From Stenotrophomonas sp. ESTM1D_MKCIP4_1 (GTDB lineage: Bacteria > Pseudomonadota > Gammaproteobacteria > Xanthomonadales > Xanthomonadaceae), in assembly GCF_003086895.1 (NCBI RefSeq), contig NZ_CP026004.1, positions 1,151,663-1,215,662 of the forward strand: a DNA stretch of 64,000 nucleotides, in the 5' to 3' direction. Of this stretch, positions 1-64,000 are shown in pieces; position 1 is the stretch's first letter, and each line of letters starts with the position of its first letter. The position numbers and the translations under genes are program-made. Under the pieces are notes generated by a model that saw only the letters and a list, made by a program, of their open reading frames with translations, was not told the origin of the DNA and ran no database searches.

Positions 1-482
1 TGGGCCACGAACGAATCGCCGTGGTCGGCGGGCCCCCCGACAACCCGCTGCACCAGCAGCGGCTGGAAGGCGTGCGCAGTGCCGGCAAGGTGCGCGGTCG
101 GCTGCGCAGCCTGCGCGTCGTACCCGGCGATTTTTCACTGGAATCCGGCCATGCGGCGGTGAAGGCGCTGCTCGCGCTGCCGCTCGCGCCCACCGCGGTG
201 TTCTGCTTCAGCGACCAGATGGCGCTGGGCGCGCTGGCGGCCTGCCGTGATCTGGGGGTGCGCGTACCGGACCAGCTGTCCATCGTCGGTTTCGATGATC
301 TCGCCTCGTCCAGCTTCCTGACGCCGCCGCTGACCACCGTCCGCCAGCCGATGCGCGAAATCGGGGCACGTGCGGTCAACCTGCTGCTGGCCATCATCGA
401 ACGCGTCGATGTGCCACTGCAGCAGACGCTGGATTTCAGCTTGATGCTGCGCGGATCGACCGCCGCGCCCGCAGCGGGGTGA
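1..482 (+). CDS. LacI-family transcriptional regulator, C-terminal part
   Basis: The gene is cut by the left edge. The frame is open from base 3 and reads GHERIAVVGGPPDN, which is the start of the second half of a LacI-type sugar-binding domain. Next comes the segment with AVFCFSDQMALGAL and SIVGFDDLASSSFLTPPLTTVRQP, typical of the effector pocket and C-terminal lobe of LacI/GalR repressors. The DNA-binding domain lies outside the window, so neither operator nor sugar can be inferred. The gene ends at a TGA 27 bp before the convergent secreted-protein gene. Confidence 0.9.
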   Translation, partial: GHERIAVVGGPPDNPLHQQRLEGVRSAGKVRGRLRSLRVVPGDFSLESGHAAVKALLALPLAPTAVFCFSDQMALGALAACRDLGVRVPDQLSIVGFDDLASSSFLTPPLTTVRQPMREIGARAVNLLLAIIERVDVPLQQTLDFSLMLRGSTAAPAAG

Positions 483-509
483 GCGGCGGGCGCATCATTC
501 CGCGGGCTG

Positions 510-926
510 CTAGCGCAGGTGGGCCTTCGCGCAGGCCAGCACATGGTTGTAGTCGCTGGACATGCACTGGTAGAAGTCCCGCTTCGCGTCGGTCGCGCCT
601 TCGCAGTCGGCTTCGGTGATCTGCGGCAGCAGGCCGCGCATCGGGGTGGCCATGGCCTCGAACTTCGCCGCATCCATGTACCCGCCCGCCACGTTCTTCG
701 CGCCCACTTCCAGCATGGTTTCCACGCCGTAGCGTGCATTCTCGACGGCCTTTGGGCAGGACAGTTCGACGTCGGTGCGCTGCACTTCCAGCAGCGAGGC
801 AGCGATGGCCTCGGCATCCGCCTTGACCTGCGGCGGCAACGGCGTGGTGTCGGCTTCGCCGCCCATGGCCAGCGTCGGCAGCGGGCACAGCATCAGGACC
901 AGAACGACGGGCAGCAGGCGGGGCAT
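510..926 (-). CDS. Small secreted protein of unknown function
   Basis: This 138-residue protein begins MPRLLPVVLVLMLCPLPTLA, a clear Sec signal peptide likely cleaved near residue 20-21. The mature part is about 115 residues, mostly helical by composition, with four cysteines (in SCPKA, ADCEG, YQCMS and LACAK) that could form two disulfides in the periplasm. I do not recognise a named family. It is a single gene, convergent with the LacI gene and divergent from the AI-2E permease. The frame stays open far upstream, but only this segment looks like protein, so the ATG before the signal peptide is the sensible start. Confidence 0.75.
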   Translation of the reverse strand: MPRLLPVVLVLMLCPLPTLAMGGEADTTPLPPQVKADAEAIAASLLEVQRTDVELSCPKAVENARYGVETMLEVGAKNVAGGYMDAAKFEAMATPMRGLLPQITEADCEGATDAKRDFYQCMSSDYNHVLACAKAHLR

Positions 927-1067
927 CGGGCATCCATGCGGGTGGGTGGGGCGCCAGTGTGCGCTGGCGTGCGCACGGCCGCCAGTGGGCTGAACGGAAC
1001 GCCGCCGCGTGTCCCGGAACCGCCTCGCCATTCCACTACCATGGGCCACCCCAGTGGATGCCCTGCC

Positions 1068-2093
1068 ATGACCGACCTGACCCTCGCCCTGCCCAGACCG
1101 CCTGCCGCGCGCATCGCCGCCTGGCTGTTGATGCTGCTGGGCATGTGGCTGGCGCTGAAGCTGGGCCTGGTGGTCACCCTGCTGTCGGGCCTGCTGGTGT
1201 TCCAGCTCACCCACGTGCTGGCCAATACCGTGGAGGGCAAGCTGCCACCGGGCCGCGCCCGCGCGGTCGCCGTCATCGTGCTGTCGGCTGTCATCATCGG
1301 TGCGCTGGTGCTGGCTGGTATCGGCGTGGCGTCGTTCTTCCGCAACGAGACCGGTGGCCCCGACGTGCTGCTGGCGCGCCTGATGGACATCCTCAACACC
1401 TCGCGCCACCAGGTGCCGGCGCTGCTGCAGCCGTACATTCCCGAAGACCTGACGCGCCTGCGCGAGGCACTGAACGACTGGGCGGCCGAGCACCAGCGGC
1501 AGCTGGGCGTGGCCGGTACCTCGGTGGTGCAGGTGGGCGTGCGCATCCTCATCGGCATGGTGCTGGGTGCCATGATCGCCCTGTACGACGAGCTGCCGCT
1601 GCCGAAGATGGGCCCGCTGGCGCAGGAACTGATCGGCCGCACCACCCGCCTGGCGGTGGCCTTCCGCCAGGTGGTGTTTGCCCAGGTGAAGATCTCGCTG
1701 CTCAACACGGTGTTCACCGCGGTGTTCCTGCTGGGCGTGCTGCCGCTGTTCGGCGTGCACCTGCCGCTGTCGAAGACGCTGGTGCTGATCACCTTCCTGG
1801 CCGGCCTGCTGCCGGTGGTGGGCAACATCATCTCCAACACCATCATCACCATCGTCGCGCTGTCGGTGTCGTTCTACGTGGCGGTGGCGGCCCTGCTGTA
1901 CCTGATCGTCATCCACAAGCTGGAGTACTTCCTCAACGCACGCATCGTGGGCGGCGAAATCCAGGCGCGGGCCTGGGAACTGCTGCTGGCCATGCTGGTG
2001 ATGGAAGCAGCGTTCGGCCTGGCCGGGCTGGTGGCGGCCCCGGTGTTCTATGCCTACCTGAAGCGTGAGCTGGTCGACCAGGGCTGGATCTGA
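1068..2093 (+). CDS. AI-2E family (PerM/UPF0118) transporter
   Basis: A polytopic inner-membrane protein of 341 residues. Two hydrophobic segments lie near the N-terminus (AWLLMLLGMWLALKLGLVV and VAVIVLSAVIIGALVLAGI). A soluble insert with amphipathic helices follows at about residues 90-160, then a C-terminal block of four or five membrane helices containing FLAGLLPVVGNIISNTIITIVAL. That arrangement and the GLLPVVGN motif are typical of the AI-2E exporter family. Some members export autoinducer-2 and others work as Na+/H+ antiporters, so the substrate is unknown. The start is the ATG before TDLTLALP; an in-frame ATG 27 bp upstream is possible. Confidence 0.85.
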   Translation: MTDLTLALPRPPAARIAAWLLMLLGMWLALKLGLVVTLLSGLLVFQLTHVLANTVEGKLPPGRARAVAVIVLSAVIIGALVLAGIGVASFFRNETGGPDVLLARLMDILNTSRHQVPALLQPYIPEDLTRLREALNDWAAEHQRQLGVAGTSVVQVGVRILIGMVLGAMIALYDELPLPKMGPLAQELIGRTTRLAVAFRQVVFAQVKISLLNTVFTAVFLLGVLPLFGVHLPLSKTLVLITFLAGLLPVVGNIISNTIITIVALSVSFYVAVAALLYLIVIHKLEYFLNARIVGGEIQARAWELLLAMLVMEAAFGLAGLVAAPVFYAYLKRELVDQGWI

Positions 2094-2098
2094 CCCGC

Positions 2099-2115
2099 GC
2101 CCCGCAGCGCGGGGC
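2099..2115 (+). terminator. GC hairpin after the AI-2E gene
   Basis: A 7-bp stem GCCCCGC / GCGGGGC with a 3-base loop starts 6 bp after the permease stop. No T-run follows, so it may be a weak terminator or only an mRNA 3'-end stabiliser. Confidence 0.35.
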
Positions 2116-2216
2116 CATGCCCGCCGGATGGGCGTGAAGGCTGCGCCAGCGCCACTGCACGTGCCGGTCACCGCAGGCGGAGGACGCTGGGTTCCCCTTC
2201 CTCCCGGACGCTGCAC

Positions 2217-2648
2217 ATGACCACGCTTACCCTGCCCGAACTGGCAAAAAAGATGGCCGGCATCGATTTCGCGATGCTGCAGACCCACGCGGGCGGCGAG
2301 ATCGATGGCCGGCCGATGAGCAACAACGGCGATGTGGACTACGACGGTGACAGCTGGTTCTTCGCGCTGGAGAGTACCGACATGGTCCGCCAGATCGAGG
2401 CCGATTCCCGGGTCGCGCTGGGCTTCACCGGCAGCAAGTCGCTGCTGGGCAAGCCGCCACTGTTCGTCCACGTCAAAGGCCAGGCCACGATCATCCGCGA
2501 ACGCGGCGTGCTGGCCCAGCACTGGGTCAAGGATCTGCAACGCTGGTTCGAGCAGGGCGTGGATACGCCGGGGCTGGTGCTGATCCACGTGCACGCGCGG
2601 CGCATCCAGTACTGGGATGGCGAGGACCAGGGCGAGCTGAGCGTCTGA
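2217..2648 (+). CDS. Pyridoxamine 5'-phosphate oxidase-fold (general stress protein 26-like) protein
   Basis: The 143-residue protein has the split-barrel flavin-binding fold of the PNPOx-like/GSP26 family. The N-terminal helix is followed by FAMLQTHAGGEIDGRPMSNNGDVDYDGDSWFFA, with the family pattern of a polar-headed first strand and WFF in the third strand. VALGFTGSK and FVHVKGQATIIRER make up the core barrel. Such proteins bind FMN, FAD or F420-like cofactors; the substrate here is unknown and the link to stress is by family only. It is a lone gene, convergent with the DUF2867 gene. Confidence 0.85.
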   Translation: MTTLTLPELAKKMAGIDFAMLQTHAGGEIDGRPMSNNGDVDYDGDSWFFALESTDMVRQIEADSRVALGFTGSKSLLGKPPLFVHVKGQATIIRERGVLAQHWVKDLQRWFEQGVDTPGLVLIHVHARRIQYWDGEDQGELSV

Positions 2649-2663
2649 TCATCCGCGGCAGCA

Positions 2664-2678
2664 CCGGGCCATGCCCGG
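2664..2678. terminator. Hairpin between convergent genes
   Basis: A 6-bp stem CCGGGC / GCCCGG with loop CAT lies in the 34-bp gap between the convergent PNPOx-like and DUF2867 genes. It lacks a T-run on either strand, so it is at best a weak bidirectional end signal. Confidence 0.3.
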
Positions 2679-2682
2679 CGGC

Positions 2683-4074
2683 TCAGCCTGCTGCCGCCAC
2701 ACCCTCATCCACCCAGTCGGCCAGCTCCGGCGCCAGCGCATGTTCCACCGCACGCCGCAGCAGCGCCGGGGCGATGTAGTGGCGGTGCAGGGCGTCGATC
2801 AGCGCCATGTACAGCTGGCCGAACCGGTTGAGGGTCTGCACGCGCGAACCCAGGCTGATCCGCACACGGCCGTCGTCGTCGAACTGCACGCGCACGCTGC
2901 CGCGGAAGCGCAGGTGGCGGTCATCGGCGCCGAGCAGCACTTCGGCACTGCGGTCGGCGTCGTCCACGCGCGCATCCAGCACCGGAAAGCGCCCGGCGAA
3001 CACGCGGCTGCGATCCGCCGACAACAGCGACGACACCGGGCAGCCCAGCGGCGAGGTGCGCAGGCGCAACGGTGCCACCAGGCGGTTGCGCAGGGCCATC
3101 AGGCGTCCCACGCCTCCGGGCGGATTGCGCAGGAACCCGTCCAGTACATCCGCCAGCAGGGCAGAGGCCGAGTGCTGCGCGCAGTGGCCACTGCGCAGGG
3201 TCAGCACGGTCAGGTCCTGGTAGTGGCTGCGCGGCAGCGCGCTGGCCAGCAGCCCCTGCGCATCGGGCCGACCGCTGTGTACCGGGTAGCGCGGTGTGCT
3301 GCGTTCGACGAACCCGCGCAGCGGCCGCAGGTTGATGCGCCGCAGCGGGCCGAGCATCGCGCGCGTCTGCGTGCACAGGCGCGCACACAGGCTGGGCGGC
3401 GCGGCCTGCAGTGACAACTGCAGCAGGGGCGCTGTGGCCAGCATGGCGGCGCTCGGCCAGAGCGGCTGCGCCAGCACCTCGGTCAGACTGGGAATGTCGG
3501 CACTGTTGGCCTGCACCCGCGCGCGGGTGGCCTCGTTCATCGCCCCGGCCAGTTCATTGCTGTGGCACGACAGCGCGAACATGGCAGGGTGGGCGGAATG
3601 GTTGGAGGCGAACTGGTGCCAGGTGCCGCCGCCAAAGCGCACGGTGAACAGGCAGTCCGGCGGTATGCGGAAGCGGCGTAGGTTGCGCACGAACGCCGAC
3701 GGATCCCCGGCGAGCTGTGCATCGGTGGCGGTGGAAAAGCGCAGCTCGGCACCGGCACTGCCAGCGATGGCGGTGAACATGCGCGGGCCCGCATGGCGGT
3801 GGAACGGGTGGCCACGACCCTCGACCACGAAGCTGTACAACGAGGACGCATCGCCGTGCTGCAGGTGCATGCCGCCCAGGCGCGCGGAAGGTTCATCCAG
3901 CGCATCGATGAAGGCCGGATGGTGGCGCTGGCGCTCGCCCGCGTCCTTCACCAGCGCATCGCCGGCACCGATGCCGAGCTGGGCGATGAGGGTGACTTCG
4001 ATGGGGCCGGCGCCGTCCTGCGCGGGGAGCTGGACACCTGGAAACGAACGGCTGTTGCGGGTCGAACCAGGCAT
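2683..4074 (-). CDS. DUF2867 domain-containing protein
   Basis: A 463-residue cytosolic protein with no signal peptide or membrane segment. The first 200 residues contain a histidine-rich, cupin-like stretch (FHRHAGPRM, TWHQFASNHSAHPAMFALSCHSNE). The last 150 residues resemble DUF2867: GRLMALRNRLVAPLRLRTSPLG, then the two strands VLDARVDDADRSAEVLLGADDRHLRF and VRISLGSRVQTLNRFGQLYMALI. The start is fixed by AAGGAG eight bases before the ATG. It follows the ArsR-type gene by 14 bp on the same strand, so the two are probably one transcript repressed by that regulator. Biochemical function is unknown. Confidence 0.75.
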   Translation of the reverse strand: MPGSTRNSRSFPGVQLPAQDGAGPIEVTLIAQLGIGAGDALVKDAGERQRHHPAFIDALDEPSARLGGMHLQHGDASSLYSFVVEGRGHPFHRHAGPRMFTAIAGSAGAELRFSTATDAQLAGDPSAFVRNLRRFRIPPDCLFTVRFGGGTWHQFASNHSAHPAMFALSCHSNELAGAMNEATRARVQANSADIPSLTEVLAQPLWPSAAMLATAPLLQLSLQAAPPSLCARLCTQTRAMLGPLRRINLRPLRGFVERSTPRYPVHSGRPDAQGLLASALPRSHYQDLTVLTLRSGHCAQHSASALLADVLDGFLRNPPGGVGRLMALRNRLVAPLRLRTSPLGCPVSSLLSADRSRVFAGRFPVLDARVDDADRSAEVLLGADDRHLRFRGSVRVQFDDDGRVRISLGSRVQTLNRFGQLYMALIDALHRHYIAPALLRRAVEHALAPELADWVDEGVAAAG

Positions 4075-4088
4075 CGTCGTGCTCCTTG

Positions 4089-4400
4089 TCAGCGGGCAGG
4101 GGACTTGCGGCGGGCGCGGGCTTCGCGCTTGAGTGGGCCACCCACCGGACACACTTCGGCGGCCCAGGAAAACAGCGTGTTGGCCAGGCGCTCGGGCACC
4201 TGGCGGAAATACACGAACTGGCCGCGCTTTTCGCGTTCGATCAGGCCAGCCTCTTCCAGGATGCGCAGGTGGCTGGACAGCGCCGGCTTGCTGAAGTCGA
4301 AGCGCTCGGCCAGCTCGCCCGCGCTCAGTTCACCGGCGCTGAGGTAGGCCAGGATCTGCCGGCGGGCACCGGAGGCAAGGGCTTCAAAGATACGGTCCAT
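4089..4400 (-). CDS. ArsR-family winged-helix repressor
   Basis: The 103-residue protein is a minimal ArsR/SmtB-type winged helix: MDRIFEALASGARRQILAYL, then the helix-turn-helix LSAGELAERFDFSKPALSSHLRILEEAGL and the wing IEREKRGQFVYFRQV. It has no ELCVCDL metal-site motif. It looks more like the subgroup that partners with a neighbouring enzyme or membrane protein than like a metal sensor. It is the first gene of a two-gene unit with the DUF2867 protein, and an AT-rich dyad lies just upstream of its start, consistent with autorepression. Confidence 0.88.
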   Translation of the reverse strand: MDRIFEALASGARRQILAYLSAGELSAGELAERFDFSKPALSSHLRILEEAGLIEREKRGQFVYFRQVPERLANTLFSWAAEVCPVGGPLKREARARRKSPAR

Positions 4401-4410
4401 GGATCGTTTA

Positions 4411-4426
4411 TTAACTAATTCGTTAA
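4411..4426. promoter_or_regulatory. Candidate ArsR operator
   Basis: TTAAC-N6-GTTAA is a perfect 5-bp dyad in an AT-rich island inside very GC-rich DNA, 11 bp upstream of the ArsR-type ATG. The position would block RNA polymerase or early elongation. Assignment to this regulator is inference from adjacency. Confidence 0.5.
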
Positions 4427-4512
4427 TTAAGTATTCTGCGAGGCCGGGCCGGTGTCAACCCGCCCTGCCCGGAGCACGCGATTCATCCAATCGCCCGTGA
4501 TGTGGTATATCG

Positions 4513-4524
4513 TTTATCGATAAA
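4513..4524. promoter_or_regulatory. 12-bp palindrome upstream of the DUF2975/HTH pair
   Basis: TTTATCGATAAA is a perfect palindrome, 40 bp upstream of the chosen DUF2975 start. A further TATCG half lies at 4509-4513. It is a plausible autoregulatory site for the HTH protein encoded by the second gene, or part of an AT-rich promoter. Confidence 0.45.
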
Positions 4525-4564
4525 TCCATCCTGGGCGGCGAGGCCGCCCCATGCCGGAGGCTGC

Positions 4565-5113
4565 TTGACCGCTCGTCCCGCCCGCGCCGAACCCGCGCGA
4601 GGCTTGTTCACCCTGGCCCAGACCGCCGTGCAGGCCGTACGGGCGATGTGCTGGCTGGGCATCCTGGCCGCGCTGCTGTCCGTTCCCCTGGTGGCTTACG
4701 ATCGGCGCTGGCTGCTGGACAGCGTGCACGACGCGCACGCCGCTGCCGTCCACGGCGGTGACCTGTTCCTGCATTTCTGCATCGGCCTGGGCACCATCGT
4801 CGCCCTGCTGGTGCTGTGCCTGGTGTTCCTGCGGCACCTGGCGCGGCTGCTGCGCTCGGCGGCCGGCGCGCGCCCGTTCACCCATGCCAATGCGCGGCGC
4901 CTGCAACGCATGGCGTGGCTGATGCTGGCGATGGAGGTGCTGTCGATCATCATCGGCGTGTACGCCTCATGGATGGGGCCTGACTTCGCCTGGATGGAAG
5001 TCGGCGGCGGCATGTCCATCACCGGCCTGATCGCAGTGCTGATGCTGTTCGTGCTGGCGCGCGTGTTCGCCGTCGGTGCGGCGATGCGCGATGACCTCGA
5101 TGGAGTCATCTGA
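4565..5113 (+). CDS. DUF2975 membrane protein
   Basis: Four membrane helices are visible: AMCWLGILAALLSVPLVAY, HFCIGLGTIVALLVLCLVFL, MAWLMLAMEVLSIIIGVYAS and MSITGLIAVLMLFVLARVFAVGAAM. The DUF2975 hallmark PFTHANARRLQRMAWL lies between helices 2 and 3. I chose the TTG at 4565 because GGAGG lies four bases upstream; an upstream in-frame codon at 4502 would add 21 poorly supported residues. The stop overlaps the next ATG as TGATG, so this membrane protein and the small HTH protein are translationally coupled, as DUF2975 genes usually are. The protein may modulate the regulator; its function is not established. Confidence 0.82.
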   Translation: MTARPARAEPARGLFTLAQTAVQAVRAMCWLGILAALLSVPLVAYDRRWLLDSVHDAHAAAVHGGDLFLHFCIGLGTIVALLVLCLVFLRHLARLLRSAAGARPFTHANARRLQRMAWLMLAMEVLSIIIGVYASWMGPDFAWMEVGGGMSITGLIAVLMLFVLARVFAVGAAMRDDLDGVI

Positions 5114-5337
5114 TGGCGATCGTCATCACGCTCGACCGCATGTTGCAGGAACGGGGCATGACCCTGTCCGAACTGGCCGGGCGCATCGACATCACCCTGG
5201 CCAACCTGTCCATCCTCAAGACCGGCAAGGCGCGCGCCATCCGCTTTTCCACCCTGGATGCGATCTGCCGCGAACTGCAGTGCACGCCGGGCGATCTGCT
5301 CGGGCATGACCCGCTGCAGGCGCAGGACGACGATTGA
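5113..5337 (+). CDS. Cro/CI-type HTH regulator (YozG-like)
   Basis: This 74-residue protein is essentially one helix-turn-helix domain: LDRMLQERGMTLSELAGRIDITLANLSILKTGKARAIRFSTLDAICRELQCTPGDLL. This is the small Xre subgroup that pairs with DUF2975 membrane proteins. Start and upstream stop overlap by one base. With no effector domain, it could sense through its membrane partner or act as a simple autoregulator of the palindrome near 4513. Confidence 0.9.
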   Translation: MAIVITLDRMLQERGMTLSELAGRIDITLANLSILKTGKARAIRFSTLDAICRELQCTPGDLLGHDPLQAQDDD

Positions 5338-5375
5338 CCCCTCTCTCCCTTACCTCATGAAGAAACGGACCCGAA

Positions 5376-6914
5376 ATGGAATGGTTGGCTGACCCCTCGA
5401 TCTGGATGGGCCTTGCGACCCTGATCGTGCTGGAGATCGTGCTCGGCATCGACAACCTGGTGTTCATCGCGATCCTGGCCGACAAGCTGCCGCCGCATCA
5501 GCGCGACCGCGCGCGGGTGATCGGCCTGAGCCTGGCCCTGTTGATGCGCCTGGTACTGCTGGCCGCGCTGGCCTGGATCATGAAACTGACCGAGCCGCTG
5601 CTGACGCTGTTCGACCACAGCTTCTCCGGCCGCGATCTGATCCTGCTGGGCGGTGGCCTGTTCCTGTTGTTCAAGGGCACCATGGAACTGCACGAGCGGC
5701 TGGAAGGCCGCGAGCATCATGAAGATGGCAAGAAGGTCTATGCCAGCTTCGCCATGGTGGTGGCGCAGATCGTGGTGCTCGACGCCGTGTTTTCGCTTGA
5801 CTCGGTGATCACGGCCGTCGGCATGGTCGACAACCTGGGCGTGATGTACGCCGCAGTGACCATCGCGATGGTGCTGATGCTGCTGGCCAGCAAGCCGCTG
5901 ACCCGCTTCGTCAACAAGCATCCCACGGTGGTGGTGCTGTGCCTGGGCTTCCTGCTGATGATCGGTTTCAGCCTGGTGGCCGAAGGCCTCGGCTACAAGA
6001 TTCCGAAGGGTTATCTGTACGCGGCCATCGCGTTCTCGATCCTGGTGGAAGCGTTCAACCAGTGGGTACGCTTCAACCGCGAGCGCAACGAGCGCCGCCA
6101 GCCGTTCCGCCAGCGCACCGCCGATGCGGTGCTGCGCATGCTGGGCGCACGCCCGGCCAACGGCCACGACGATGGCCACGGTGAGGAAGAACATGCGGAC
6201 GAGGAACGCCTGCAGCCGGCCGAGCACGAGATGATCCGCAGCGTGCTGGGCCTGGCTGACCGGCCGGTGTCGAGCGTGATGACGGTGCGCGCCGACGTGC
6301 AGTGGATCGATCTGACGCGTGGCCAGGACGACGTGGTGGCCCGCCTGGTGGCCTCGCCCCATACGCGCCTGCTGGTGGGCGAGGGTGATCTGGACCGCCT
6401 ACGCGGCGTGGTGCAGAGCCGCGATCTGCTGGCCGACCTGCTGCAGGGCAGGCCGCTGCAGCTGGAAGGCAACCTGCGCGAGCCGCAGTACGTACTGTCC
6501 AGCGCGAGCGCGCTGCAGGCCCTGGAACTGATCCGCCGGCACCCGGTGCCGCTGGCAGTGGCGGTGGACGAATACGGCAGCGTGGAAGGCCTGGTCACCG
6601 CCAACGACCTGCTGGCGGCGATTGCCGGTGATCTGGCCGACACCCAGGATGAGCGCTACGGCGTGGTTGCGCAGGGCGAGGACCAGTGGGAAGCCGACGG
6701 CGCGCTGACCCTGGATGACCTGCAGCGCCTGGCGGGTGTGTCGTTGCCGCGCAGCAGCGACTACATGACCATTTCCGGCCTGGTGCTGGAACAGCTGGGG
6801 CGCCTGCCCGACGAAGGCGATGCCGTGGACGTGGCCGACGTACGCATCACCGTGCTGGCGATGGAGAAGCGCCGCATCGCCCGCCTCCGGGTGCAGCGCC
6901 TGGTCGGCGCCTGA
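5376..6914 (+). CDS. TerC-family membrane protein with CBS pair and CorC/HlyC domain
   Basis: The 512-residue protein has an N-terminal TerC block of about seven membrane helices (to about residue 235), with [20 protein letters not shown] and the second acidic helix [21 protein letters not shown]. Both are conserved in TerC and likely bind metal ions. A linker ([16 protein letters not shown]) leads to two CBS domains starting at [24 protein letters not shown], and a CorC_HlyC domain occupies the last 80 residues. The architecture matches YoaE/YegH-type proteins, linked by family to metal-ion homeostasis or export. It appears monocistronic and is followed at once by the SMAG array. Confidence 0.9.
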
Positions 6915-6918
6915 CGAC

Positions 6919-7199
6919 GTAGAGTCGAGCTTGCTCGACTGCTTTTCGTAGAGTCGAGCTTGCTCGACTGCTTCAACAGCAGCCGAGCATGGGCTCGGCT
7001 CTACCGTTGGGGCAGTCGAGCAACGCTCGGCTCTACCGTTGGGGCAGTCGAGCAACGCTCGACTCTACCGTTGGGGCAGCCGAGCATGGGCTCGGCTCTA
7101 CCGTTGGGGCAGTCGAGCAACGCTCGACTCTACCGTTGGGGCGGCCGAGCATGGGCTCGGCTCTACCATTGGGGCAGTCGAGCAACGCTCGACTCTACC
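6919..7199. repeat. SMAG (GTAG-REP) array with seven tandem 32/33-bp units
   Basis: Two head-on GTAG elements (6919-6940 and 6948-6969, stems AGTCGAGC/GCTCGACT) are followed by seven tandem units starting at 6981, 7014, 7046, 7078, 7111, 7143 and 7176. All of these are in the opposite orientation (ending CTAC) and are joined by the spacer CGTTGGGG. Units alternate between AGCCGAG..CTCGGCT stems with an ATGGG loop and AGTCGAG..CTCGACT stems with an AAC loop. The second unit is a hybrid with a mismatched stem. The array fills the 308-bp gap between the TerC-CBS gene and the metallophosphoesterase. Confidence 0.92.
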
Positions 7200-7222
7200 C
7201 TTTGCAACCTTTGCCCGTCACC

Positions 7223-8380
7223 ATGGCGGGCCCCACGTTATGGATCCGCGCAGTGCTGAGTACGATTGGTTTATTGATGGGCCTGTACGTGGCCTGGCGC
7301 CTGTTCTGGCCGTTGCGCCTGCCGCTGTGGGCCAAGGCCCTGTTGTCGTTGCTGCTGGTTGCACTGGCCGTGCAGCTGCGCATCGTCGCCACGTTCTGGG
7401 GCACGATGGCCTCGCCGGAAATTCCGAAGATGGCCATCGCCGTACTGGCCACCGGCTCCACCGCCGTGCTGCTGCTGGCGCTGGCGATGCTGCTGTTCGA
7501 TGCCGGACTGCTGGCAGCACGCGCGCTGCACCTGCCGCGTGCAGTGTCGGCGTTGCGCGCGCCGTTGCTGCGGCCGCTGGCGGCGGCGGTGGCCCTGCTG
7601 GTCAGTGGCTATGGCGTCAGCCAGGGCATGGCCGTACCCAAGCCGCGGCAGATCGAGGTGGCGATCAAGGATCTGCCGGCGGCCTTCGATGGCTACCGTG
7701 TGCTGCAGCTCACCGACATCCACGCCAGCCGCCTGCTGACCGGCGAGTGGGTGGGCCAGGTGGTGGCCGAGAGCAATGCACTGAAGCCGGACCTGATCGT
7801 CATCACCGGTGATCTGATCGACGGCACAGTGGACGCGCGCCGTGATGATTTCCGTCCGCTGGGTGACCTGCAGGCGCCGGACGGCGTGATCGCCATCACC
7901 GGCAACCACGAGTATTACGCGCAGTACAGCGCGTGGATGCAGGCCTTCCGCGCGGTGCACATGCAGGTGCTGGAAAACAGCCACACCCAGGTGCGGCGTG
8001 GCGATGCAGCGTTGACCATTGCCGGCGTCACCGATCCGGTGGCTGCCCGCTATGGCCTGCCGCAGCCCGACCTGCAGGCGGCCCTGGCCGGTGCCGATCC
8101 GGCGGCGCCGGTCATCCTGCTCGATCATCGTCCGCGCAATGCGGTCGAGGCGGCCGCACGTGGGGTGAAGCTGCAGTTGTCCGGCCATACCCACGGCGGG
8201 CAGATCATCGGCATGGACCAGCTGGTGAAGCGGGCCAACGGCGGTTACGTCTCCGGCCGTTACGAGGTGGATGGCATGACCCTGTACGTCAGCAATGGCG
8301 CCGGCCTGTGGGCGGGCTTCCCCGCGCGCATCGGCGTGCCTTCGGAAATCACGATGTTCACCCTGCGCCGCGCGCGGTGA
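7223..8380 (+). CDS. Membrane-anchored metallophosphoesterase
   Basis: The 385-residue protein has about four N-terminal membrane helices (residues 5-135), then a calcineurin-like phosphoesterase domain. The metal-binding motifs occur in order: LTDIHAS (Asp165, His167), GDLID (196-200), GNHEYY (from 227) and LSGHTHGGQ near the C-terminus. This is the YaeI/YkuE-like group, whose best-known members act on lipids such as UDP-diacylglucosamine or phosphatidyl compounds; the substrate here is unknown. The open frame runs back through the SMAG array, but repeat-derived sequence is not protein, so the ATG at 7223 is chosen. Confidence 0.87.
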   Translation: MAGPTLWIRAVLSTIGLLMGLYVAWRLFWPLRLPLWAKALLSLLLVALAVQLRIVATFWGTMASPEIPKMAIAVLATGSTAVLLLALAMLLFDAGLLAARALHLPRAVSALRAPLLRPLAAAVALLVSGYGVSQGMAVPKPRQIEVAIKDLPAAFDGYRVLQLTDIHASRLLTGEWVGQVVAESNALKPDLIVITGDLIDGTVDARRDDFRPLGDLQAPDGVIAITGNHEYYAQYSAWMQAFRAVHMQVLENSHTQVRRGDAALTIAGVTDPVAARYGLPQPDLQAALAGADPAAPVILLDHRPRNAVEAAARGVKLQLSGHTHGGQIIGMDQLVKRANGGYVSGRYEVDGMTLYVSNGAGLWAGFPARIGVPSEITMFTLRRAR

Positions 8381-8388
8381 TGCCTGCT

Positions 8389-8476
8389 GGGGTCAGAGCC
8401 CATTCCGTGCGGGAATGGGATCCGACCCCGGTCCTTGGGGGTCAGATCCCTTTGCCCGGCAAAGGGCTCTGACCCC
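8389..8476. repeat. Pair of GGGGTCAG-family palindromes
   Basis: Two imperfect palindromes (8389-8429 and 8438-8476) have GGGGTCAGA at one end, TCYGACCCC at the other, and a variable GGGAAUGG- or CAAAGGG-type centre. They lie between the convergent metallophosphoesterase and ferric-reductase-like genes. The second element supplies the stop codon and last residues of the minus-strand gene. Confidence 0.85.
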
Positions 8477-9092
8477 GTGCATGCACACTTCGCTTCAGCG
8501 ACTGCGCGCGCTTGGCGATGGTGCGCACCACGACGGCGGTGAACAGCAGCGCCGAAGGCACGGCGTACCAGAAGTTGCCCGGCACGCGCTTGAAGTACGA
8601 GTAGGTGAACACCGCCGCGATGATCCACATGCCGGTCACGTGCAGGCGACGCCACGCGGTGGGGCCCATGCGCCGGGCAATGCCACGGTGCGAGGTGATG
8701 GCCAGGGCGAGGATGGCGACATAGCCGATGGTGCCGGGCAGATTGGCCAAGGCCGAGCGTGCGGGCCAGAACGCGGCGTTGAGGATGCCGAATGCGGTGA
8801 TCGCGATGGCATGCAGCAGGTGCGAGAACGCGAAGGAGAGGCCGATGATCCGGCGTTCGCGCAGCAGGAAGCGGCTGGTCGGCCCGGGCAGCAGGCTGGC
8901 GAACGAGGATGCGGTGAACGCGGCCAGGAACAGCAGGAACGAGGTGCGCGCCGTCACCCGGATGGCGGCACGGCTGCCTTCTGCCACGTCGGGTTGCAGC
9001 GCGAATGCCGCCAGTGCGAAGGCGATCAGCACCACGGCGATGGCCACGAACAAGCGCCAGCCGTGCAGGAAGGAAGTGTTGGAAACAGCCAT
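8442..9092 (-). CDS. Ferric-reductase-like transmembrane protein
   Basis: A 216-residue integral membrane protein with six predicted helices. Histidines sit in FSHLLHAIAITAFGILNAAFW, ITSHRGIARRMGP and WRRLHVTGMWIIAAVFTY, the spacing expected for a bis-heme ferric-reductase-type transmembrane domain (as in MsrQ or the core of NOX/FRE proteins). No flavin or NAD domain is present, so another protein must supply electrons. It is the last gene of the MNIO operon, 50 bp after the DUF2063 gene with a SMAG element between, so it may be partly uncoupled. The last 13 residues are encoded by a GGGGTCAG-family repeat, which suggests the original C-terminus was replaced or extended. Confidence 0.8.
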   Translation of the reverse strand: MAVSNTSFLHGWRLFVAIAVVLIAFALAAFALQPDVAEGSRAAIRVTARTSFLLFLAAFTASSFASLLPGPTSRFLLRERRIIGLSFAFSHLLHAIAITAFGILNAAFWPARSALANLPGTIGYVAILALAITSHRGIARRMGPTAWRRLHVTGMWIIAAVFTYSYFKRVPGNFWYAVPSALLFTAVVVRTIAKRAQSLKRSVHARGQSPLPGKGI

Positions 9093-9116
9093 GGTCAAAC
9101 CTCGAATCAGATAGGG

Positions 9117-9139
9117 GTAGTGCCGGCCGCTGGCCGGCA
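9117..9139. repeat. Single SMAG element inside the MNIO operon
   Basis: GTAG followed by the palindrome TGCCGGCCGCTGGCCGGCA, between the DUF2063 stop and the ferric-reductase-like start. As a stable stem in the transcript it could trim or attenuate expression of the last gene. Confidence 0.9.
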
Positions 9140-9142
9140 ATC

Positions 9143-9877
9143 TCAGAAGCCGGCCAGCGCCACCAGCACGCCGGCCGCATACAGTTCGCCCAGCACGGGC
9201 GCGGCAACCACGCGCAGTCCATCAGCGGCCACGCCATGCGCCTCGGCCAGCGCCTGCAGGACGTCATCCATGCGCGCACCCTCGTTGCCAAAGGCCGACA
9301 GCAGCGCATACGCCAGCGGTGCCAGTTCCTCGACCTGCAGGTGGTAGCCCTCCACGCGGCGCAGCAGCAGAAGCGTGGGTTCGCTGGCGGGTGCATCGTC
9401 CAGCCCGGCGTCTTCATGCACCGGCCACTGGTAGCCCAGTACCCGCACCAGCGGCGAGAGCACCAGCACGTCGCTGCCCGCAGGCATGGGGTGCAACGGA
9501 TGCCCGGCCTCACGTGCTTCGATGTGCAGCGCCTGCTGCGTGCTTTCGTAGTGCGCCAGCTCCGCCGCCCAGCCGGGCAGCGCGAACGTGTCCTGCACTG
9601 CCAGCCACGCCGCGAACTCGCTGGCGATCTGCGGGAACAGCGGGGTGTGGCAGGCATGCCGCGCGTAGAAGTGCTCGACCAGGCCACGCCAGCGCGTTTC
9701 GCCCAGCAGTTCCCGCAGGCGCGGCAGGCTGCCCGCCAGCAGGCTGTCCAGGCTGCCCATGCACAGGCGACGGTATACCGCCAGCCGGCGTGCCTCGACG
9801 CCTTCAGGGGCGGGCATCGACGGGTCGCGCACATGGTCGGCCCAGCGCTGCTGCAGGGTGGCCAGCGACTCAGCCAT
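9143..9877 (-). CDS. DUF2063 (MNIO partner; BufC/HvfC-like) protein
   Basis: The 244-residue protein begins [19 protein letters not shown] and continues [51 protein letters not shown], the DUF2063 (putative DNA-binding) domain. In characterised systems this family does not bind DNA: it is the partner subunit of MNIO enzymes and helps present the precursor peptide. The C-terminal half, with the histidine/acidic strand [15 protein letters not shown] and a winged-helix-like end, is typical too. Its start overlaps the MNIO stop by 8 bp (ATGGCTGA), indicating coupled synthesis of the two subunits. Confidence 0.88.
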
Positions 9878-10715
9878 GGGCCCGCTCCGGCAGTACCACC
9901 GCGGCCTGGGCCTGGCGGATCTGCGCGACTTCGGCCAGCAGTTCGGCCAGCGGTGGGAAATTGAAGTCGCGTTCCAGCAGGGTGGGGCGCACGCCGATGC
10001 GCGCATAGGCCTCGCGCAGCAGCGCCCAGACCACGCCCTTTACCGGCGCGCCATGGGTATCGATCTTGAAGCCATCGTCTTCGTCGAAGTGGCCGGCCAC
10101 ATGCAGCGATGCAACCCGGTGCGCAGGCACGCGGTCGAGGAAATCGAAGGCGTTGTAGCCGTTGTTGCAGGCGTTGACGAAGACGTTGTTGACGTCCAGC
10201 AGCAGGTCGCAGTCTGCTTCTGCCAGCACGGCATTGATGAAGTCGATCTCGCTCATGTCCGCACCGGGCACGGCGTAATAGGAAATGTTCTCCACCGCGA
10301 TGCGCCGTCCCAGCGTGTCCTGCACCTGGGCGATGCGACCGGCGACGTGGTGCACGGCTTCGCTGGTGAAGGGCAGCGGCAACAGGTCATAGACATGGCC
10401 GCCGGCAGCGCAGTAGCTCAGGTGCTCGCTGTACAGCTGCACTTGGTGCAGGTCGAGGAAGGCGCGCGTCTGTGCCAGCAGGGTGCTGTCCAGCGGGTCC
10501 GGCCCACCCAGTGACAACGACAGGCCATGACAGGTCAGGCGGTGGCGCTCGCTGAGCTGACGCAGCGCGGCACCGTGGGCACCGCCGACGCCGATCCAGT
10601 TGTCGGGCGAGACTTCGAGGAAGTCGATGGCATCGGCGGGCATTGCCAGCAGCTCGTCAATCAGTCCGCGGCGCAGGCCAAGACCGGCGCTGGCAGAGGG
10701 CAGGGGCAGGAACAT
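9870..10715 (-). CDS. MNIO (DUF692) multinuclear iron oxidase, BufB/HvfB-like
   Basis: The 281-residue TIM-barrel protein opens with [19 protein letters not shown] and [14 protein letters not shown], the DUF692 signature. Likely iron ligands are His63 ([11 protein letters not shown]), Glu97-His98 (YSEHLSY), Glu142 (VENISYY), Asp174 with Asn176 (LDVNNVFVN), His205 (LHVAGH), Asp219/His221 (IDTHG) and Glu248. MNIOs use two or three irons and O2 to rearrange cysteine residues of ribosomal precursors; relatives are MbnB, TglH, ChrH, HvfB and BufB. Here the substrate is most likely the adjacent EGKCG-containing EF-hand protein. It lies 54 bp after that gene, with a strong hairpin between. Confidence 0.93.
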
Positions 10716-10735
10716 GCGGGGTACTCCGGGGCCGT

Positions 10736-10758
10736 GGCGCCGCCACGAGGGCGGCGCC
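10736..10758 (-). terminator. Attenuator-like hairpin between precursor and MNIO genes
   Basis: A perfect 9-bp all-GC stem (GGCGCCGCC / GGCGGCGCC, 5-base loop) lies in the 55-bp gap downstream of the precursor stop. There is no T-run, so full termination is unlikely. Such a stem often protects or partly terminates the upstream message, giving more precursor than enzyme. Confidence 0.6.
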
Positions 10759-10770
10759 GGTGGTGGGCAA

Positions 10771-11247
10771 TCAGTCGTGGACGCGGGAGAACAGACCCTT
10801 CGGCATCGGCTTGCCGTGGGCGGTGTAGACGCTGCGCAGGTAGTCGTGCGCTTCCTGTTCGCTGATGAAGCCGTCGTGGTCGGCATCGATGCGATCGAAC
10901 TCCGCCGCGCGGTCGCCTGCCACGGCGTTGAACTCGGCACGCGAGACCCGGCCGTCGTGGTCGCGGTCGGTGCGGGCAAACGAAGCATCGCCACACTTGC
11001 CTTCACCGCACTGGCCTTCGGCCACCTTGGCCTTGCCGGCGGGCTTGCTGGTGCTGGCCTTGTTGGCGCCGCACTTGCCTTCGCCGCACTTGCCTTCGGC
11101 AGCGGCGCTCATGGCCACAGCACTGATTGCCAACGGCTGGACCGCAGCGGCCTGGCCCGCCAGCAACAGCCCTCCGGCCAGGGCGATGCCAATGGCGCCG
11201 ATGCGCGGCAGACGGGAGGCAGAGGGGTTCTTGATCGAAACGGACAT
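10771..11247 (-). CDS. Secreted EF-hand protein with EGKCG repeats; candidate MNIO precursor (metallophore)
   Basis: The 158-residue protein has a long signal peptide (basic start, hydrophobic core [18 protein letters not shown] cleavage site near 35). It then carries EGKCG at 51-55 and 56-60, EGQCG at 77-81 and EGKCG at 82-86. These hold the protein's only four cysteines (54, 59, 80, 85). A C-terminal EF-hand pair follows, with loops at 94-105 (Asp94, 96, 98, Glu105) and 121-132 (Asp121, 123, 125, Glu132). In HvfA and bufferins, cysteines in EGKCG motifs are converted by the MNIO to copper-binding heterocycles; I infer the same here. The fusion to an EF-hand domain is notable. AAGGAG eight bases before the ATG fixes the start. 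Confidence 0.88.
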
Positions 11248-11346
11248 GGTGATGACTCCTTGGGAGTGCACGCAGGGCGTGCGGGATGGACGCCGCGCGG
11301 GGCGGCGGAAAATGAAGGGAGGAAGCGTGTGGAGGAACGTGGTGGA

Positions 11347-11991
11347 TCAGGCGCTGCGGCGACGGCGCAGCTCGTACGCCAGCAGCAGGGCGCCACCGAG
11401 CAGAGAGCCTCCGAAACCGATGCCGGGCAGCATCGCGGCAAGGGGCAGCAGCAGGGCGATCAGGCTGACGCCCCAGCCGAGGCCGTCATCGCCGAGCGTG
11501 GCGTGTTGCCGGCCGGCCAGCAGACGGTCCAGGCTGAGGGTGCCGGCACCGTTGAGGATCAGCGGCAGCAGCATGGCCAGGAACAGCAGCGGCAGCTTGA
11601 AGTTGCCATAGCCCTGGTCGGTGATCGCATAGCCCTGCCAGAGTTCGTCCAGGCTGTTCCACTGGTCGGGCCAGTGCACGGCGGCAATGGCGACGATGGT
11701 CAGCACCCAGAAGATGTAGGCCACCGAACGCGTGGCCAGGCCGAGCAGCAGCATCACCGCACCCACCAGTTCCAGCCACGTGGCCAGCTGCCAGTTCAGC
11801 GAAGCGGGCAGGGTGGAGAACGGGAACGGGAAGCGGCCTTCCAGATCGGCGAACCAGTTCTGCCCGCCCAGCTTCTCGCGGCCGGACTCGAAGAATTCCC
11901 AGGCCAGCAGGGCACGCAGGGCCAGCGGCGAAAGCCAGCGGCCAACGGCGTCCAGGCGCGGGGTGTAGTGGGTAGCGGCGGTGCTGATCAT
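11347..11991 (-). CDS. DoxX-family membrane protein (BufD-like)
   Basis: The 214-residue protein has a DoxX four-helix core: [60 protein letters not shown] and [29 protein letters not shown]. An extra C-terminal helix pair ends in [11 protein letters not shown]. DoxX proteins recur in bufferin/HvfA-type MNIO operons, where they are thought to serve thiol or metal stress at the membrane; the exact reaction is not known. It is the first gene of the operon, about 100 bp before the precursor, with its promoter in the region shared with the divergent hydrolase operon. Confidence 0.87.
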
Positions 11992-12107
11992 GCGGGGTGT
12001 CCTGCGGGCCAGTGGTCGATGGAGGCCATTCCGGGCCACGCAGGTATCGGCAACGTGTGCCGTTGCCCGGGGTTTTGTCAGCCACTGTGGCCACGGCAGG
12101 GGTTTCG

Positions 12108-12259
12108 TACAGTCGGATACAAAGAGGCCGCGTCGGCGCCGCCGCGGCCGTCGCGCGCACACGTGCGGGGAACCCTGTCCACCCGGCAGTGCCGTGCCAT
12201 GGCCGGTGGCCGAATGTATCCAACTGTAGGAACGCGCCGCCGCTCTACAGTCCGGTACA
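12108..12259. promoter_or_regulatory. Three TACAGTYGGATACA motifs in the divergent intergenic region
   Basis: The 343-bp gap between doxX (minus) and the hydrolase operon (plus) has near-identical 14-mers at 12108-12121 (plus, TACAGTCGGATACA), 12215-12228 (minus, TACAGTTGGATACA) and 12246-12259 (plus, TACAGTCCGGTACA). Each is a direct repeat of TACA with 10-bp periodicity, the geometry used by OmpR/PhoB-type regulators binding head to tail. An OmpR-type gene lies in the plus operon, so coordinate control is a reasonable inference. A degenerate fourth copy may exist at 12277-12291. I see no other features in the gap. Confidence 0.6.
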
Positions 12260-12334
12260 ACTCCGCTCCATGCCGAAACAGCAGCGATACACCCGCAGGC
12301 GGAAATGGTCACTCCCAACACCGGAGTGCCACCC

Positions 12335-13126
12335 ATGATCCGCACCACCCTGCTTGCCGCTGCCCTTGCGCTGGGCGCCACCTCTCCCGCCCTCGCCGCG
12401 CAGGCCGATGCCGGCGCGCCGCCCACCATCATCCTGGTGCACGGCGCCTTCGCCGATGGCTCCAGCTGGAACAAGGTCATCACCACCCTGCATGACTGGA
12501 AGCTGCCGGCCGTGGCTGTGCAGAACCCGCTGAGTTCGCTGGCTGACGATGTGGCGGCCACCCGCCGCGCGATTGCCGCCGCACCGGGCAAGGTGGTGCT
12601 GGTGGGGCACAGCTGGGGCGGCACGGTCATCACCGAAGCCGGCAACGATCCCAAGGTGCAGGCGCTGGTCTACGTGGCCGCGTTCGCACCGGATGCCGGC
12701 CAGTCCTCGGCGCAGCAGGGCGAAGGCTTCCCGGTCGGCCCCGGGCTGACCCGCCTGCAGGAGAAGGACGGCTACCTGACCCTGCCGGCCGATGCCATCG
12801 CCCAGGACTTCGCACCCGATGTGATGAAGAAGACCGCCACGCTGCTGTACAGCACGCAGGTGCCGCTGAAGGCGAGTGCGCTGGGTGAAACCGTGACCAT
12901 TGCGGCATGGCGCAGCAAGCCGAGCTGGTATGTGGTCAGCCGTGATGACCGCATGCTCTCGCCGCAGCTGCAGGTCGCCACCGCGCGGCGCATCGGCGCG
13001 GAGCTGCAGTCGATCGGCAGCAGCCATGTATCGCTGCTTTCGCACCCGGCGCAGGTGGCCGACAGCATCCTCGAAGCTGCCGGGGTGAAGCCGGCCGAAC
13101 TGCCGCTGGCCGAGCAGGGGGGCTGA
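12335..13126 (+). CDS. Secreted alpha/beta hydrolase
   Basis: The 263-residue protein has a signal peptide ([21 protein letters not shown]) followed by a short alpha/beta hydrolase. [13 protein letters not shown] provides the oxyanion strand and GHSWGG carries nucleophile Ser93. The late SRDDRMLSP strand likely supplies the acid, and [10 protein letters not shown] the catalytic His. The lean fold without a large cap resembles the plant-esterase/hydroxynitrile-lyase-like group. Substrate unknown; it should act in the periplasm. GGAG lies ten bases before the ATG. It is the first gene of a four-gene unit with a thioredoxin-like protein and a two-component system. Confidence 0.87.
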
Positions 13127-13129
13127 CCG

Positions 13130-13675
13130 ATGACGACGTTGCGTGCCTATACCGTACCGCTGCTGCTGGCCCTGCTGGGTGCCGCTGCGTTGCTGCTGGC
13201 CTGGCCCAGCCCGGAGGCCGGTGCGCAGCCGGCCGAAGCCGCCCCCAGCGCGGGCTTCAGCGGCGGCGGGCCGTGGCACAACAGCCCACCGCTGACCCTG
13301 GAGCAGCTGCGTGGCGAAGTGGTGCTGGTCGAGTTCTGGACCTACGGCTGCAGCAACTGCCTCAACGTCGCGCCGTACGTGCACCAGTGGCATGCACGTT
13401 ATGCCGCGAAGGGCCTGCGCGTGATCGGCGTACACACGCCGGAATTCGCCTATGAAGGGCTGCAGAGCAACGTGCGCCACGCGATCCACCGCCTCGACAT
13501 CCGCTGGCCGGTGGTGCAGGACAACCAGTACCGCATCTGGAATGCGTGGGGCAATCGATTCTGGCCGGCGCTGTACCTGCTCGACCGGCAGGGCCGGGTG
13601 GTCTACCGCCATTACGGTGAAGGCGACTATGCACGTACCGAACGCGAGATCCAGCGCCTGCTGGCCAGCCTCTGA
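13130..13675 (+). CDS. Membrane-anchored thioredoxin/redoxin-like protein
   Basis: The 181-residue protein has one N-terminal membrane anchor (VPLLLALLGAAALLLAWP), so the domain faces the periplasm. A TlpA/DipZ-type thioredoxin fold follows: VVLVEFWTYGCSNCLNVAPYVHQW with the redox pair Cys74-Ser-Asn-Cys77, VIGVHTPEFAYE, and the cis-proline segment RFWPALYLLDRQGRVVYRHYGEGDY. It has the longer insert typical of the C-terminal domain of DipZ. It begins 3 bp after the hydrolase stop, so co-translation is likely. A role in periplasmic thiol or metal stress fits the neighbouring DoxX/MNIO operon but is inferred. Confidence 0.88.
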   Translation: MTTLRAYTVPLLLALLGAAALLLAWPSPEAGAQPAEAAPSAGFSGGGPWHNSPPLTLEQLRGEVVLVEFWTYGCSNCLNVAPYVHQWHARYAAKGLRVIGVHTPEFAYEGLQSNVRHAIHRLDIRWPVVQDNQYRIWNAWGNRFWPALYLLDRQGRVVYRHYGEGDYARTEREIQRLLASL

Positions 13676-13732
13676 GCCGCGCTACCATGGCCGCGCCGCG
13701 CGGCCTTGTCCTCCGCCTCCATCGAGAACGCC

Positions 13733-14473
13733 ATGAACCACGTACCGCACATCCTTGTCGTCGACGATGACAGCGACATCCGCCAGATGCTGGCCGACTA
13801 CCTGCAGCGCAATGGTCTTCGTGTCAGCCAGGCCGATGGCGGCCGCGCAATGCGCGCGCTGATGGACACCCACGCCGTCGACCTGGTGGTGCTGGACGTG
13901 ATGATGCCTGGCGAGGATGGCCTGAGCCTGTGCCGCAACCTGCGTGCGGGCAAGCATCGCGCGGTGCCGGTGGTACTGCTGACCGCGCGCGATGATGAAA
14001 CCGACCGCATCATCGGCCTGGAGATGGGCGCCGATGACTACGTGACCAAGCCGTTTTCCTCGCGCGAACTGCTGGCGCGCATCAACGCGGTGATCCGACG
14101 CACGCAGATGCTGCCGCCGAACCTGCAGGTGACCGAGGCCGGCCGCCAGCTGGCGTTTGGCGAGTGGCGCCTGGATACCACCGCGCGCCACCTGCTCGAT
14201 GCACAGGACACCGCCTATCCGCTCAGCGGCGCCGAGTTCCGCCTGCTGCGGGTGTTCCTCGACCATGCCAACCGCGTGCTCAGCCGCGACCAGCTGCTCA
14301 GCCTTACCCAGGGCCGCGATGCCGAACTGTTCGATCGTTCGATCGATCTGCTGGTGAGCCGTGTCCGCCAGCGGCTTGGCGATGATGCGCGCGAACCGAC
14401 CTACATCAAGACCGTGCGCAGCGAAGGCTATGTGTTCAGCGTGCCGGTGCAGCTGCTGGGGCCGGGGGAATGA
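13733..14473 (+). CDS. OmpR-family response regulator
   Basis: The 246-residue protein has a receiver domain with the acidic pair in LVVDDDSD, phosphoacceptor Asp55 in VVLDVMMPGEDGL, Thr in LLTARDD and Lys in YVTKPFSSREL. A winged-helix OmpR/PhoB effector domain follows, with LSGAEFRLLRVFLDHANRVLSRDQLL and IDLLVSRVRQRLGDDAREPTYIKTVRSEGYVF. It overlaps the histidine kinase by 4 bp (ATGA). It is a good candidate for recognising the TACA-N6-TACA direct repeats at 12108-12259, which would make it a local regulator of both divergent operons. Confidence 0.93.
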   Translation: MNHVPHILVVDDDSDIRQMLADYLQRNGLRVSQADGGRAMRALMDTHAVDLVVLDVMMPGEDGLSLCRNLRAGKHRAVPVVLLTARDDETDRIIGLEMGADDYVTKPFSSRELLARINAVIRRTQMLPPNLQVTEAGRQLAFGEWRLDTTARHLLDAQDTAYPLSGAEFRLLRVFLDHANRVLSRDQLLSLTQGRDAELFDRSIDLLVSRVRQRLGDDAREPTYIKTVRSEGYVFSVPVQLLGPGE

Positions 14474-15783
14474 ACGCCGCCGCGCGCCGCCTGCTGTGGC
14501 CGCGCACCTTGTCCGCGCGCCTGCTGCTGGTGCTGCTGGGCGGGCTGACCCTGGCCCACGCGCTGTCGTTCGGCCTGTTGTTCTACGAGCGCTACCAGGC
14601 CACGCGCAGCATGATGCTGCGCAACCTGGACGAAGACGTGGCAGTAAGCGTGGCGCTGCTGGAACACCTGCCGGCCGACCAGCGCCAGGCCTGGGTGCCG
14701 CGCCTGGAACGCCGGACCTACCGCTACCTGCTGCGCCCGGCGGCGTCCGGCCCGGCGCTTGAAACCGAGCGTGCGCGCCAGGTCACCGCCATCATCGATG
14801 ACAGCCTGGAGCACCGCTATGCGCTGCAGGCACGGCAGGTGGCGCGCCTGCCAGAACGGTTCGAGGTGGAACTGCGCCTGCACGACGGTTCGCCGTTGAC
14901 CATCGAGGTCACGCCATCGGGCCTGCCGCTGGCGCGATGGCTGCCGGCCGTGCTGCTGGTGCAGCTGGCTGTGCTGCTGCTGTGCGCGTGGCTGGCAGTA
15001 CGCCTGGCGTTGCGTCCGTTGCAGCAGCTGTCGCACGCGGTGGAGCATCTGCAGCCGGGTAAAGACGCACCGCGGCTGCCGGAAGATGGCCCGGCCGAAG
15101 TCGGCACCGCTGCGGCAGCGCTGAACGCACTGCAGGCGCGTATCCGTGGGCATGTCAGTGAGCGTCTGCAGATTCTGGCGGCCATCTCGCATGACCTGCA
15201 GACCCCGATCACGCGGATGAAGCTGCGCGTGGAGACGCTGCCTGAGGATGCCACCCAGCAGCGCCTGCTGGATGACCTGGATCACCTCGGCCAGCTGGTG
15301 CGCGAGGGCGTGGCCTATGCGCGCAGCAGCCACGTTGCCAGCGGCGTACCGGTGGCGATGGATCTGGCGGCCTTCCTGGCCAGCGTGGTCGGCGATTACG
15401 AGGACATGGGCAAGCCGGTCTCAGGCGGCGCGCCGTCGGGGCTGACCGTGCAGACCTGGCCGCAGCCGCTGCGGCGGGTGGTCGGCAACCTGGTGGACAA
15501 CGCGCTGCGCTATGCCGGCAGTGCCGAAATCGATGCCGGTCGTGATGCTGCCGGCAGGCCGTGGATCAGCGTCTCCGATCGTGGCCCGGGCATTCCCGAG
15601 GATCAACTGCAGGCCGTACTGGCGCCCTTCCACCGGTTGGAAGGCTCGCGCAACCGCGATACCGGCGGAACCGGGCTGGGGCTGGCCATCGCCGTGCAGC
15701 TGGCGCAGTCGCTGGGTGGTTCGCTGCAGCTTCGCAATCGCGAAGGCGGTGGATTGCAGGCGGTATTGCAGCTGCCGGGGTAG
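14470..15783 (+). CDS. EnvZ-type sensor histidine kinase
   Basis: The 437-residue inner-membrane kinase has helix 1 at about 17-38 and a periplasmic sensor of some 115 residues. Helix 2 is at about 158-178, followed by a HAMP domain (LALRPLQQLSHAVEHL). The H-box is AAISHDLQTPITRMKL with phospho-acceptor His241. The ATPase has NLVDNALRYAG, SVSDRGPGIPEDQL and GGTGLGLAIAVQL. The HDLQTP H-box places it in the EnvZ/RstB-like group. The sensor loop has no cysteines and few histidines, so there is no obvious metal-binding signature. It is the last gene of the operon and is followed by paired palindromic repeats. Confidence 0.93.
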   Translation: MNAAARRLLWPRTLSARLLLVLLGGLTLAHALSFGLLFYERYQATRSMMLRNLDEDVAVSVALLEHLPADQRQAWVPRLERRTYRYLLRPAASGPALETERARQVTAIIDDSLEHRYALQARQVARLPERFEVELRLHDGSPLTIEVTPSGLPLARWLPAVLLVQLAVLLLCAWLAVRLALRPLQQLSHAVEHLQPGKDAPRLPEDGPAEVGTAAAALNALQARIRGHVSERLQILAAISHDLQTPITRMKLRVETLPEDATQQRLLDDLDHLGQLVREGVAYARSSHVASGVPVAMDLAAFLASVVGDYEDMGKPVSGGAPSGLTVQTWPQPLRRVVGNLVDNALRYAGSAEIDAGRDAAGRPWISVSDRGPGIPEDQLQAVLAPFHRLEGSRNRDTGGTGLGLAIAVQLAQSLGGSLQLRNREGGGLQAVLQLPG

Positions 15784-15788
15784 CGGGC

Positions 15789-15883
15789 GGGGTCAGATCC
15801 CTTTGCCCGTGGCAAAGGGCTCTGACCCCGTCACCGCCTGTTGGGGGCAGAGCCCATTTCCTGCGGGAACGGGATCCGACCCC
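15789..15883. repeat. Pair of GGGGTCAG-family palindromes
   Basis: Elements at 15789-15829 (stem CCCTTTGCC / GGCAAAGGG) and 15844-15883 (GGGGGCAGA variant, CCCATTTCC / GGGAACGGG centre) lie 5 bp after the kinase stop and before the permease. They probably mark the transcript end. Confidence 0.85.
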
Positions 15884-15941
15884 AAGGGCACCCGTGTACA
15901 GGTGAACCACGCCCTCACCCTGCCCGTGACACCCTGCGGCA

Positions 15942-17210
15942 ATGACTGAGATGACCGCGGCGCGGCAGCGCTCGATGTGGGTGGCGGGCCTGTCCACCGT
16001 GGTGGAGTGGTACGACTTCACCCTGTACCTGTACTTCGCCACCGTGTTGTCGCGGGTGTTCTTCGGCGGTGGCGAGCAGGCCATGCTGGTCACCCTGGCC
16101 GGGTTTGCCGTGTCCTACCTGATGCGCCCGCTGGGGGCGCTGTGCTTCGGCCACCTCGGCGACCGTCTCGGCCGGCGCTGGATGCTGCTGGCCTCGATGG
16201 CGTTGATGGCGGCGGCCATGCTGGCTACCGCCCTGCTGCCGACCGCAGCCACGGCAGGCACCACGGCCGGCGTGCTGCTGCTGGTCCTGCGCTGCGTGAT
16301 GGCGTTTTCGGTGGGGGGCGAGTACACCGGCGTGGTGGCCTATCTGTTGGAAAGCGCCCCCGCACGACGACGTGGCCTCGTCACTTCGCTGGCGTCGGCC
16401 GCCAGTGAAGTGGGCGCGCTGCTGGCGGTGGCGCTCTCCGCCGTGACCGTGGCGATGCTGACGCCCGCGCAGCTGGATGGCTGGGGCTGGCGCATTCCAT
16501 TTTTCGTCGGTGCCGCGCTGGCACTGGTGATTCTCATCGCGCGTTCGGGCATGCACGAATCGCCAGAGTTCGAGCGCCAGCGCCGCGCGGGCAGCATTCC
16601 GGCGACGCCGCTGCGCCACGTGCTGCGCAACCATCCTGGCGCGGTGGCGCGCACGTTCGCGATTTCCGCACTCGGTTCAATCACATACTACGTCGGCATC
16701 ACCTACGTGCCGGCCTTCCTGCACGCGCAGGGGCACGACGAAGGCGATGCGCTGTGGTTGTCCACGGTTGCCGCAGTGGCGGTCATTGCGATCACGCCCG
16801 TGTGCGGTGCACTGTCCGACCGCTTCGGGCGGCGCCCGCTGCTGCTGGGCCTGACGGTACTGGCGGCACTGCTGCCGTTGTCGATGTTCGGCTGGATGGC
16901 CGAGGCCGCGCCGCTGGGCATTGCGGTGGCGGCGGTGGTACTGGCCTGCGTGGCGGGCGGCGTCAGCGCGGTGGCCGCACCGGCCACGGCCGAGCAGTTT
17001 CCGGGCGAGGGTCGGGTGAGCGGGCTGGCACTAGGGGTGACCATGGCCACGGCGGTGTTCGGTGGAGCGACACCGTGGCTGGCGCAATGGTGGGTGGAAC
17101 GCAGCGGCTGGGCGGCGGCGCCGGGCGCGATGATCGCGCTGGTGGCGGTGCTGGTGCTGCCGGTGCTGTGGACCCTGCCCGAGACGACCCCGGGCAGGGG
17201 CAGGCGCTAG
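15942..17210 (+). CDS. MFS transporter, metabolite:H+ symporter (MHS) type
   Basis: The 422-residue protein has 12 predicted membrane helices. VAGLSTVVEWYDFTLYLYFATVLSRVFF is the strong MHS-family mark (VVEWYDF), seen in citrate, proline/betaine, alpha-ketoglutarate and shikimate symporters. The loop GHLGDRLGRRWML and its counterpart GALSDRFGRRPLL are the MFS A-motifs, and RCVMAFSVGGEYTG is the helix-4 motif. The substrate is probably a carboxylate or betaine but cannot be fixed. It is convergent with the nucleoside hydrolase, 4 bp apart. A second in-frame ATG lies nine bases after the chosen one. Confidence 0.88.
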   Translation: MTEMTAARQRSMWVAGLSTVVEWYDFTLYLYFATVLSRVFFGGGEQAMLVTLAGFAVSYLMRPLGALCFGHLGDRLGRRWMLLASMALMAAAMLATALLPTAATAGTTAGVLLLVLRCVMAFSVGGEYTGVVAYLLESAPARRRGLVTSLASAASEVGALLAVALSAVTVAMLTPAQLDGWGWRIPFFVGAALALVILIARSGMHESPEFERQRRAGSIPATPLRHVLRNHPGAVARTFAISALGSITYYVGITYVPAFLHAQGHDEGDALWLSTVAAVAVIAITPVCGALSDRFGRRPLLLGLTVLAALLPLSMFGWMAEAAPLGIAVAAVVLACVAGGVSAVAAPATAEQFPGEGRVSGLALGVTMATAVFGGATPWLAQWWVERSGWAAAPGAMIALVAVLVLPVLWTLPETTPGRGRR

Positions 17211-17214
17211 GCGA

Positions 17215-18162
17215 TCAGACGGCCAGGGTCTGCTCGATGTCGGCCAGCACCGCCGCAGCATCCACGCCGATGGCGATCGACTGCAGCACGTGGCCATCCC
17301 ACACGCTGGGGCCGAAGGCCAGGCCTTCCGGCTTGGGAATGGTCATGCCGCGGGCCACGCCGTCGGTGGCCACGCGCACGCTGGCGCGCTCGAACTGGAA
17401 CAGCTCCGGGCGGGTCAGGGCGATGCAGGCGCAGCAGTCGTGCACGACCATGCCCTTGTGCCCGGCCTGCAGGTAGAAGTCCACGTAGTCCTGCGACAGC
17501 GCACGCACCAGTTCGGCGTCGGCACCGCCGATGGCGGCCAGCGTGTCCAGGCCGTCACGGTCCATTTCCACGCGGGTGGTGACGTCCAGGCCGATGGCGG
17601 TGACCGGCCATTGCGCGGTGAACACGATGTCGGCCGCTTCGGCGTCGCCCCAGATGTTGGCCTCGGCGGCCGGGGTGATGTTGCCGTTGACGTGGAAGGC
17701 GCCGCCCATGAGGACCACGCCGCGCACCAGGCCGGCGATGTCCGGGGCGTGCTGCAGGGCCAGGGCCAGGTTGGTCATGCGGCCGACCGCGACCAGGGTC
17801 ACTTCACCCGGATGGGCGCGGACCAGGTCGATGATCAGCTGGTGGGCCGGGCGCGCATCGGCTTCCACGTCCAGCGTGGCCGATACCGGGTGGTTGCCCA
17901 GCCCATTGTGGCCATGGATGTGCACCGGCCAGGCTTCCGGGGTGGCTTCGGGCTGCAGCGGGCCGGCGGCACCGCGCGCGACCGGGGCGGCAAAGCCCCA
18001 GGCCTGCTTCAGGTACAGCGCGTTGTGGGTGGTCGATTCCACCGACGCGTTGCCGAAGGTGGTGGTGACGCCCACCAGGTCGATCTGCGCGTGCTTGTGC
18101 AGGTACAGCAGGGCCAGGGCGTCGTCGACGCCCGGGTCGGTATCGAAAATGACTTTCAGCAT
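17215..18162 (-). CDS. Nucleoside hydrolase (IUNH family)
   Basis: The 315-residue protein has the family's calcium-binding N-terminus VIFDTDPGVDDALALLYL (Asp7, Asp9, Asp13, Asp14). VGVTTTFGN, GHNGLGNHP, VLMGGAFHVNGNITPAAEANIWGDAEAA (substrate and metal contacts) and MVVHDCCACIALTRPELF with the late metal Asp also follow family order. It hydrolyses the N-glycosidic bond of ribonucleosides to base plus ribose in the cytosol (Rih-type salvage). Base specificity cannot be read. GGAAGAAG precedes the ATG. No transporter or ribokinase is adjacent. Confidence 0.93.
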   Translation of the reverse strand: MLKVIFDTDPGVDDALALLYLHKHAQIDLVGVTTTFGNASVESTTHNALYLKQAWGFAAPVARGAAGPLQPEATPEAWPVHIHGHNGLGNHPVSATLDVEADARPAHQLIIDLVRAHPGEVTLVAVGRMTNLALALQHAPDIAGLVRGVVLMGGAFHVNGNITPAAEANIWGDAEAADIVFTAQWPVTAIGLDVTTRVEMDRDGLDTLAAIGGADAELVRALSQDYVDFYLQAGHKGMVVHDCCACIALTRPELFQFERASVRVATDGVARGMTIPKPEGLAFGPSVWDGHVLQSIAIGVDAAAVLADIEQTLAV

Positions 18163-18320
18163 GTTGTTGTTCTTCTTCTTCCGTGTGGTGCAAGGGGGCC
18201 GGCGGGCCCTGGGGGCCAGGCCGGCGCGCCCTACATTGTCCCATCTTCATGACAGGCAGGGCGAACCGGGGGGCGCGACGGGGGCATAATGCCGCCACCC
18301 CCTGCGCAAGGAGCTGCGGC

Positions 18321-18644
18321 ATGCTGGTTGTCACCCTGGTCCTGATTGCCTTGGTGCTGGGTCTGAACGTGGTCGCCACGTATGTGGTGGTGCGGCGCGA
18401 CGACGTGTCGGTGGGAGGGCGGATGGTGCAGCTGCTGCTGGTCTGGCTGCTGCCGTTGGTCGGCCCGATCCTGTGCATGGCGATCGCCACCGCCGACGGG
18501 TCGGTCAGCCGCAGTGAGGGAAGCTTCGTAGGCAGCTACGATTCCTCGGGTGGGTATGCCGGTGACAGCCACAGCAGCCACAGCCATGGCGGATCGGACT
18601 GCAGCAGCGACAGTGGCGGCGATGGTGGCAGCTGCGGCGATTGA
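18321..18644 (+). CDS. Small membrane protein with Ser/Gly/His/Cys-rich tail
   Basis: The 107-residue protein has two hydrophobic helices: residues 2-24 (VVTLVLIALVLGLNVVATYVVV) and about 36-58 (MVQLLLVWLLPLVGPILCMAIA). The second resembles the PLDc_N-type segment. Residues 64-107 form a low-complexity tail made almost only of Ser, Gly, Asp and His plus two Cys, with SHSSHSHGGSDCSSDSGGDG. AAGGAG seven bases before the ATG supports translation. The His/Cys/Asp tail could bind metal ions, which is inference. Divergent from the nucleoside hydrolase by 158 bp. Confidence 0.75.
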   Translation: MLVVTLVLIALVLGLNVVATYVVVRRDDVSVGGRMVQLLLVWLLPLVGPILCMAIATADGSVSRSEGSFVGSYDSSGGYAGDSHSSHSHGGSDCSSDSGGDGGSCGD

Positions 18645-18650
18645 GGCGAT

Positions 18651-18708
18651 GTAGAGTCGAGCTTGCTCGACTGGCTCTGGAAAAGCAGTCGAGCAAGCTC
18701 GACTCTAC
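18651..18708. repeat. Head-to-head SMAG pair
   Basis: GTAG-AGTCGAGC..GCTCGACT at 18651-18672 and its inverted partner ending CTAC at 18708, separated by 17 bases. As a unit it can fold into one long cruciform downstream of the small membrane-protein gene. Confidence 0.92.
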
Positions 18709-18761
18709 GGGGCCGCGGCCATCGGCAGCGCCGGGCCGTCCCCGGCGAGGCGACAGCCAGG

Positions 18762-19481
18762 TCAGCCGCCGCCTTCGGTCGGCAGCGGGGCCGGCACGTT
18801 CAACAACCCACCATCGGCCACGTAGGCGGCCAGTGCCTGGCCCTGGCTCAGCAGGTGCCGTTCCATCGTGCGTTCGGCGGCCTGGGCGTCGCGGCGGCGG
18901 AAGCAGTCCATCAGTTCGCGGTGCTCGGCCAGCGACTGCGCCGTGCGGCCCGGGGCCAGCAGCTGGCGGCCACGGTGCATCTTCAGGATGCGATGCAGAT
19001 CGTGGGTGATGCGGATCAGCCACGGGTTACCGGCGTAGTGCTGCACGGTTTCGTGTATGAGATAGTTGTTGCGGTAGTACTCGGCGATGTTGCCGTTGGC
19101 CGCTGCCGTTTCCATCGCTGCATGCAGGTCTTCCAGCTGCTGCACGCCGGCATCGTCGATGTGCTTGACCGCCTCGTGCGCGCAGCGGCCTTCCAGCATC
19201 GCCATCACCGGGAACAACTGGTTGAGGTCTTCCAGAGTGAGCCGGGTGACACGCGCGCCACGGCCGGCATCAATCTGCACCAGGCCTTCGGCAGCCAGCA
19301 GCTTCAGCGCCTCGCGCAGCGGCGTGCGGCTGATGCCCAGTTCCTCGCACAGCGCCGGCTCATCGATCCATTCGCCCGGCGGCAGCCGGTAATCGTAGAT
19401 GCGCTCGCGCACATGCTCGGCCACCTCTTCGTAAAGAGGTGCGCGCTTCTTCGGTGAACGCGGAGCGGGAGCAATGGCCAT
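18762..19481 (-). CDS. GntR-family (FCD) regulator of the malonate operon, MdcY-like
   Basis: The 239-residue protein has an N-terminal GntR winged helix (APLYEEVAEHVRERIYDYRLPPGEWIDEPALCEELGISRTPLREALKLLAAEGLVQI). An FCD-type all-helical effector domain follows, with metal-ligand-like histidines in IHETVQHYAGNP and EHRELMDCFRRRD. In Acinetobacter, a GntR-family protein (MdcY) represses malonate decarboxylase genes and is released by malonate. This gene lies directly downstream of the mdc operon and transporter on the same strand, separated by a repeat array. That role is likely but inferred. Confidence 0.87.
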   Translation of the reverse strand: MAIAPAPRSPKKRAPLYEEVAEHVRERIYDYRLPPGEWIDEPALCEELGISRTPLREALKLLAAEGLVQIDAGRGARVTRLTLEDLNQLFPVMAMLEGRCAHEAVKHIDDAGVQQLEDLHAAMETAAANGNIAEYYRNNYLIHETVQHYAGNPWLIRITHDLHRILKMHRGRQLLAPGRTAQSLAEHRELMDCFRRRDAQAAERTMERHLLSQGQALAAYVADGGLLNVPAPLPTEGGG

Positions 19482-19594
19482 GGTGGAAAGTGTACTGCCT
19501 CCCTGCGTGGAACCTGTAACGCGGCGGGCAAGAGCGGTGCGGAGAACGACGGGGTGGAACGAAGGGGGTGGGACGGCGGGGTGGAACGACGGGG

Positions 19595-19795
19595 GTAGAG
19601 TCGACTGTCAGTCGACTATCGCGCGAAGCGCGGGTTTCTCCGACATTCACGCGAAGAGCAGTCGACCAACGGTCGACTCTACCGCCTATCGCGCGAAGCG
19701 CGGGGTTTTCCGGCATTCACGCGAAGAGCAGTCGACCAACGGTCGACTCTACCGGCTATCGTTCGTGCGAAGAGCAGTCGACCAACGGTCGACCA
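19595..19795. repeat. SMAG-like tandem array, 70-bp period
   Basis: A GTAG element (19595) is followed by three copies of the palindrome GTCGACCAACGGTCGAC starting at 19661, 19731 and 19777. The first interval is 70 bp and contains an internal GCGCGAAGCGC hairpin. The second interval has lost 24 bp. The array fills most of the 357-bp gap between the GntR gene and the MatC-like transporter; I see nothing else there. Confidence 0.85.
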
Positions 19796-19838
19796 CGCGT
19801 TCCGAAGGGCGCCGGAAAGCTCCGGCGCCCCTTCGCGC

Positions 19839-21206
19839 TTACATCCAGCCCGGTACCACGAACACCAGCCAGGCCAGCAGCGGACCAAACGCGACCACCA
19901 GGCCGCTGTAGACCAGGAAGCGGCGGAACAGCGTCTCGCGCTCTTCCTTCGCCGCCGAGGCGACCACCAGTGCGCCGTTGGTGGAGAACGGGCTGACGTC
20001 GACGATGGTCGATGACACCGCCAGCGCACAGATCACTCCGGCAGCGCCCAGATGGCCCTGCATCAGGAACGGTACCGCCAGTGGAATGGTCGCGCCCAGC
20101 ACCGCGGCCGACGAAGCAAACGCAGACACGATGCCGCCGACATAGCAGACCAGCAGCGCGCCCAGCAGTGGGATGCCGATGCTGGAAACACCATGGCCGA
20201 TGAAGTCCACCGCGCCGGCATGTTCGAGCACGCCGATGTAGGTCACCACGCCGCAGATCAGCAGCACCGTCGACCAGCTGATGCCATCGACCGCACCCTT
20301 CTGGCTCTGCGGCGAGAGCAGGGCCAGCGCCACCGCCACGGTGATCGACACCAGGCCGACATTGAGGTTGTAGATCAGTGCCGCCACGCCCAGGCCCAGC
20401 AGGCCGATGAGGGTGAACAGACGCTCGCGGGTGAAGCCCACCGCATCCAGCGCGGCCGGATCGTTCGACAGCGTGCCGCCACCGGCAGCGACCAGCGCGC
20501 CGTGGCCTTCGATGGCGAACTGCCGCGACGATGCCTGCGGCCCAGCGGCCACGGCCAGGTCAGCGCCACCCACGGTGCCGGGGGCGGTGATCGAACCGCG
20601 GCGCATCAGCGCGATGCCGCCGAAGGCCAGGAAGCAGATGATCGCCATCATGAAGTTGAAGCCGAGGCTGGTCAGGAACACCGCCATCTCGGTCACTTCC
20701 AGGCCGGCCTTCTGCACCACGCCATTGGTGATGCCGCCGTACACGCTGATCGGCGAGAAGCCACCGGCCTGCGCGCCATGGATCACCAGCAGGCCCATCA
20801 TCAGCGGGTTGATCTTGTATTGCTTGGCAAAACGCAGCGCGACCGGGCCGATGATGGCCACGGCGGCCGGGCCCAGCGCCCCGAAGGCAGTCAGCACGGC
20901 GGTGATCACGAACATCACCCACGGAATGGCCACGATGTGGCCGCGTACGGCTTTCACCGCCCAGTGCACCAGCAGATCGATGGTGCCGTTCTTCTGCGCG
21001 ATGGCGAACAGGTAGGTAATGCCGACCAGGGTCAGGAACAGGTCGCCGGGGAAGCCGGCGAGCACTTCCTTGCCGCCCATGCCGACCCAGACTCCGCCGA
21101 TGATGAAGGCAAGGGCGAAGGCGACCGCACCCATGTTGATGGGCATCGCGGTGGCGACGATGAACATGATCACCAGGCCGATGATCGTTGCGATTTGTGG
21201 ACTCAT
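19839..21206 (-). CDS. MatC-like dicarboxylate (malonate) transporter
   Basis: The 455-residue permease has about 12 membrane helices. The N-terminal 150 residues match the MatC_N family (IIGLVIMFIVATAMPINMGAVAFALAFIIGG, FPGDLFLTLVGITYLFAIAQKNGTIDLLVHW). The rest has the ion-transporter-superfamily hairpin motifs GALGPAAVAIIGPVALRF and the second, symmetry-related segment VSSTIVDVSPFSTNGALVVA. MatC carries malonate in rhizobia. The place directly after mdcH, and the lack of MdcL/M or MdcF-type genes, makes it the likely malonate importer here. GGGAGG precedes the ATG. Confidence 0.85.
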   Translation of the reverse strand: MSPQIATIIGLVIMFIVATAMPINMGAVAFALAFIIGGVWVGMGGKEVLAGFPGDLFLTLVGITYLFAIAQKNGTIDLLVHWAVKAVRGHIVAIPWVMFVITAVLTAFGALGPAAVAIIGPVALRFAKQYKINPLMMGLLVIHGAQAGGFSPISVYGGITNGVVQKAGLEVTEMAVFLTSLGFNFMMAIICFLAFGGIALMRRGSITAPGTVGGADLAVAAGPQASSRQFAIEGHGALVAAGGGTLSNDPAALDAVGFTRERLFTLIGLLGLGVAALIYNLNVGLVSITVAVALALLSPQSQKGAVDGISWSTVLLICGVVTYIGVLEHAGAVDFIGHGVSSIGIPLLGALLVCYVGGIVSAFASSAAVLGATIPLAVPFLMQGHLGAAGVICALAVSSTIVDVSPFSTNGALVVASAAKEERETLFRRFLVYSGLVVAFGPLLAWLVFVVPGWM

Positions 21207-21310
21207 GCGCCCTCCCAGACACGTGACTCGCGTACAGCTTCGATGGTGACCCGCCATCACGGGGTAAGGCGTCGTACAACGTGATGCGTGATACGTGCTG
21301 CTCGAACCCG

Positions 21311-22231
21311 TTACTGCAGCCGGTCCAGCGCGGTGCGGACCCAGGCCGCCGCGCCGTCCAGGCTCTGGAACTCTTCCACCGCGCGCACCTGGCAGCACGG
21401 GTAGGCCGGCGCGACCATGCGCGCCAACGCATTGCCCGGCCCCAACTGCAGGAACACGCGCGCGCCGCGCTCGAAGGCCTGGCGCATCACCTGCGCCCAC
21501 TCGATGGTCTGTGCCAGCTGCGCCGACAGGGTGCGCACCGCCGCCGCGCGATCCCGCACGGGGCGCGCATCGATGCCGGCCAGCAGCGGCACGCGCGGCG
21601 CCTGCAGGGGCGAGGCATCGAGTGCGGCGGCGAACGGGGCCACCGCTGCCTGCAGCAGCGGCGTATGCGCAGGGACGTGCACCGGCAGCGGACGGACCTC
21701 CGCGCCCTGTGCGCGCGCTGCATCGGCCAGCGCCTGCAACGCCTTGCGCGTGCCGCCGACGATGAAGTGGTCCGCGCCGTTGGCGATGGCCACGTGCGCG
21801 CCGTGTGCATCGCACAGCGGTTGCAGGGTGTGTCGTTGCAGCCCCAGCACCGCCTGCAGGCCTGCATCGGCGGGGCTGGCGGCATCCATCAGCTGCGCGC
21901 GCTGTGCCGCCAGCGTCAACGTGGCCGCAGCATCCAGGCCGCCGGAAATGCCATGCGCGGCCAGCTCACCGATGCTGTACCCGGCCACCAGCAGCGGTAC
22001 CGGCAGCGCATCGCGCAGGCCCTGCCAGTGCGCCAGCGTGGCCGCACAGAGCAGCGGCTGCGCAAGCGCGTTGTCGAAGCGCGCCTCGTCGGCGGCAGCG
22101 GCGAAGACATCACGGCCGAGCACGCTGCCCGCAGCCTGCAGTACTTCGCGGCCGGCAGCCAGATCGCGCATGCGATCAAACATGCCCGCATGCTGCGCAC
22201 CCTGGCCGGGGCAGAGCAGGGCAAGGCTCAT
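21311..22231 (-). CDS. mdcH: Malonate decarboxylase epsilon subunit (malonyltransferase)
   Basis: The 306-residue protein is a FabD-type acyltransferase: LALLCPGQGAQHAGMF at the start and the nucleophile elbow GYSIGE with Ser86. HVPAHTP carries the catalytic His, and LQLGPGNALARM is the C-terminal motif. In the malonate decarboxylase complex it loads malonyl from malonyl-CoA onto the acetylated acyl carrier subunit, priming the enzyme. It overlaps mdcB by 4 bp and is the last decarboxylase gene before the transporter. Confidence 0.92.
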   Translation of the reverse strand: MSLALLCPGQGAQHAGMFDRMRDLAAGREVLQAAGSVLGRDVFAAAADEARFDNALAQPLLCAATLAHWQGLRDALPVPLLVAGYSIGELAAHGISGGLDAAATLTLAAQRAQLMDAASPADAGLQAVLGLQRHTLQPLCDAHGAHVAIANGADHFIVGGTRKALQALADAARAQGAEVRPLPVHVPAHTPLLQAAVAPFAAALDASPLQAPRVPLLAGIDARPVRDRAAAVRTLSAQLAQTIEWAQVMRQAFERGARVFLQLGPGNALARMVAPAYPCCQVRAVEEFQSLDGAAAWVRTALDRLQ

Positions 22232-23085
22232 ACAGCCTCCTGCTGCAGCAGGAAGTGGCTGCAGGCCAGCAGGTCCGCACTGCCACCGGGGCTCAGCCGG
22301 CGCGCGACGAAGTCCTTGCCGATGCCGTGCAGGCGTGCCTCCCAGCCGGGAGCGAAGGTGCCACCGCCTGCAATGAATCCGCGTGCCTGCTGCTGGGCCC
22401 AGGCCAGGCCGTCGGCGCCGCCGCGATGCAGCAGGTTGAGATCGTCCACCTGCGCGATCAGCTGCATCAGGGTCTGGGACATCGCCGCGTCGCGCGGCAG
22501 GCCCTGCTGCAGCGCGTGGCGCAGCGTGGGCACGGCCAGTACGCGCAGCACCGGGTAACCGGCGGCGGCCTGCTCGCGCACGCCGGGCACGCCGTGGCGC
22601 AGGCGTGCGCGCTGGCCGGGGCTGGAGGCATCCAGTGGCGCAGCGGCGAAGTCGTTGGCCCAGTGCTGCACGGCCAGGCAGACCTGCGCGGCCGATACCG
22701 CGCGGCCCTGCTCGCGGCGGCAGCGTGCGGCGGCAGCCACCAGCAGGCCAAGGCTGAAGATGGCGCCGCGATGGGTGTTGGTGCCGCCGGTAGCGCGCAG
22801 CATGGCGGTTTCGGCGGCGATGCCCAGCGTGCGCAGCTGCGCGAAGGGCGCATCCACGGCACCGGCACGGGCGATGGCGGTGAAGTAATGGCGCAGGGCG
22901 AACAGGCTGCGCAGGAACGTGCTGGCATCCATGTCGTCATGGCTGCCGGTATCAAAGGGGGTGACCAGGCCCGGCTTGGGCGCACAGGCCAGCTCGGCAT
23001 GCAGGCTGGCGATGGCCAGGCGCCCCAGCCGCGCACTGTCGATGGCGTGTGCCAGGGGGCGGGCAGCATGCGCGAGGGCGTTCAT
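22228..23085 (-). CDS. mdcB: Triphosphoribosyl-dephospho-CoA synthase
   Basis: The 285-residue CitG/MdcB-family protein has the motif set LHAELACAPKPGLVTPFDTGSHDDMDASTFLRSL, ATGGTNTHRGAIFSLGLL and DDLNLLHRGGADGLAWAQQQA. It joins dephospho-CoA and ATP to make the 2'-(5''-triphosphoribosyl)-3'-dephospho-CoA prosthetic-group precursor for MdcC. Starts and stops overlap by 4 bp with both mdcG and mdcH, so the accessory genes are made together. Confidence 0.93.
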   Translation of the reverse strand: MNALAHAARPLAHAIDSARLGRLAIASLHAELACAPKPGLVTPFDTGSHDDMDASTFLRSLFALRHYFTAIARAGAVDAPFAQLRTLGIAAETAMLRATGGTNTHRGAIFSLGLLVAAAARCRREQGRAVSAAQVCLAVQHWANDFAAAPLDASSPGQRARLRHGVPGVREQAAAGYPVLRVLAVPTLRHALQQGLPRDAAMSQTLMQLIAQVDDLNLLHRGGADGLAWAQQQARGFIAGGGTFAPGWEARLHGIGKDFVARRLSPGGSADLLACSHFLLQQEAV

Positions 23086-23723
23086 GCGGCGGCTCCGGTG
23101 GCAGCGAACAGACGCTCGCGGGCTTCCAGCGCGGCACCTTCCAGGCGCTTCACCAGCACCTGGCGGCTGCCACCCGCGTACTCGCGCCAGTTCACGGCGC
23201 CCCCGTCGGCCAGGCACAGTTCGCCATCCACACGACGGCCGTGTTCGTGCTCCCAGCGCTGCAGGCACGCGACCAGTGCATCGGCCTGCGGGCCGGTGTC
23301 CACCTGCCACAGCAGGTCGATGTCCGATGCCGCGTGCACGTAGGGCAGGCCGCTCAGGTGTTGCCAGGCGAAGGCGCCGAACACACGGGCCGGCGCAAAG
23401 CGCGCCAGCGCGTGCAGGGCGGCCTGCCAGTCGCTGGCAACTCCGGCATCAAGTACGTTTTCCAGGGCGGGAGGCAGCTGCTGGCGCAGCACGTCGCGCA
23501 GCGGCACGCGCAGGGCCAGGCGCTGCTTGCCTTCGCCCGGCGGCAGCGGCACCCCCAGGCGCAGGCGCGGATCGGGATCATCCACCGCACGCCGGGCCAC
23601 CATGGCCGGCAGGCCCTGCGCGAACCATGCCGCCAGGCGTGGTTCGTGCGCGGCCACGTCGGCCCGCCAATCGGCATGCGCCGAAAGCCAGACCAGCGTG
23701 TGGCGGGCGGGCCGGTCAGGCAT
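23082..23723 (-). CDS. mdcG: Phosphoribosyl-dephospho-CoA transferase (holo-ACP synthase)
   Basis: The 213-residue protein attaches the prosthetic group made by MdcB to the serine of MdcC. It has the MdcG nucleotidyltransferase features: an N-terminal domain (RHTLVWLSAHADWRAD) and a C-terminal domain holding VFGAFAWQHLSGLPYVHAASDIDLLWQVD with the two catalytic aspartates (SDIDLL). VDGELCLADGGAVNWREYA is typical too. The start overlaps the mdcE stop by 8 bp. Confidence 0.92.
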   Translation of the reverse strand: MPDRPARHTLVWLSAHADWRADVAAHEPRLAAWFAQGLPAMVARRAVDDPDPRLRLGVPLPPGEGKQRLALRVPLRDVLRQQLPPALENVLDAGVASDWQAALHALARFAPARVFGAFAWQHLSGLPYVHAASDIDLLWQVDTGPQADALVACLQRWEHEHGRRVDGELCLADGGAVNWREYAGGSRQVLVKRLEGAALEARERLFAATGAAA

Positions 23724-24426
23724 CGCCGTGCGCCACCTTGGTGGCGACATCCGCAGCGAGGGCGCGGCCACCGCGCTGTGCACCCCGTGCGGCGCGCAGG
23801 TCACCCTCGCTGGGCGTGCGCAGGGCCTGCAGCAGGTGCTGGGCAAGGTCGCCCTCCCACAGCGATTCCACCGCGCCCATCGCCACGTAGTTGGCCACGC
23901 CCGGCGCGAACACCGGCGAGCTCTGGCTCAGCGCCTGCAGTTTTTCCAGCGGTTGCTTGGTCACCCTTGCCATCGCGCGCAGGTCCATCACCCGCACCTG
24001 CGCATCGGGCAGGGCATGGATGTGGTCGGCCATCAGGCCGAAGGACAGGAAGCCGCCACTCACCGATTCGCCATAGACCAGGGTGACCAGGCGTGCGCCA
24101 CGGCGGCGGGCCAGGTCGATGGTCTGCGCGAGATGGGCGAAGTAACCATTGATGCCCAGCAGTTCATCGCGGCGCGCCAGGCGCTGGCCCGCAGTGTCGG
24201 CCAGCATCACGATGGGCCGCTGCGGATGCGTGGCGGTGCTGGCGAGCACGGTTTCAGCCAGCGCCAGCGCATGGTCCACGCCCACTTCAATGCGGTCGGT
24301 GGTGCCGATGACCGTCACCTCGCCATCCTCGGTGGTGGCCGTGCCGGTCAGCACCGAATCACGGATGTCGATGCGATGTCCGCGGGGAAACAGGGCGTCG
24401 AGCAGGGTCTGCAGCGGTGCGCTCAT
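23716..24426 (-). CDS. mdcE: Malonate decarboxylase gamma subunit
   Basis: The 236-residue protein has a crotonase/carboxyltransferase fold. RPIVMLADTAGQRLARRDELLGINGYFAHLAQTIDLARRRGARLVTLVYGESVSGGFLSFGLMADHIHAL has the oxyanion-type loops of decarboxylase-competent carboxyltransferase homologues. Together with MdcD it decarboxylates the malonyl thioester on MdcC, leaving acetyl-S-ACP. It overlaps mdcD by 4 bp. Confidence 0.92.
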   Translation of the reverse strand: MSAPLQTLLDALFPRGHRIDIRDSVLTGTATTEDGEVTVIGTTDRIEVGVDHALALAETVLASTATHPQRPIVMLADTAGQRLARRDELLGINGYFAHLAQTIDLARRRGARLVTLVYGESVSGGFLSFGLMADHIHALPDAQVRVMDLRAMARVTKQPLEKLQALSQSSPVFAPGVANYVAMGAVESLWEGDLAQHLLQALRTPSEGDLRAARGAQRGGRALAADVATKVAHGDA

Positions 24427-25331
24427 GGCAGGCTCCGGTCGGCGGTGGCAGCGAGGAAGGCGTCGGTATCCAGCAGTGGCAGGCGCTCCGGATCGGCAAT
24501 GCCTTGGCGGGCCCAGATCTCCAGCCCGTCGCGGCACTCGCCCCAGGCTTGTGCGCGCGCCGTCAATGCGGCGTGGCGCGCCTGCAGGACGCTCAAGGCA
24601 GCGTCGGTATCGGTGCTGGTGGCGTCGGCCTGCAGCGCCTCGGCGGCCGCGCGGGCGAACGCATCGATGGCATCGGGTACCAGCACCTGCGCCTGGTCGA
24701 TCAGATAGCGGTGCTTGCCGCCGGTCACGCGCCACACCAGGGCGCGGTCGCGCGCGTCGAACTCCTCCACGCCGCGCACGGTCTCGATCACTTCCGGCCC
24801 GGACAACGACAGCCGGCCTTCTTCGGACATGATGACCGTGGTGCAGCAGCGGGCGACGATGCCCATGCCGCCGAAGGCACCGTTGCCGCTGCCGATCAGC
24901 GCGACGACCGGCACGCCGGCCGCGCGTGCGCCCAAGGTGGCACGCATGATTTCGGAAATGGCGATCAGCCCGGCGTTGGCTTCATGCAGGCGTACGCCGC
25001 CGGTATCGAGCAGCAGCAGTACGCCGTCGGGGCGGGTTTCCGCAGCGCGACGCAGCAGGCCGGTCAGCTTGGCGCCGTGCACTTCGCCCACGCCGCCGCC
25101 CATGAATTCACCCTGTTGTGCGGCCAGCAGCACGCGTCTGCCCTGCAGCGTGGCTTCGCCGACGACGATGCCATCGTCGAAGGCGGCCGGCTGGTCCAAC
25201 TGGGCCAGATGCGGGCTCATGACCCGCTGTGCGGGGCCGAGGAATTCGTGGAACGAACCGGCGTCGACCAGCCCGGCAATGCGCGCGCGTGCATCCGCTT
25301 CGTAGAAGCTGTGGCGCTGTACGTGGCTCAT
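24423..25331 (-). CDS. mdcD: Malonate decarboxylase beta subunit
   Basis: The 302-residue carboxyltransferase-type subunit has FLGPAQRVMSPHLAQLDQPAAFDDGIVVGEATLQGRRVLLAAQQGEFMGGGVGEVHGAKLTGLLRRA, then LLLLDTGGVRLHEANAGLIAISEIMRA and GSGNGAFGGMGIVARCCTTVIM. These order exactly as in characterised MdcD. It forms the decarboxylase active site with MdcE. ATGA overlaps join it to mdcC upstream and mdcE downstream. Confidence 0.93.
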   Translation of the reverse strand: MSHVQRHSFYEADARARIAGLVDAGSFHEFLGPAQRVMSPHLAQLDQPAAFDDGIVVGEATLQGRRVLLAAQQGEFMGGGVGEVHGAKLTGLLRRAAETRPDGVLLLLDTGGVRLHEANAGLIAISEIMRATLGARAAGVPVVALIGSGNGAFGGMGIVARCCTTVIMSEEGRLSLSGPEVIETVRGVEEFDARDRALVWRVTGGKHRYLIDQAQVLVPDAIDAFARAAAEALQADATSTDTDAALSVLQARHAALTARAQAWGECRDGLEIWARQGIADPERLPLLDTDAFLAATADRSLP

Positions 25332-25648
25332 GGGGTGCCTCCGGCCAGCAGGGTTTCCACGGCCTGGTCCAGGCGCAGGCTGACCACGGCCGGGGTCGCA
25401 CCGGCATCGTTGATCGACACGCGCACATCGCGCAGCGGATGGCGCTGCGCGAAGTCTGCGATGACCGCCTGCCAGATGGTGCCGAAGCCCTGCGCGGCGG
25501 TGATGATGCGCACCGTCATCGCGCCGTCCTGTGCGGCCGGCTCCAGCAGGATTTCCAGGTTGCCCGAGGCGAGTACGCCCACCAGCACCGCGTCGTGCGG
25601 GAACTGCACGGCGGTACGGCCGTCGAATCGATAGTCGAGGGTTTCCAT
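25328..25648 (-). CDS. mdcC: Malonate decarboxylase acyl carrier (delta) subunit
   Basis: A 106-residue acyl carrier protein. The prosthetic-group serine is most likely Ser28 in GVLASGNLEILLEP, matching the SGDLE-type attachment site of MdcC/CitD proteins. VRVSINDAGATPAVVSLRLDQAVETLL forms the C-terminal helices. It carries acetyl and malonyl thioesters between MdcA, MdcD/E and MdcH. It lies 10 bp after mdcA. Confidence 0.93.
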   Translation of the reverse strand: METLDYRFDGRTAVQFPHDAVLVGVLASGNLEILLEPAAQDGAMTVRIITAAQGFGTIWQAVIADFAQRHPLRDVRVSINDAGATPAVVSLRLDQAVETLLAGGTP

Positions 25649-25658
25649 GCTCTGTCCC

Positions 25659-27302
25659 TTACCAGTTGCGGAAGCGCTTGGGCGGGTCGTACAGGCCGCC
25701 GGACCAGCGCACCAGGTCCTTCACCGAACGCGCGGCCAGCAGATCGCGGCTGGCATCGCGTGGCGAGATGCCCAGGTCTTCCGGGCGACGGATCACCCCG
25801 CGGTCGCGCAGGTTTTCCACCATCGCGCGGTCGCGGGCCAGGCCCACGGCGGTGTAACCGGAAACGCCGCGGATCGCCTGTTCGCGTTCTTCCGGGGTGC
25901 GGCACAGCAGCAGGTTGGCGATGCCTTCTTCGGTGAGTACGTGGCTGACGTCATCGCCGTAGATCATGACCGGCGGCAGTGGCATGTTGGCGCGCTCGGC
26001 CAGTTCCCAGGCGTCAAGGCGTTCGACGAAGGCCGGCGCCATGTGCTCGCGGAACGTTTCCACCATCTGCACCACCAGCTTGCGCCCGCGTGGCATCTCG
26101 CCGGGGCGTGCGGCCTGCTGGCCGGCCTTGATCCACGCGTCGCTGGCGTGGCGGCGGCCGCGGGCATCGGAACCCATGTTCGGTGCACCACCGAAGCCGG
26201 CGATGCGGTCGCGGGTGGCGGTGGAGCTGTTGCCCTGCAGGTCGATCTGCAGGGTGGAACCGATGAACATGTCACAGGCATACAGGCCGGCGGTCTGCGA
26301 GAACGCGCGGTTGGAGCGCATCGAGCCATCGGCGCCGGTGAAGAAGACATCGCCACGGGCGGCGATGTATTTCTCCATGCCCAGTTCCGAACCGAACGAA
26401 TGCACCGATTTGACGAAGCCCGATTCGATGGCGGGAATGAGGGCCGGGTGCGGGTTCAACGCCCAGTGCTGGCAGATTTTTCCTTTCAACCCCAGCGATT
26501 CGGCGTAAGTAGGCAGCAGCAGCTCGATGGCTGCGGTGTCGAAGCCGATGCCGTGGTTGAGGCGGTTCACACCGTATTCGGCGTAGATGCCCTTGATGGC
26601 CATCATCGCCATCAGCACCTGGATTTCGGAAATCTGTGCCGGGTCGCGGGTGAACAGCGGCTCGATATGGTTCGGGCGCGGCGCCTGCACTACGAAGTTG
26701 ACCCAGTCAGCGGGGATATCGACGCGGGGGAGGGTGTCGACGATTTCGTTGACCTGGGCGATGACGATGCCACCGCCGAACGCGGTGGCTTCGACGATCA
26801 CCGGGGTGTCTTCGGTGTTCGGCCCGGTGTAGAGGTTGCCGTGGCGGTCGGCGGCCTGCGCGGCGACCAGCGCCACGCGCGGGGTGAGGTCGATGAAGTA
26901 GCGGCCGAACAGTTCCAGGTAGGTATGGATGGCGCCGATCTGGATACGTCCTTCGGCCACCAGGTTGGCCAGACGCACCGACTGCGGGCCGGAGAACGAG
27001 AAATCCAGCTTCGAGGCGATGCCGCGCTCGAATACGTCCAGGTGCGAGGGCAGGGACAGCACCGACTGCACCATGTGCAGGTCGTGCACGCGCGTCGGGT
27101 CGAGGTCGGCCAGGGCCTGGGCCAGGAAATCGGCCTGCTTCTGGTTGTTGCCTTCCAGGCAGACCTTGTCGCCCGGCTCCAGCAGCGCGTGCAGCAGTTC
27201 GGCAACGTCGGTGGCCGCGACCAGGTGGCCCTTGGCCCATGGCGCGGCGCGTTGCAGACGGGCCTGGCGGCTGCGTTCCAGCGTGTCCCAGCTCGGGTTC
27301 AT
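25659..27302 (-). CDS. mdcA: Malonate decarboxylase alpha subunit (acetyl-S-ACP:malonate ACP transferase)
   Basis: The 547-residue CoA-transferase-like subunit swaps malonate for acetate on MdcC. Visible parts include GHLVAATDVAELLHALLEPGDKVCLEGNNQKQADFLAQAL near the start, VDIPADWVNFVVQAPRP, GFDTAAIELLLPTYAESLGLKGKICQHWALNPHPALIPAIESGFVKSVHSFGSELGMEKY and the late PEDLGI segment; length is normal for MdcA. It is the first gene of a seven-gene, tightly overlapping operon that continues into the transporter. GGAAG lies nine bases before the ATG, with an AT-rich dyad just upstream. Confidence 0.95.
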   Translation of the reverse strand: MNPSWDTLERSRQARLQRAAPWAKGHLVAATDVAELLHALLEPGDKVCLEGNNQKQADFLAQALADLDPTRVHDLHMVQSVLSLPSHLDVFERGIASKLDFSFSGPQSVRLANLVAEGRIQIGAIHTYLELFGRYFIDLTPRVALVAAQAADRHGNLYTGPNTEDTPVIVEATAFGGGIVIAQVNEIVDTLPRVDIPADWVNFVVQAPRPNHIEPLFTRDPAQISEIQVLMAMMAIKGIYAEYGVNRLNHGIGFDTAAIELLLPTYAESLGLKGKICQHWALNPHPALIPAIESGFVKSVHSFGSELGMEKYIAARGDVFFTGADGSMRSNRAFSQTAGLYACDMFIGSTLQIDLQGNSSTATRDRIAGFGGAPNMGSDARGRRHASDAWIKAGQQAARPGEMPRGRKLVVQMVETFREHMAPAFVERLDAWELAERANMPLPPVMIYGDDVSHVLTEEGIANLLLCRTPEEREQAIRGVSGYTAVGLARDRAMVENLRDRGVIRRPEDLGISPRDASRDLLAARSVKDLVRWSGGLYDPPKRFRNW

Positions 27303-27327
27303 CGACCGGCTTCCAGATGGCGTTGAA

Positions 27328-27346
27328 ATAATTACGGCATAATTAT
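27328..27346. promoter_or_regulatory. Candidate operator/promoter of the mdc operon
   Basis: ATAATTA-CGGCA-TAATTAT is a perfect 7-bp dyad 25 bp upstream of the mdcA start, the only strongly AT-rich patch in the 400-bp gap. It probably overlaps the -10 region. A role as the site of the GntR regulator at 18762-19481 is inference; it does not carry the GT-AC core common for FCD regulators. Confidence 0.55.
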
Positions 27347-27371
27347 GGAGGGGTGTGCAACCCGCAGTGCA

Positions 27372-27404
27372 GCAAAAAGAAAGGGCCCGCGCTCAGGCGG
27401 GCCC
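27372..27404 (-). terminator. Rho-independent terminator of the TonB-receptor transcript
   Basis: On the minus strand an 8-bp stem GGGCCCGC / GCGGGCCC (6-base loop) is followed by TTTCTTTTTG. It lies about 315 bp after the receptor stop, beyond the 86-bp repeat array, so the array would be in the 3' untranslated region. It also insulates mdcA. Confidence 0.8.
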
Positions 27405-27444
27405 ATTCAGGTAGGCGACGATCAGGGTCGTGGCGAAGGGCGTG

Positions 27445-27698
27445 CCGACCAACGGTCGGCACCCACCGGCTTCCCAGGCGGCGGATGGGGTCAGAGCCCT
27501 TTCCTGCGGAAAGGGATCCGACCCCGCTTACCGACCAACGGTCGGCACCCACCGGCTTCCCAGGCGGCGGATGGGGTCAGAGCCCTTTCCTGCGGAAAGG
27601 GATCCGACCCCGCGTGCCGACCAACGGTCGGCACCCACCGGCTTCCCAGGCGGCGGATGGGGTCAGAGCCCTTTCCTGCGGAAAGGGATCCGACCCCG
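27445..27698. repeat. Three tandem copies of an 86-bp composite repeat
   Basis: Copies begin at 27445, 27531 and 27617. Each joins a SMAG-like palindrome (CCGACCAACGGTCGG) to a GGGGTCAG-family palindrome (GGGGTCAGAGCCCTTTCC...) through the shared spacer CACCGGCTTCCCAGGCGGC. Copies are almost identical, differing at the junction bases (CGCTTA against CGCGTG). The last copy ends at the GACCCC of its second palindrome. Confidence 0.93.
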
Positions 27699-27718
27699 GG
27701 CACCGGTTTACTGGTGGC

Positions 27719-29914
27719 TTAGAACTTCCAGCGCAGGCTGGTGGCCACGAAGCGCGGTTCGCCGTAGTTGTTGTAGTCCAGGTTGGCCCAGTAGGTCTTG
27801 TCCAGGGCGTTGCGCACGCTCAGCGTCGCGGTCCAGTTGTCGGTGATGCGGTAGTTGGCGTTGAACTGCACCAGCGCGTAGGCCGGCTGGTTCACCGTCA
27901 CCGTGCCGCCCAGCGGGTAGGGGATGTTGTAGCCCTGCACCTTGCTCTGCCACTGCACGCCCGCGCCGACGCTCAGGCGGTCCAGCACGCCGGGCAGGCG
28001 CACCTGGGTGTTCAACTGCAGCAGATCTTCGGCCGGGTTGGCGTACAGCAGGTCGGTCGCCGCGCGGGTCACCTTGACGTGCGTGTAGCCGGCGTTGACC
28101 GTCCAGCCCGGCAGGATCTCGCCGTTGATGTCCATCTCCCAGCCACGTGCCTTGGTGCCGTTGACGCCGATGTAGGCCGAGCTGCCATCGCTGAGCGAAC
28201 CATCCGGCACGCTCATGTCACGCACGGCGTAGTTGTCCTGCTTGGCTTCAAACACGGCGGCATTGGCGGTCAGGCGACCGTCGAACCACTGCGTCTTGAT
28301 GCCCGCTTCCACGTTCGAGCCCTGCACCGGCGCCAGCAGGTTCTCGTTCTTGTCCTTGTAGTTCTGCGGGTTGAAGATTTCGGTGTAGCTGGCGTAGACC
28401 GAAACGGCCGGCGTGATGTCGTAGACCAGGCCCACGTACGGGGTGACTTCATCACTGACCTTGTACGCACCGCTGGTGGCGGTATAGGCACCGGCTGCGT
28501 TGTAGGCGCGGGTGCGGGTTTCCCAGCGGCTCAGGCGCGCACCGGCGATCAGTGCCAGCGGGTCGGCCAGGCGCAGGCGGGTTGCCAGGTACACGCCACT
28601 CTGGGTGGTCTTGGCCACGCGGCGCGCACCGGTACGGGTGTAGGTCACCTCGGAAATGTCGCCGTTCCAGTCGTAGACATTGGGAATGTAGTAGCAGCGT
28701 TCATTGCCACAGCGCGCCCAGTCGGTCGGGAAGTTCAGCGTGGTGGTGTTGGTCGTGCCTTCCAGGTCCGACCACTGCGTGCCCAGGGTCACGTCGTGTT
28801 CCTGGCCCCACAGGCTGAAGGTGCCGGTCAGGTAGGCGTCCACGTTGCGGCGGGTGTCTTCCGCATCGCCGGCTGCAGCGCGCAGGAAGATGCCCGAGCC
28901 GGTGACCGGGTTCGGGTTGCCAGTGCCGTACAGGCGCACGTTCTGCACGTTGCCGCGGGTGTAGGAGGTGTTGATCTTCAGCAGCCAGTCGTCACCGAAA
29001 CGCTGTTCCAGGTTGGCGAACACGGTGCTGGTCTCGCGCTGCCAGTAACTCCACTTCGGCGACAGGTTGGTCGAGCGCGGCAGGTGGGCGAAATTGCCCT
29101 GGCTGTCGAAGAACGGCACGGTGCCCCAGGTCGAACCCACCGGGTTGTTGTCCTGGGTCTGGTAGCCCACCGTGACCGTGGTGCTGTCGGTCACGTCGCC
29201 TTCCAGCACGGCCATGCCGGCCATCTTGTTTTCCTTGTAGCGGTCGTAATAGAAATCACGATCGGTGTAGGCGGCCACCACGCGGCTGCGGAAGCGGCCA
29301 TCGGCGGTCAGCGGCGCGGTCACGTCCGCTTCCATGCGGCGGTAGTCCCAGCTGCCGGCGCTGACCGAGAACGAAGCGTCGAATTCCTTGCCCGGGCGCT
29401 TGCGCAGCAGGTTGACCGTGGCCGAGGGCACGCCAGCGCCGCTGAGCAGGCCATTGGCACCGCGGATCACTTCCACGCGGTCGTAGAAGGCGGTGTCGTA
29501 TTCCTGGTTGGTCGAACCGCTGTAGGTGGGAATGCCGTCCACCTGGAAATCGGTGATGGCAAAACCACGCGCGTAGTAGAGCGGGCGCTGGGTGTCATAG
29601 AAGGACACGCTGACGCCGGTGACGTTGCGCATCACATCGTTGATGCTGAACAGCGATTCGTCCTGCAGGCGCTGCAGGCTGATCACGCTGGACGACTGCG
29701 GGGTTTCCTGCAGGGTGATCGGCAGGCGGGTCGTGCTCGACGGGGCCGCGGTCTGTTCGGCGCGCACGCTCACCCGGTCCAGGGTCTTGGCGTCGCTGGC
29801 GTCGGCAGCGGCTTCGGCGGCCGATGCGGCGGGCGCGGCCATGGCCAGGCAGGACAGCAGGGCGGCCGGCAGCAGCGCACGGCGGGGCAGGGGGGAACGG
29901 GCAGGCAGGGACAT
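27719..29914 (-). CDS. TonB-dependent siderophore receptor
   Basis: The 731-residue outer-membrane receptor has a signal peptide (MSLPARSPLPRRALLPAALL..., Ala-rich cleavage region) and a plug domain with LPITLQETPQSSSVISLQRLQDESLFSINDVMRNVTGVSV. ARGFAITDFQVDGIPTY and VEVIRGANGLLSGAGVPSATVNLLRKRPGKEF are the TonB-dependent siderophore-receptor signatures. A 22-strand barrel follows, ending FVATSLRWKF with the terminal Phe needed for assembly. It most resembles FhuE/FpvA-type ferric hydroxamate or pyoverdine-like receptors; the ligand is not readable. A Fur-like AT-rich site lies upstream. No FecR/FecI partners are adjacent. Confidence 0.92.
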   Translation of the reverse strand: MSLPARSPLPRRALLPAALLSCLAMAAPAASAAEAAADASDAKTLDRVSVRAEQTAAPSSTTRLPITLQETPQSSSVISLQRLQDESLFSINDVMRNVTGVSVSFYDTQRPLYYARGFAITDFQVDGIPTYSGSTNQEYDTAFYDRVEVIRGANGLLSGAGVPSATVNLLRKRPGKEFDASFSVSAGSWDYRRMEADVTAPLTADGRFRSRVVAAYTDRDFYYDRYKENKMAGMAVLEGDVTDSTTVTVGYQTQDNNPVGSTWGTVPFFDSQGNFAHLPRSTNLSPKWSYWQRETSTVFANLEQRFGDDWLLKINTSYTRGNVQNVRLYGTGNPNPVTGSGIFLRAAAGDAEDTRRNVDAYLTGTFSLWGQEHDVTLGTQWSDLEGTTNTTTLNFPTDWARCGNERCYYIPNVYDWNGDISEVTYTRTGARRVAKTTQSGVYLATRLRLADPLALIAGARLSRWETRTRAYNAAGAYTATSGAYKVSDEVTPYVGLVYDITPAVSVYASYTEIFNPQNYKDKNENLLAPVQGSNVEAGIKTQWFDGRLTANAAVFEAKQDNYAVRDMSVPDGSLSDGSSAYIGVNGTKARGWEMDINGEILPGWTVNAGYTHVKVTRAATDLLYANPAEDLLQLNTQVRLPGVLDRLSVGAGVQWQSKVQGYNIPYPLGGTVTVNQPAYALVQFNANYRITDNWTATLSVRNALDKTYWANLDYNNYGEPRFVATSLRWKF

Positions 29915-30034
29915 GGAGGGCTCGGCGAGATGGAAGAGGGGGTGGGAGCGGCAGCCGTCGGCCAGCACCCGGGCGGCTGCGTCGGGTGGGCTCAGATCCA
30001 TCTGGGAGGCATGCGGGCGTCGTGCGGGACGCAA

Positions 30035-30056
30035 ATGTAAATCGTTCTTAACAACA
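30035..30056. promoter_or_regulatory. Candidate Fur box upstream of the siderophore receptor
   Basis: TGTAAATCGTTCTTAACA lies about 120 bp upstream of the receptor ATG in otherwise GC-rich DNA. It matches roughly two thirds of the 7-1-7 Fur consensus TGATAATNATTATCA. The placement before a siderophore receptor supports iron control; no other strong motif is visible in the region. Confidence 0.42.
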
Positions 30057-30098
30057 TTACAATTCGTGACACCGGGAAATAGTGTCTGCGGACCGGCA

Positions 30099-30179
30099 AG
30101 GGATCAGAGCCCTCCGCCTGCGGCGCAGGGATCCGACCCCGGGGTCGGATCCCTTTGCTCCGCAAAGGGCTCTGCCCCC
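30099..30179. repeat. Back-to-back GGGGTCAG-family palindromes
   Basis: Elements 30099-30140 and 30141-30179 abut directly and are in opposite orientation (GACCCC|GGGGTC at 30140/30141). The second has the CCCTTTGC / GCAAAGGG centre. They sit between the mqo terminator and the receptor promoter. Confidence 0.85.
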
Positions 30180-30204
30180 AGCTGCGGGGACGCCACAAGC
30201 AAGA

Positions 30205-30226
30205 ACGGCCACCCGAAGGTGGCCGT
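30205..30226 (-). terminator. Terminator of mqo
   Basis: A 9-bp stem ACGGCCACC / GGTGGCCGT with a loop reading UUCG on the minus strand is followed by TCTTGCTTG, 27 bp after the mqo stop. Confidence 0.65.
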
Positions 30227-30252
30227 CCGTGCGTCCTGCAGAGCGAGCGGGC

Positions 30253-31938
30253 TTACAGCGCCTGCAGCTCTTCGTTGGCGTTGCGCTTTTCCGGCGGGGC
30301 CGGGGCAGGCGTTGCAGCGTTCTCTACTGTCGCGCCTTCAGCCGGCACCTCCAGGTAGGGCAGGTGCAGGGTCTGGCTGGTGAGCGTACGGACCTGGTTG
30401 GTCAACGCCGGGCTCTCGTTGAGCTTCTGGCCGTACGACGGCACGATCTGGCGCAGGCGGGCTTCCCAGCCGGCCTTCATCTGCTCCGGGAAGGCCTTGG
30501 CCATCAGGTCCAGCATGATCGGCGGCGAGGTCGAGGCACCCGGCGAAGCACCCAGCAGCGCGGCCAGGGTGTGGTCCTTGTCGGTCACGATCTCGGTGCC
30601 GAACTGCAGCACCGGGCCCTTCAGCGGGTCACGCTTGATGATCTGCACGCGCTGGCCGGCGGTCACCAGCTTCCAGTCACCCGGCTTGGCGTTGGGGAAG
30701 TACTTCACCAGCTCGGCCTGGCGGTCGGCGTCGTTCAGGCGCGCCTGGGCCATCAGGTACTGCACCAGGTCCAGGTTGTCCTTGCCCACTTCCAGCATCG
30801 GGCCGACGTTGTTGTGGTTGACCGAGGAATACAGGTCCCACCACGAGCCGTGCTTGAGGAACTTGGTGCTGTACAGCGCGAACGGCCCGAACAGGATCAC
30901 CGGCTTGCCGTCCAGCTTGCGCGCATCCAGGTGCGGCACCGACATCGGCGGCGAACCGGTTTCGGCCATGCCGTAGGCCTTCACGTGGTGGCGCGAGGTC
31001 ACGTCCGCGCCCTGGAAGGCCAGGAACTGGCCGCCCACCGGGAAACCGGCGTAATCCTTCGATTCGGGAATGCCCGACATCTGCAGCAGCTTCAGCGCAG
31101 CACCACCGGCACCGATGAACACGAAGCGGGCGTGGGTGGTGGTTTCGGTGCCGGCCTTGAGGTCCTTCACCGTCACGTTCCAGCTCTTGTCAGCGTTCTG
31201 CCGGAGCGCGCGCACTTCATGGTTGAGGTGCAGGCCGAAATTCGGGCTGCGCTGCAGGCCGGCGGCCAGCTGGCGGGTGATGACGCCGAAATTGACGTCG
31301 GTACCCAGCGGCATCCAGGTCGCAGCGACCTTCTGCTTCGGGTCGCGGCCTTCCATCAGCAGCGGTGCCCACTGCTTGATCTGCGCCGGATCCTCCGAGT
31401 ACTGCATGCCGTAGAACAGCGGATTCTTCACCAGGGCCTGCTGGCGCTTGTGCAGGTAGGCGATGTTGTCGTCGCCCCAGACGAAGCTCATGTGCGGAGT
31501 CGGGTTGATGAAGTCGCTCGGCTGGCTCAGCCGGCCTTCCTTCACCTGGTGCGACCAGAACTGGCGCGAGACCTCGAACGATTCGGCAATGCCGACCGCG
31601 CGCTTGGTCTCGATGCTGCCGTCGGGCAGTTCCGGGGTGTAGTTCAGCTCGGCGAATGCCGAATGCCCGGTGCCGGCGTTGTTCCAGCCGTCCGAACTTT
31701 CGCCGGCCACAGTGTCCAACCGCTCGTAGACCTGGATGTTCCAGTCCGGCTGCAGCTCCTGCAGGTAAGTGGCCAGGGTGATGCTCATGATGCCGGCGCC
31801 GACCAGAACGACGTCGACCGGCTTGTCGTTGCTGGCGGCGGGCACCGAGCGCTGGGTCAGCGGCCAGTACAGGAACAGCGCGGCGGCCAGCAGCACCAGC
31901 ACGAGCAGGGCGAGAAGAGCCTTGCCAAATTTCTTCAT
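30253..31938 (-). CDS. mqo: Malate:quinone oxidoreductase
   Basis: The 561-residue FAD enzyme oxidises L-malate to oxaloacetate and passes electrons to quinone at the membrane. [22 protein letters not shown] is the dinucleotide-binding motif. [32 protein letters not shown] is the Mqo signature, and [39 protein letters not shown] and [19 protein letters not shown] continue in family order. A hydrophobic N-terminal segment (residues 6-26) may anchor it. The Ala/Pro-rich last 30 residues are an extension. Appears monocistronic with its own terminator. Confidence 0.95.
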
Positions 31939-32054
31939 GGGAATGACTTGGGGCGTGGGGAGGGGGTCAGGATGCGCGCCTGAACGGCAAATGGCGTGAA
32001 GAAACAAAGCCTTGCAGCATCCTGGCGCGATTCTAACCCTTTATGGTCTTGTTT

Positions 32055-32069
32055 TGGTGCGATGCACCA
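32055..32069. promoter_or_regulatory. TGGTGC-GAT-GCACCA dyad between mqo and the PAAR gene
   Basis: A perfect 6-bp dyad lies 117 bp upstream of mqo and 78 bp upstream of the PAAR gene, in the divergent 208-bp gap. It could serve either promoter; the binding protein is unknown. A TAGAAT box suited to mqo lies nearby on the minus strand. Confidence 0.35.
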
Positions 32070-32146
32070 TCCCGCTCGCAGGCCTGCGGCGCTACACTAG
32101 TGGGCTGATACCCCGCAACGACCGGCCATGGAGGGGCCGCGCACCG

Positions 32147-33247
32147 ATGTCACGGATGCTCATCGTAGTTGGCGACGCCCTGCAGACGGGCGGCTCGGTT
32201 CTTTCAGGTTCCCCCCACACCGATATCGAAGGTCGCGCGGTAGCCCGCGTGGGCGACCGGGTCATCTGTGCCCGCCACGGGCCCGGTTCCATCGTCAGCG
32301 GCGATGCCAGCCTGGTCATCGACGGCCAGCCGGTCGCGCGCGAGGGCGACAAGGCCAGCTGCGGCTGCGCCCTGATGGCTGGCCAGCAGCAGCGTGCGCA
32401 TGTTGTGGGTGGTGGCGGTGGTGGCGGTGCGGGTGGAAAGGCGATGGCCGCACTTGGCGCAGTTGCTTCGGTCGCAAAGGTGTTGCTGAAGAAGCCGGAG
32501 CTGAGGACGCCGGGTTTTGCGCCGCCAGGCACCGAGGCACCGCAGTGCTGGGTGCGTGATCATGAGGTTCTGGTCGACCGCGATATCGACGGGCGCTATT
32601 ACCAGACCACCGAGCTGGACGGCACACGCGTCCCGCTGATCTCGAGGGTAACCTTCCGGATTCAGGTACCCCTCAAGTCGGAAGGGGATGCCCTCGTATT
32701 CATCCGGGCCCGAGCAGTTGCGCAGCCGGGTGTCAGCAGCGCGCAGTTGGAAGCCGCCAAGCGGCAGATGCAGGAAGGCATCGACAGGCACTGGAACGGC
32801 AAGCTGCGGCTGTCGGTGAATGATCCCCTGTGCGGAATCCGTACCTTCCCCATCCGCTATGCAGTGGAATGGGATGCGCCTTCGCACGACTACACGGTGC
32901 GTGTGCATACCCGCTTTGATCGGGAGCAGCTCGACTATCCCGTAGTGGATGTGTCCATCGCGACGGATCTGCTCACGTTCGCCCATGAGTTCGGCCATTG
33001 CGTTGGCCTGCCTGATGAGTATTCCTACGCGCCAGAGACATGGAATGTGCAGTACGTTCGCCCCGATGGCAGCTTGGATGCCAACAAGATCGTCGCCTTG
33101 CCGGCTGAAGACGATCCGGGCGAGGATGAGACCATCATGTCGTCCAGCGAAGTGATCAGGCCCTTCCATGCTTGGTCCGTGGCGCTGGAGGTACGGGAGC
33201 TGTTGACCCGCGAAATCGGCCGGGAGATCACATGCGACATTATCTGA
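32147..33247 (+). CDS. PAAR-domain metallopeptidase, probable type VI secretion effector
   Basis: Residues 1-85 form a PAAR domain (VGDALQTGGSVLSGSPHTDIEGRAVARVGDRVICARHGPGSIVSGDASLVIDGQPVAREGDKASCGCAL) that caps the type VI spike. A glycine-rich linker (88-97) leads to a C-terminal domain with HEFGHCVGLPDE at 280-291. The pattern His280-Glu281-x-x-His284-x-x-Gly-x-x-Asp290 plus TIMSSS (Met331) matches metzincins with an aspartate third ligand and a Met-turn. I infer a zinc protease toxin delivered into neighbours; the target is unknown. Its last 16 bp overlap the first paralogous downstream gene, typical for effector-immunity pairs. No other type VI genes are in the window. Confidence 0.85.
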   Translation: MSRMLIVVGDALQTGGSVLSGSPHTDIEGRAVARVGDRVICARHGPGSIVSGDASLVIDGQPVAREGDKASCGCALMAGQQQRAHVVGGGGGGGAGGKAMAALGAVASVAKVLLKKPELRTPGFAPPGTEAPQCWVRDHEVLVDRDIDGRYYQTTELDGTRVPLISRVTFRIQVPLKSEGDALVFIRARAVAQPGVSSAQLEAAKRQMQEGIDRHWNGKLRLSVNDPLCGIRTFPIRYAVEWDAPSHDYTVRVHTRFDREQLDYPVVDVSIATDLLTFAHEFGHCVGLPDEYSYAPETWNVQYVRPDGSLDANKIVALPAEDDPGEDETIMSSSEVIRPFHAWSVALEVRELLTREIGREITCDII

Positions 33248-33744
33248 CCCTTGCTCCACTCCTTGTTTTCTTCGCCGTACCCCAAGCTACCGCAACTGAC
33301 AGTGAGCCGCCTGCGATGATCGTTCTCAATGCCCGCTGCATCGACAACCCCACCTGCCGTTTCACTGGCGAGGAGATCGTGGTCGAACTCGAACTGCGCA
33401 ATGATGGACGGGAGAGCGTGCAGCTGCCCATCCGATACCTGCATCGCATGGGGCCCCGCGTCCAGGTGATGGACAACCACTCCGGCAAATCGACCTGGCT
33501 GCGCACGCCTCACCCGGACCGATCTCTGGTCAACGAACTGGAAGCGCTCGCGCCGGGTCAGTCCATCCGGATGACCCGATCGGTCATGCCGGAGCTGCTG
33601 CAGTCGTTCGCTCTTCACCCGATCGATGTAAGCGTCGAGTTCTCCCTCAACCTGGTGCCGCAGAAGCCGCGCGAAGAAATGGAACTGGTGAAAAGCCGGG
33701 TCCGTATCGCGCAGCAGCCGGAGGATCGCCAAGCCGGCAAGTAA
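33232..33744 (+). CDS. Secreted paralog 1, candidate immunity protein
   Basis: The 170-residue protein has a signal peptide (MRHYLTLAPLLVFFAVPQATA), so it acts in the periplasm. The mature part has NARCIDNPTCRFTGEEIVVELELRNDGRESVQLPIRYLHRMGPRVQVMDNHSGKSTWLR, a beta-sandwich-like pattern with a conserved Cys-x5-Cys pair. It starts inside the effector gene (16-bp overlap) behind GGGAG, so both are translated together. Coupling, export and paralogy with the next two genes point to immunity against the PAAR-metallopeptidase. No family name is known to me. Confidence 0.75.
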   Translation: MRHYLTLAPLLVFFAVPQATATDSEPPAMIVLNARCIDNPTCRFTGEEIVVELELRNDGRESVQLPIRYLHRMGPRVQVMDNHSGKSTWLRTPHPDRSLVNELEALAPGQSIRMTRSVMPELLQSFALHPIDVSVEFSLNLVPQKPREEMELVKSRVRIAQQPEDRQAGK

Positions 33745-33760
33745 ACGTCAGGGAGATCAC

Positions 33761-34252
33761 ATGCCCCGTCTCATGATCGCCCTCGCACTCGCCATGCCTC
33801 CAGCTGTATCCGGGCAGGAAACGTTCCACGGACTCGAACTCCGCGCGCGCTGCATCGACAATGCCCCCTGCCACTTCCTCGGTGAAGATATCCGGGTGGA
33901 GCTGGAACTGCGCAATGCCGGGAGTGAGGACGTGCAGGTGCCGGCCGAGTTCTATCGCCGGCGTGGGCCCAGCGTGAAGCTGGTGGACCGTCATTCGGGC
34001 AAGGAAACATCGCTGGCCATCAATCCGCCGGATGCGCGTCTGCTGAAGTCACTGCAGACGCTGCGACCTGGGCAGTCCTTCCGGTTTCCCTGGCGCATCC
34101 TGCCGACGGAGATCAGCCATTTCGACCGTCGCCCGATCGACGTATCGGCGGTATTCAGCGTCAACCTGGCGCCGGGTGTACGTGGTGGGCAGGCACGCGT
34201 CGTCAGCAGCGAACTGCGTATCACCGACCCTGCTGGCAGTGCGCCGCGCTGA
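33761..34252 (+). CDS. Secreted paralog 2, candidate immunity protein
   Basis: The 163-residue protein has a short signal peptide (MPRLMIALALAMPPAVSG). It has the same core as its upstream neighbour: RARCIDNAPCHFLGEDIRVELELRNAGSEDVQVPAEFYRRRGPSVKLVDRHSGKETSL, with RRPIDVSAVFSVNLAPG near the end. The 13-bp start region GGGAGATCACATG is identical to that of the first paralog, good evidence of tandem duplication. Divergence between mature parts suggests immunity to different effector variants. Confidence 0.75.
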   Translation: MPRLMIALALAMPPAVSGQETFHGLELRARCIDNAPCHFLGEDIRVELELRNAGSEDVQVPAEFYRRRGPSVKLVDRHSGKETSLAINPPDARLLKSLQTLRPGQSFRFPWRILPTEISHFDRRPIDVSAVFSVNLAPGVRGGQARVVSSELRITDPAGSAPR

Positions 34253-34270
34253 GTTGGCGTCCCCAGGACA

Positions 34271-34765
34271 TCATCCCGCCGGTTCGGCATCGATCACGTT
34301 CAACTCTGCCTGGACCACCTGCGCCTCGGCGCCAGTTGCACCCGGCTTTAGATTGACCGAGAACTGCAGTGTCACATCCATCGGGCGCAGTGCGGACCGT
34401 GCAAGTTCCTGCGGTTTGATCGGAAAGCCGATGCGCAGGGAGCGGCCCGCCTGCAGTTCCTGCATCTGGTCCAATAGTGTTGCCGGGGCCATGCCTGAGC
34501 GCAGGGCAGTCACCTTTCCAGATCGGTTGTCCTTCACCTTCACCGAGGGTCCGCGGCTGCGGATGTATTCCAGGGGAAGCCTCGCAGGCTCGCTGCCTGC
34601 ATTGCGGAGTTCCAGCTCCACAACGAGCGTGTCGCCACGAAAACGGCACTGGGTATCGTCCACGCAGCGCGCATGAAGTTCGATCCCGGACAGCGGTTCT
34701 TTGCCGTACGCCGGCAGCGTGGTGGCAGCAACGGCAGCGATCAATGAGATCACGTGGCGGTACAT
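34271..34765 (-). CDS. Secreted paralog 3, inverted, candidate immunity protein
   Basis: The 164-residue protein faces the other two (18 bp from paralog 2). It has a signal peptide (MYRHVISLIAAVAATTLPAYG), the Cys pair in HARCVDDTQCRFRGDTLVVELELRN, the block GPSVKVKDNRSGKVTALR, and the closing RPMDVTLQFSVNLKPG. AAGGAG lies seven bases before the ATG. The inverted position means that it is not co-transcribed with the effector and may have its own promoter or read through from the GNAT gene upstream. Confidence 0.75.
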   Translation of the reverse strand: MYRHVISLIAAVAATTLPAYGKEPLSGIELHARCVDDTQCRFRGDTLVVELELRNAGSEPARLPLEYIRSRGPSVKVKDNRSGKVTALRSGMAPATLLDQMQELQAGRSLRIGFPIKPQELARSALRPMDVTLQFSVNLKPGATGAEAQVVQAELNVIDAEPAG

Positions 34766-34826
34766 GTTGTCTCCTTGCTGTTCTCCGGGCCCGGCAGCCC
34801 AAGCGACAGCATCAGCGGGCCGGTAC

Positions 34827-35273
34827 TCAGCGCAGTTCAAGAATCTCGTCGCCGGCTTCGTCCACCTCGCCGGTCGGCCGCCAGCCCAGGTGGCGGTAGA
34901 AACCATGCGAGCGGGATCGCGGATCGGCCGAGCAGGCCAGGAACAGGCGTGCATGCCCGGCCGCGCGGGCCAGCGCGATCACCTCCTGCAACAGTCGTTG
35001 GCCGATACCCTGGCCTTCGTGGTCCGGCAGCACGGCCAGCACCAGCACCTCGCCACTGTCGCGGTCGGCGAAGCCGTAGCCGACCAGGGTGCCGTCGTCT
35101 TCGGCGATGCGGCCGATGAAATCACCCTCGGCGATGCCGGCCGCCCAGCTGTCCACGGTGATGCCCAGTTCGGCCAGCTGCGCGGCACTGAAGGCGTTTT
35201 CTCGGGTGCGCCCGCGCAGATCGATGCAGGCGGCCGCATCAGCGGGTAGTGCAGGGCGGTAGTGGATGGGCAT
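34827..35273 (-). CDS. GNAT-family N-acetyltransferase
   Basis: The 148-residue single GNAT domain has IHYRPALPADAAACIDLR, GRIAEDDGTLVGYGFADRDSGEVLVLAVLPDHEGQGIGQRLLQEVIALARAAG (acetyl-CoA motif A, Q/RxxGxG/A as EGQGIG) and FYRHLGWRPTGE at the end. Substrate unknown. It is upstream of paralog 3 by 61 bp on the same strand. Confidence 0.88.
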   Translation of the reverse strand: MPIHYRPALPADAAACIDLRGRTRENAFSAAQLAELGITVDSWAAGIAEGDFIGRIAEDDGTLVGYGFADRDSGEVLVLAVLPDHEGQGIGQRLLQEVIALARAAGHARLFLACSADPRSRSHGFYRHLGWRPTGEVDEAGDEILELR

Positions 35274-35332
35274 GCAGCGTCCTTGTGCGTGGTGCGGAAC
35301 CGGTAGCGCCGGGCGGTGCCAGGCGGAGCCAT

Positions 35333-35917
35333 TCAGTCACTGCCGATTGTGAAGTATTCCGCGGCGAAATAGCCCACTTGGTAGGCCAGTGCCACTCCGG
35401 CGAGCACGCCTTGCGCGCGCGCCGTGCGCAGGTGCCATCCCAGCACGCAGATCGCCAGCATCAGGGCCGTGTGCAGCGGGTAGGCTTCGCCCAGCAGCTG
35501 CCAGCGGCTTCGTCCCTTGATCGCGGTATCCACCAGATCCAGCAGCGTCAACGCCGCGATCACGCCGAAGATCCAGCGCCGGCGCTGCATCAGATAGGTG
35601 CCGTAACTGCGGTACTCACGAAGATCATCAGGAAACAGCAGCGCGCACAGCAGGAACCACATGGCGCAGTACCCGATCACGAACAGGTAGGTTTCAAACG
35701 TCCAGCGGTGCACCTCGATCAGGCGGAATTCCCACCACCAGAAGGTGACCAGCGAAACCAGCGTCCATGCCACCCAGCACAGATGCAGCGCCGAACAGCC
35801 GCGCCGCTGCGGGTGCTCGATGATCTGCGCCACCCCCTTCAGCAGCGTGGTGATCGACAGGCCCAGGATGATGCCCATCACCACGCGGATATGCAGGAAT
35901 ACCGGGTCTGTCTGCAT
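35333..35917 (-). CDS. Conserved integral membrane protein of unknown function
   Basis: The 194-residue protein has five or six hydrophobic helices, among them VVMGIILGLSITTLLKGVAQIIEH, LCWVAWTLVSLVTFWWWEF, YLFVIGYCAMWFLLCALLF and HTALMLAICVLGWHLR. Aromatic residues are frequent. No catalytic or transport motif is recognisable and no obvious partner is next to it. Confidence 0.75.
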   Translation of the reverse strand: MQTDPVFLHIRVVMGIILGLSITTLLKGVAQIIEHPQRRGCSALHLCWVAWTLVSLVTFWWWEFRLIEVHRWTFETYLFVIGYCAMWFLLCALLFPDDLREYRSYGTYLMQRRRWIFGVIAALTLLDLVDTAIKGRSRWQLLGEAYPLHTALMLAICVLGWHLRTARAQGVLAGVALAYQVGYFAAEYFTIGSD

Positions 35918-35960
35918 GACTCAGCCCCCTCAACGGTTGCCGTGATGCTGGCATGGAAAT

Positions 35961-36093
35961 GGGGTGTCATCCCATTGCGGCGGAATGGGATGGGACCCCA
36001 TGCCGACCAACGGTCGGCATCCACCAATTGCAGCATGCCGACCAGCGGCCGGCACCTACCAGCCGCAGCATGCCGACCAGCGGCCGGCACTAC
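35961..36093. repeat. GGGGTCAG-type palindrome plus three SMAG elements
   Basis: 35961-35999 is a variant GGGGTGTCATCCCATT... palindrome. Three SMAG units (ATGCCGACCAACGGTCGGCAT and two with CCGACCAGCGGCCGGCAC) follow, separated by about 20 bases. The last unit's CTAC supplies the argP stop codon on the minus strand. Confidence 0.85.
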
Positions 36094-36995
36094 CGCTTGC
36101 GCCGGACCAGCGTGCTGGAAGCCTCCAGCACCGCTTCGGTCAGCAGCGCCATCGTCTGCACATCCCCCTTCCAGTGCTGCCAGTACAGCGGCACGTCCTC
36201 CCATGCCCGCTGCCGTACGTACACCAGTCGCCCCGCATCCAGGTGCCGCTTCACCAGCGGCAGCGGGTTCATCGTCCAGCCCAGGCCGCCCAGGTTGGCC
36301 TGCACGAAGGCCCGGGTGGAGGGAATCCACCAGGTCGGCGCCGTGCTGGGCAGTTCATCCCCCGCCATCCGCCGGGCGAAGCGCGACTGCATGTCGTCCT
36401 TGCGGTTGAACACCAGTACCGGCGCCTGCGCCAGCGCCTGCGCCGTCACCCCTTTGGCGAAGTGGCGCTCGCGGAACTCCGGGGTGCAGGTGGCCGCGTA
36501 GCGGATGCTGCCCAGCGCATGGATCTGGCAACCCTGCACCGGCTCATCCAGCGTGGTCACGGCGCCCAGCACAGTGCCCTGGCGCAGCAGCTCCACGGTG
36601 TGGTCTTGGTCCTCCACGCGCAGGTCCAGGGTGGTGCCGGTGTTCTGCGCGAACTGCTGCGCGGCCTGCGGAAACCAGGTTTCCAGGCTGTCATGGTTCA
36701 CTGCCACGGGGATGCTGGCCTGGGGCAGGTCCTCATCGGCCAGCCCCATGCGATGCAGCGCGTCGTGTTCCAGCAGTGCGGTCTGTTCAGCCAGCTGCAC
36801 CAGCAGCTGGCCCTCGGCGGTGGCGGTGGCCGGTGTGCCGCGCTTGACAAGCAGGCGGCCAATCCGGTCCTCCAACGCCTTCACCCGCTGCGAGATGGCC
36901 GACGGGGTGACATTGAGCGACTGCGCCGCACGGTCGAAGCTGCCCTCGCGGATGACCGCCGCCAGGGCCCGCAGCTGGGCATGATCGATGCGCAT
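36090..36995 (-). CDS. argP: LysR-family regulator ArgP
   Basis: The 301-residue LysR-type protein begins MRIDHAQLRALAAVIREGSFDRAAQSLNVTPSAISQRVKALEDRIGRLLVKR, nearly the standard ArgP/IciA/LysG N-terminus. ATAEGQLLVQLAEQTALLEHDAL and PVAVNHDSLETWFPQ fit the effector domain. ArgP/LysG activates the basic-amino-acid exporter in response to arginine or lysine. The exporter gene lies divergently 137 bp away. The stop codon is formed by the GTAG of a SMAG element. Confidence 0.93.
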   Translation of the reverse strand: MRIDHAQLRALAAVIREGSFDRAAQSLNVTPSAISQRVKALEDRIGRLLVKRGTPATATAEGQLLVQLAEQTALLEHDALHRMGLADEDLPQASIPVAVNHDSLETWFPQAAQQFAQNTGTTLDLRVEDQDHTVELLRQGTVLGAVTTLDEPVQGCQIHALGSIRYAATCTPEFRERHFAKGVTAQALAQAPVLVFNRKDDMQSRFARRMAGDELPSTAPTWWIPSTRAFVQANLGGLGWTMNPLPLVKRHLDAGRLVYVRQRAWEDVPLYWQHWKGDVQTMALLTEAVLEASSTLVRRKR

Positions 36996-37132
36996 CGAAT
37001 TAAGCTCCGCTAATGTTGGTTTAGGAAGTTTAGCTCGTCTTTTGAATGTTGCGGCGCGACAATGGCGCCCGTTCCGGTGCTGTCCGCCTTCGCGAGGCAC
37101 CGTCCCCCCAGCAAGACAAGGCAGTGAATCCC

Positions 37133-37768
37133 ATGTTCTCGGTCATCTCCGCCAGCACCGGCCTCGGTGCCTGGTTCTCTGGTGCCGCTACCGGCGTCGG
37201 CCTGTTCGCCGTGGTCGGTGCCCAGAGCGCCTTCATCCTGCGCCAGGGCATCCTGCGCAAGCACATCGTGCCGGTGGTCGCCACCTGCGCGGCCATCGAT
37301 GCGATCTTCATCTTCGCCAGCGTGGCCGGCCTGCGCACGCTTACCTCGGCGCTGCCGTGGCTCACCAGCGCCGTACTGTGGACCGGCGTGGCCTTCCTGG
37401 CCTGGTATGCGATGAAGTCCGCGCGCCGTGCCTTCGCCGGTGGCGGTGGCATGGGCGAGGCCGACAGCGATGACGGCAGCCGCCGTGCGGTGCTGCTGGC
37501 CGCCGTGGGCTTCTCGCTCATCAACCCGCATTTCTGGCTGGACATGATGGTGATCGGTTCGATTGCCGAGAACTTCGGCAATGCACGCATGGCGTTCGCC
37601 GCCGGTGTGGTCACCGCCAGCTGCCTGTGGCTGACCGCGCAGGGCCTGGGAGCCCGCCTGCTGGCGCCGCTGTTCACCAAGCCCAGCACCTGGCGCGTGC
37701 TCGACGGCACCATCGCCGTCATCCTCAGCATCCTGGCGCTCACCCTGGCCATCCGCGGGGTGCACTGA
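37133..37768 (+). CDS. lysE: LysE/ArgO-family basic amino-acid exporter
   Basis: The 211-residue protein has about six membrane helices and the LysE hallmarks FAVVGAQSAFILRQGILRKHIVPVVATCAAIDAIFIFASV and SLINPHFWLDMMVIGS. It exports lysine/arginine when internal pools rise. It is divergent from argP. AAGG lies eleven bases before the ATG. A Gly/Asp-rich loop at about 102-118 is slightly longer than usual. The AT-rich region 36996-37050 includes ATTAAGCTCCGCTAAT, a likely ArgP-binding zone. Confidence 0.92.
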   Translation: MFSVISASTGLGAWFSGAATGVGLFAVVGAQSAFILRQGILRKHIVPVVATCAAIDAIFIFASVAGLRTLTSALPWLTSAVLWTGVAFLAWYAMKSARRAFAGGGGMGEADSDDGSRRAVLLAAVGFSLINPHFWLDMMVIGSIAENFGNARMAFAAGVVTASCLWLTAQGLGARLLAPLFTKPSTWRVLDGTIAVILSILALTLAIRGVH

Positions 37769-37850
37769 GCGCTTCACCCACACCACACTCTCTCCAAGGT
37801 CGTGGCTGCGGCGGCATCGGTAACGGTGCCGCCGCTCTTTTATGGGGTGC

Positions 37851-37906
37851 TGGCGGTCGGAGGCCGCGCCTGCCTAGAATCCCCCGCAGGCGGACAGGGT
37901 GTCCGC
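37851..37906 (+). promoter_or_regulatory. Promoter and 5' hairpin of S9 peptidase 1
   Basis: TGGCGG at 37851, 18 bases, TAGAAT at 37875, then the hairpin GCGGACA-GGG-TGTCCGC at 37890-37906. Transcription should start at or next to the hairpin, making it a 5'-terminal mRNA stem. The same arrangement occurs before peptidase 2. Confidence 0.65.
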
Positions 37907-37920
37907 GGCAAAGGGGATGG

Positions 37921-39903
37921 ATGCGCACGTTGTTTCTCACCGCCTGGCTGGTCCTGGCGTCGATGCCGGCTGCCGCAGCGACGGTCGATCTTGATCGCTT
38001 CCTGAAAGAAGAGGTCTTCACCGAGATCAAGATCTCACCCACGGGCGAATACGTGGCTGCCACCGCGCCGGTCGAAGCCGGCACGGCGCTGGCGGTGTTC
38101 CGGGTGGCCGACATGCAGATGGTGGGGTCCTTCCGGCCGCTGCGTAACAACCACGTCGGCACGTTCGACTGGGTCAGCCGTGACCGCTTGCTGGTGGGCC
38201 TGGGCGTGTCCGACGGCCCGCTGGACCGTCCGGGCCTGACCGGCGAGCTGTTCGCCGTCAGCGCCGATGGCAAGGAAGGCAAGCTGCTGGTGGGCTTCCG
38301 TTCGCCCGGGCGCGGCCGCGACAGATCGGTGATGCCGGCCGATTCGGTCATGGCTTTCCTCGCCGACGACCTGCGCGATGACGACAGCAGCGTGCTGGTT
38401 GCGGTCACCCCCATTTTCAGCAGCGCCTCCACCCAGGTCGAGCGCATGGACGTACTGACCGGCCGCCGCACGGCAGTGGCGCAGGCGCCGATGGCCGGTG
38501 CCTCGTTCACCACCGACAACCAGGGCAACGTGCGTTTTGCACGGGCACGCGACGCCGACAACAAGGTCCGCCTCTATTACCGGCAGGGTGAGGGAAGCCC
38601 CTGGGTGCTGGTGAACGACGAGGCCGCCAGCGGCCACCTGGAAGTGGCGCTGGGATTTGATGACAGCGGTGCGGTCGCGTATCTGCAGGTGGAACAGGCC
38701 GAAGGCCCCGATGCCATCGTTGCCTGGAACCCCGCCAGTGGTGAGAGGCGTGAGGTACTGCGCGACACCGTGCTCGACCCCGCGCAGATCCTGCTGCGAC
38801 CGGGTACCCGGCAGCCGGTAGGTGCACTGTTCCTGGGCGAAGCCCCGCGCACCCGCTTCTTCGACGAAGCATCGCCCGAAGCGCGGCTCTACCGCAGCCT
38901 GCAGGCGGGGTTGGGCGCGGCGGTGGTGGTGACGTCCAGCACCCACGATGGGCAGACCCTGCTGGTCGAATCGTGGTCGGGCAGCAACCCCGGCGACGTC
39001 TATCTCTACAACACCACCAGCAAGGCAGCGCGCCACCTGATCAGCCGCAGCGAATGGATCGACCCGGCCGAGGGTGCCAGCGTGCGGCCGATCCAGCTGG
39101 ATGCCCGCGATGGGCGTGCGCTGCGTGGCTTCGTGACCGTACCCCATGGGCGCGAACTGTGTGGGCTGCCGATGGTGGTGATGCCGCACGGTGGGCCGTT
39201 CGGCGAATTCGACAAGGGCGGCTACGATGCCGAGACGCAGATGCTCGCCGCAGCCGGCTACGCCGTGCTGCAGGTCAACTTCCGCGGCTCCTCCGGCTAT
39301 GGCCGCGAACACCTGCTGGCGGGCCAGAAGCAATGGGGCCGGGCGATGCAGGACGATGTCACCGATGCCACGCGCTGGGCCATCGCGCAGGGCTGGGCTG
39401 ACGCCGGGCGCATCTGCATCTACGGCGCCAGCTATGGCGCCTATGCGGCCATGATGGGGGCGGCGCGCGAGCCGGGGCTCTACCGCTGCGCGGCAGGTTT
39501 TGCCGGGGTGTATGACCTGCCGCTGATGCACGTCCGCGGTGATATCCGCGCCAACACCTCGGGCAAGACCTACCTGCGCGAGTGGTTGGGTGACGCAAAT
39601 GACCTGGCCCGCTGGTCGCCGGTCAATCTGTCCGCACAGGTCAAGGTGCCTGTGCTGCTGGCGGCGGGCCGGGACGACCAGCGGGCGCCGCCGGTGCACA
39701 CCGAGCGCATGACTGCAGCGCTGAAGAAGGCCGGCGTACCGGTGCAGACGCTCTATTACCGCCATGAGGGCCATGGCCTGTACCGCGACGCCAACCGGCG
39801 CGACTACTTCACCCATCTGCTGGCGTTCCTGGCCGACAGCCTGGGCGGCGCCACCGCAGGCCCGGTTGCGGCACCCGCCCGGCGGGGGAGCCGGGCGCCG
39901 TGA
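37921..39903 (+). CDS. S9-family peptidase, tandem copy 1
   Basis: The 660-residue secreted serine peptidase has a signal peptide (MRTLFLTAWLVLASMPAAAA), an N-terminal beta-propeller-like region (to about 400) and a C-terminal alpha/beta hydrolase domain. Catalytic Ser504 is in YGASYGAYAAMMG. The acid is Asp585/586 in AGRDDQRAP and the base is His618 in HEGHGLYRD. MPHGGPFGEFDKGGYD and NFRGSSGYGREHL fit the acylaminoacyl-peptidase-like S9C group. It likely degrades peptides in the periplasm. The same domain order and block AGYAVLQ(V/I)NFRGS occur in the next two genes, so the three arose by duplication. Confidence 0.92.
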   Translation: MRTLFLTAWLVLASMPAAAATVDLDRFLKEEVFTEIKISPTGEYVAATAPVEAGTALAVFRVADMQMVGSFRPLRNNHVGTFDWVSRDRLLVGLGVSDGPLDRPGLTGELFAVSADGKEGKLLVGFRSPGRGRDRSVMPADSVMAFLADDLRDDDSSVLVAVTPIFSSASTQVERMDVLTGRRTAVAQAPMAGASFTTDNQGNVRFARARDADNKVRLYYRQGEGSPWVLVNDEAASGHLEVALGFDDSGAVAYLQVEQAEGPDAIVAWNPASGERREVLRDTVLDPAQILLRPGTRQPVGALFLGEAPRTRFFDEASPEARLYRSLQAGLGAAVVVTSSTHDGQTLLVESWSGSNPGDVYLYNTTSKAARHLISRSEWIDPAEGASVRPIQLDARDGRALRGFVTVPHGRELCGLPMVVMPHGGPFGEFDKGGYDAETQMLAAAGYAVLQVNFRGSSGYGREHLLAGQKQWGRAMQDDVTDATRWAIAQGWADAGRICIYGASYGAYAAMMGAAREPGLYRCAAGFAGVYDLPLMHVRGDIRANTSGKTYLREWLGDANDLARWSPVNLSAQVKVPVLLAAGRDDQRAPPVHTERMTAALKKAGVPVQTLYYRHEGHGLYRDANRRDYFTHLLAFLADSLGGATAGPVAAPARRGSRAP

Positions 39904-39925
39904 GCGCGGCGGGTTGAACGAGTAC

Positions 39926-39978
39926 TGGCAGGTCGCGTATTGGCCTGCCTACAATCAAGGGGCGGACAGGGTGTCCGC
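39926..39978 (+). promoter_or_regulatory. Promoter and 5' hairpin of S9 peptidase 2
   Basis: TGGCAG at 39926, 18 bases, TACAAT at 39950, then the identical 17-base hairpin at 39962-39978. It gives copy 2 its own promoter even though copy 1 ends only 90 bp before the start. Confidence 0.65.
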
Positions 39979-39993
39979 TGTATAGGGGGAAGG

Positions 39994-41979
39994 ATGCGCA
40001 AGACAATGATGGCCGCGCTGCTGGCGCTGGCCTGTTCGGTGCCGACCGCGGCCGGTGCCGTGGACCTGGACAAGTTCGTACGCCAGGAATCGTTCAAGGA
40101 CATCAAGATTTCGCCCGGGGGCGACTACTACGCCGCCACGCTGCCGTTCGAGGACAGCACCGCGGTGGTCATCATGCAGACCGCGGACAACAAGCCGGTA
40201 GGCACGTTCCGTCCGCCCCGCAACAACCATGCCACAGGCTTTGACTGGGTCAGCAACGAGCGTGTGCTGATCGAGCTGTCGGAAAAGTTCGGTTCGCTGG
40301 ATACGCCGCAACCGACCGGTGAGCTGTACGCGATCAACGCCAATGGCGGGCGCGGCGAGCTGCTGGTCGGCTACCGGGTAGAGGGCAACGGTCCCGGCAC
40401 CCGCATCCAGCCGAAGAAAGTGGAGGCGGTGGCCGCCTTCCTCACGGATGAACTGGCCGGCGATGACCGCAACGTGCTGGTCGCCGTGTGGCCGTTCAGC
40501 AAGGATCCGTACACCCGCATCGAGCGGCTGGACGTCACCTCGGGCCGACGCGTGCAGGTCGCCGGTTCGCCGGTCCGCAATGCCAGCTTCACCACCGACA
40601 ACAAGGGTGAAGTGCGTTTCGCCCGAGGTGCGGGCAGCGACAACGTCAACAAGCTGTACTACCGCCCGGCGGGCAACACTCCGTGGGTGCTGGTGAACGA
40701 CGAAGCCGTCACCCATCGGGTCGAGACCGCCATCGGCTTCTCCGAAGACAACCGCCTGGCGTACTTCAACGTGCAGCAGCCGAAGGGGCCGAACGTCATT
40801 GTCAGCTGGGACCCGGTCTCCGGCGAGCGGCGCACGGTGCTGGCCGATGACGTGGTTGATCCGTACCGCATCATCTACCGCAACGGCACCCGCGTGCCGG
40901 TGGGCGCGCTGTACGTGGGTGATACCACCCGCAGCCGGTTCTTCGATGAGACCTCGGCCGATGCACGCCTGTACCACAGCCTGGAAGCGGCCTTCAAACA
41001 GCCGGTCTACATCACCTCCAGCACGCGCGACGGCAGCAAGGTGCTGGTGGAAACCTGGACCGGCAATGATCCGGGCGCCTTCTATGTGTTCGATACGGTG
41101 GCCAAGGCGGCGCAACACCTGATCAGCCGCAGTGAATGGCTGGACGTGGACAAGACCGCGCCGGTGCGCGCGGTGTCCCTGAAGGCCCGCGACGGCCTGC
41201 CGCTGCATGGTTTCCTCACGCTGCCGCACGGCAGTGATGGCCGCAACCTGCCGATGGTGGTGCTGCCGCACGGTGGACCGTACCAGGTCTTCGATTCCGG
41301 GCGCTATGACATGGAATCGCAGCTGCTGGCCGACGCCGGCTATGCGGTGCTGCAGATCAACTTCCGTGGCTCGGACAACTACGGCCGCGCGCATGCCCAA
41401 GCAGGTGCGAGGGAGTGGGGCGGCGCCATGCAGGATGACGTCACCGATGCAACCCGATGGGCGGTCGCGCAGGGCATCGCCAACAAGGATCGCATCTGCA
41501 TCTACGGGGCCAGCTATGGCGCGTACTCGGCGATGATGGGGGTCGTGCGCGAACCGGGCCTGTACCAGTGTGCGGCCGGGTACGTGGGCGTGTATGACCT
41601 GCCGATGATGTTCAGCCGTGGTGACGTGCAGGAGCGAGGGTCGGGCATGACCTACCTGCGTGACTGGCTGGGCGACCCGGCGAAGCTGGGCGCGGTTTCT
41701 CCGGTCAACCTTGCCGGGCAGATCAAGGTGCCGGTGTTCCTGGCGGCCGGTGGCGAAGACAAGCGCGCCCCGATCGAGCACACCAAGCGGATGGAAGCGG
41801 CGCTGAAGAAGGCCGGCACGCCGGTGCAGAGCCTGTACTACAGCACCGAAGGCCACGGTTTCTACCGTCCGGAGAACAAGCGCGAGTACTACACCCGCCT
41901 GCTGGCGTTCCTGTCCAACAGCCTGGGTGGGGCGCAGGCCAGCGCCACGCCGCCGGCAGGCAGCAGCAAGGCACCGTAA
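39994..41979 (+). CDS. S9-family peptidase, tandem copy 2
   Basis: The 661-residue paralog has a signal peptide (MRKTMMAALLALACSVPTAAG), propeller and hydrolase domain, with Ser507 in YGASYGAYSAMMG, the acid in AGGEDKRAP and the base in TEGHGFYRP. GGGGAAGG precedes the ATG by a short spacer. Compared with copy 1 the catalytic-domain blocks are nearly the same while the propeller varies, suggesting altered peptide preference. A predicted periplasmic exo- or oligopeptidase. Confidence 0.92.
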   Translation: MRKTMMAALLALACSVPTAAGAVDLDKFVRQESFKDIKISPGGDYYAATLPFEDSTAVVIMQTADNKPVGTFRPPRNNHATGFDWVSNERVLIELSEKFGSLDTPQPTGELYAINANGGRGELLVGYRVEGNGPGTRIQPKKVEAVAAFLTDELAGDDRNVLVAVWPFSKDPYTRIERLDVTSGRRVQVAGSPVRNASFTTDNKGEVRFARGAGSDNVNKLYYRPAGNTPWVLVNDEAVTHRVETAIGFSEDNRLAYFNVQQPKGPNVIVSWDPVSGERRTVLADDVVDPYRIIYRNGTRVPVGALYVGDTTRSRFFDETSADARLYHSLEAAFKQPVYITSSTRDGSKVLVETWTGNDPGAFYVFDTVAKAAQHLISRSEWLDVDKTAPVRAVSLKARDGLPLHGFLTLPHGSDGRNLPMVVLPHGGPYQVFDSGRYDMESQLLADAGYAVLQINFRGSDNYGRAHAQAGAREWGGAMQDDVTDATRWAVAQGIANKDRICIYGASYGAYSAMMGVVREPGLYQCAAGYVGVYDLPMMFSRGDVQERGSGMTYLRDWLGDPAKLGAVSPVNLAGQIKVPVFLAAGGEDKRAPIEHTKRMEAALKKAGTPVQSLYYSTEGHGFYRPENKREYYTRLLAFLSNSLGGAQASATPPAGSSKAP

Positions 41980-42013
41980 CGCCAACCGGCGCACGCCGTT
42001 CGTGCGCCTCAGC

Positions 42014-42041
42014 ATGCCGGGCAGCCCAGGCTGCCCGGCAT
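42014..42041 (+). promoter_or_regulatory. Strong hairpin just before S9 peptidase 3
   Basis: A perfect 13-bp stem ATGCCGGGCAGCC / GGCTGCCCGGCAT with a 2-base loop ends 11 bp before the ATG of copy 3. GGGGGAA follows the stem and may be the ribosome site. It could terminate read-through from copy 2, protect the message, or limit translation. No promoter like those of copies 1 and 2 is obvious. Confidence 0.6.
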
Positions 42042-42052
42042 GGGGGAATCCC

Positions 42053-44035
42053 ATGAAGCCTGTGTTCCTGATCGCCGGGCTGCTCGCGCTGTGCGGCGCC
42101 AGCCCTGTCCGTGCGGCCGACATCGCGCTGGACGACTACCTGCGCCGTGCCGAATTCAACGACATCCAGCTCTCGCCCACAGGTGAGTACCTGGCCATGA
42201 CCGTGCCGCTGGACGGGGCCACGGCGGTCGCCGTCCTGCGCACCAGCACCCTGGAACTGGTCGGCAATTTCCGCCCGCCGCGCAACAACCACGCCAACAG
42301 CGTCGACTGGGTCAGCGACAACCGGCTGCTGATCGGCCTGGCCGAGAAATGGGGCGCGCTCGATGCACCGCGGCCCACCGGCGAACTGTACGCGATGGAT
42401 GCCAACGGCAAGCGCGGCGACCTGCTGGTCGGTTACCGCGCGCGCCCGGATGAGCCCGGGCAGGTCAGCGGGCGCGTGGTCGAGCCGGTCGCCGCGTTCG
42501 TTGCCGATCCACGGCTGGGGGATGAGCGCAACGTGCTCATTTCCTTGTGGCCGTTCGCCAACGACACCAGCGCGCGCCTGGAACGGATGGATGTCATCAC
42601 CGGCCGGCGCGTGCTGGTATCGCGATCACCGGTACAACGGGCCACGTTCACCACCGACAACGACGGTGTCCTGCGCTTCGCCCATGGCGCCGCAGAGGAC
42701 AACATCAACAAGCTCTACTACCGTCAGGACGACGGTCGCTGGACCCTGCTCAACGACGAAGGCAGCAGCCAGCGCATCGAACGGCCCGTCGGCTTCTCAG
42801 CCGACAACCAACTGGCTTACCTGGTGGTGGAACAGGTCCATGGGCCCGATGCCGTGGTCAGCTGGAACCCGCGCAGCGGCGAGCGCCGCACCATGCTGCA
42901 GGACACGGTGGTCGACCCGACGTACATCATTCACCAGCCCGGTACGCGCGTGCCGGTGGGCGTGCAGTTCGTGGGGGCAGTCCCGCGCAGCGCGTTCTTC
43001 GACGAACAATCGCCCACTGCGCGGATCCAGCGCATGCTGGAAAAGGCGTTCCCCGGCCAGGTGGTCAGCCTGTTGTCGGCCACTGCGGACAATGCACGGA
43101 TCCTGGTCAAGGTCGATTCGGGGCGCAATCCCGGTGACTGGTTCCTGTTCAACACCGCGACCCGCGAAGCGGCGTTCCTGACCGCGCGCCATCGCTGGTT
43201 TGATCGTGACGGTGGTGCCAGCGTGCGCCCGGTCAGCCTGGTTGCGCGCGATGGCCTGCCGTTGCACGGCTATCTGACCGTGCCTGCGGGAAGCGACGGC
43301 CGTGGGTTGCCCATGGTGGTGGTCCCGCACGGTGGCCCGATCGGCGAGTTCGATGAGGGCGGCTTCGAGCGTGACAACCACCTGCTGGCGGCGGCCGGCT
43401 ATGCCGTGCTGCAGATCAATTTCCGTGGCTCGGGCAACTACGGTCGCGCCCACATCCAGGCCGGCGCGAAGCAATGGGGCCGGGCCATGCAGGATGACGT
43501 GACCGACGCCACCCGCTGGGCCATCGCCGAGGGCATCGCCGATCCGCAGCGCATCTGCATCTACGGCGCCAGCTACGGCGCGTACTCGGCCATGATGGGG
43601 GCCGTGCGTGAGCCGGCCTTGTACCGGTGCGCCGCAGGCTATGTGGGCGTCTACGACCTGCCGATGATGTTCAAGCGCGGCGACATCCAGGACCGCACCT
43701 CGGGCCTGAACTACCTGCGCGACTGGCTGGGTGATCCTGCCGGGCTTGCGGCGGTATCGCCGGTAAACCTGGCTGCGTCCATCAAAGTGCCCGTGTTGCT
43801 GGCTGCGGGCCGCGAAGACCAGCGTGCGCCGGTGCAGCACACCGAGCGCATGGAGGCGGCGCTGAAGCAGGCTGGCGTGCCGGTGGAAGCGGTGTACTAC
43901 GCGCGCGAAGGGCATGGCCTGTATGGCGATGCCAACCAGCGCGATTACTACACCCGGTTGCTGGCGTTCCTCGCACGCAGCCTGGGTGGGGCGACCGCCG
44001 CAGCCGTCACAGCGGGCAAGGCCAGCGCGCCCTGA
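42053..44035 (+). CDS. S9-family peptidase, tandem copy 3
   Basis: The 660-residue paralog has a signal peptide (MKPVFLIAGLLALCGASPVRA), Ser507 in YGASYGAYSAMMG, the acid in AGREDQRAP and the base in REGHGLYGD. Within the hydrolase domain it is close to copies 1 and 2, including NFRGSGNYGRAH and MQDDVTDATRWAIAEG. It ends 21 bp from the convergent POT transporter, which would import di- or tripeptides released by these enzymes. Confidence 0.92.
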   Translation: MKPVFLIAGLLALCGASPVRAADIALDDYLRRAEFNDIQLSPTGEYLAMTVPLDGATAVAVLRTSTLELVGNFRPPRNNHANSVDWVSDNRLLIGLAEKWGALDAPRPTGELYAMDANGKRGDLLVGYRARPDEPGQVSGRVVEPVAAFVADPRLGDERNVLISLWPFANDTSARLERMDVITGRRVLVSRSPVQRATFTTDNDGVLRFAHGAAEDNINKLYYRQDDGRWTLLNDEGSSQRIERPVGFSADNQLAYLVVEQVHGPDAVVSWNPRSGERRTMLQDTVVDPTYIIHQPGTRVPVGVQFVGAVPRSAFFDEQSPTARIQRMLEKAFPGQVVSLLSATADNARILVKVDSGRNPGDWFLFNTATREAAFLTARHRWFDRDGGASVRPVSLVARDGLPLHGYLTVPAGSDGRGLPMVVVPHGGPIGEFDEGGFERDNHLLAAAGYAVLQINFRGSGNYGRAHIQAGAKQWGRAMQDDVTDATRWAIAEGIADPQRICIYGASYGAYSAMMGAVREPALYRCAAGYVGVYDLPMMFKRGDIQDRTSGLNYLRDWLGDPAGLAAVSPVNLAASIKVPVLLAAGREDQRAPVQHTERMEAALKQAGVPVEAVYYAREGHGLYGDANQRDYYTRLLAFLARSLGGATAAAVTAGKASAP

Positions 44036-44056
44036 GCGGTCAGTGCTGCAACGGGG

Positions 44057-45811
44057 TCATTTGACCCCGTGCATCATCCGCTTCAGCAGCGGCGCGGCGA
44101 TGAAGGCGGCCACCGCACAGCCCAGGCCGATCCACATCAGCAGCCAGAACAGGTGCGCATAGGCGCCTGCGGCCGCCACCATGTCCAGTGATTCGCCCTC
44201 GGGCACTTCGATCGCGGCCAGCTTGCCGAACAGTGCGGCAAGCGTTTCGGAAAACGCGGTGGCCAGGAACCAGGTGCCCATCATCAGGCTCATCACCCGC
44301 GGCACCGCCAGCTGGGTCACCGCCGAGAGGCCGACCGGCGACAGGCACATTTCGCCGCTGGCCAGCAGGAAGTAGGCCAGCACCAGCCACCAGACGCTGG
44401 CCATTTCACCCGTCGCGCCCACCTGCTGCGCGGCCAGCGCCAGCGGCACGAAAGACAGCGCGCCGATCACCAGGCCCCAGGCCGATTTCACCGGCTTGCC
44501 CGGTTCCCAGCCGCGGCGGTCCATCCAGGTCCACAGCGCGGCGAAGGCCGGTGCCAGCAGCACCAGGAACAGGCCGCCCAGGTAGGTCAGCGAACCCGCA
44601 GTCTGCGGAATCACCAGGCAGTCGCGCACCAGCAGCACCAGCATCAGCGCGACGATGGTGATGAAGAACGCGCGCGGTGCGTTGGAGCCGGGCCGGCGTT
44701 CGGACAGGCGCGCGCTGACCACGAAGCCCAGCGGCGCCAGCAGCAGTGACACGATGGACCACGGCAGCGGGGTACCGCCGGTGATGACCAGCGCCGGCAC
44801 GATGTCCTTGGTCAGCAGGCGGTCGGTGAAGGTCACCCACGAGCCGTAGGACTGCTCATACATCGTGAAGAACACCAGCGCCATGAAGATCAGCACCATC
44901 AGCGCGATCATCTGCTGGCGCTGCACGGGCGTGCACTTGCTGCCGGTGAACCAGGCGAACCAGACCAGCACGCCGCCCAGCACCACCAGCATCAGCATCA
45001 ACGCCAGGCTGATCTCGCCGCCGAGGGCGAAGGCGCCGTTGCCGGCGGCCCACATCAGCCATGCCACCGGCAGCACGCCGATGACCGCGCACAGGTAGAT
45101 CAGCCATTCGCGCGGCAGGCCCAGCACCTTCTGCTTCAGTGCGGCCGGTTGCGGCGGCTCGGCATGGCCCTGCAGGTACTTCTGGCCCCACAGGAACATC
45201 GCCAGGCCGGCCAGCATGCCGATGCCCGCGGCACCGAAGCCGTACTTCCAGCCATAGGCTTCGCCGAGAAAACCGCAGACCAGCGAGGAGAACAGCGCGC
45301 CCAGGTTGATGCCGGCGTAGAACAGCGAGAAACCCGAATCGCGACGCGGGTCGTCCTGCGGGTAGAGCTTGCCGACGATGGTGGAAATGTTCGGCTTGAG
45401 GAAGCCGACGCCCATGATGATCAGCGCCAGCGAGAGATAGGTCACCGCCAGGGCCGAGGTATCACGCACCACCACGCCGTTCACCCGGTAGGCCGCATGG
45501 CCCTCGAAGGCCATGCCCAGGTGGCCCAGCACCAGCAGGATGCCGCCGAACAGCACCGCCCGCCGCATGCCCAGCCAGCGGTCGGCGAGCATGCCGCCGA
45601 ACACCGGGATGCAGTACACCAGACCGCCATACGCGCCGAGCAGGTCCAGGCCGGCCTTGTCGCCGAACAGGTGGTACTTGGTGAGGTAGAGCAGCAGCAG
45701 CGCCTTCATGCCATAGAAGGAGAAGCGCTCCCACATTTCGGTGAAGAAGCAGACGTAGACGCCTTTGGGGTGCCCCAGGAAGTCGTCGGAAGCAATCGCA
45801 GTGGAATTCAT
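44057..45811 (-). CDS. POT-family proton-dependent oligopeptide transporter
   Basis: The 584-residue inner-membrane protein has 14 or so helices. The family signature appears as FFTEMWERFSFYGMKALLLLYLTKYHL (ExxERFxYY-like), GGMLADRWLGMRRAVLFGG, and GVGFLKPNISTIVGKLYPQDDPRRDSGFSLFYAGINLGALFSSLVCG (the PTR2 motif). It imports di- and tripeptides with protons. Its upstream flank holds the long inverted repeat at 45864-45926. Confidence 0.94.
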   Translation of the reverse strand: MNSTAIASDDFLGHPKGVYVCFFTEMWERFSFYGMKALLLLYLTKYHLFGDKAGLDLLGAYGGLVYCIPVFGGMLADRWLGMRRAVLFGGILLVLGHLGMAFEGHAAYRVNGVVVRDTSALAVTYLSLALIIMGVGFLKPNISTIVGKLYPQDDPRRDSGFSLFYAGINLGALFSSLVCGFLGEAYGWKYGFGAAGIGMLAGLAMFLWGQKYLQGHAEPPQPAALKQKVLGLPREWLIYLCAVIGVLPVAWLMWAAGNGAFALGGEISLALMLMLVVLGGVLVWFAWFTGSKCTPVQRQQMIALMVLIFMALVFFTMYEQSYGSWVTFTDRLLTKDIVPALVITGGTPLPWSIVSLLLAPLGFVVSARLSERRPGSNAPRAFFITIVALMLVLLVRDCLVIPQTAGSLTYLGGLFLVLLAPAFAALWTWMDRRGWEPGKPVKSAWGLVIGALSFVPLALAAQQVGATGEMASVWWLVLAYFLLASGEMCLSPVGLSAVTQLAVPRVMSLMMGTWFLATAFSETLAALFGKLAAIEVPEGESLDMVAAAGAYAHLFWLLMWIGLGCAVAAFIAAPLLKRMMHGVK

Positions 45812-45863
45812 CGCGGAAGTATAGGCGCGCCAGCTTCCGGTACATCCACGCCATGCGTGGAAA

Positions 45864-45926
45864 AAAGGGGACGGAGGGGATTAAGTCGTTTGTGCCGCAA
45901 ACGACTTAATCCCCTCCGTCCCCTTT
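45864..45926. repeat. Perfect 29-bp inverted repeat with 5-base loop
   Basis: Arms 45864-45892 and 45898-45926 are exact reverse complements. The outer part is AAAGGGGACGGAGGGG and the inner part ATTAAGTCGTTTG, with loop TGCCG. It lies in the 118-bp gap between the POT start and the stop of the DUF1624-like gene, both minus strand. It could end the upstream transcript. It is AT-richer inside than local DNA and unlike the other two repeat families, which suggests a small mobile palindrome. Confidence 0.93.
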
Positions 45927-45929
45927 CTT

Positions 45930-47078
45930 CTACAGGTACCGCAGCCACGCCAGATCGCGGCGGCGCGCCTTGAACCGGGCAAATGCCAGGGTGGGCGGGT
46001 AGAGCACCACCGCCAAAGCGCAGGCCACCAGCAGCAGGCCGGCCACCGAATCCAGCGCGTACAGGCTGCCGTGGGTCGGCCCCCAGATCGCCAGCGCGGC
46101 CACGTACAGCAGCTTCAGCACGTACAGGTGCAGCAGGTAGAAGAACATCGGCGCGGCACCGATGTCGCCCAGCGGGCGCAGGGCGCGCGCCAGCGGCGGC
46201 CATTCGTACAGGCGCAGCAGCAACAGCCCCACGCCCAGGGTGAGCAGCAGGAACTGCAGCGAGGGCGGGTACTTGGTCACGTTGAACACGCTCATCCACG
46301 TGCGCAGGGTGCTGTCCTGGTGTTGCCAGGGTGTCTCGCCATAGCCGTTGGCCAGGCGCAGCGCGGCGAAGGCCGCCAGGGCGCCCAGCCCGGCCCACAG
46401 CAGCCAGCGCGTGCGTTGCGCCGGGTCGCGGTCACGGGCGAACCACGGCCCCATCAGGTAGCCCAGGGCGATCACGCCGATCCACGGCAGCACCGGGTAG
46501 GAGGTGCGCAGGCGCAGCGCGCCGGCCTCGATCCAGTCGCGCTGGTGCAGCACTTTCCACAGCACGGCCAGCACGCCGTTGCCTTCCACGCGCAGGTCAT
46601 CGAACAGGTTGTGGCCGGCCACCAGCAGCACGCCCAGTACCAGCAGCGCCGGGCGCGGCAGCCACAGCAGGCCGGCCAGCGCGATCATGCTCAGCCCGAT
46701 GGCCCAGATCACCTGCAGGTACAGCGTCTCGGGCGGGAACTGGAAGGTCCAGGCAAGGTTTACCAGGGTCAGTTCCAGCACCACCATGAACAGGCCGCGC
46801 TTGAGCAGGAAAGCGGCGGTGGCGCGGCGCGGGTCGGCCTGGCGCTGGCCATACAGCCACGCCGACAGGCCGGTGAGCAGCACGAAGACCGGGGCGCACA
46901 GATGCGCCAGCAGGCGGCAGGCGAACAGGGCAGGGGACACGCTGGCGGCATCCATCGGGTCGCCCACCTGGTGCTGCAGGAAGAACGTCTCGCGCACGTG
47001 GTCCAGCAGCATCAGCAGCATCACGGTGCCGCGCAGCTGGTCGATGGAGGCCAGCCGGGGGGAGGGGGAAGGGGGCAT
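45930..47078 (-). CDS. DUF1624/heparan-N-acetyltransferase-like membrane protein
   Basis: The 382-residue protein has about ten membrane helices and opens RLASIDQLRGTVMLLMLLDHVRETFF, with a histidine at the end of helix 1 as in YeiB/DUF1624 and HGSNAT-type acyltransferases (the DxLRG...DHxR pattern). TSYPVLPWIGVIALGYLMGPWFARD and FFYLLHLYVLKLLY agree. It may transfer acyl groups across the membrane; no substrate is evident. I chose the ATG at 47078; one 39 bp upstream is possible. An AT-rich promoter region lies at 47100-47125. Confidence 0.83.
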   Translation of the reverse strand: MPPSPSPRLASIDQLRGTVMLLMLLDHVRETFFLQHQVGDPMDAASVSPALFACRLLAHLCAPVFVLLTGLSAWLYGQRQADPRRATAAFLLKRGLFMVVLELTLVNLAWTFQFPPETLYLQVIWAIGLSMIALAGLLWLPRPALLVLGVLLVAGHNLFDDLRVEGNGVLAVLWKVLHQRDWIEAGALRLRTSYPVLPWIGVIALGYLMGPWFARDRDPAQRTRWLLWAGLGALAAFAALRLANGYGETPWQHQDSTLRTWMSVFNVTKYPPSLQFLLLTLGVGLLLLRLYEWPPLARALRPLGDIGAAPMFFYLLHLYVLKLLYVAALAIWGPTHGSLYALDSVAGLLLVACALAVVLYPPTLAFARFKARRRDLAWLRYL

Positions 47079-47277
47079 GCGTGGGAACGGCAACGTATCA
47101 ACAGAAAGATATAACATATCATTTGCAGTGCCGCCAGCCCGGCTTTGCTGCATGGGTCGGTTGCCGGTGCGCGTGCAGGGCGGTTGCACCCTGCCGGCAG
47201 CCCCATCCTTTGGCACGCTGGACTTGCCGCTCCCTGAACGCTAGCGTGCAAGGGATTTTTTGCCAGCAGGGGCTTCC

Positions 47278-49242
47278 ATGAACCATGACGCTGCGCCCAA
47301 GCAGCTCACCTTCCGCGCAGTGGCCCTGGCCATCGTGCTGGCGGTGGTGCTGTCGGCGGCCAACGCCTATCTCGGTCTGTTCGCAGGCCTGACCATCGCC
47401 ACCGCCATTCCCGCGGCGGTCATTTCCATGGGCGTGCTGCGCCTGCTGGGCGGTGGTTCCATTCTCGAAAACAACATTGTCCAGACCGGCGCCTCGGCCG
47501 GTTCGTCCATCGCCGCCGGTGTCATCTTCACCATCCCGGCGCTGGTCATCATGGGCTACTGGCCGGACTTCAAGTACTGGTGGGTGCTGGGCATCGCAGG
47601 CCTGGGTGGCCTGCTGGGCGTGCTGTTCTCGGTGCCGCTGCGCCGTTCCATGATCGTCGAAGACCCGCTTCCGTTCCCGGAAGGCAAGGCGGCGGCCGAA
47701 GTGCTGAAGGCCGGTGAGAACCCCGGCCCGGGCCTGAAGATCCTCGGCCTGTCGGCCGTCATCGGCGCCTTCGTCAAGCTGGCCGCCGAAAGCGGCCTGC
47801 GCCTGATTCCTGATGCCTGGTCGACCTCGGCCTACGTCGGGAGCTCGAAGATCACCGCCTTCATCGGCACCAACCTGTCGCCGGCCCTGCTGGGCGTGGG
47901 CTACATCGTCGGCCTGAACGTCGGCATCGTGGTTGTGTCCGGCTCGATCCTGACCTGGCACATCGCCATCCCGATCTACCAGGCGTTCTTCATGAACACC
48001 GATCCGGCCCTGGCCGCGTCGGTCGCCACCGCCTCGTCCACCGAAGCGGCGTTCGCCATCTGGGGCGCGAAGATGCGCTATCTGGGTGTCGGCGCAATGC
48101 TGATCGGCGGCATCTGGACCCTGATCTCGCTGCGCAAGTCGCTGCTGAACGGCGTCAAGAGTGGCTTCGCTGCCGCGCGCAAGAGTGGCGGGCCGGTGCT
48201 GGCCCATACCGAACGCGACCTGCCGATGAAGTGGATGCTGGTCGCCCTGGTGGTCTTCGTGCTGCCGCTGCTGGCCCTGTACCAGGCCATCGTCGGCCAG
48301 TGGCACGTGTCGATCCCGATGACCATCATCATGATCGTCGCCGGCTTCCTGTTCGTTTCCGTCTCGGCCTACCTGGCCGGCCTGATCGGTTCGTCCAACA
48401 ACCCGGTCTCGGGCATCACCATCTCCACCATCCTGTTCGCTTCGGCGGTGCTGGTGGTGCTGCTGGGCGCCGACGGCCTCAAGCCGGTCGGTACCGGTGG
48501 TGCGCCGCTGGGCGCCGTGGCCGCCATCATGATCGGTGCGGTGGTGTGCTGCGCGGCCGCCGTGGGCGGTGACAACCTGCAGGATCTCAAGGCGGGTTAC
48601 ATCGTCGGTGCCACCCCGTGGAAGCAGCAGCTGATGCTGGGCATCGGCGCGTTCTCGTGCGCGCTGATCATGGCCCCGGTGCTGAACCTGCTGGCCACCG
48701 CTTACGGCATCGGCGTGAAGTCCGAACTGCACCCGAACGCGCTGGCCGCCCCGCAGGCCAACCTGATGGCCTCGGTAGCCAAGGGCCTGTTCGGTGGCGA
48801 ACTGCCGTGGACCTTCATCGGCATCGGTGCCGTGGTCGGTGCAGTCATCATCGCCTTCGACAGCTGGCTGAAGTCGCGCGGTTCGCGCTTCCGTGTGCCG
48901 GTGCTGGCCGCCGCCATCGGTATCTACCTGCCGCTGGAACTGATGGTGCCGATCTTCCTGGGCGGCCTGATCGCCTACCTGGTCGAGCGCTTCCACAAGG
49001 TGCGTGGCGATGATGAAGAAGGCCGCGACCGCGTGCACAAGCCGGGCGTGCTGTTCGCAGCTGGCTTGATCACCGGCGAGGCGCTGATGGGTATCGCCAT
49101 CGCCGTGCCGATCGTGATCAGCAGCCAGGCCGACGTGCTGGCGCTGCCGTTCCACCTGCCGGCCGCGCAGTGGATCGGCCTGGGCGTGCTGTTCCTTGTC
49201 GGCTGGCTGATCTACCGCACCGGCAAGCGCGCGATGGCGTAA
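47278..49242 (+). CDS. OPT-family oligopeptide transporter
   Basis: The 654-residue permease has about 16 helices. FRAVALAIVLAVVLSAANAYLGLFAGLTIATAIPAAVISMGVLRLLGGGSILENNIVQTGASAGSSIAAGVIFTIPALVIMGYW is the N-terminal OPT signature (NAYLGL, NIVQT). DPLPFPEGKAAAEVLKAG and SNNPVSGITISTILFASAV also fit. Bacterial OPTs import oligopeptides or metal-peptide complexes; which applies is unknown. It is next to peptidase genes, and a terminator follows downstream. Confidence 0.93.
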   Translation: MNHDAAPKQLTFRAVALAIVLAVVLSAANAYLGLFAGLTIATAIPAAVISMGVLRLLGGGSILENNIVQTGASAGSSIAAGVIFTIPALVIMGYWPDFKYWWVLGIAGLGGLLGVLFSVPLRRSMIVEDPLPFPEGKAAAEVLKAGENPGPGLKILGLSAVIGAFVKLAAESGLRLIPDAWSTSAYVGSSKITAFIGTNLSPALLGVGYIVGLNVGIVVVSGSILTWHIAIPIYQAFFMNTDPALAASVATASSTEAAFAIWGAKMRYLGVGAMLIGGIWTLISLRKSLLNGVKSGFAAARKSGGPVLAHTERDLPMKWMLVALVVFVLPLLALYQAIVGQWHVSIPMTIIMIVAGFLFVSVSAYLAGLIGSSNNPVSGITISTILFASAVLVVLLGADGLKPVGTGGAPLGAVAAIMIGAVVCCAAAVGGDNLQDLKAGYIVGATPWKQQLMLGIGAFSCALIMAPVLNLLATAYGIGVKSELHPNALAAPQANLMASVAKGLFGGELPWTFIGIGAVVGAVIIAFDSWLKSRGSRFRVPVLAAAIGIYLPLELMVPIFLGGLIAYLVERFHKVRGDDEEGRDRVHKPGVLFAAGLITGEALMGIAIAVPIVISSQADVLALPFHLPAAQWIGLGVLFLVGWLIYRTGKRAMA

Positions 49243-49247
49243 CCCAT

Positions 49248-49343
49248 GGGGTCGGATCCCTTCCCGACGGGAATGGCTCTGACCCGGTAGTGCCGGCCGC
49301 TGGCCGGCAATCTGCCTGGTTGCCGGCCAGCGGCCGGCACTAC
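49248..49343. repeat. GGGGTCAG-type palindrome plus a SMAG pair
   Basis: 49248-49285 is a GGGGTCGGATCCC...GGCTCTGACCC element. 49287-49343 holds two SMAG units in head-to-head orientation (GTAG-TGCCGGCCGCTGGCCGGCA and its inverse ending CTAC), directly after the OPT stop. Confidence 0.9.
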
Positions 49344-49354
49344 CGTCGTCCCCC

Positions 49355-49387
49355 GCAAACCGCGCTACGGCGCGGTTTGCTGTTTCT
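49355..49387 (+). terminator. Rho-independent terminator after the OPT gene
   Basis: An 11-bp stem GCAAACCGCGC / GCGCGGTTTGC is closed by the loop TACG (a UNCG-type tetraloop) and followed by TGTTTCT. Confidence 0.75.
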
Positions 49388-49430
49388 GGCGGTGGGATCG
49401 GCGCTGGCCGGCGGCCATGACCGATGGCCT

Positions 49431-49459
49431 TGGCAGCCCCGCCTGCACAGGCCTACCAT
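49431..49459 (+). promoter_or_regulatory. Promoter of the fourth S9 peptidase
   Basis: TGGCAG, 17 bases, TACCAT, ending 29 bp before the ATG. It resembles the TGGCRG-N18-TASAAT promoters of peptidases 1 and 2 but lacks the 5' hairpin. Confidence 0.55.
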
Positions 49460-49488
49460 CGGTTTTTTGCCGTCCTGCGGAGATCCCG

Positions 49489-51567
<2,079 letters not shown>

Positions 51568-51583
51568 GCCGCTGCAGCGCCGA

Positions 51584-51677
51584 GGGGTCGGATCCCTTCC
51601 GCACCGCGGAAGGGCTCTGACCCCGTCATCGTCCCTGGGGTCAGAGCCCTTTCGCGTGGCGAAAGGGATCCGACCCC
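51584..51677. repeat. Pair of GGGGTCAG-family palindromes
   Basis: Elements 51584-51624 (GGGGTCGGATCCCTTCC centre) and 51637-51677 (GGGGTCAGAGCCCTTTC centre), in opposite orientation, fill the gap between the S9 gene and the DUF819 gene. The second ends 17 bp before the DUF819 ATG. Confidence 0.87.
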
Positions 51678-51693
51678 GTACCAGAGCGCCTGC

Positions 51694-52923
51694 ATGATCC
51701 AGAACGACATCGTGGTCTTCGGTCTGATCGCCGCCACCCTCGGCGCGGTGTTCTGGACCGCGTCGCGGGAGCACGGCCCGTGGAAGCGCTTCTACACCTT
51801 CGTGCCGGCGCTGCTCCTGTGCTATCTCATCCCCGGCATCTACAACACCGTCGGCCTCATCGACGGGCAGAACACCAAGCTCTACAACCCCATCGCACGC
51901 GACATCCTGCTGCCGGCGGCGCTGATCCTGCTGACGCTGGCGGTGGACATCAAGGGCATCCTGCGGCTGGGCCCGAAACTGGTGCTGATGTACCTGGGCG
52001 CCTCGGCCAGCATCATGCTGGGTGCCGTGGTGGCCTTCCTGGTGATGCGCGCGATCCATCCCGACACCGTGGCCGGCGATACCTGGGCCGGCATGGCGGC
52101 GCTGGCCGGCAGCTGGATCGGAGGCGGCGCCAACATGCTGGCCATGCGCGAAGTCTTCGACGTCAACGCGACCACCTTCGGCCAGTTCGCCGTGGTCGAC
52201 GTCGGCGTGGGCTATGTGTGGATGGCGGCGCTGATTTTCCTGGCCGGTCGCGCGGCGAGGATCGACGCGCGCAGTGGCGCCGATACCTCGGCCATCGACG
52301 AACTGAAGGAGCGCATCGCACGCTTCCAGGCCGAGCATGAGCGCATTCCCAGCCTGACCGACCTGATGCTGATCGTGGCGGTGGCCTTCGGAGGCGTCGG
52401 CCTGTCGCACGCCATCGGCGCGCCGCTGGCGGCGTGGTTCAAGGCGAATGTCAGCTGGGCCTCGCAGTTCAGCCTGGATGCCCCGTTCGTGTGGGTGGTG
52501 GTGCTGTCGACCACGCTGGGCCTCAGCCTGAGCTTCACCCGCGCGCGTACGCTGGAAGGCGCGGGCGCCTCACGGCTGGGTTCGCTGCTGCTGTATTTCC
52601 TCATCGCCTGCATCGGCATGCAGATGGACCTGCTGGCGCTGCTGGACCGCCCGTGGCTGTTCCTGCTGGGGCTGATCTGGATCGCCGTGCACATCGTGCT
52701 GCTGTGGTGCCTGGGCAAGCTGCTGAAAGTGCCGTTCTTCTACTTCGCCATCGGCTCGCAGTCCAACATCGGCGGCCCGGCCTCGGCGCCGGTCGTTGCT
52801 GCTGCGTTCCATCCCGCGCTGGCACCGGTCGGCGTGCTGCTGGGTACGATGGGCTATGCCACCGGCACGTACCTGGCCTACATCGTCGGCATCACCCTGC
52901 GTGCGCTGGCCGGGCAGGGGTGA
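51694..52923 (+). CDS. DUF819-family membrane protein
   Basis: The 409-residue protein has 10-12 helices. AALAGSWIGGGANMLAMREVF and its symmetry partner FFYFAIGSQSNIGGPASAPVVAAAFHPALAPVGVLLGTMGYATGTYLAYIVG are the DUF819 (YjcL-like) repeats and resemble carrier discontinuous helices. It is presumably a secondary transporter of unknown substrate. A charged cytosolic loop (ELKERIARFQAEHERIP) separates the halves. The position after peptidase genes may be coincidence. Confidence 0.88.
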   Translation: MIQNDIVVFGLIAATLGAVFWTASREHGPWKRFYTFVPALLLCYLIPGIYNTVGLIDGQNTKLYNPIARDILLPAALILLTLAVDIKGILRLGPKLVLMYLGASASIMLGAVVAFLVMRAIHPDTVAGDTWAGMAALAGSWIGGGANMLAMREVFDVNATTFGQFAVVDVGVGYVWMAALIFLAGRAARIDARSGADTSAIDELKERIARFQAEHERIPSLTDLMLIVAVAFGGVGLSHAIGAPLAAWFKANVSWASQFSLDAPFVWVVVLSTTLGLSLSFTRARTLEGAGASRLGSLLLYFLIACIGMQMDLLALLDRPWLFLLGLIWIAVHIVLLWCLGKLLKVPFFYFAIGSQSNIGGPASAPVVAAAFHPALAPVGVLLGTMGYATGTYLAYIVGITLRALAGQG

Positions 52924-52939
52924 TCGTGCACGGGGGGAT

Positions 52940-52980
52940 GGGGTCAGATCCCTTTTGCGCAGCAAAAGGGATCTGACCCC
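52940..52980. repeat. GGGGTCAG-family palindrome (near-perfect)
   Basis: The most symmetrical copy in the window: GGGGTCAGATCCCTTTTGC at one end and its inverse ending TCTGACCCC at the other, after the DUF819 stop. Confidence 0.87.
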
Positions 52981-52993
52981 GGTTCACGGCGCG

Positions 52994-53058
52994 TCACGCC
53001 TGCAGCAACCCGCGTTCGATCAACCACGCTTTCGCGTCTTCGGCGTCCTGCTCGAACC
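52994..53058 (-). pseudogene. Duplicated 3' end of the HExxH gene
   Basis: About 65 bp nearly repeat 53133-53198, the last codons and stop of the neighbouring gene. CAGCAACCCGCGTTCGATCA and the following CCACGCT(T/C)TCGCGTCTTCGGC(G/A)TCCTGCTCGAACC match with few changes. No upstream coding part is present, so it is a gene-end fragment and not a gene. The unit spacing is 139 bp. Confidence 0.8.
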
Positions 53059-53132
53059 GCGCCGAGTGAAACGATGGGCGCCGTGGGGTCCAGCGCGTCG
53101 CCACGCGCCCATGTCCAACCGCGCCCGCGGCT

Positions 53133-53612
53133 TTACGCTTCCAGCAACCCGCGTTCGATCAACCACGCTCTCGCGTCTTCGGCATCCTGCTCGAACCACG
53201 CCTTGGTCGACCCCAACCGGTACGTGTACCCCCACGCATCCATGTCGGCCATCAGCCGCTCGCTGCCTACCCCGGGCAGCCGGCCGGCCAGCACGATCTG
53301 CAGGTAGCAGGTGGCATCTTCCTCGGGTACCGAATCGGTGGCGTCGGTATGCACCTGCGCGCGCCGCTCCGGCGGCAGCACGATCAGGTGGCAGGCTTCA
53401 TGCAGCATCGAATGCACGGGCGTGTCGTCGCGCACGTACACATCGCTGGCGATGATGCCGGCCTCCGGTTCGCCCCAGTAGCTGCCGGGAATCGGCTCGC
53501 CCGCGGCCACATGGTGCAGGCGCAGGTCATGCGCGGCGAGCAGGCGCTGCGCATCGGCGAAGGCGATATCGCCGACGCGGGTCACGTTCGGTTCGGGCGG
53601 GGTGTCGGTCAT
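53133..53612 (-). CDS. HExxH-motif protein of unknown function
   Basis: The 159-residue cytosolic-looking protein has VHSMLHEACHLIVLPPERR, where His71-Glu72-Ala-Cys-His75 fits a zinc HExxH site. TDATDSVPEEDATCYLQIVLAG supplies a possible third ligand. Similar small proteins occur across Xanthomonadaceae, but I know of no assigned function. It lies just downstream of minE on the same strand (47 bp) and could be co-transcribed. Its 3' end is duplicated downstream. Confidence 0.78.
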   Translation of the reverse strand: MTDTPPEPNVTRVGDIAFADAQRLLAAHDLRLHHVAAGEPIPGSYWGEPEAGIIASDVYVRDDTPVHSMLHEACHLIVLPPERRAQVHTDATDSVPEEDATCYLQIVLAGRLPGVGSERLMADMDAWGYTYRLGSTKAWFEQDAEDARAWLIERGLLEA

Positions 53613-53659
53613 GCGGGGTCACGCGGCCCCGCCCATGCAGGCACGGGCGGGGCAGGGGG

Positions 53660-53920
53660 TCAGGGTTTTTCCGGGCCTTCGGGCAGCGCCACGGAGATGT
53701 CCAGCACATCGTGCTGGCCATCCTTCACCAGGTCGACCTTCACTGCGTCGACGTCGATGTTGACGTACTTCTTGATCACTTCCAGCAGCTCGCGCTGCAG
53801 CAGCGGCAGGTAATCGGGGCCACCGCGGTTGCTGCGTTCCTGCGCGATGATGATCTGCAGGCGGTTCTTCGCGGTTTCGGCGGTGGTCTTCTTCGCTTTG
53901 AGGAAATCGAACAGGCCCAT
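53660..53920 (-). CDS. minE: Cell-division topological specificity factor MinE
   Basis: The 86-residue protein has [33 protein letters not shown], with the membrane-targeting start and the anti-MinCD helix/strand. The dimerising C-terminal domain is [41 protein letters not shown]. It drives pole-to-pole oscillation of MinD. It lies 2 bp after minD. Confidence 0.97.
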
Positions 53921-53922
53921 GC

Positions 53923-54732
53923 TTACCCTCCGAACAGCTTGCTGAAGAAGCCCTTCTTCTCGACGTTGGTGAAGCGCATCGGGCGCTCTTCGCCGAGGAT
54001 GCGTGCAACGGCATCGTCGTAGGCCTGGCCGGCGGCCGATTCCACGTCCAGGATGACCGGCTCGCCCTTGTTGGAGGCATTGAGCACGTCGCCCGATTCG
54101 GGGATCACGCCGATCGCCTTCAGGCCCAGCACTTCTTCCACGTCGGCGATGCTCAGCATCTCACCGCTTTCCACGCGCACCGGGGTGTAGCGGGTCAGCA
54201 GCAGGAAGGCCGGCACGTTCTGGCCCGATTCGGCCTTGTGGGTCTTCGAGTCCAGCAGGCCGATGATGCGGTCCGAGTCGCGCACCGACGACACTTCCGG
54301 GTTCACCACCACCACGGCGCGGTCGGCGAAGTACATCGCCAGGAAGGCGCCCTTCTCGATGCCGGCCGGGGAGTCGCAGATGATGTAGTCGAAGCCGTCG
54401 GCGGCCAGGTCCTTGAGGACCTTGCCCACGCCTTCCTGGGTCAGCGCGTCCTTGTCGCGGGTCTGCGAGGCAGCCAGCACGTACAGGTTGTCGAAGCGCT
54501 TGTCCTTGATGAGGGCCTGCTTGAGGGTGGCTTCGCCGTGCACGACGTTGACGAAGTCGTACACCACGCGGCGCTCGCAACCCATGATCAGGTCGAGGTT
54601 GCGCAGGCCGACGTCGAAGTCGATCACGGCCACCTTCTTGCCGCGCCGTGCCAGGCCGCAGGCCAGGCTCGCGCTGGAAGTGGTCTTGCCGACGCCGCCC
54701 TTGCCGGAGGTGACTACGATGATTTCAGCCAA
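53923..54732 (-). CDS. minD: Septum-site determining ATPase MinD
   Basis: The 269-residue protein has the deviant Walker [71 protein letters not shown] and the C-terminal amphipathic membrane-targeting helix [12 protein letters not shown]. The start is a TTG (residues LAEIIVV read as MAEIIVV) behind AGGAGAAG; the frame continues upstream without family similarity. MinD recruits MinC to the membrane and oscillates with MinE. Confidence 0.97.
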
Positions 54733-54767
54733 AGGACTTCTCCTGATGATTCTGTTTGGGGGCTGCG

Positions 54768-55562
54768 TCAGTCCAGCGCAGCGATCTTGATCTGGTCCTG
54801 TTCCAGCCACACCTGCACGGCCTTGCCGCGCAGGTTGTCCGGCACATCGTCCAGTACCTTGTAATGGCCTGCAATGGCGACCAGTTCCGCATGGAAATCA
54901 CGGCAGAAAATACGTGCCGCGGTGTTGCCCTGGGCCCCTGCCAGCGCGCGGCCGCGCAGGGTCCCGTAGATATGGATGCTGCCGTCGGCGATGACCTCGG
55001 CGCCTGCGCCGACGGTGGCCATCACGGTCAGGTCGCAGTTTTCCGCGTAAAGCTGCTGGCCCGAACGCACGTTGCCCAGCTGCATGCGGCCCGGCTGCGG
55101 TGCGGCGGCATCGGCCACCTTGCCCACCGGGGCGACGGGCGCCGCGGCCGGTTCGGCCTTGGCGGCACGACGCGGTTCGGGTGCGGGTGCGGGCGGCGGC
55201 GGGGCCGGTTCGGCCTCGGCACGCTCGTACTGCGCACGGAACTTGGCCAGCAGCGGCAGGCCCAGCTGCTGCGAGAGCAGGTCGACCGCCGTGGTGCCGT
55301 AGGCCAGTGCCACCGGCAGCACGCCGGCGCTGCGCAGCCCATCCACCAGCGCCTGCGCGGTGGCCACGTCGGGCACCTGGCTCAGGCCGCCGAAATCCAG
55401 GATGACGGCCGCGCGGCCGAACAGCTTCGGCGCACGGTTCACGCGTTCCTGCATTTCCTGCACGAGGCGTTCGACATCAAGGGTACGGATGCGCAGGTTG
55501 GCGATGCCCACCTGGCCGATCTTCAGTTCACCGGCCTGTTCGTAATCGAAATTCACCGCCAC
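54768..55562 (-). CDS. minC: Septum-site determining protein MinC
   Basis: The 264-residue division inhibitor has its N-terminal FtsZ-interacting domain at 1-115. An unusually long Pro/Ala-rich linker covers about 116-158 (AEAEPAPPPPAPAPEP and onward). The C-terminal beta-helix domain is at 159-264 (GNVRSGQQLYAENCDLTVMATVGAGAEVIADGSIHIYGTLRGRALAG), which binds MinD. It is 35 bp upstream of minD on the same strand. Confidence 0.96.
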   Translation of the reverse strand: MAVNFDYEQAGELKIGQVGIANLRIRTLDVERLVQEMQERVNRAPKLFGRAAVILDFGGLSQVPDVATAQALVDGLRSAGVLPVALAYGTTAVDLLSQQLGLPLLAKFRAQYERAEAEPAPPPPAPAPEPRRAAKAEPAAAPVAPVGKVADAAAPQPGRMQLGNVRSGQQLYAENCDLTVMATVGAGAEVIADGSIHIYGTLRGRALAGAQGNTAARIFCRDFHAELVAIAGHYKVLDDVPDNLRGKAVQVWLEQDQIKIAALD

Positions 55563-55564
55563 GC

Positions 55565-56161
55565 TCAGGTCCCCGTCGGCCGCTGTGCCTGCACCGGCAG
55601 CTGCCGGTCACGCGCCCATGCCACATCCGGCAGCTTGCCGCCGTAGGTTTCGTGTACCCACGGGTAGCTGCACAGTTCCTTGGCCAGCATGCTGGCGCGC
55701 ACATCGACGTGCGGCATGGTGTTCTGGCCCAGCTCGCGGAAGCCGAAGCTGCCGTGGAAGAGCAGGGCGGCGTCGGCGCCGTGGTCCAGGAACACCTCGC
55801 AGGTCATCTGCGGGTAGCGCAGCTCGGCAAAGCTCTGCGCATCGGCATAGAACGCACGGCCGACGCCACCGCCGCGACGGCGGCTGGCGACCACGATGCG
55901 GTCGATATAGAAGAAGGGGGTGGCCAGCTGCTGCTTGAACCAGGCGAAGTTGCTGCTGTCGTGCTGGCTGTCGCTGCCGAAGCCGATCAGGAAGCCGGCC
56001 AGGTTGCCGTCGCGCTCGGCGACGCGGAAATACTCAGCGGTTTCGTAGAACAGGTGCAGGCGCGCGGCATCCAGCGGGAGGATGGCCAGGCCTGCATTGT
56101 TGTTCAACGCCAGGACGGAATCGAGCTCGTGCTCGCGCACGTCGCGGATGACAATCGACAT
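55565..56161 (-). CDS. GNAT-family N-acetyltransferase upstream of minC
   Basis: The 198-residue protein has VIRDVREHELDSVLALNNNAGLAILPLD, FRVAERDGNLAGFLIGFG, FFYIDRIVVASRRRGGGVGRAFYADAQSFAE (acetyl-CoA motif) and FGFRELGQNTMPHVDVRASMLAKEL. It is only 2 bp from minC on the same strand, so it probably leads the min transcript. A link to division is by position only; the substrate is unknown. Confidence 0.88.
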   Translation of the reverse strand: MSIVIRDVREHELDSVLALNNNAGLAILPLDAARLHLFYETAEYFRVAERDGNLAGFLIGFGSDSQHDSSNFAWFKQQLATPFFYIDRIVVASRRRGGGVGRAFYADAQSFAELRYPQMTCEVFLDHGADAALLFHGSFGFRELGQNTMPHVDVRASMLAKELCSYPWVHETYGGKLPDVAWARDRQLPVQAQRPTGT

Positions 56162-56312
56162 TGTGACTCCGTGGGGTAACGCGGTTGGTCCATCAACGGA
56201 CCCTGCGCACGATTATTGCATGCCCGGGGCGGGCTGCGGCATGAACAGGGGGAAGGGCAGGCATGACTTCCGTGGGAGTGCAGCAGGCGGGGTTCAACCG
56301 TAGAGTGCTGGC

Positions 56313-57506
56313 ATGTTGGGAGTCCTCAGCCATACCCGTGTCCTCCGCCTGGCCGGCCTGTTTACCTGGGTCATGGTCGGCCTGCCCCTGGCCTATTCGC
56401 AGTTCGAGAACCTGCATGCCCGTGCCGACATGGGCGGCTGGGCTGTGCTGCTGTTCCTGGCCTACCTGTCCTTCGGCGCCGCTTACTTCCGGCTGACCCG
56501 CTCGCTGCGCAGCGACAGCCACACCACCTGGCTGGACCGCGGGCTGCTCCTGCTGCTCACCATTTCCGCGCTGGGGGTCAGCTTCCTCAGCGGCTCGGGC
56601 CTGGGCAGCATCCTGATGATGGTCGCCGCCGGGGTCATCCCGTGGATGCTCTCGGTGCGGCTGGGCGTGCTGTGGCTGCTGGTCAGCCAGCTGGCGGTGG
56701 CCCCGGTCTATTACGTGCTGCTGCGTTTCCCGCTGTTCGAGGCAGTGATGCAGTCACTGCTGTATGGCGGCTTTTCCATGTTCATCTTCGTGACCAGCCT
56801 GGTCGCGCGGCAGCAGACCGAGGCCCGTGATGAGCAGCGCCGCCTGAATGCCGAACTGCGCGCGACCCGCGCCCTGCTGGCCGAAAGCGCGCGGGTGAAC
56901 GAGCGCACCCGCATCTCGCGCGAACTGCACGACGTGCTGGGCCACCAGCTGACGGCGCTGACCCTGAACCTGGAAGTGGCCGGGCATCTGGCCGAGGGCC
57001 AGGCGCTGGAACACGTCAAGCGTTCACATACCCTGGCCAAGCTGCTGCTGGGCAACGTGCGCGAAGTGGTCAGCCAGCTGCGCGAGACCGGCGCCATCGA
57101 CCTGGCCGCCGCGCTGCGCCCGCTGACCGAGAATGTGCCCTCGCTGGACATCGTGCTGGATGTGGAGGAGCCGCTGAACGTGGAAGACCCGCAGCGTGCC
57201 CACGTGCTGCTGCGCTGCACCCAGGAGATCATCACCAACGCGGTGCGCCATGCCCAGGCCCGCCACCTGTGGATCCGGGTGTACCGTGAGGCGCCGGGGC
57301 AGGTGGTCGTGGAGGCCAATGATGACGGGGTCGGCGCGCAGAGGGTCAATGCGGGCAATGGCTTGCGCGGGATGCGCGAACGCCTGCAACAATGTGGCGG
57401 CCAGCTGCAGGTGGACACCCACCCCGGCGAAGGCTTCCGCCTGCGGGCCACGGTACCGGCAACGGTGCTGGCGGCCCTCACCGAAGTTCCTGAAGGAGTG
57501 CGTTGA
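56313..57506 (+). CDS. DesK-type sensor histidine kinase
   Basis: The 397-residue protein has five or six membrane helices (to about 162) forming an intramembrane sensor. A coiled coil (ARDEQRRLNAELRATRALLAESARVNE) and the HisKA_3 box RTRISRELHDVLGHQLTALTLNLEVA with phospho-acceptor His206 follow. The ATPase has ITNAVRHAQARHLWIRV and NGLRGMRERL. The lipid- or temperature-sensing DesK group has this design, but the cue here is unknown. Its TGA overlaps the regulator ATG (TGATG). Confidence 0.92.
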   Translation: MLGVLSHTRVLRLAGLFTWVMVGLPLAYSQFENLHARADMGGWAVLLFLAYLSFGAAYFRLTRSLRSDSHTTWLDRGLLLLLTISALGVSFLSGSGLGSILMMVAAGVIPWMLSVRLGVLWLLVSQLAVAPVYYVLLRFPLFEAVMQSLLYGGFSMFIFVTSLVARQQTEARDEQRRLNAELRATRALLAESARVNERTRISRELHDVLGHQLTALTLNLEVAGHLAEGQALEHVKRSHTLAKLLLGNVREVVSQLRETGAIDLAAALRPLTENVPSLDIVLDVEEPLNVEDPQRAHVLLRCTQEIITNAVRHAQARHLWIRVYREAPGQVVVEANDDGVGAQRVNAGNGLRGMRERLQQCGGQLQVDTHPGEGFRLRATVPATVLAALTEVPEGVR

Positions 57507-58147
57507 TGATTCGCGTCTGCCTGGTCGATGACCAAACCCTGGTGCGGCAGGGAATCCGCTCCCTGCTGGCGCTCGACGACGGTATCGAAGTGGTGGCCGA
57601 GGCCGGTGATGGCCGCCAGGCCGTCGAGCTGGTCCCGCAGGTGCGTCCGGACGTGGTCCTGATGGACATGCGCATGCCGGTGATGTCCGGCCTGGAAGCC
57701 CTGCAGGTGCTGTCGCGGCAGGAACAGCTGCCGCCGACCATCATCCTGACCACCTTCGATGACGACCAGCTGGTGCTGGCCGGGCTCAAGGCCGGGGCCA
57801 AGGGCTACCTGCTCAAGGATGTGACCCTGGCGCAGCTGGTCGGTGCCATCCGTACCGTGGCCGACGGCGGTTCGCTGGTCCAGCCGGCGGTGACGCAGCG
57901 CCTGCTGTCCGGCCTGGAGCACATGCGCAACGACTTCGTCAGCCTGGACCGCCCCGACCCGCTGACCGACCGCGAAACCGAGATCCTGCGGCTGATGGCC
58001 AGCGGTTTCTCCAACAAGGAGATCGCCAATTCGCTGGGGGTCGCCGAAGGGACCATCAAGAACCACGTGTCCAACATCCTGTCCAAGCTGGGGGTGCGCG
58101 ACCGCACCCGCGCCGTGCTGAAGGCGTTTGAACTCCAGCTGGTCTGA
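57506..58147 (+). CDS. NarL/LuxR-family response regulator
   Basis: The 213-residue partner of the upstream kinase has a receiver with phosphoacceptor Asp54 in VVLMDMRMPVMSGLEAL and Lys in KGYLLKDVTLAQL. The LuxR helix-turn-helix is PLTDRETEILRLMASGFSNKEIANSLGVAEGTIKNHVSNILSKLGVRDRTRAVLKA. Start by ATG at 57506 (a TTG three bases earlier is in frame); GAAGGAG lies upstream. The two-component pair is a desK/desR-like unit of unknown target. Confidence 0.94.
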   Translation: MIRVCLVDDQTLVRQGIRSLLALDDGIEVVAEAGDGRQAVELVPQVRPDVVLMDMRMPVMSGLEALQVLSRQEQLPPTIILTTFDDDQLVLAGLKAGAKGYLLKDVTLAQLVGAIRTVADGGSLVQPAVTQRLLSGLEHMRNDFVSLDRPDPLTDRETEILRLMASGFSNKEIANSLGVAEGTIKNHVSNILSKLGVRDRTRAVLKAFELQLV

Positions 58148-58379
58148 AAAAGTCCTTTTGCGACAATGATTTGGGTGAAAGCCCCGGTGCCGGGGCGTCG
58201 TGCCCCTCTACATCCCGGGGGGCAGGATGCGTTACCCTTCAAAATCTTTGTCCATACAAATACGCAGCCGGCACGGAAACCGGTGCGCCAATCCGATAAA
58301 CAATGCCTGCGAAGCCTGCTAGGATTGGCGCTTCGCTTCAATCAACCCGGCCGTGGGATCGGCCCCGGAGACTCTCTGA

Positions 58380-59453
58380 ATGACCCGTATTATCGAGTTC
58401 CTGATCGCCTTGGGGATCGTGGCTGGCCTGTTCGTCATTATTGGCGTCTGTCTGCCGGGCGAGCGTCACATCACCGAAAGCATCGAGACCAACCGCAAGA
58501 TGACGATCGTGTACGACACGGTCAACAGCCTGCGCCGCTTCAAGGACTGGAACCCGCTGGTACTGCGCGATCCCGCCGTTGACCTGAAGCTGTCCGGCCC
58601 GGCCTCCGGCAAGGGTGCCACGCTCGACTTCTCCTCCAAGGAGCTGGGCAACGGTTCCTGGAAGATCACCGATTCGGAAGAGAACAAGCGTGTTGTGATC
58701 GCCGTCGAAGACCCGACCAAGGGCCACGACAAGGTCACCACCTTCACCCTGGAGCCGACCGGCAAGGGTGGCCGTAACGTCAAGATCACCCAGGATTACT
58801 CGGTGAAGTACGGCTTCGACCTGTTCGGTCGTTACGCAGGCCTGTATGTCAGCCGCCAGATCGGCGACGACATCAAGATGGGTCTGTCGCGCATGGCGAA
58901 CATGCTGGCCACCGTGCCGAACGTCGACTACCGCACCGCCGAAGCCCCGCTGACCGATCTGGGTATCGTGGAAGTGCCGGCTGAAGACCTGCTGGTCGTC
59001 AACGCCGGTAACGTCGACCGCGGCCAGGACACCATCACCAAGTCCATCAAGGACAACCAGGAGTGGATCAAGCGCGTGATGGAGGCCAATGGTCTCGAAG
59101 CCGCTGGCCCGTTCCGCATCATCACCACCGATTTCGGTGCTGAGAAGTACGCCTTCGACATCGCCCAGCCGGTGAAGAAGAAGGGTGCTGAAGGCGCTGG
59201 CGCTGAAGAACTGAGCGTCAAGATCGACGGCGGTGCACCGGTCAAGTACGTCCGCGTGGCTCCGCACCGTTCGGCCCATGCTGCCTACACCGGCCACATG
59301 GCTGGCCTGGACATCGCCCGCAACGCGCTGCGTGCCTGGGCTGTGACCAACGGTTCGGAAGTGGTCGATCGCCCGTACGAATCCTGGAAGGACGGTCTGG
59401 ACAAGTCGTTCACCCCGGAAGGTACCTACGACATCTACTGGGCCGTCAAGTAA
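58380..59453 (+). CDS. SRPBCC plus GyrI-like domain protein
   Basis: The 357-residue protein has one N-terminal membrane anchor (IIEFLIALGIVAGLFVIIGVCLP). A START-like SRPBCC fold follows (ESIETNRKMTIVYDTVNSLRRFKDWNPLVLRDPAVDLKLSGPASGKGATLDF; to about 180). The second half (about 195-357) matches GyrI-like/SOUL effector-binding domains. Ligand and function are unknown, and members of both folds bind small hydrophobic molecules. Codon choice is strongly biased (few rare codons), consistent with high expression. It has a 232-bp leader region in which I see only a GCCCCGG/CCGGGGC hairpin (58181-58196). Confidence 0.86.
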   Translation: MTRIIEFLIALGIVAGLFVIIGVCLPGERHITESIETNRKMTIVYDTVNSLRRFKDWNPLVLRDPAVDLKLSGPASGKGATLDFSSKELGNGSWKITDSEENKRVVIAVEDPTKGHDKVTTFTLEPTGKGGRNVKITQDYSVKYGFDLFGRYAGLYVSRQIGDDIKMGLSRMANMLATVPNVDYRTAEAPLTDLGIVEVPAEDLLVVNAGNVDRGQDTITKSIKDNQEWIKRVMEANGLEAAGPFRIITTDFGAEKYAFDIAQPVKKKGAEGAGAEELSVKIDGGAPVKYVRVAPHRSAHAAYTGHMAGLDIARNALRAWAVTNGSEVVDRPYESWKDGLDKSFTPEGTYDIYWAVK

Positions 59454-59484
59454 GCCTCGGCTGACCCATGTAGTGTTGGATACG

Positions 59485-59518
59485 AAAACGCGCCGCTTCC
59501 TGCGGCGCGTTTTTTTTT
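59485..59518 (+). terminator. Rho-independent terminator
   Basis: A perfect 12-bp stem AAAACGCGCCGC / GCGGCGCGTTTT (5-base loop), with a run of nine T, ends the SRPBCC/GyrI gene. It is the clearest terminator in the window. Confidence 0.97.
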
Positions 59519-59556
59519 GATCTGCGCCCCTGTGGCGCATTGCGCAAGGAACAGTC

Positions 59557-59928
59557 ATGTTCAATCCGGATCGACGTGCGCGTAAGCCTTCCCTGCTGGC
59601 CTGCGTGGGCGCACTGCTGGCCGCAGCCTCCATCGGCCTGTCCGCCTATGCCGCGCACGGCGTGGCCGAGCCGCTGGCCCAGCAGCATCTGAACATGGCC
59701 GCGCTGTACGCCTTCGCGCATGGCGCAGTGCTTCTGGCGGTCGGCCCGCGCGCACAGGGGCTCATCGCGCATCTGGGCCTGTACGCGCTGCTGCTGGGCG
59801 TGCTGCTGTTTTCCGGCAGCCTGGCCGGCGCTGCACTGTGGCAGTGGCCGACGCGCTTTGCTCCGGTGGGCGGCACCACGTTGATGGCGGGCTGGGTGCT
59901 GCTGGCGATCAACGCACTGCGGCGGTGA
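59557..59928 (+). CDS. DUF423-family small membrane protein
   Basis: The 123-residue protein has four short helices and the DUF423 hallmarks LLAAASIGLSAYAAHGVAEPLAQQHLNMAALYAFAHGAVLLAVG and GVLLFSGSLAGAALWQWPTRFAPVGGTTLMAGWVLLAI. It is an inner-membrane protein of unknown function. AAGGA sits thirteen bases upstream of the ATG. Confidence 0.92.
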   Translation: MFNPDRRARKPSLLACVGALLAAASIGLSAYAAHGVAEPLAQQHLNMAALYAFAHGAVLLAVGPRAQGLIAHLGLYALLLGVLLFSGSLAGAALWQWPTRFAPVGGTTLMAGWVLLAINALRR

Positions 59929-59947
59929 CGCCCGCCGCAGGCGGGGG

Positions 59948-60021
59948 GTAGATCCACGCCACGCGTGGATGGAATCCCGGATCGTTCAAATGATCTGTGT
60001 AGAGTCGAGCCATGCTCGACT
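59948..60021. repeat. Two SMAG elements
   Basis: GTAG-ATCCACGC-CAC-GCGTGGAT at 59948-59970 and GTAG-AGTCGAGC-CAT-GCTCGACT at 59999-60021, both in plus orientation, between DUF423 and the convergent M15 gene. A related GTGGATGTACC-type element without GTAG lies at 45845-45861. Confidence 0.87.
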
Positions 60022-60024
60022 GCC

Positions 60025-60834
60025 TCAGCGTGCGCTGTTCCAGCACCAGTGCCACGGCTCGTAGACGATGCCGTGCGGGTTGTCGCGCGGGTAGCTCAGG
60101 TGGAAGCCATGCGTGCCGGCATGTGCCTGCAGCCAGGCGAAGGCGGCGGTGGCTTCAAAGGTTTCCTCGGCCGGCGCATCGCCCGGTGTGCCGATGTCCA
60201 GCGCATGGCCGCTGTGGTGTTCGCTGAAGCCCGGTGCCGCGTTGACCTTCAGGATCTCATCGACAGACAGGCCGCGCGCCAGCTTCCGCTCGAAGATGCC
60301 CAGCTGGTAGGCGTGGCTGCGGAAGCCGGAAATCGCATCCAGTGCGATGCCATCGCGCGCGGCGTGCAGGCGCATGCGGCGCCAGCCCTGCGCGGCGCCA
60401 CGGCGCAGCCACAGCGGGCGGCCGAAGCGGTCACGGCCAGCGAAATGCAGCACGCAGGGCTCGCACTCCAGTGCCAGCCCGCTCTGCTGCGCGTACTGCT
60501 GCGCATCCAGGCCCAACTGCTGAAGGTGCTGCTGCAGGCCCGCCAGGGGCAGCGACTGTGCGTCCAGCGTTGCCGCAAAGGGGCGTGCCCCGGTGGCGTC
60601 GTCCAGCAACGCCAGCGCGTGCTCGACGCCCGGCTCGCGCGGCAGGTGCGGCACCAGCGAGTGCACGCCCTGCGCCAGCACTGCGGCCAGGTAACGGCCA
60701 TCGCGCTTGCGCCGCAGTACCCAGCGCGCACGCGCCAGCAGGCGCGCATCCAGGTTGCTGCGCGCACGCAGCAGCGCGGCCGGCCACAGTTCCAGACTCT
60801 CGGTGTTGATCAGCAGGGGCGTGCGAGGGTGCAT
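60025..60834 (-). CDS. M15-family D-alanyl-D-alanine carboxypeptidase-like protein
   Basis: The 269-residue protein has a VanY-type M15 domain in its C-terminal half. SGFRSHAYQLGIFERKLARGLSVDEILKVNAAPGFSEHHSGHALDIGTPGD carries the first zinc His and Asp (HSGHALDIG), and HLSYPRDNPHGIVYEPWHW gives the catalytic Glu and last His. No signal peptide is obvious. It likely trims peptide ends of cell-wall stems, which would require export, so the true role is uncertain. It is the last gene of the operon that starts beyond 64000. Confidence 0.88.
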   Translation of the reverse strand: MHPRTPLLINTESLELWPAALLRARSNLDARLLARARWVLRRKRDGRYLAAVLAQGVHSLVPHLPREPGVEHALALLDDATGARPFAATLDAQSLPLAGLQQHLQQLGLDAQQYAQQSGLALECEPCVLHFAGRDRFGRPLWLRRGAAQGWRRMRLHAARDGIALDAISGFRSHAYQLGIFERKLARGLSVDEILKVNAAPGFSEHHSGHALDIGTPGDAPAEETFEATAAFAWLQAHAGTHGFHLSYPRDNPHGIVYEPWHWCWNSAR

Positions 60835-60843
60835 GCCCGCAGC

Positions 60844-61437
60844 TTACTGCCGTGGCGCGGCGGCAGCCACCTTGCGCAGCGCCTCCAGCAGGGCCTGCGG
60901 CCGATCCAGGCTGAGCAGCAGGGTGCTGCCGCCGCGTACCGGAATGGCCAGCGTGCGCTCGCGGTCGGTCACCAGTGCAAAGCCCTTGCCGCCACCCTGC
61001 AGGCGGAAATGCCCGGAATGGAAGCCCGGCATCGAGTAGCCATTGGTCTTCAGGCGCAGGCCATAGCGGCGGTCACGGCCGAGGTCGACCACCTCGGCCT
61101 GGTCCAGCTGCATCTGCGCCACCGGCGTGCGGCGGCGGTACAGGGTCGAGCGCACGTCCAGTACATCGCCATCGAGGCTGACCCTGCGGCGGAAGAACGC
61201 CGTGCCCAGTCCGGCGCCGATCAGCACCAGCACGGCCAGGCTCCAGCCCGCGCTGCCCCACAAGCGGAAGAACGGTGGGCTGAGGGTGATCTCCATCCAC
61301 GGTGCCCCTGCCGGCGCGTGCTTCAGCTCGGCCCAGAGGGACAGAGCGAACACAAGCAGCAACGGGCCGATAATCCACAGCACGCGCAGCGGCGAACTCT
61401 CGGCAACGTCGAACACGCGCGGATCGCTGCCGCTCAT
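60844..61437 (-). CDS. Bacterial PH-domain (bPH_5-like) membrane protein
   Basis: The 197-residue protein has two membrane helices (VLWIIGPLLLVFALSLWAEL and AGWSLAVLVLIGAGLGTAFF), then RRVSLDGDVLDVRSTLYRRRTPVAQMQLDQAEVVDLGRDRRYGLRLKTNGYSMPGFHSGHFRL, the pattern of DUF2581-like bacterial PH domains. Function is unknown. It overlaps the hydrolase by 4 bp and is 9 bp before the M15 gene. Confidence 0.8.
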   Translation of the reverse strand: MSGSDPRVFDVAESSPLRVLWIIGPLLLVFALSLWAELKHAPAGAPWMEITLSPPFFRLWGSAGWSLAVLVLIGAGLGTAFFRRRVSLDGDVLDVRSTLYRRRTPVAQMQLDQAEVVDLGRDRRYGLRLKTNGYSMPGFHSGHFRLQGGGKGFALVTDRERTLAIPVRGGSTLLLSLDRPQALLEALRKVAAAAPRQ

Positions 61438-62723
61438 CGCTGCGCCTCCACCCAGCGCGCCACATCGGCAATCAGGGTGGCGTCCACATGACCGGGCTGG
61501 TTGTACTCCTTCAGCGAACTGGGGCCGCTGCCGGCCACGCCGATATGGTTGAGGGCAGGGTAGGCCTGCCACTGCACGTCCCTGCGATCGTTCAGTGCCT
61601 GCTTCCACAGCTGCCAGTCCGCATCGGGCACCTGGAAGTCGCGACCACCGTGCAGCATCAGCAGGGGCTTGTGCAGCGCCGCTGCGTCGGCACGTGCGTT
61701 GACCGCTTCGATGCTCTTCCAGAAGGTCTGCGGCACGCCCAGCGGCAGTTCGCTGGCGGCGACCGGCGCACTGCCGCGCGCAGCGGCGATCTGCGCGTCG
61801 AGCGTGTCCAGGAAGACCTGTTCCTGTGCGCTGATGTCACCGTCCAGGCTGAGCAGGTAGCGGTTCTGTTCGGGCAGCAGTTCCAGCAGGGTGCGTGCCG
61901 GGGCCGCCCACAGGATCGCGCCGCGAGCCTGTGGCCAGCGGCTGGCGATGCGCGGGGCCAGCATGCCGCCCTGGCTGTGGCCGAGCACGAACACGCGGCG
62001 GCCATCGATGTGCGGGCTGGCCGCCAGCGCAGTCAGCGCGGCCACCGCGTCGTCGGTGGTTTCGTCATCGACAGTGAAGGTGCCGCTGCGGAAATCCTGC
62101 GGGCGGGCGAAGGTGCGCTTGTCGTAGCGCAGCACGGCGATGCCCTGCGCGGCCAGGCCGCGGGCGAGATCGAGGAACGGGCGGCTGCCACCGATGGTTT
62201 CGTCGCGGTCCTGTGGGCCCGAGCCATGCACCAGTGCCACGGCCGGGAACGGACCCTTGCCCTTGGGCAGGGTCAGCGTGCCCGGCAGGGCGCCGCGCGC
62301 CTGCGGCACGCTGAAATCCGTCTCGGTGTAGTTCGCGTCGGCCGGCGGCGGCGCGGCCTTGGCCGCTGGGGCGGGGCGCAGCATCAGGCCGGCGACCTTG
62401 TCCTGCGCATCCACCGCGACCTGCGCCACCACCGCGCCGCTGGCGAACTGCAGCGGCACTTCCACCAGGTGCACGCCCTGCTGTTCGCTGCTGCGCGCGG
62501 TACCGCGCTGCTCCAGCGTTCCCAGCGATTGCCACAGCCCCTGCAGCCGCTCGGCCGGTACGGCCGCAGCCATCTGCGGGGTGAACATCGCTTCGGCCTC
62601 GGCAATGCGCCCGGCCTGCAGGTGGTCCAGCAGCTGCGTGGCGACCTGCTGCGGTTCGGCAGCCAGGGCGCCGCCGCTCAGGGCGGCCAGTGCGACGGCA
62701 AACAGGGTAGGGCGCAGGCGCAT
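61434..62723 (-). CDS. Secreted alpha/beta hydrolase with DUF3887 domain
   Basis: The 429-residue protein has a signal peptide (MRLRPTLFAVALAALSGGALA). A DUF3887-type NTF2-like region (to about 125) is followed by an alpha/beta hydrolase: VALVHGSGPQDRDETIGGSRPFLDLARGLAAQGIAVLRYDKRTF, GHSQGG with Ser250, LLMLHGGRDFQVPDADW for the acid and NHIGVAG for the histidine. Similar to YghX/YtaP-type esterases, substrate unknown. The ATG has AAGGAG eight bases upstream, inside the end of the preceding DUF4177 gene. A GTG six bases earlier is in frame but too close to that site. Confidence 0.88.
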   Translation of the reverse strand: MRLRPTLFAVALAALSGGALAAEPQQVATQLLDHLQAGRIAEAEAMFTPQMAAAVPAERLQGLWQSLGTLEQRGTARSSEQQGVHLVEVPLQFASGAVVAQVAVDAQDKVAGLMLRPAPAAKAAPPPADANYTETDFSVPQARGALPGTLTLPKGKGPFPAVALVHGSGPQDRDETIGGSRPFLDLARGLAAQGIAVLRYDKRTFARPQDFRSGTFTVDDETTDDAVAALTALAASPHIDGRRVFVLGHSQGGMLAPRIASRWPQARGAILWAAPARTLLELLPEQNRYLLSLDGDISAQEQVFLDTLDAQIAAARGSAPVAASELPLGVPQTFWKSIEAVNARADAAALHKPLLMLHGGRDFQVPDADWQLWKQALNDRRDVQWQAYPALNHIGVAGSGPSSLKEYNQPGHVDATLIADVARWVEAQR

Positions 62724-62725
62724 GG

Positions 62726-62905
62726 TCACAGCTCCTTCTTGAAGATCAGCATGGCCGGGCGCATCGGCGCCGGAATGATGATGTTGACCAGTTCCCAGCC
62801 GAGCTGGCCCTGGCGGCTCAGCTCAGCCTGGACCTCCTCCGGCTGGTGCACACCCATCCATGATGGTTTGACTTCGACAGTCAGGTAGCTCCAACGCTTG
62901 CTCAT
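62726..62905 (-). CDS. DUF4177 small protein (59 residues)
   Basis: The gene starts ATG at 62905 and encodes [16 protein letters not shown] and onward: [34 protein letters not shown]. The motif LSxxGxxGWELV is the DUF4177 signature of small, widely spread proteins of unknown function. Its start overlaps the preceding RHH gene by 4 bp, and its end holds the hydrolase ribosome site, so translation is coupled on both sides. Confidence 0.87.
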
Positions 62906-63081
62906 TCCTTGTCCTCCGACGATGGCTTGGGTTTCGGCAGGCGTCCTGCCTTGCGCAGGGCGTCGCGCAGCACGTACTCGATCTGCGCGTTGAGGCTGCG
63001 CAACTCGTCGTCAGCCCAGCGCTGCGCGGCGGCCAGGACGTCGGCATTGATGCGCAGCGGGTAGGCTTTCTTCTCACTCAT
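62902..63081 (-). CDS. Ribbon-helix-helix (Arc-type) DNA-binding protein (59 residues)
   Basis: ATG at 63081 behind [24 protein letters not shown] is the basic ribbon, and [25 protein letters not shown] the two helices, close to Arc/HicB-type ribbon-helix-helix folds. A charged tail ([13 protein letters not shown]) follows. It is between the SPFH and DUF4177 genes. No toxin gene is next to it, so an antitoxin role is not supported and a local regulator role is possible. Confidence 0.87.
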
Positions 63082-63123
63082 GCAAGCTCCTGGCGGGGCG
63101 CCGGGGCGCCCCGTTGCGAGGGT

Positions 63124-64000
63124 TCAGTACAGCGAACCAGCGTTGACGATCGGCTGGGTGCCACGGTCCGAGCACAGCACGGTCAGCAGGTTGCTGACCA
63201 TGTGCGCCTTGCGTTCCTCATCCAGCTGCACCACGCCGTTCTTCTGCAGTTCGGCCAGCGCCATTTCCACCATGCCCACCGCACCGGCCACGATGCGGGT
63301 GCGCGCGGCGATCACCGCGTTGGCCTGCTGGCGCTGCAGCATGGCCTGGGCAATCTCGGCGGCGTAGGCCAGGTGGCTGATGCGCGCGTCGAGCACCTGC
63401 ACGCCGGCATCGGCCAGGCGCTCGGCCAGTTCGTTCTTCAGGTGCAGGGAAATTTCGTTGGCGTGGCTGCGCAGCGCCAACTGGCCGTCCTCATGCTGGT
63501 CGTACGGGTAGCTGGTGGCCATCGCGCGCAGGGCCGATTCGGACTGGATGTGCACGAAGCTTTCGTAGTCGTCCACGTTGTAGACCGCCTCGGAGGCGTC
63601 GATCACCTGCCAGACGATCACCGCGGCGATCTCGATCGGGCTGCCGTCCAGCTCGTTCACCTTCAGCTTGCCGCTCTCGAAATTGCGCACCCGCTGGCTG
63701 ACCCGGCGCTTGCTGTAGAAGGGGTTGTTCCAGCGCAGGCCGTTGTCCTTGACGGTGCCCACGTACTTGCCGAACAGGCTCAGCACCGCCGCCTGGTTGG
63801 GCTGCACGGTGTACAGGCCGGCCAGCGCGAAAATGGCCAGCGCTGCGATCACGACCCCGCCGAACAGCATCAGCAGGTTCGGCGAGCCGGCGGTCGCCTT
63901 GGCCGCGACGCCGAGCACGAACAGCGCTCCGCCAGCCAGCGCGACCAGCAGGGCGCCAGCAAGCGTGCTCAAGCCGTTGAGGGAGGAAAGCGACTTCTCT
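63124..64000 (-). CDS. SPFH/stomatin-domain membrane protein, 5' end outside the window
   Basis: The visible 292 codons include an N-terminal [11 protein letters not shown] segment, two hydrophobic helices and the SPFH domain ([48 protein letters not shown]). [47 protein letters not shown] forms the coiled coil. The frame stays open to base 64000, and homologues begin just before REKS, so only a few residues are missing. It is the first visible gene of the operon that continues to the M15 peptidase. SPFH proteins organise membrane microdomains; the partner is unknown. Confidence 0.9.

Follow-up and report, generated by a model that had tools for sequence, protein, structure and literature searches.

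A probable captophorin-class operon with an EF-hand-fused EGKCG precursor and likely BfmRS-type control in Stenotrophomonas

What is made by an operon whose precursor fuses EGKCG-type cysteine motifs to a pair of EF-hands, and what controls it? We examined this question in a window of 64,000 nucleotides from Stenotrophomonas sp. ESTM1D_MKCIP4_1 (contig NZ_CP026004.1), where a minus-strand operon at 11991-8442 encodes DoxX, such a precursor, an MNIO, a DUF2063 protein and a ferric-reductase-like protein, in that order. We consider it likely that this is a captophorin/oxazolin-class operon, with a precursor that is a periplasmic two-metal protein and with BfmRS-type control.

The first gene (11347..11991, minus strand, like the four that follow) encodes a 214-amino-acid membrane protein of the DoxX/HvfX family (PF07681, 67.8 bits, cut-off 23.6; NF050144 HvfX, 137.4 bits, cut-off 80). 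The precursor gene (10771..11247) runs from an ATG at 11247 to a stop at 10771, with a Shine-Dalgarno-like AAGGAG, located by eye, 8 nt upstream of the ATG. The MNIO (DUF692; 9870..10715) belongs to the HvfB family (PF05114, 340.3 bits; NF003818, 409.8 bits, cut-off 360), and its top-scoring solved structure is 3bww. The gene for its DUF2063 partner, of the HvfC family (9143..9877; PF09836, 76.4 bits; NF050145, 201.4 bits, cut-off 142), starts within the end of the MNIO gene (9877 versus 9870). A sequence-only reading of this DNA had placed DoxX, a four-cysteine secreted protein, an MNIO and a DUF2063 partner on one strand, and we recovered all four on the minus strand with the curated cut-offs passed. 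That reading was silent on the regulator pair, the promoter boxes and the fifth gene (8442..9095), which encodes a ferric-reductase-like transmembrane protein (PF01794 Ferric_reduct, 36.3 bits, cut-off 28); MsrQ was ruled out for this gene by an equivalog score of 35 of 130 bits.

The curated models bear out the predicted operon family, HvfA/oxazolin-type with an MNIO and a precursor fused to EF-hands: the HvfX, HvfB, HvfC and KCGExKCG models all pass their cut-offs. The earlier label of bufferin/HvfA-type thus stands for the HvfA/oxazolin (EGKCG) group and falls for the DUF2282-type bufferins (Buf1), as the precursor has no DUF2282 match at E<=0.1. A lanmodulin-like protein was likewise rejected (18.8 of 135 bits). 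The precursor matches the KCGExKCG_twice domain model only (36.8 bits, cut-off 19.5) and scores 30.8 of 95 bits with the full-length HvfA equivalog (NF050188). Features, rather than the class's own HMM, assign it to the EF-hand (second) type of Buf_EGKCG/oxazolin: EGKCG motifs without 17-residue repeats, then two EF-hands, a signal peptide identified by eye, and genes for an MNIO and a PME-type 1 (DUF2063) protein in the same operon. The fusion of EGKCG motifs to EF-hands has already been described, both in an MNIO survey (PMC12452194) and for EfhP/PA4107, which adjoins DUF692 and DUF2063 genes (PMC4053335). The protein and operon type are therefore known, and conserved BfmRS-type control is the added part; we found no such control of these operons in the MNIO literature examined.

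The 158-amino-acid precursor comprises a signal-peptide-like start, an EGKCG-type pair, a linker, a second pair and two EF-hands. Its only cysteines, at 54, 59, 80 and 85, lie within EGKCG (starting at 51 and 56), EGQCG (77) and EGKCG (82), and canonical EF-hand loops start at 94 and 121 (EF-hand_5, 37.1 bits, cut-off 25.9); motif positions and profile match thus agree with the fusion first proposed from the sequence. The N-terminus, judged by eye, points to secretion. In the predicted model the EF-hand pair is confident (pLDDT about 78-91) and the EGKCG region falls under 50; a fold search returned general EF-hand matches only, none at E<=0.001. Published work on FonBC, in the available text of PMC13097082, reports modification of a two-repeat peptide and not of a one-repeat peptide, and the EGKCG pairs of the precursor fit this substrate rule. 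The same text names A, R and T as tolerated at repeat position 3, and Q is not among the residues that it names. Conservation across 121 sequences reaches >=95% in the EGKCG pairs, in the CGDA junction and at most positions of the EF ligands; the exceptions are residue 79, which is K in 90% and Q in this precursor, and loop positions 3.

Precursor homologues number 1101 at E<=0.001, and a full-length precursor occurs in 27 of 91 Stenotrophomonas genomes and is followed immediately by an MNIO in all 27; the fusion is therefore not a chance event. We also used the best 80 of 132 related loci found with two peptide patterns – a set that overlaps in part with the 27 genus genomes. An MNIO lies beside the precursor in 69 of these 80. 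The remaining 11 genomes all encode an MNIO elsewhere, and their precursors keep two to eight cysteines in motifs, so the expectation that cysteines are lost without a neighbouring MNIO failed and this natural experiment does not discriminate. A leader motif, QGY, is present in 66 of the 80 precursors (best 80 of 132) and absent from the Stenotrophomonas clade studied here; recognition by the partner protein may thus differ in this clade. The idea that loss of QGY insulates the operon from a paralogous one is unsupported: S. tumulicola, the sole operon genome with a single MNIO, also lacks the motif.

We propose that the precursor would be made with a Sec signal peptide and that the DUF2063 partner would present its EGKCG pairs to the MNIO. 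By analogy with HvfA, FonA and NgoA, for which the reaction has been shown, the enzyme would convert Cys54, 59, 80 and 85 to 5-thiooxazoles. In relatives, modification of two sites reportedly lowers the mass by 8 Da and brings absorbance at about 305 nm. After Sec export, Cu(I) or a similar soft metal might be bound by the 5-thiooxazole thiolates and Ca2+ by the EF-hands, so that calcium would stabilise a protein that sequesters metal. At the inner membrane, DoxX and the ferric-reductase-like protein could conceivably handle the redox state of the metal, although this is a guess.

A possible, if less favoured, account is an ordinary copper-sequestering oxazolin in which the EF-hands serve only as a periplasmic folding or stability domain and have no second function. 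Precursors without EF-hands exist with the same enzymes, including one in this genome, which shows that the class can do without an EF-hand domain. Loci of both kinds are also mixed on the MNIO tree, with three label changes, or by our own reading two once a locus (L149) labelled type 1 by its score threshold is relabelled as the sandwich EF-hand precursor that it actually is. Against this account, the Ca2+ ligands are for the most part conserved at the level of >=95% given above, and the last cysteine stands exactly 8 residues ahead of the first Ca2+ ligand in every one of the 195 near relatives parsed. This invariant step suggests that the cysteine and Ca2+ sites are structurally coupled. 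Among the 80 related loci the constancy of the junction is partly a product of selection, because one of the two search patterns holds DASFxxTD; in four distant relatives with a 'sandwich' fusion, EGKCG-EF-EF-EGKCG, the junction is 5 residues by eye.

We think it unlikely that the protein works chiefly in calcium sensing or signalling, in the manner of EfhP, with the EGKCG cysteines used for iron or redox sensing or of minor importance, and copper incidental. The case for it comes from EfhP itself: in the available text, EfhP is a Ca2+ sensor (Kd 13.7 uM) predicted to be periplasmic, its deletion hindered Ca2+ regulation, and both Ca2+ and Fe affect its promoter; the authors of that work put the EGKCG cysteines forward as a means of sensing iron and did not propose copper. 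As far as those sources go, this evidence, which concerns Ca2+ binding and a connection with iron but not with copper, counts against a copper reading, and most EF ligand positions are indeed conserved like the cysteine motifs. The same conservation cuts the other way, however, since the EGKCG pairs are kept about as well as the EF ligands; moreover, the MNIO stays linked or in the genome, and in the sandwich relatives the EF-hands are flanked by EGKCG at either end. The two-metal protein is our preferred reading.

What would switch on production of this protein? Divergent from the operon, on the plus strand, lie genes for an alpha/beta hydrolase (12305..13126; PF12697, 75.7 bits) and a redoxin/TlpA-like thiol protein (13130..13675; PF08534, 46.9 bits), found respectively near the precursor in 15 and in 27 of the best 80 of 132 related loci. 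They are followed by a two-component system orthologous to BfmRS (13706-15783), and all four genes possibly form one transcript. The OmpR-family response regulator (BfmR orthologue; 13706..14473, plus strand) and its counterpart at the efhP locus of P. aeruginosa PA7 are reciprocal best hits at 72% identity, the next being 50% and 55%. The sensor histidine kinase (BfmS orthologue; 14470..15783, plus strand) is 54% identical to the kinase at that locus. To our knowledge, no stimulus of BfmS has been named so far.

A promoter scan of 8350-13760 found no sigma-70-like site, and a search with the pattern TACA-N4-GATACA found BfmR-type boxes in the divergent promoter region. One exact box, TACAGTCGGATACA (12108..12121, plus strand), lies 116 bp before the DoxX ATG in orientation opposite to the operon, and the other, TACAGTTGGATACA (12215..12228, minus strand), lies 76 bp before the hydrolase gene, again oriented opposite to it; a third, TACAGTCCGGTACA (12246..12259, plus strand), has one mismatch. 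The source of the consensus (PMC8025907) gives TACAA-N3-GATACA in its available text, with A at position 5, whereas both exact boxes here have G. These two are the only exact boxes in the genome, against one match to a backward control pattern. The 80 related loci hold 98 boxes, compared with 0, 1, 0, 0 and 0 in five shuffle sets; 69 of the 80 have boxes, and 96 of the 98 boxes lie <=400 bp before a locus gene. By script, 21 of the 80, with efhP of P. aeruginosa PA7 among them, have no exact box within 400 bp of their first gene; where a DoxX-first locus had boxes in both orientations the script kept the opposite one, and it overlooked those of one locus (L071) in which the DoxX match is partial.

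From orthology and the boxes, we propose that the neighbouring BfmRS-type system would switch the operon on through these sites in the shared divergent promoter, as shown only in P. aeruginosa. Boxes are not unique to the operon in the genus, as we had considered, since 73 of 91 Stenotrophomonas genomes have at least one, also away from captophorin operons. A paralogous regulator, RR2, has boxes upstream in five other genomes, which were chosen for having boxes; given both observations, box identity alone cannot name the regulator. The opposite-strand pair is the only distinctive box feature of the operon in the genus: by eye, it occurs in 23 of 23 operon genomes listed (of 27) and in 1 of 64 others. 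That the two-component system is a syntenic neighbour only, with the operon answering to another copper regulator, is accordingly very doubtful to us: it could draw on those dispersed boxes and on six precursor-less genomes that hold such a system (kinase 62-64% identical, regulator about 82%) and show no box across the 15-17 kb examined per locus, but it sits poorly with the paired boxes, with the finding that a kinase of >=72% identity and the full-length precursor share the same 27 of 91 genomes and no others, with a box distance of 111-115 bp alike in Stenotrophomonas and many Pseudomonas, and with the direct binding by BfmR of the PA4107-4105 and PA4103-4104 promoters in P. aeruginosa reported in the available text of PMC8025907 and PMC4148453.

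BfmRS-type control of a two-metal protein would join research on the regulator BfmRS with two other lines, on MNIO/thiooxazole metallophores and on EfhP as an EF-hand protein. Papers on EfhP and on BfmR refer to one another, and EfhP is cited in the 2025 MNIO survey (PMC12452194); BfmR goes unmentioned in the two MNIO surveys examined, as does DUF692 in the two later EfhP papers. Tentatively, BfmRS-type systems may have been dedicated ancestrally to EF-hand captophorin operons, with BfmS perhaps responding to a periplasmic copper, thiol or calcium state handled by the modified protein; the global virulence regulator of P. aeruginosa would then be an expanded one-operon metal switch, and EfhP a thiooxazole-modified Cu/Ca protein with sites coupled through the CGDASFxxTD junction. 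If so, EfhP produced in the absence of the MNIO pair would not carry the modified cysteines of its native form, BfmS would gain a stimulus class (copper, hypochlorite, calcium), and Stenotrophomonas, with two exact boxes in the genome, would offer a simple test system. The P. aeruginosa 'DUF692 RiPP' iModulon is reported to rise with GlcNAc, with NaOCl and with metal supplements, copper among them, in the available text of PMC9023270; because PA7 has two MNIO genes it may or may not correspond to PA4103-4107, and we kept it out of the evidence.

Among known systems, the captophorins HvfABCX of Haemophilus influenzae, fontiphorin FonABC and gonophorin – a class defined by 5-thiooxazole formation from cysteine by an MNIO and its partner, in the available text of PMC13097082 – share with this operon the EGKCG repeats and the HvfB, HvfC and HvfX families. 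EF-hands have no mention in the available portions of their literature, whereas the precursor here joins two EGKCG pairs to an EF-hand pair. The EGKCG operon without EF-hands in the same genome (L003; MNIO at G000:C1:1457837) also encodes an EGKCG precursor, MNIO, DUF2063 and DoxX, but in another gene order and with no exact box in L160; a second regulator pair lies ~8 kb from it. The EF-hand type of PMC12452194, in its available text, shares the short EGKCG domain without 17-residue repeats, the two EF-hands that follow, and the MNIO, DUF2063 and DoxX genes; it notes ferric-reductase genes in small numbers of BGCs across the whole EGKCG group. The sandwich architecture was not found in that text, and BfmR or two-component systems have no occurrence in its main text.

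A close parallel is the P. aeruginosa EfhP (PA4107) region with PA4106-PA4103 and bfmRS, which shares a homologous precursor, MNIO, DUF2063, DoxX, the ferric-reductase-like protein and the regulator pair. Among the matches listed, the P. aeruginosa cluster P0076 is 62% identical to the precursor over 87%. In the available text of PMC8025907 and PMC4148453, efhP is the gene most activated by BfmR, which has 174 ChIP-seq enriched regions – a different kind of count from the two exact boxes here. Unlike PA4103-PA4107, the Stenotrophomonas genes form one operon, with DoxX first and the ferric reductase last.

The sequence-only reading had proposed a one-strand set of DoxX, a four-cysteine EF-hand precursor, an MNIO, and a DUF2063 partner, and we found all four on the minus strand, with curated models passed. 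In transcription order, DoxX (11991-11347; HvfX model, above cut-off) is followed by the precursor (11247-10771; KCGExKCG domain model, above cut-off), the MNIO (10715-9870; HvfB, above cut-off), the DUF2063 protein (9877-9143; HvfC, above cut-off), and finally a ferric-reductase-like membrane protein (9095-8442). The precursor has the predicted features: its only cysteines are 54, 59, 80, and 85, which lie in EGKCG motifs starting at residues 51, 56, and 82 and an EGQCG motif starting at residue 77, and it contains two canonical EF loops of 12 residues each. It scored below the cut-off of the full-length HvfA equivalog model (30.8 versus 95 bits). In an AlphaFold2 model (mean pLDDT 62.4) the EF-hand pair is confident and the EGKCG region disordered. 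Elsewhere in the window, short repeats at 6960-7260 and 8380-8480 look by eye like intergenic repeat elements, and the minus-strand genes at 19839-24735 resemble by eye a putative malonate decarboxylase and transport cluster.

A homology search with the precursor returned 1101 proteins (E<=0.001). Among 121 sequences (the best 120 of these homologues plus the window protein), conservation reaches at least 95% for the EGKCG pairs, for the junction C-G-D-A-S-F-x-x-T-D, and for most EF ligand positions; position 3 of the loops and residue 79 (K in 90%; Q in 5%, including the window protein) fall below this level. We then combined the 121 sequences with the precursors of 80 related loci, a partly overlapping set of 201, of which 195 could be parsed. 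The step between cysteines within a pair is almost always 5 and the distance between pairs ranges from 11 to 61, while the last cysteine and the first Ca2+-ligand aspartate are separated by 8 residues in 195/195 – a constancy that is partly due to selection, because the parsed precursors are closely related and DASFxxTD formed part of one of the two patterns used to find the 80 loci. From this fixed junction we infer that the terminal cysteine is part of the EF-hand unit. A leader motif, QGY or a variant, precedes the first EGKCG in 66 of the 80 related precursors by a loose pattern; the same pattern found none in 12/12 Stenotrophomonas, one Lysobacter, and one Pseudomonas precursor, the window region being 11098-11142 (residues 36-50).

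We identified the full-length precursor in 27 of 91 Stenotrophomonas genomes (74-100% identity), with an MNIO directly downstream in all 27. Some precursor match occurs in 84/91 genomes, and the matches inspected beyond the 27 and genome G012 were partial, representing EGKCG repeats or other EF-hand proteins. Class-wide, the EF domain profile matched (E<=1e-8) in nine of 369 sampled genomes: this operon is present in two (G000, the window's own, and G015) and a 'sandwich' precursor in three, while the remaining four encode EF-hand proteins lacking EGKCG. In sandwich precursors, which we identified in G012 (locus L031, from the genus search), G102 (L145), G170 (L151), and G335 (L149), EGKCG motifs flank the EF-hand pair on both sides and the corresponding distance from cysteine to the first Ca2+-ligand aspartate is, by eye, 5 residues. 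Three of these four loci have an MNIO in the flank, G170 being the one without. In a midpoint-rooted MNIO tree of 106 rows, the window MNIO groups with those of Stenotrophomonas and Lysobacter antibioticus in a clade of 28 rows (99/98); elsewhere, EF-hand and EF-less loci are interspersed.

For the gene neighborhood we used the best 80 of 132 relatives from a scan of a species-genome collection, with flanks of up to 6 kb (complete in 73/80). By record title these include 59 Pseudomonas and 12 Stenotrophomonas loci, and so are not independent. MNIO and DUF2063 are each present in 69 loci, DoxX in 41, the ferric-reductase-like gene in 33, a regulator at >=65% identity to that of the window in 36, and a redoxin in 27. 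The DoxX match of L071 (G046) is only partial, so this protein may be shortened. Loci with the regulator (n=36) have MNIO in 36, DoxX in 36, and ferric reductase in 32; loci without it (n=44) have them in 33, 5, and 1. Eleven Pseudomonas precursors are orphans with no adjoining MNIO (L107-L112, L118, L134, L135, L139, and L141), though each of these 11 genomes has an MNIO gene at another site, and 9/11 of these loci keep an exact BfmR-type box.

The regulator in question is a response regulator (13706-14473, plus strand) paired with a kinase (14470-15783, plus strand). The response regulator and the one adjoining efhP in P. aeruginosa PA7 are reciprocal best matches (72% both ways; next 50% and 55%). 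By the gene order reported for PA4101-PA4107 (PMC4918941 and PMC4148453), we take the PA7 protein as BfmR and the window regulator as its orthologue. Kinase matches at >=72% identity coincide exactly with the 27 precursor genomes, and 0/64 others have one. Six of the 64 (L154-L159) carry a regulator pair whose response regulator is ~82% and kinase 61-64% identical to the window's. A redoxin gene lies close to this pair, but neither precursor nor exact box was found in 15-17 kb around it.

The published BfmR consensus is TACAA-N3-GATACA. Searching the whole 4.48-Mb genome for TACA-N4-GATACA, we found two exact boxes (one for the backward control pattern), both in the window (0.01 expected) between the divergent operons, at 12108 and 12215. 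The 80 loci contain 98 exact boxes spread over 69 loci, compared with 0, 1, 0, 0, and 0 in five shuffle sets, and 96/98 lie <=400 bp before some locus gene. Boxes occur in 12/12 Stenotrophomonas, 52/59 Pseudomonas, 1/4 Lysobacter, 2/2 Pantoea-labelled, 0/1 Bordetella, 1/1 Paucimonas, and 1/1 Cupriavidus loci, the last away from any locus gene. In 59/80 loci a box lies <=400 bp from the leading gene of the unit that includes the precursor. Where the precursor is first (n=47), the nearest box is opposite in orientation in 46 and 111-113 bp (22 loci) or 152-212 bp (25) away; where DoxX is first (n=12), 11 loci have a distance of 114-115 bp and the remaining one 133 bp, with opposite orientation preferred by the script. 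The window, also DoxX-first, has 116 bp. The exact box is not operon-specific, as at least one occurs in 73/91 Stenotrophomonas genomes; the operon's distinguishing mark in the genus is an opposite-strand box pair within 300 bp, present in 23/23 fully listed operon genomes versus 1/64 others.

In that sole exception (G075) the pair lies before RR2, a paralogous response regulator near the captophorin (5-thiooxazole metallophore) locus of that genome. The window's genome also has a second captophorin locus (L003, L160; G000:C1:1443000-1464500), with an EF-less precursor, MNIO, DUF2063, and DoxX, ~8 kb from a BfmRS-like pair of paralogues at 54% and 42% identity. A second captophorin locus is widespread in the genus, because 79/91 genomes have at least one MNIO and 26, all among the 27 precursor genomes, have two. 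No exact box was found in L160, which has a one-mismatch match before RR2 (L160:6078). Five further genomes, selected as having boxes at RR2/captophorin-type places (L161-L165), all have a box before RR2, and L162 and L163 have another ~1 kb to the upstream side of the neighboring captophorin MNIO. Since boxes also occur at these loci, both captophorin operons in the genus may be under the control of related regulators.

From the genes, motifs, conservation, co-occurrence, and boxes established here, we take this to be a probable captophorin-class operon switched on by a BfmRS-type pair, whose periplasmic product would hold copper at thiooxazoles and calcium at its EF-hands. Modification, export, and copper binding of the precursor are predicted, as is activation by the regulator; roles for DoxX and the ferric-reductase-like protein would be guesswork.

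In P. aeruginosa, the three strongest BfmR ChIP-seq regions lie at the promoters of pa4107, pa4103, and bfmR, and no gene is activated by BfmR more strongly than efhP (PMC8025907; see also PMC4148453). The connection between MNIO genes and BfmRS is implicit in the P. aeruginosa papers. BfmR does not occur in the two MNIO surveys compared, nor among the matches listed by a search pairing it with MNIO, RiPP, DUF692, bufferins, or thiooxazole, with most subscription journals outside its reach. The fusion of EGKCG and EF-hands is already known. Sarkisova et al. 2014 (PMC4053335) place DUF692 and DUF2063 genes in a predicted operon with efhP (PA4107); Kayastha et al. 2022 (PMC9132961) report that EfhP binds Ca2+ with a Kd of 13.7 uM and is predicted to be periplasmic; and Burch-Konda et al. 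2024 (PMC11559002) recognize its EGKCG repeats and propose iron sensing. On the chemistry, copper binding and a 5-thiooxazole rather than oxazolone-thioamide modification are reported both by Gadgil et al. 2026 (PMC13097082) and in a preprint of the same year (PMC13419390). The sandwich is a second arrangement, not found in the sections consulted of Antoine et al. 2025 (PMC12452194). That paper describes a second Buf_EGKCG/oxazolin precursor type with two EF-hand_5 domains C-terminal to a short EGKCG domain, gives an example protein, refers to EfhP, and proposes copper and Ca2+ homeostasis roles.
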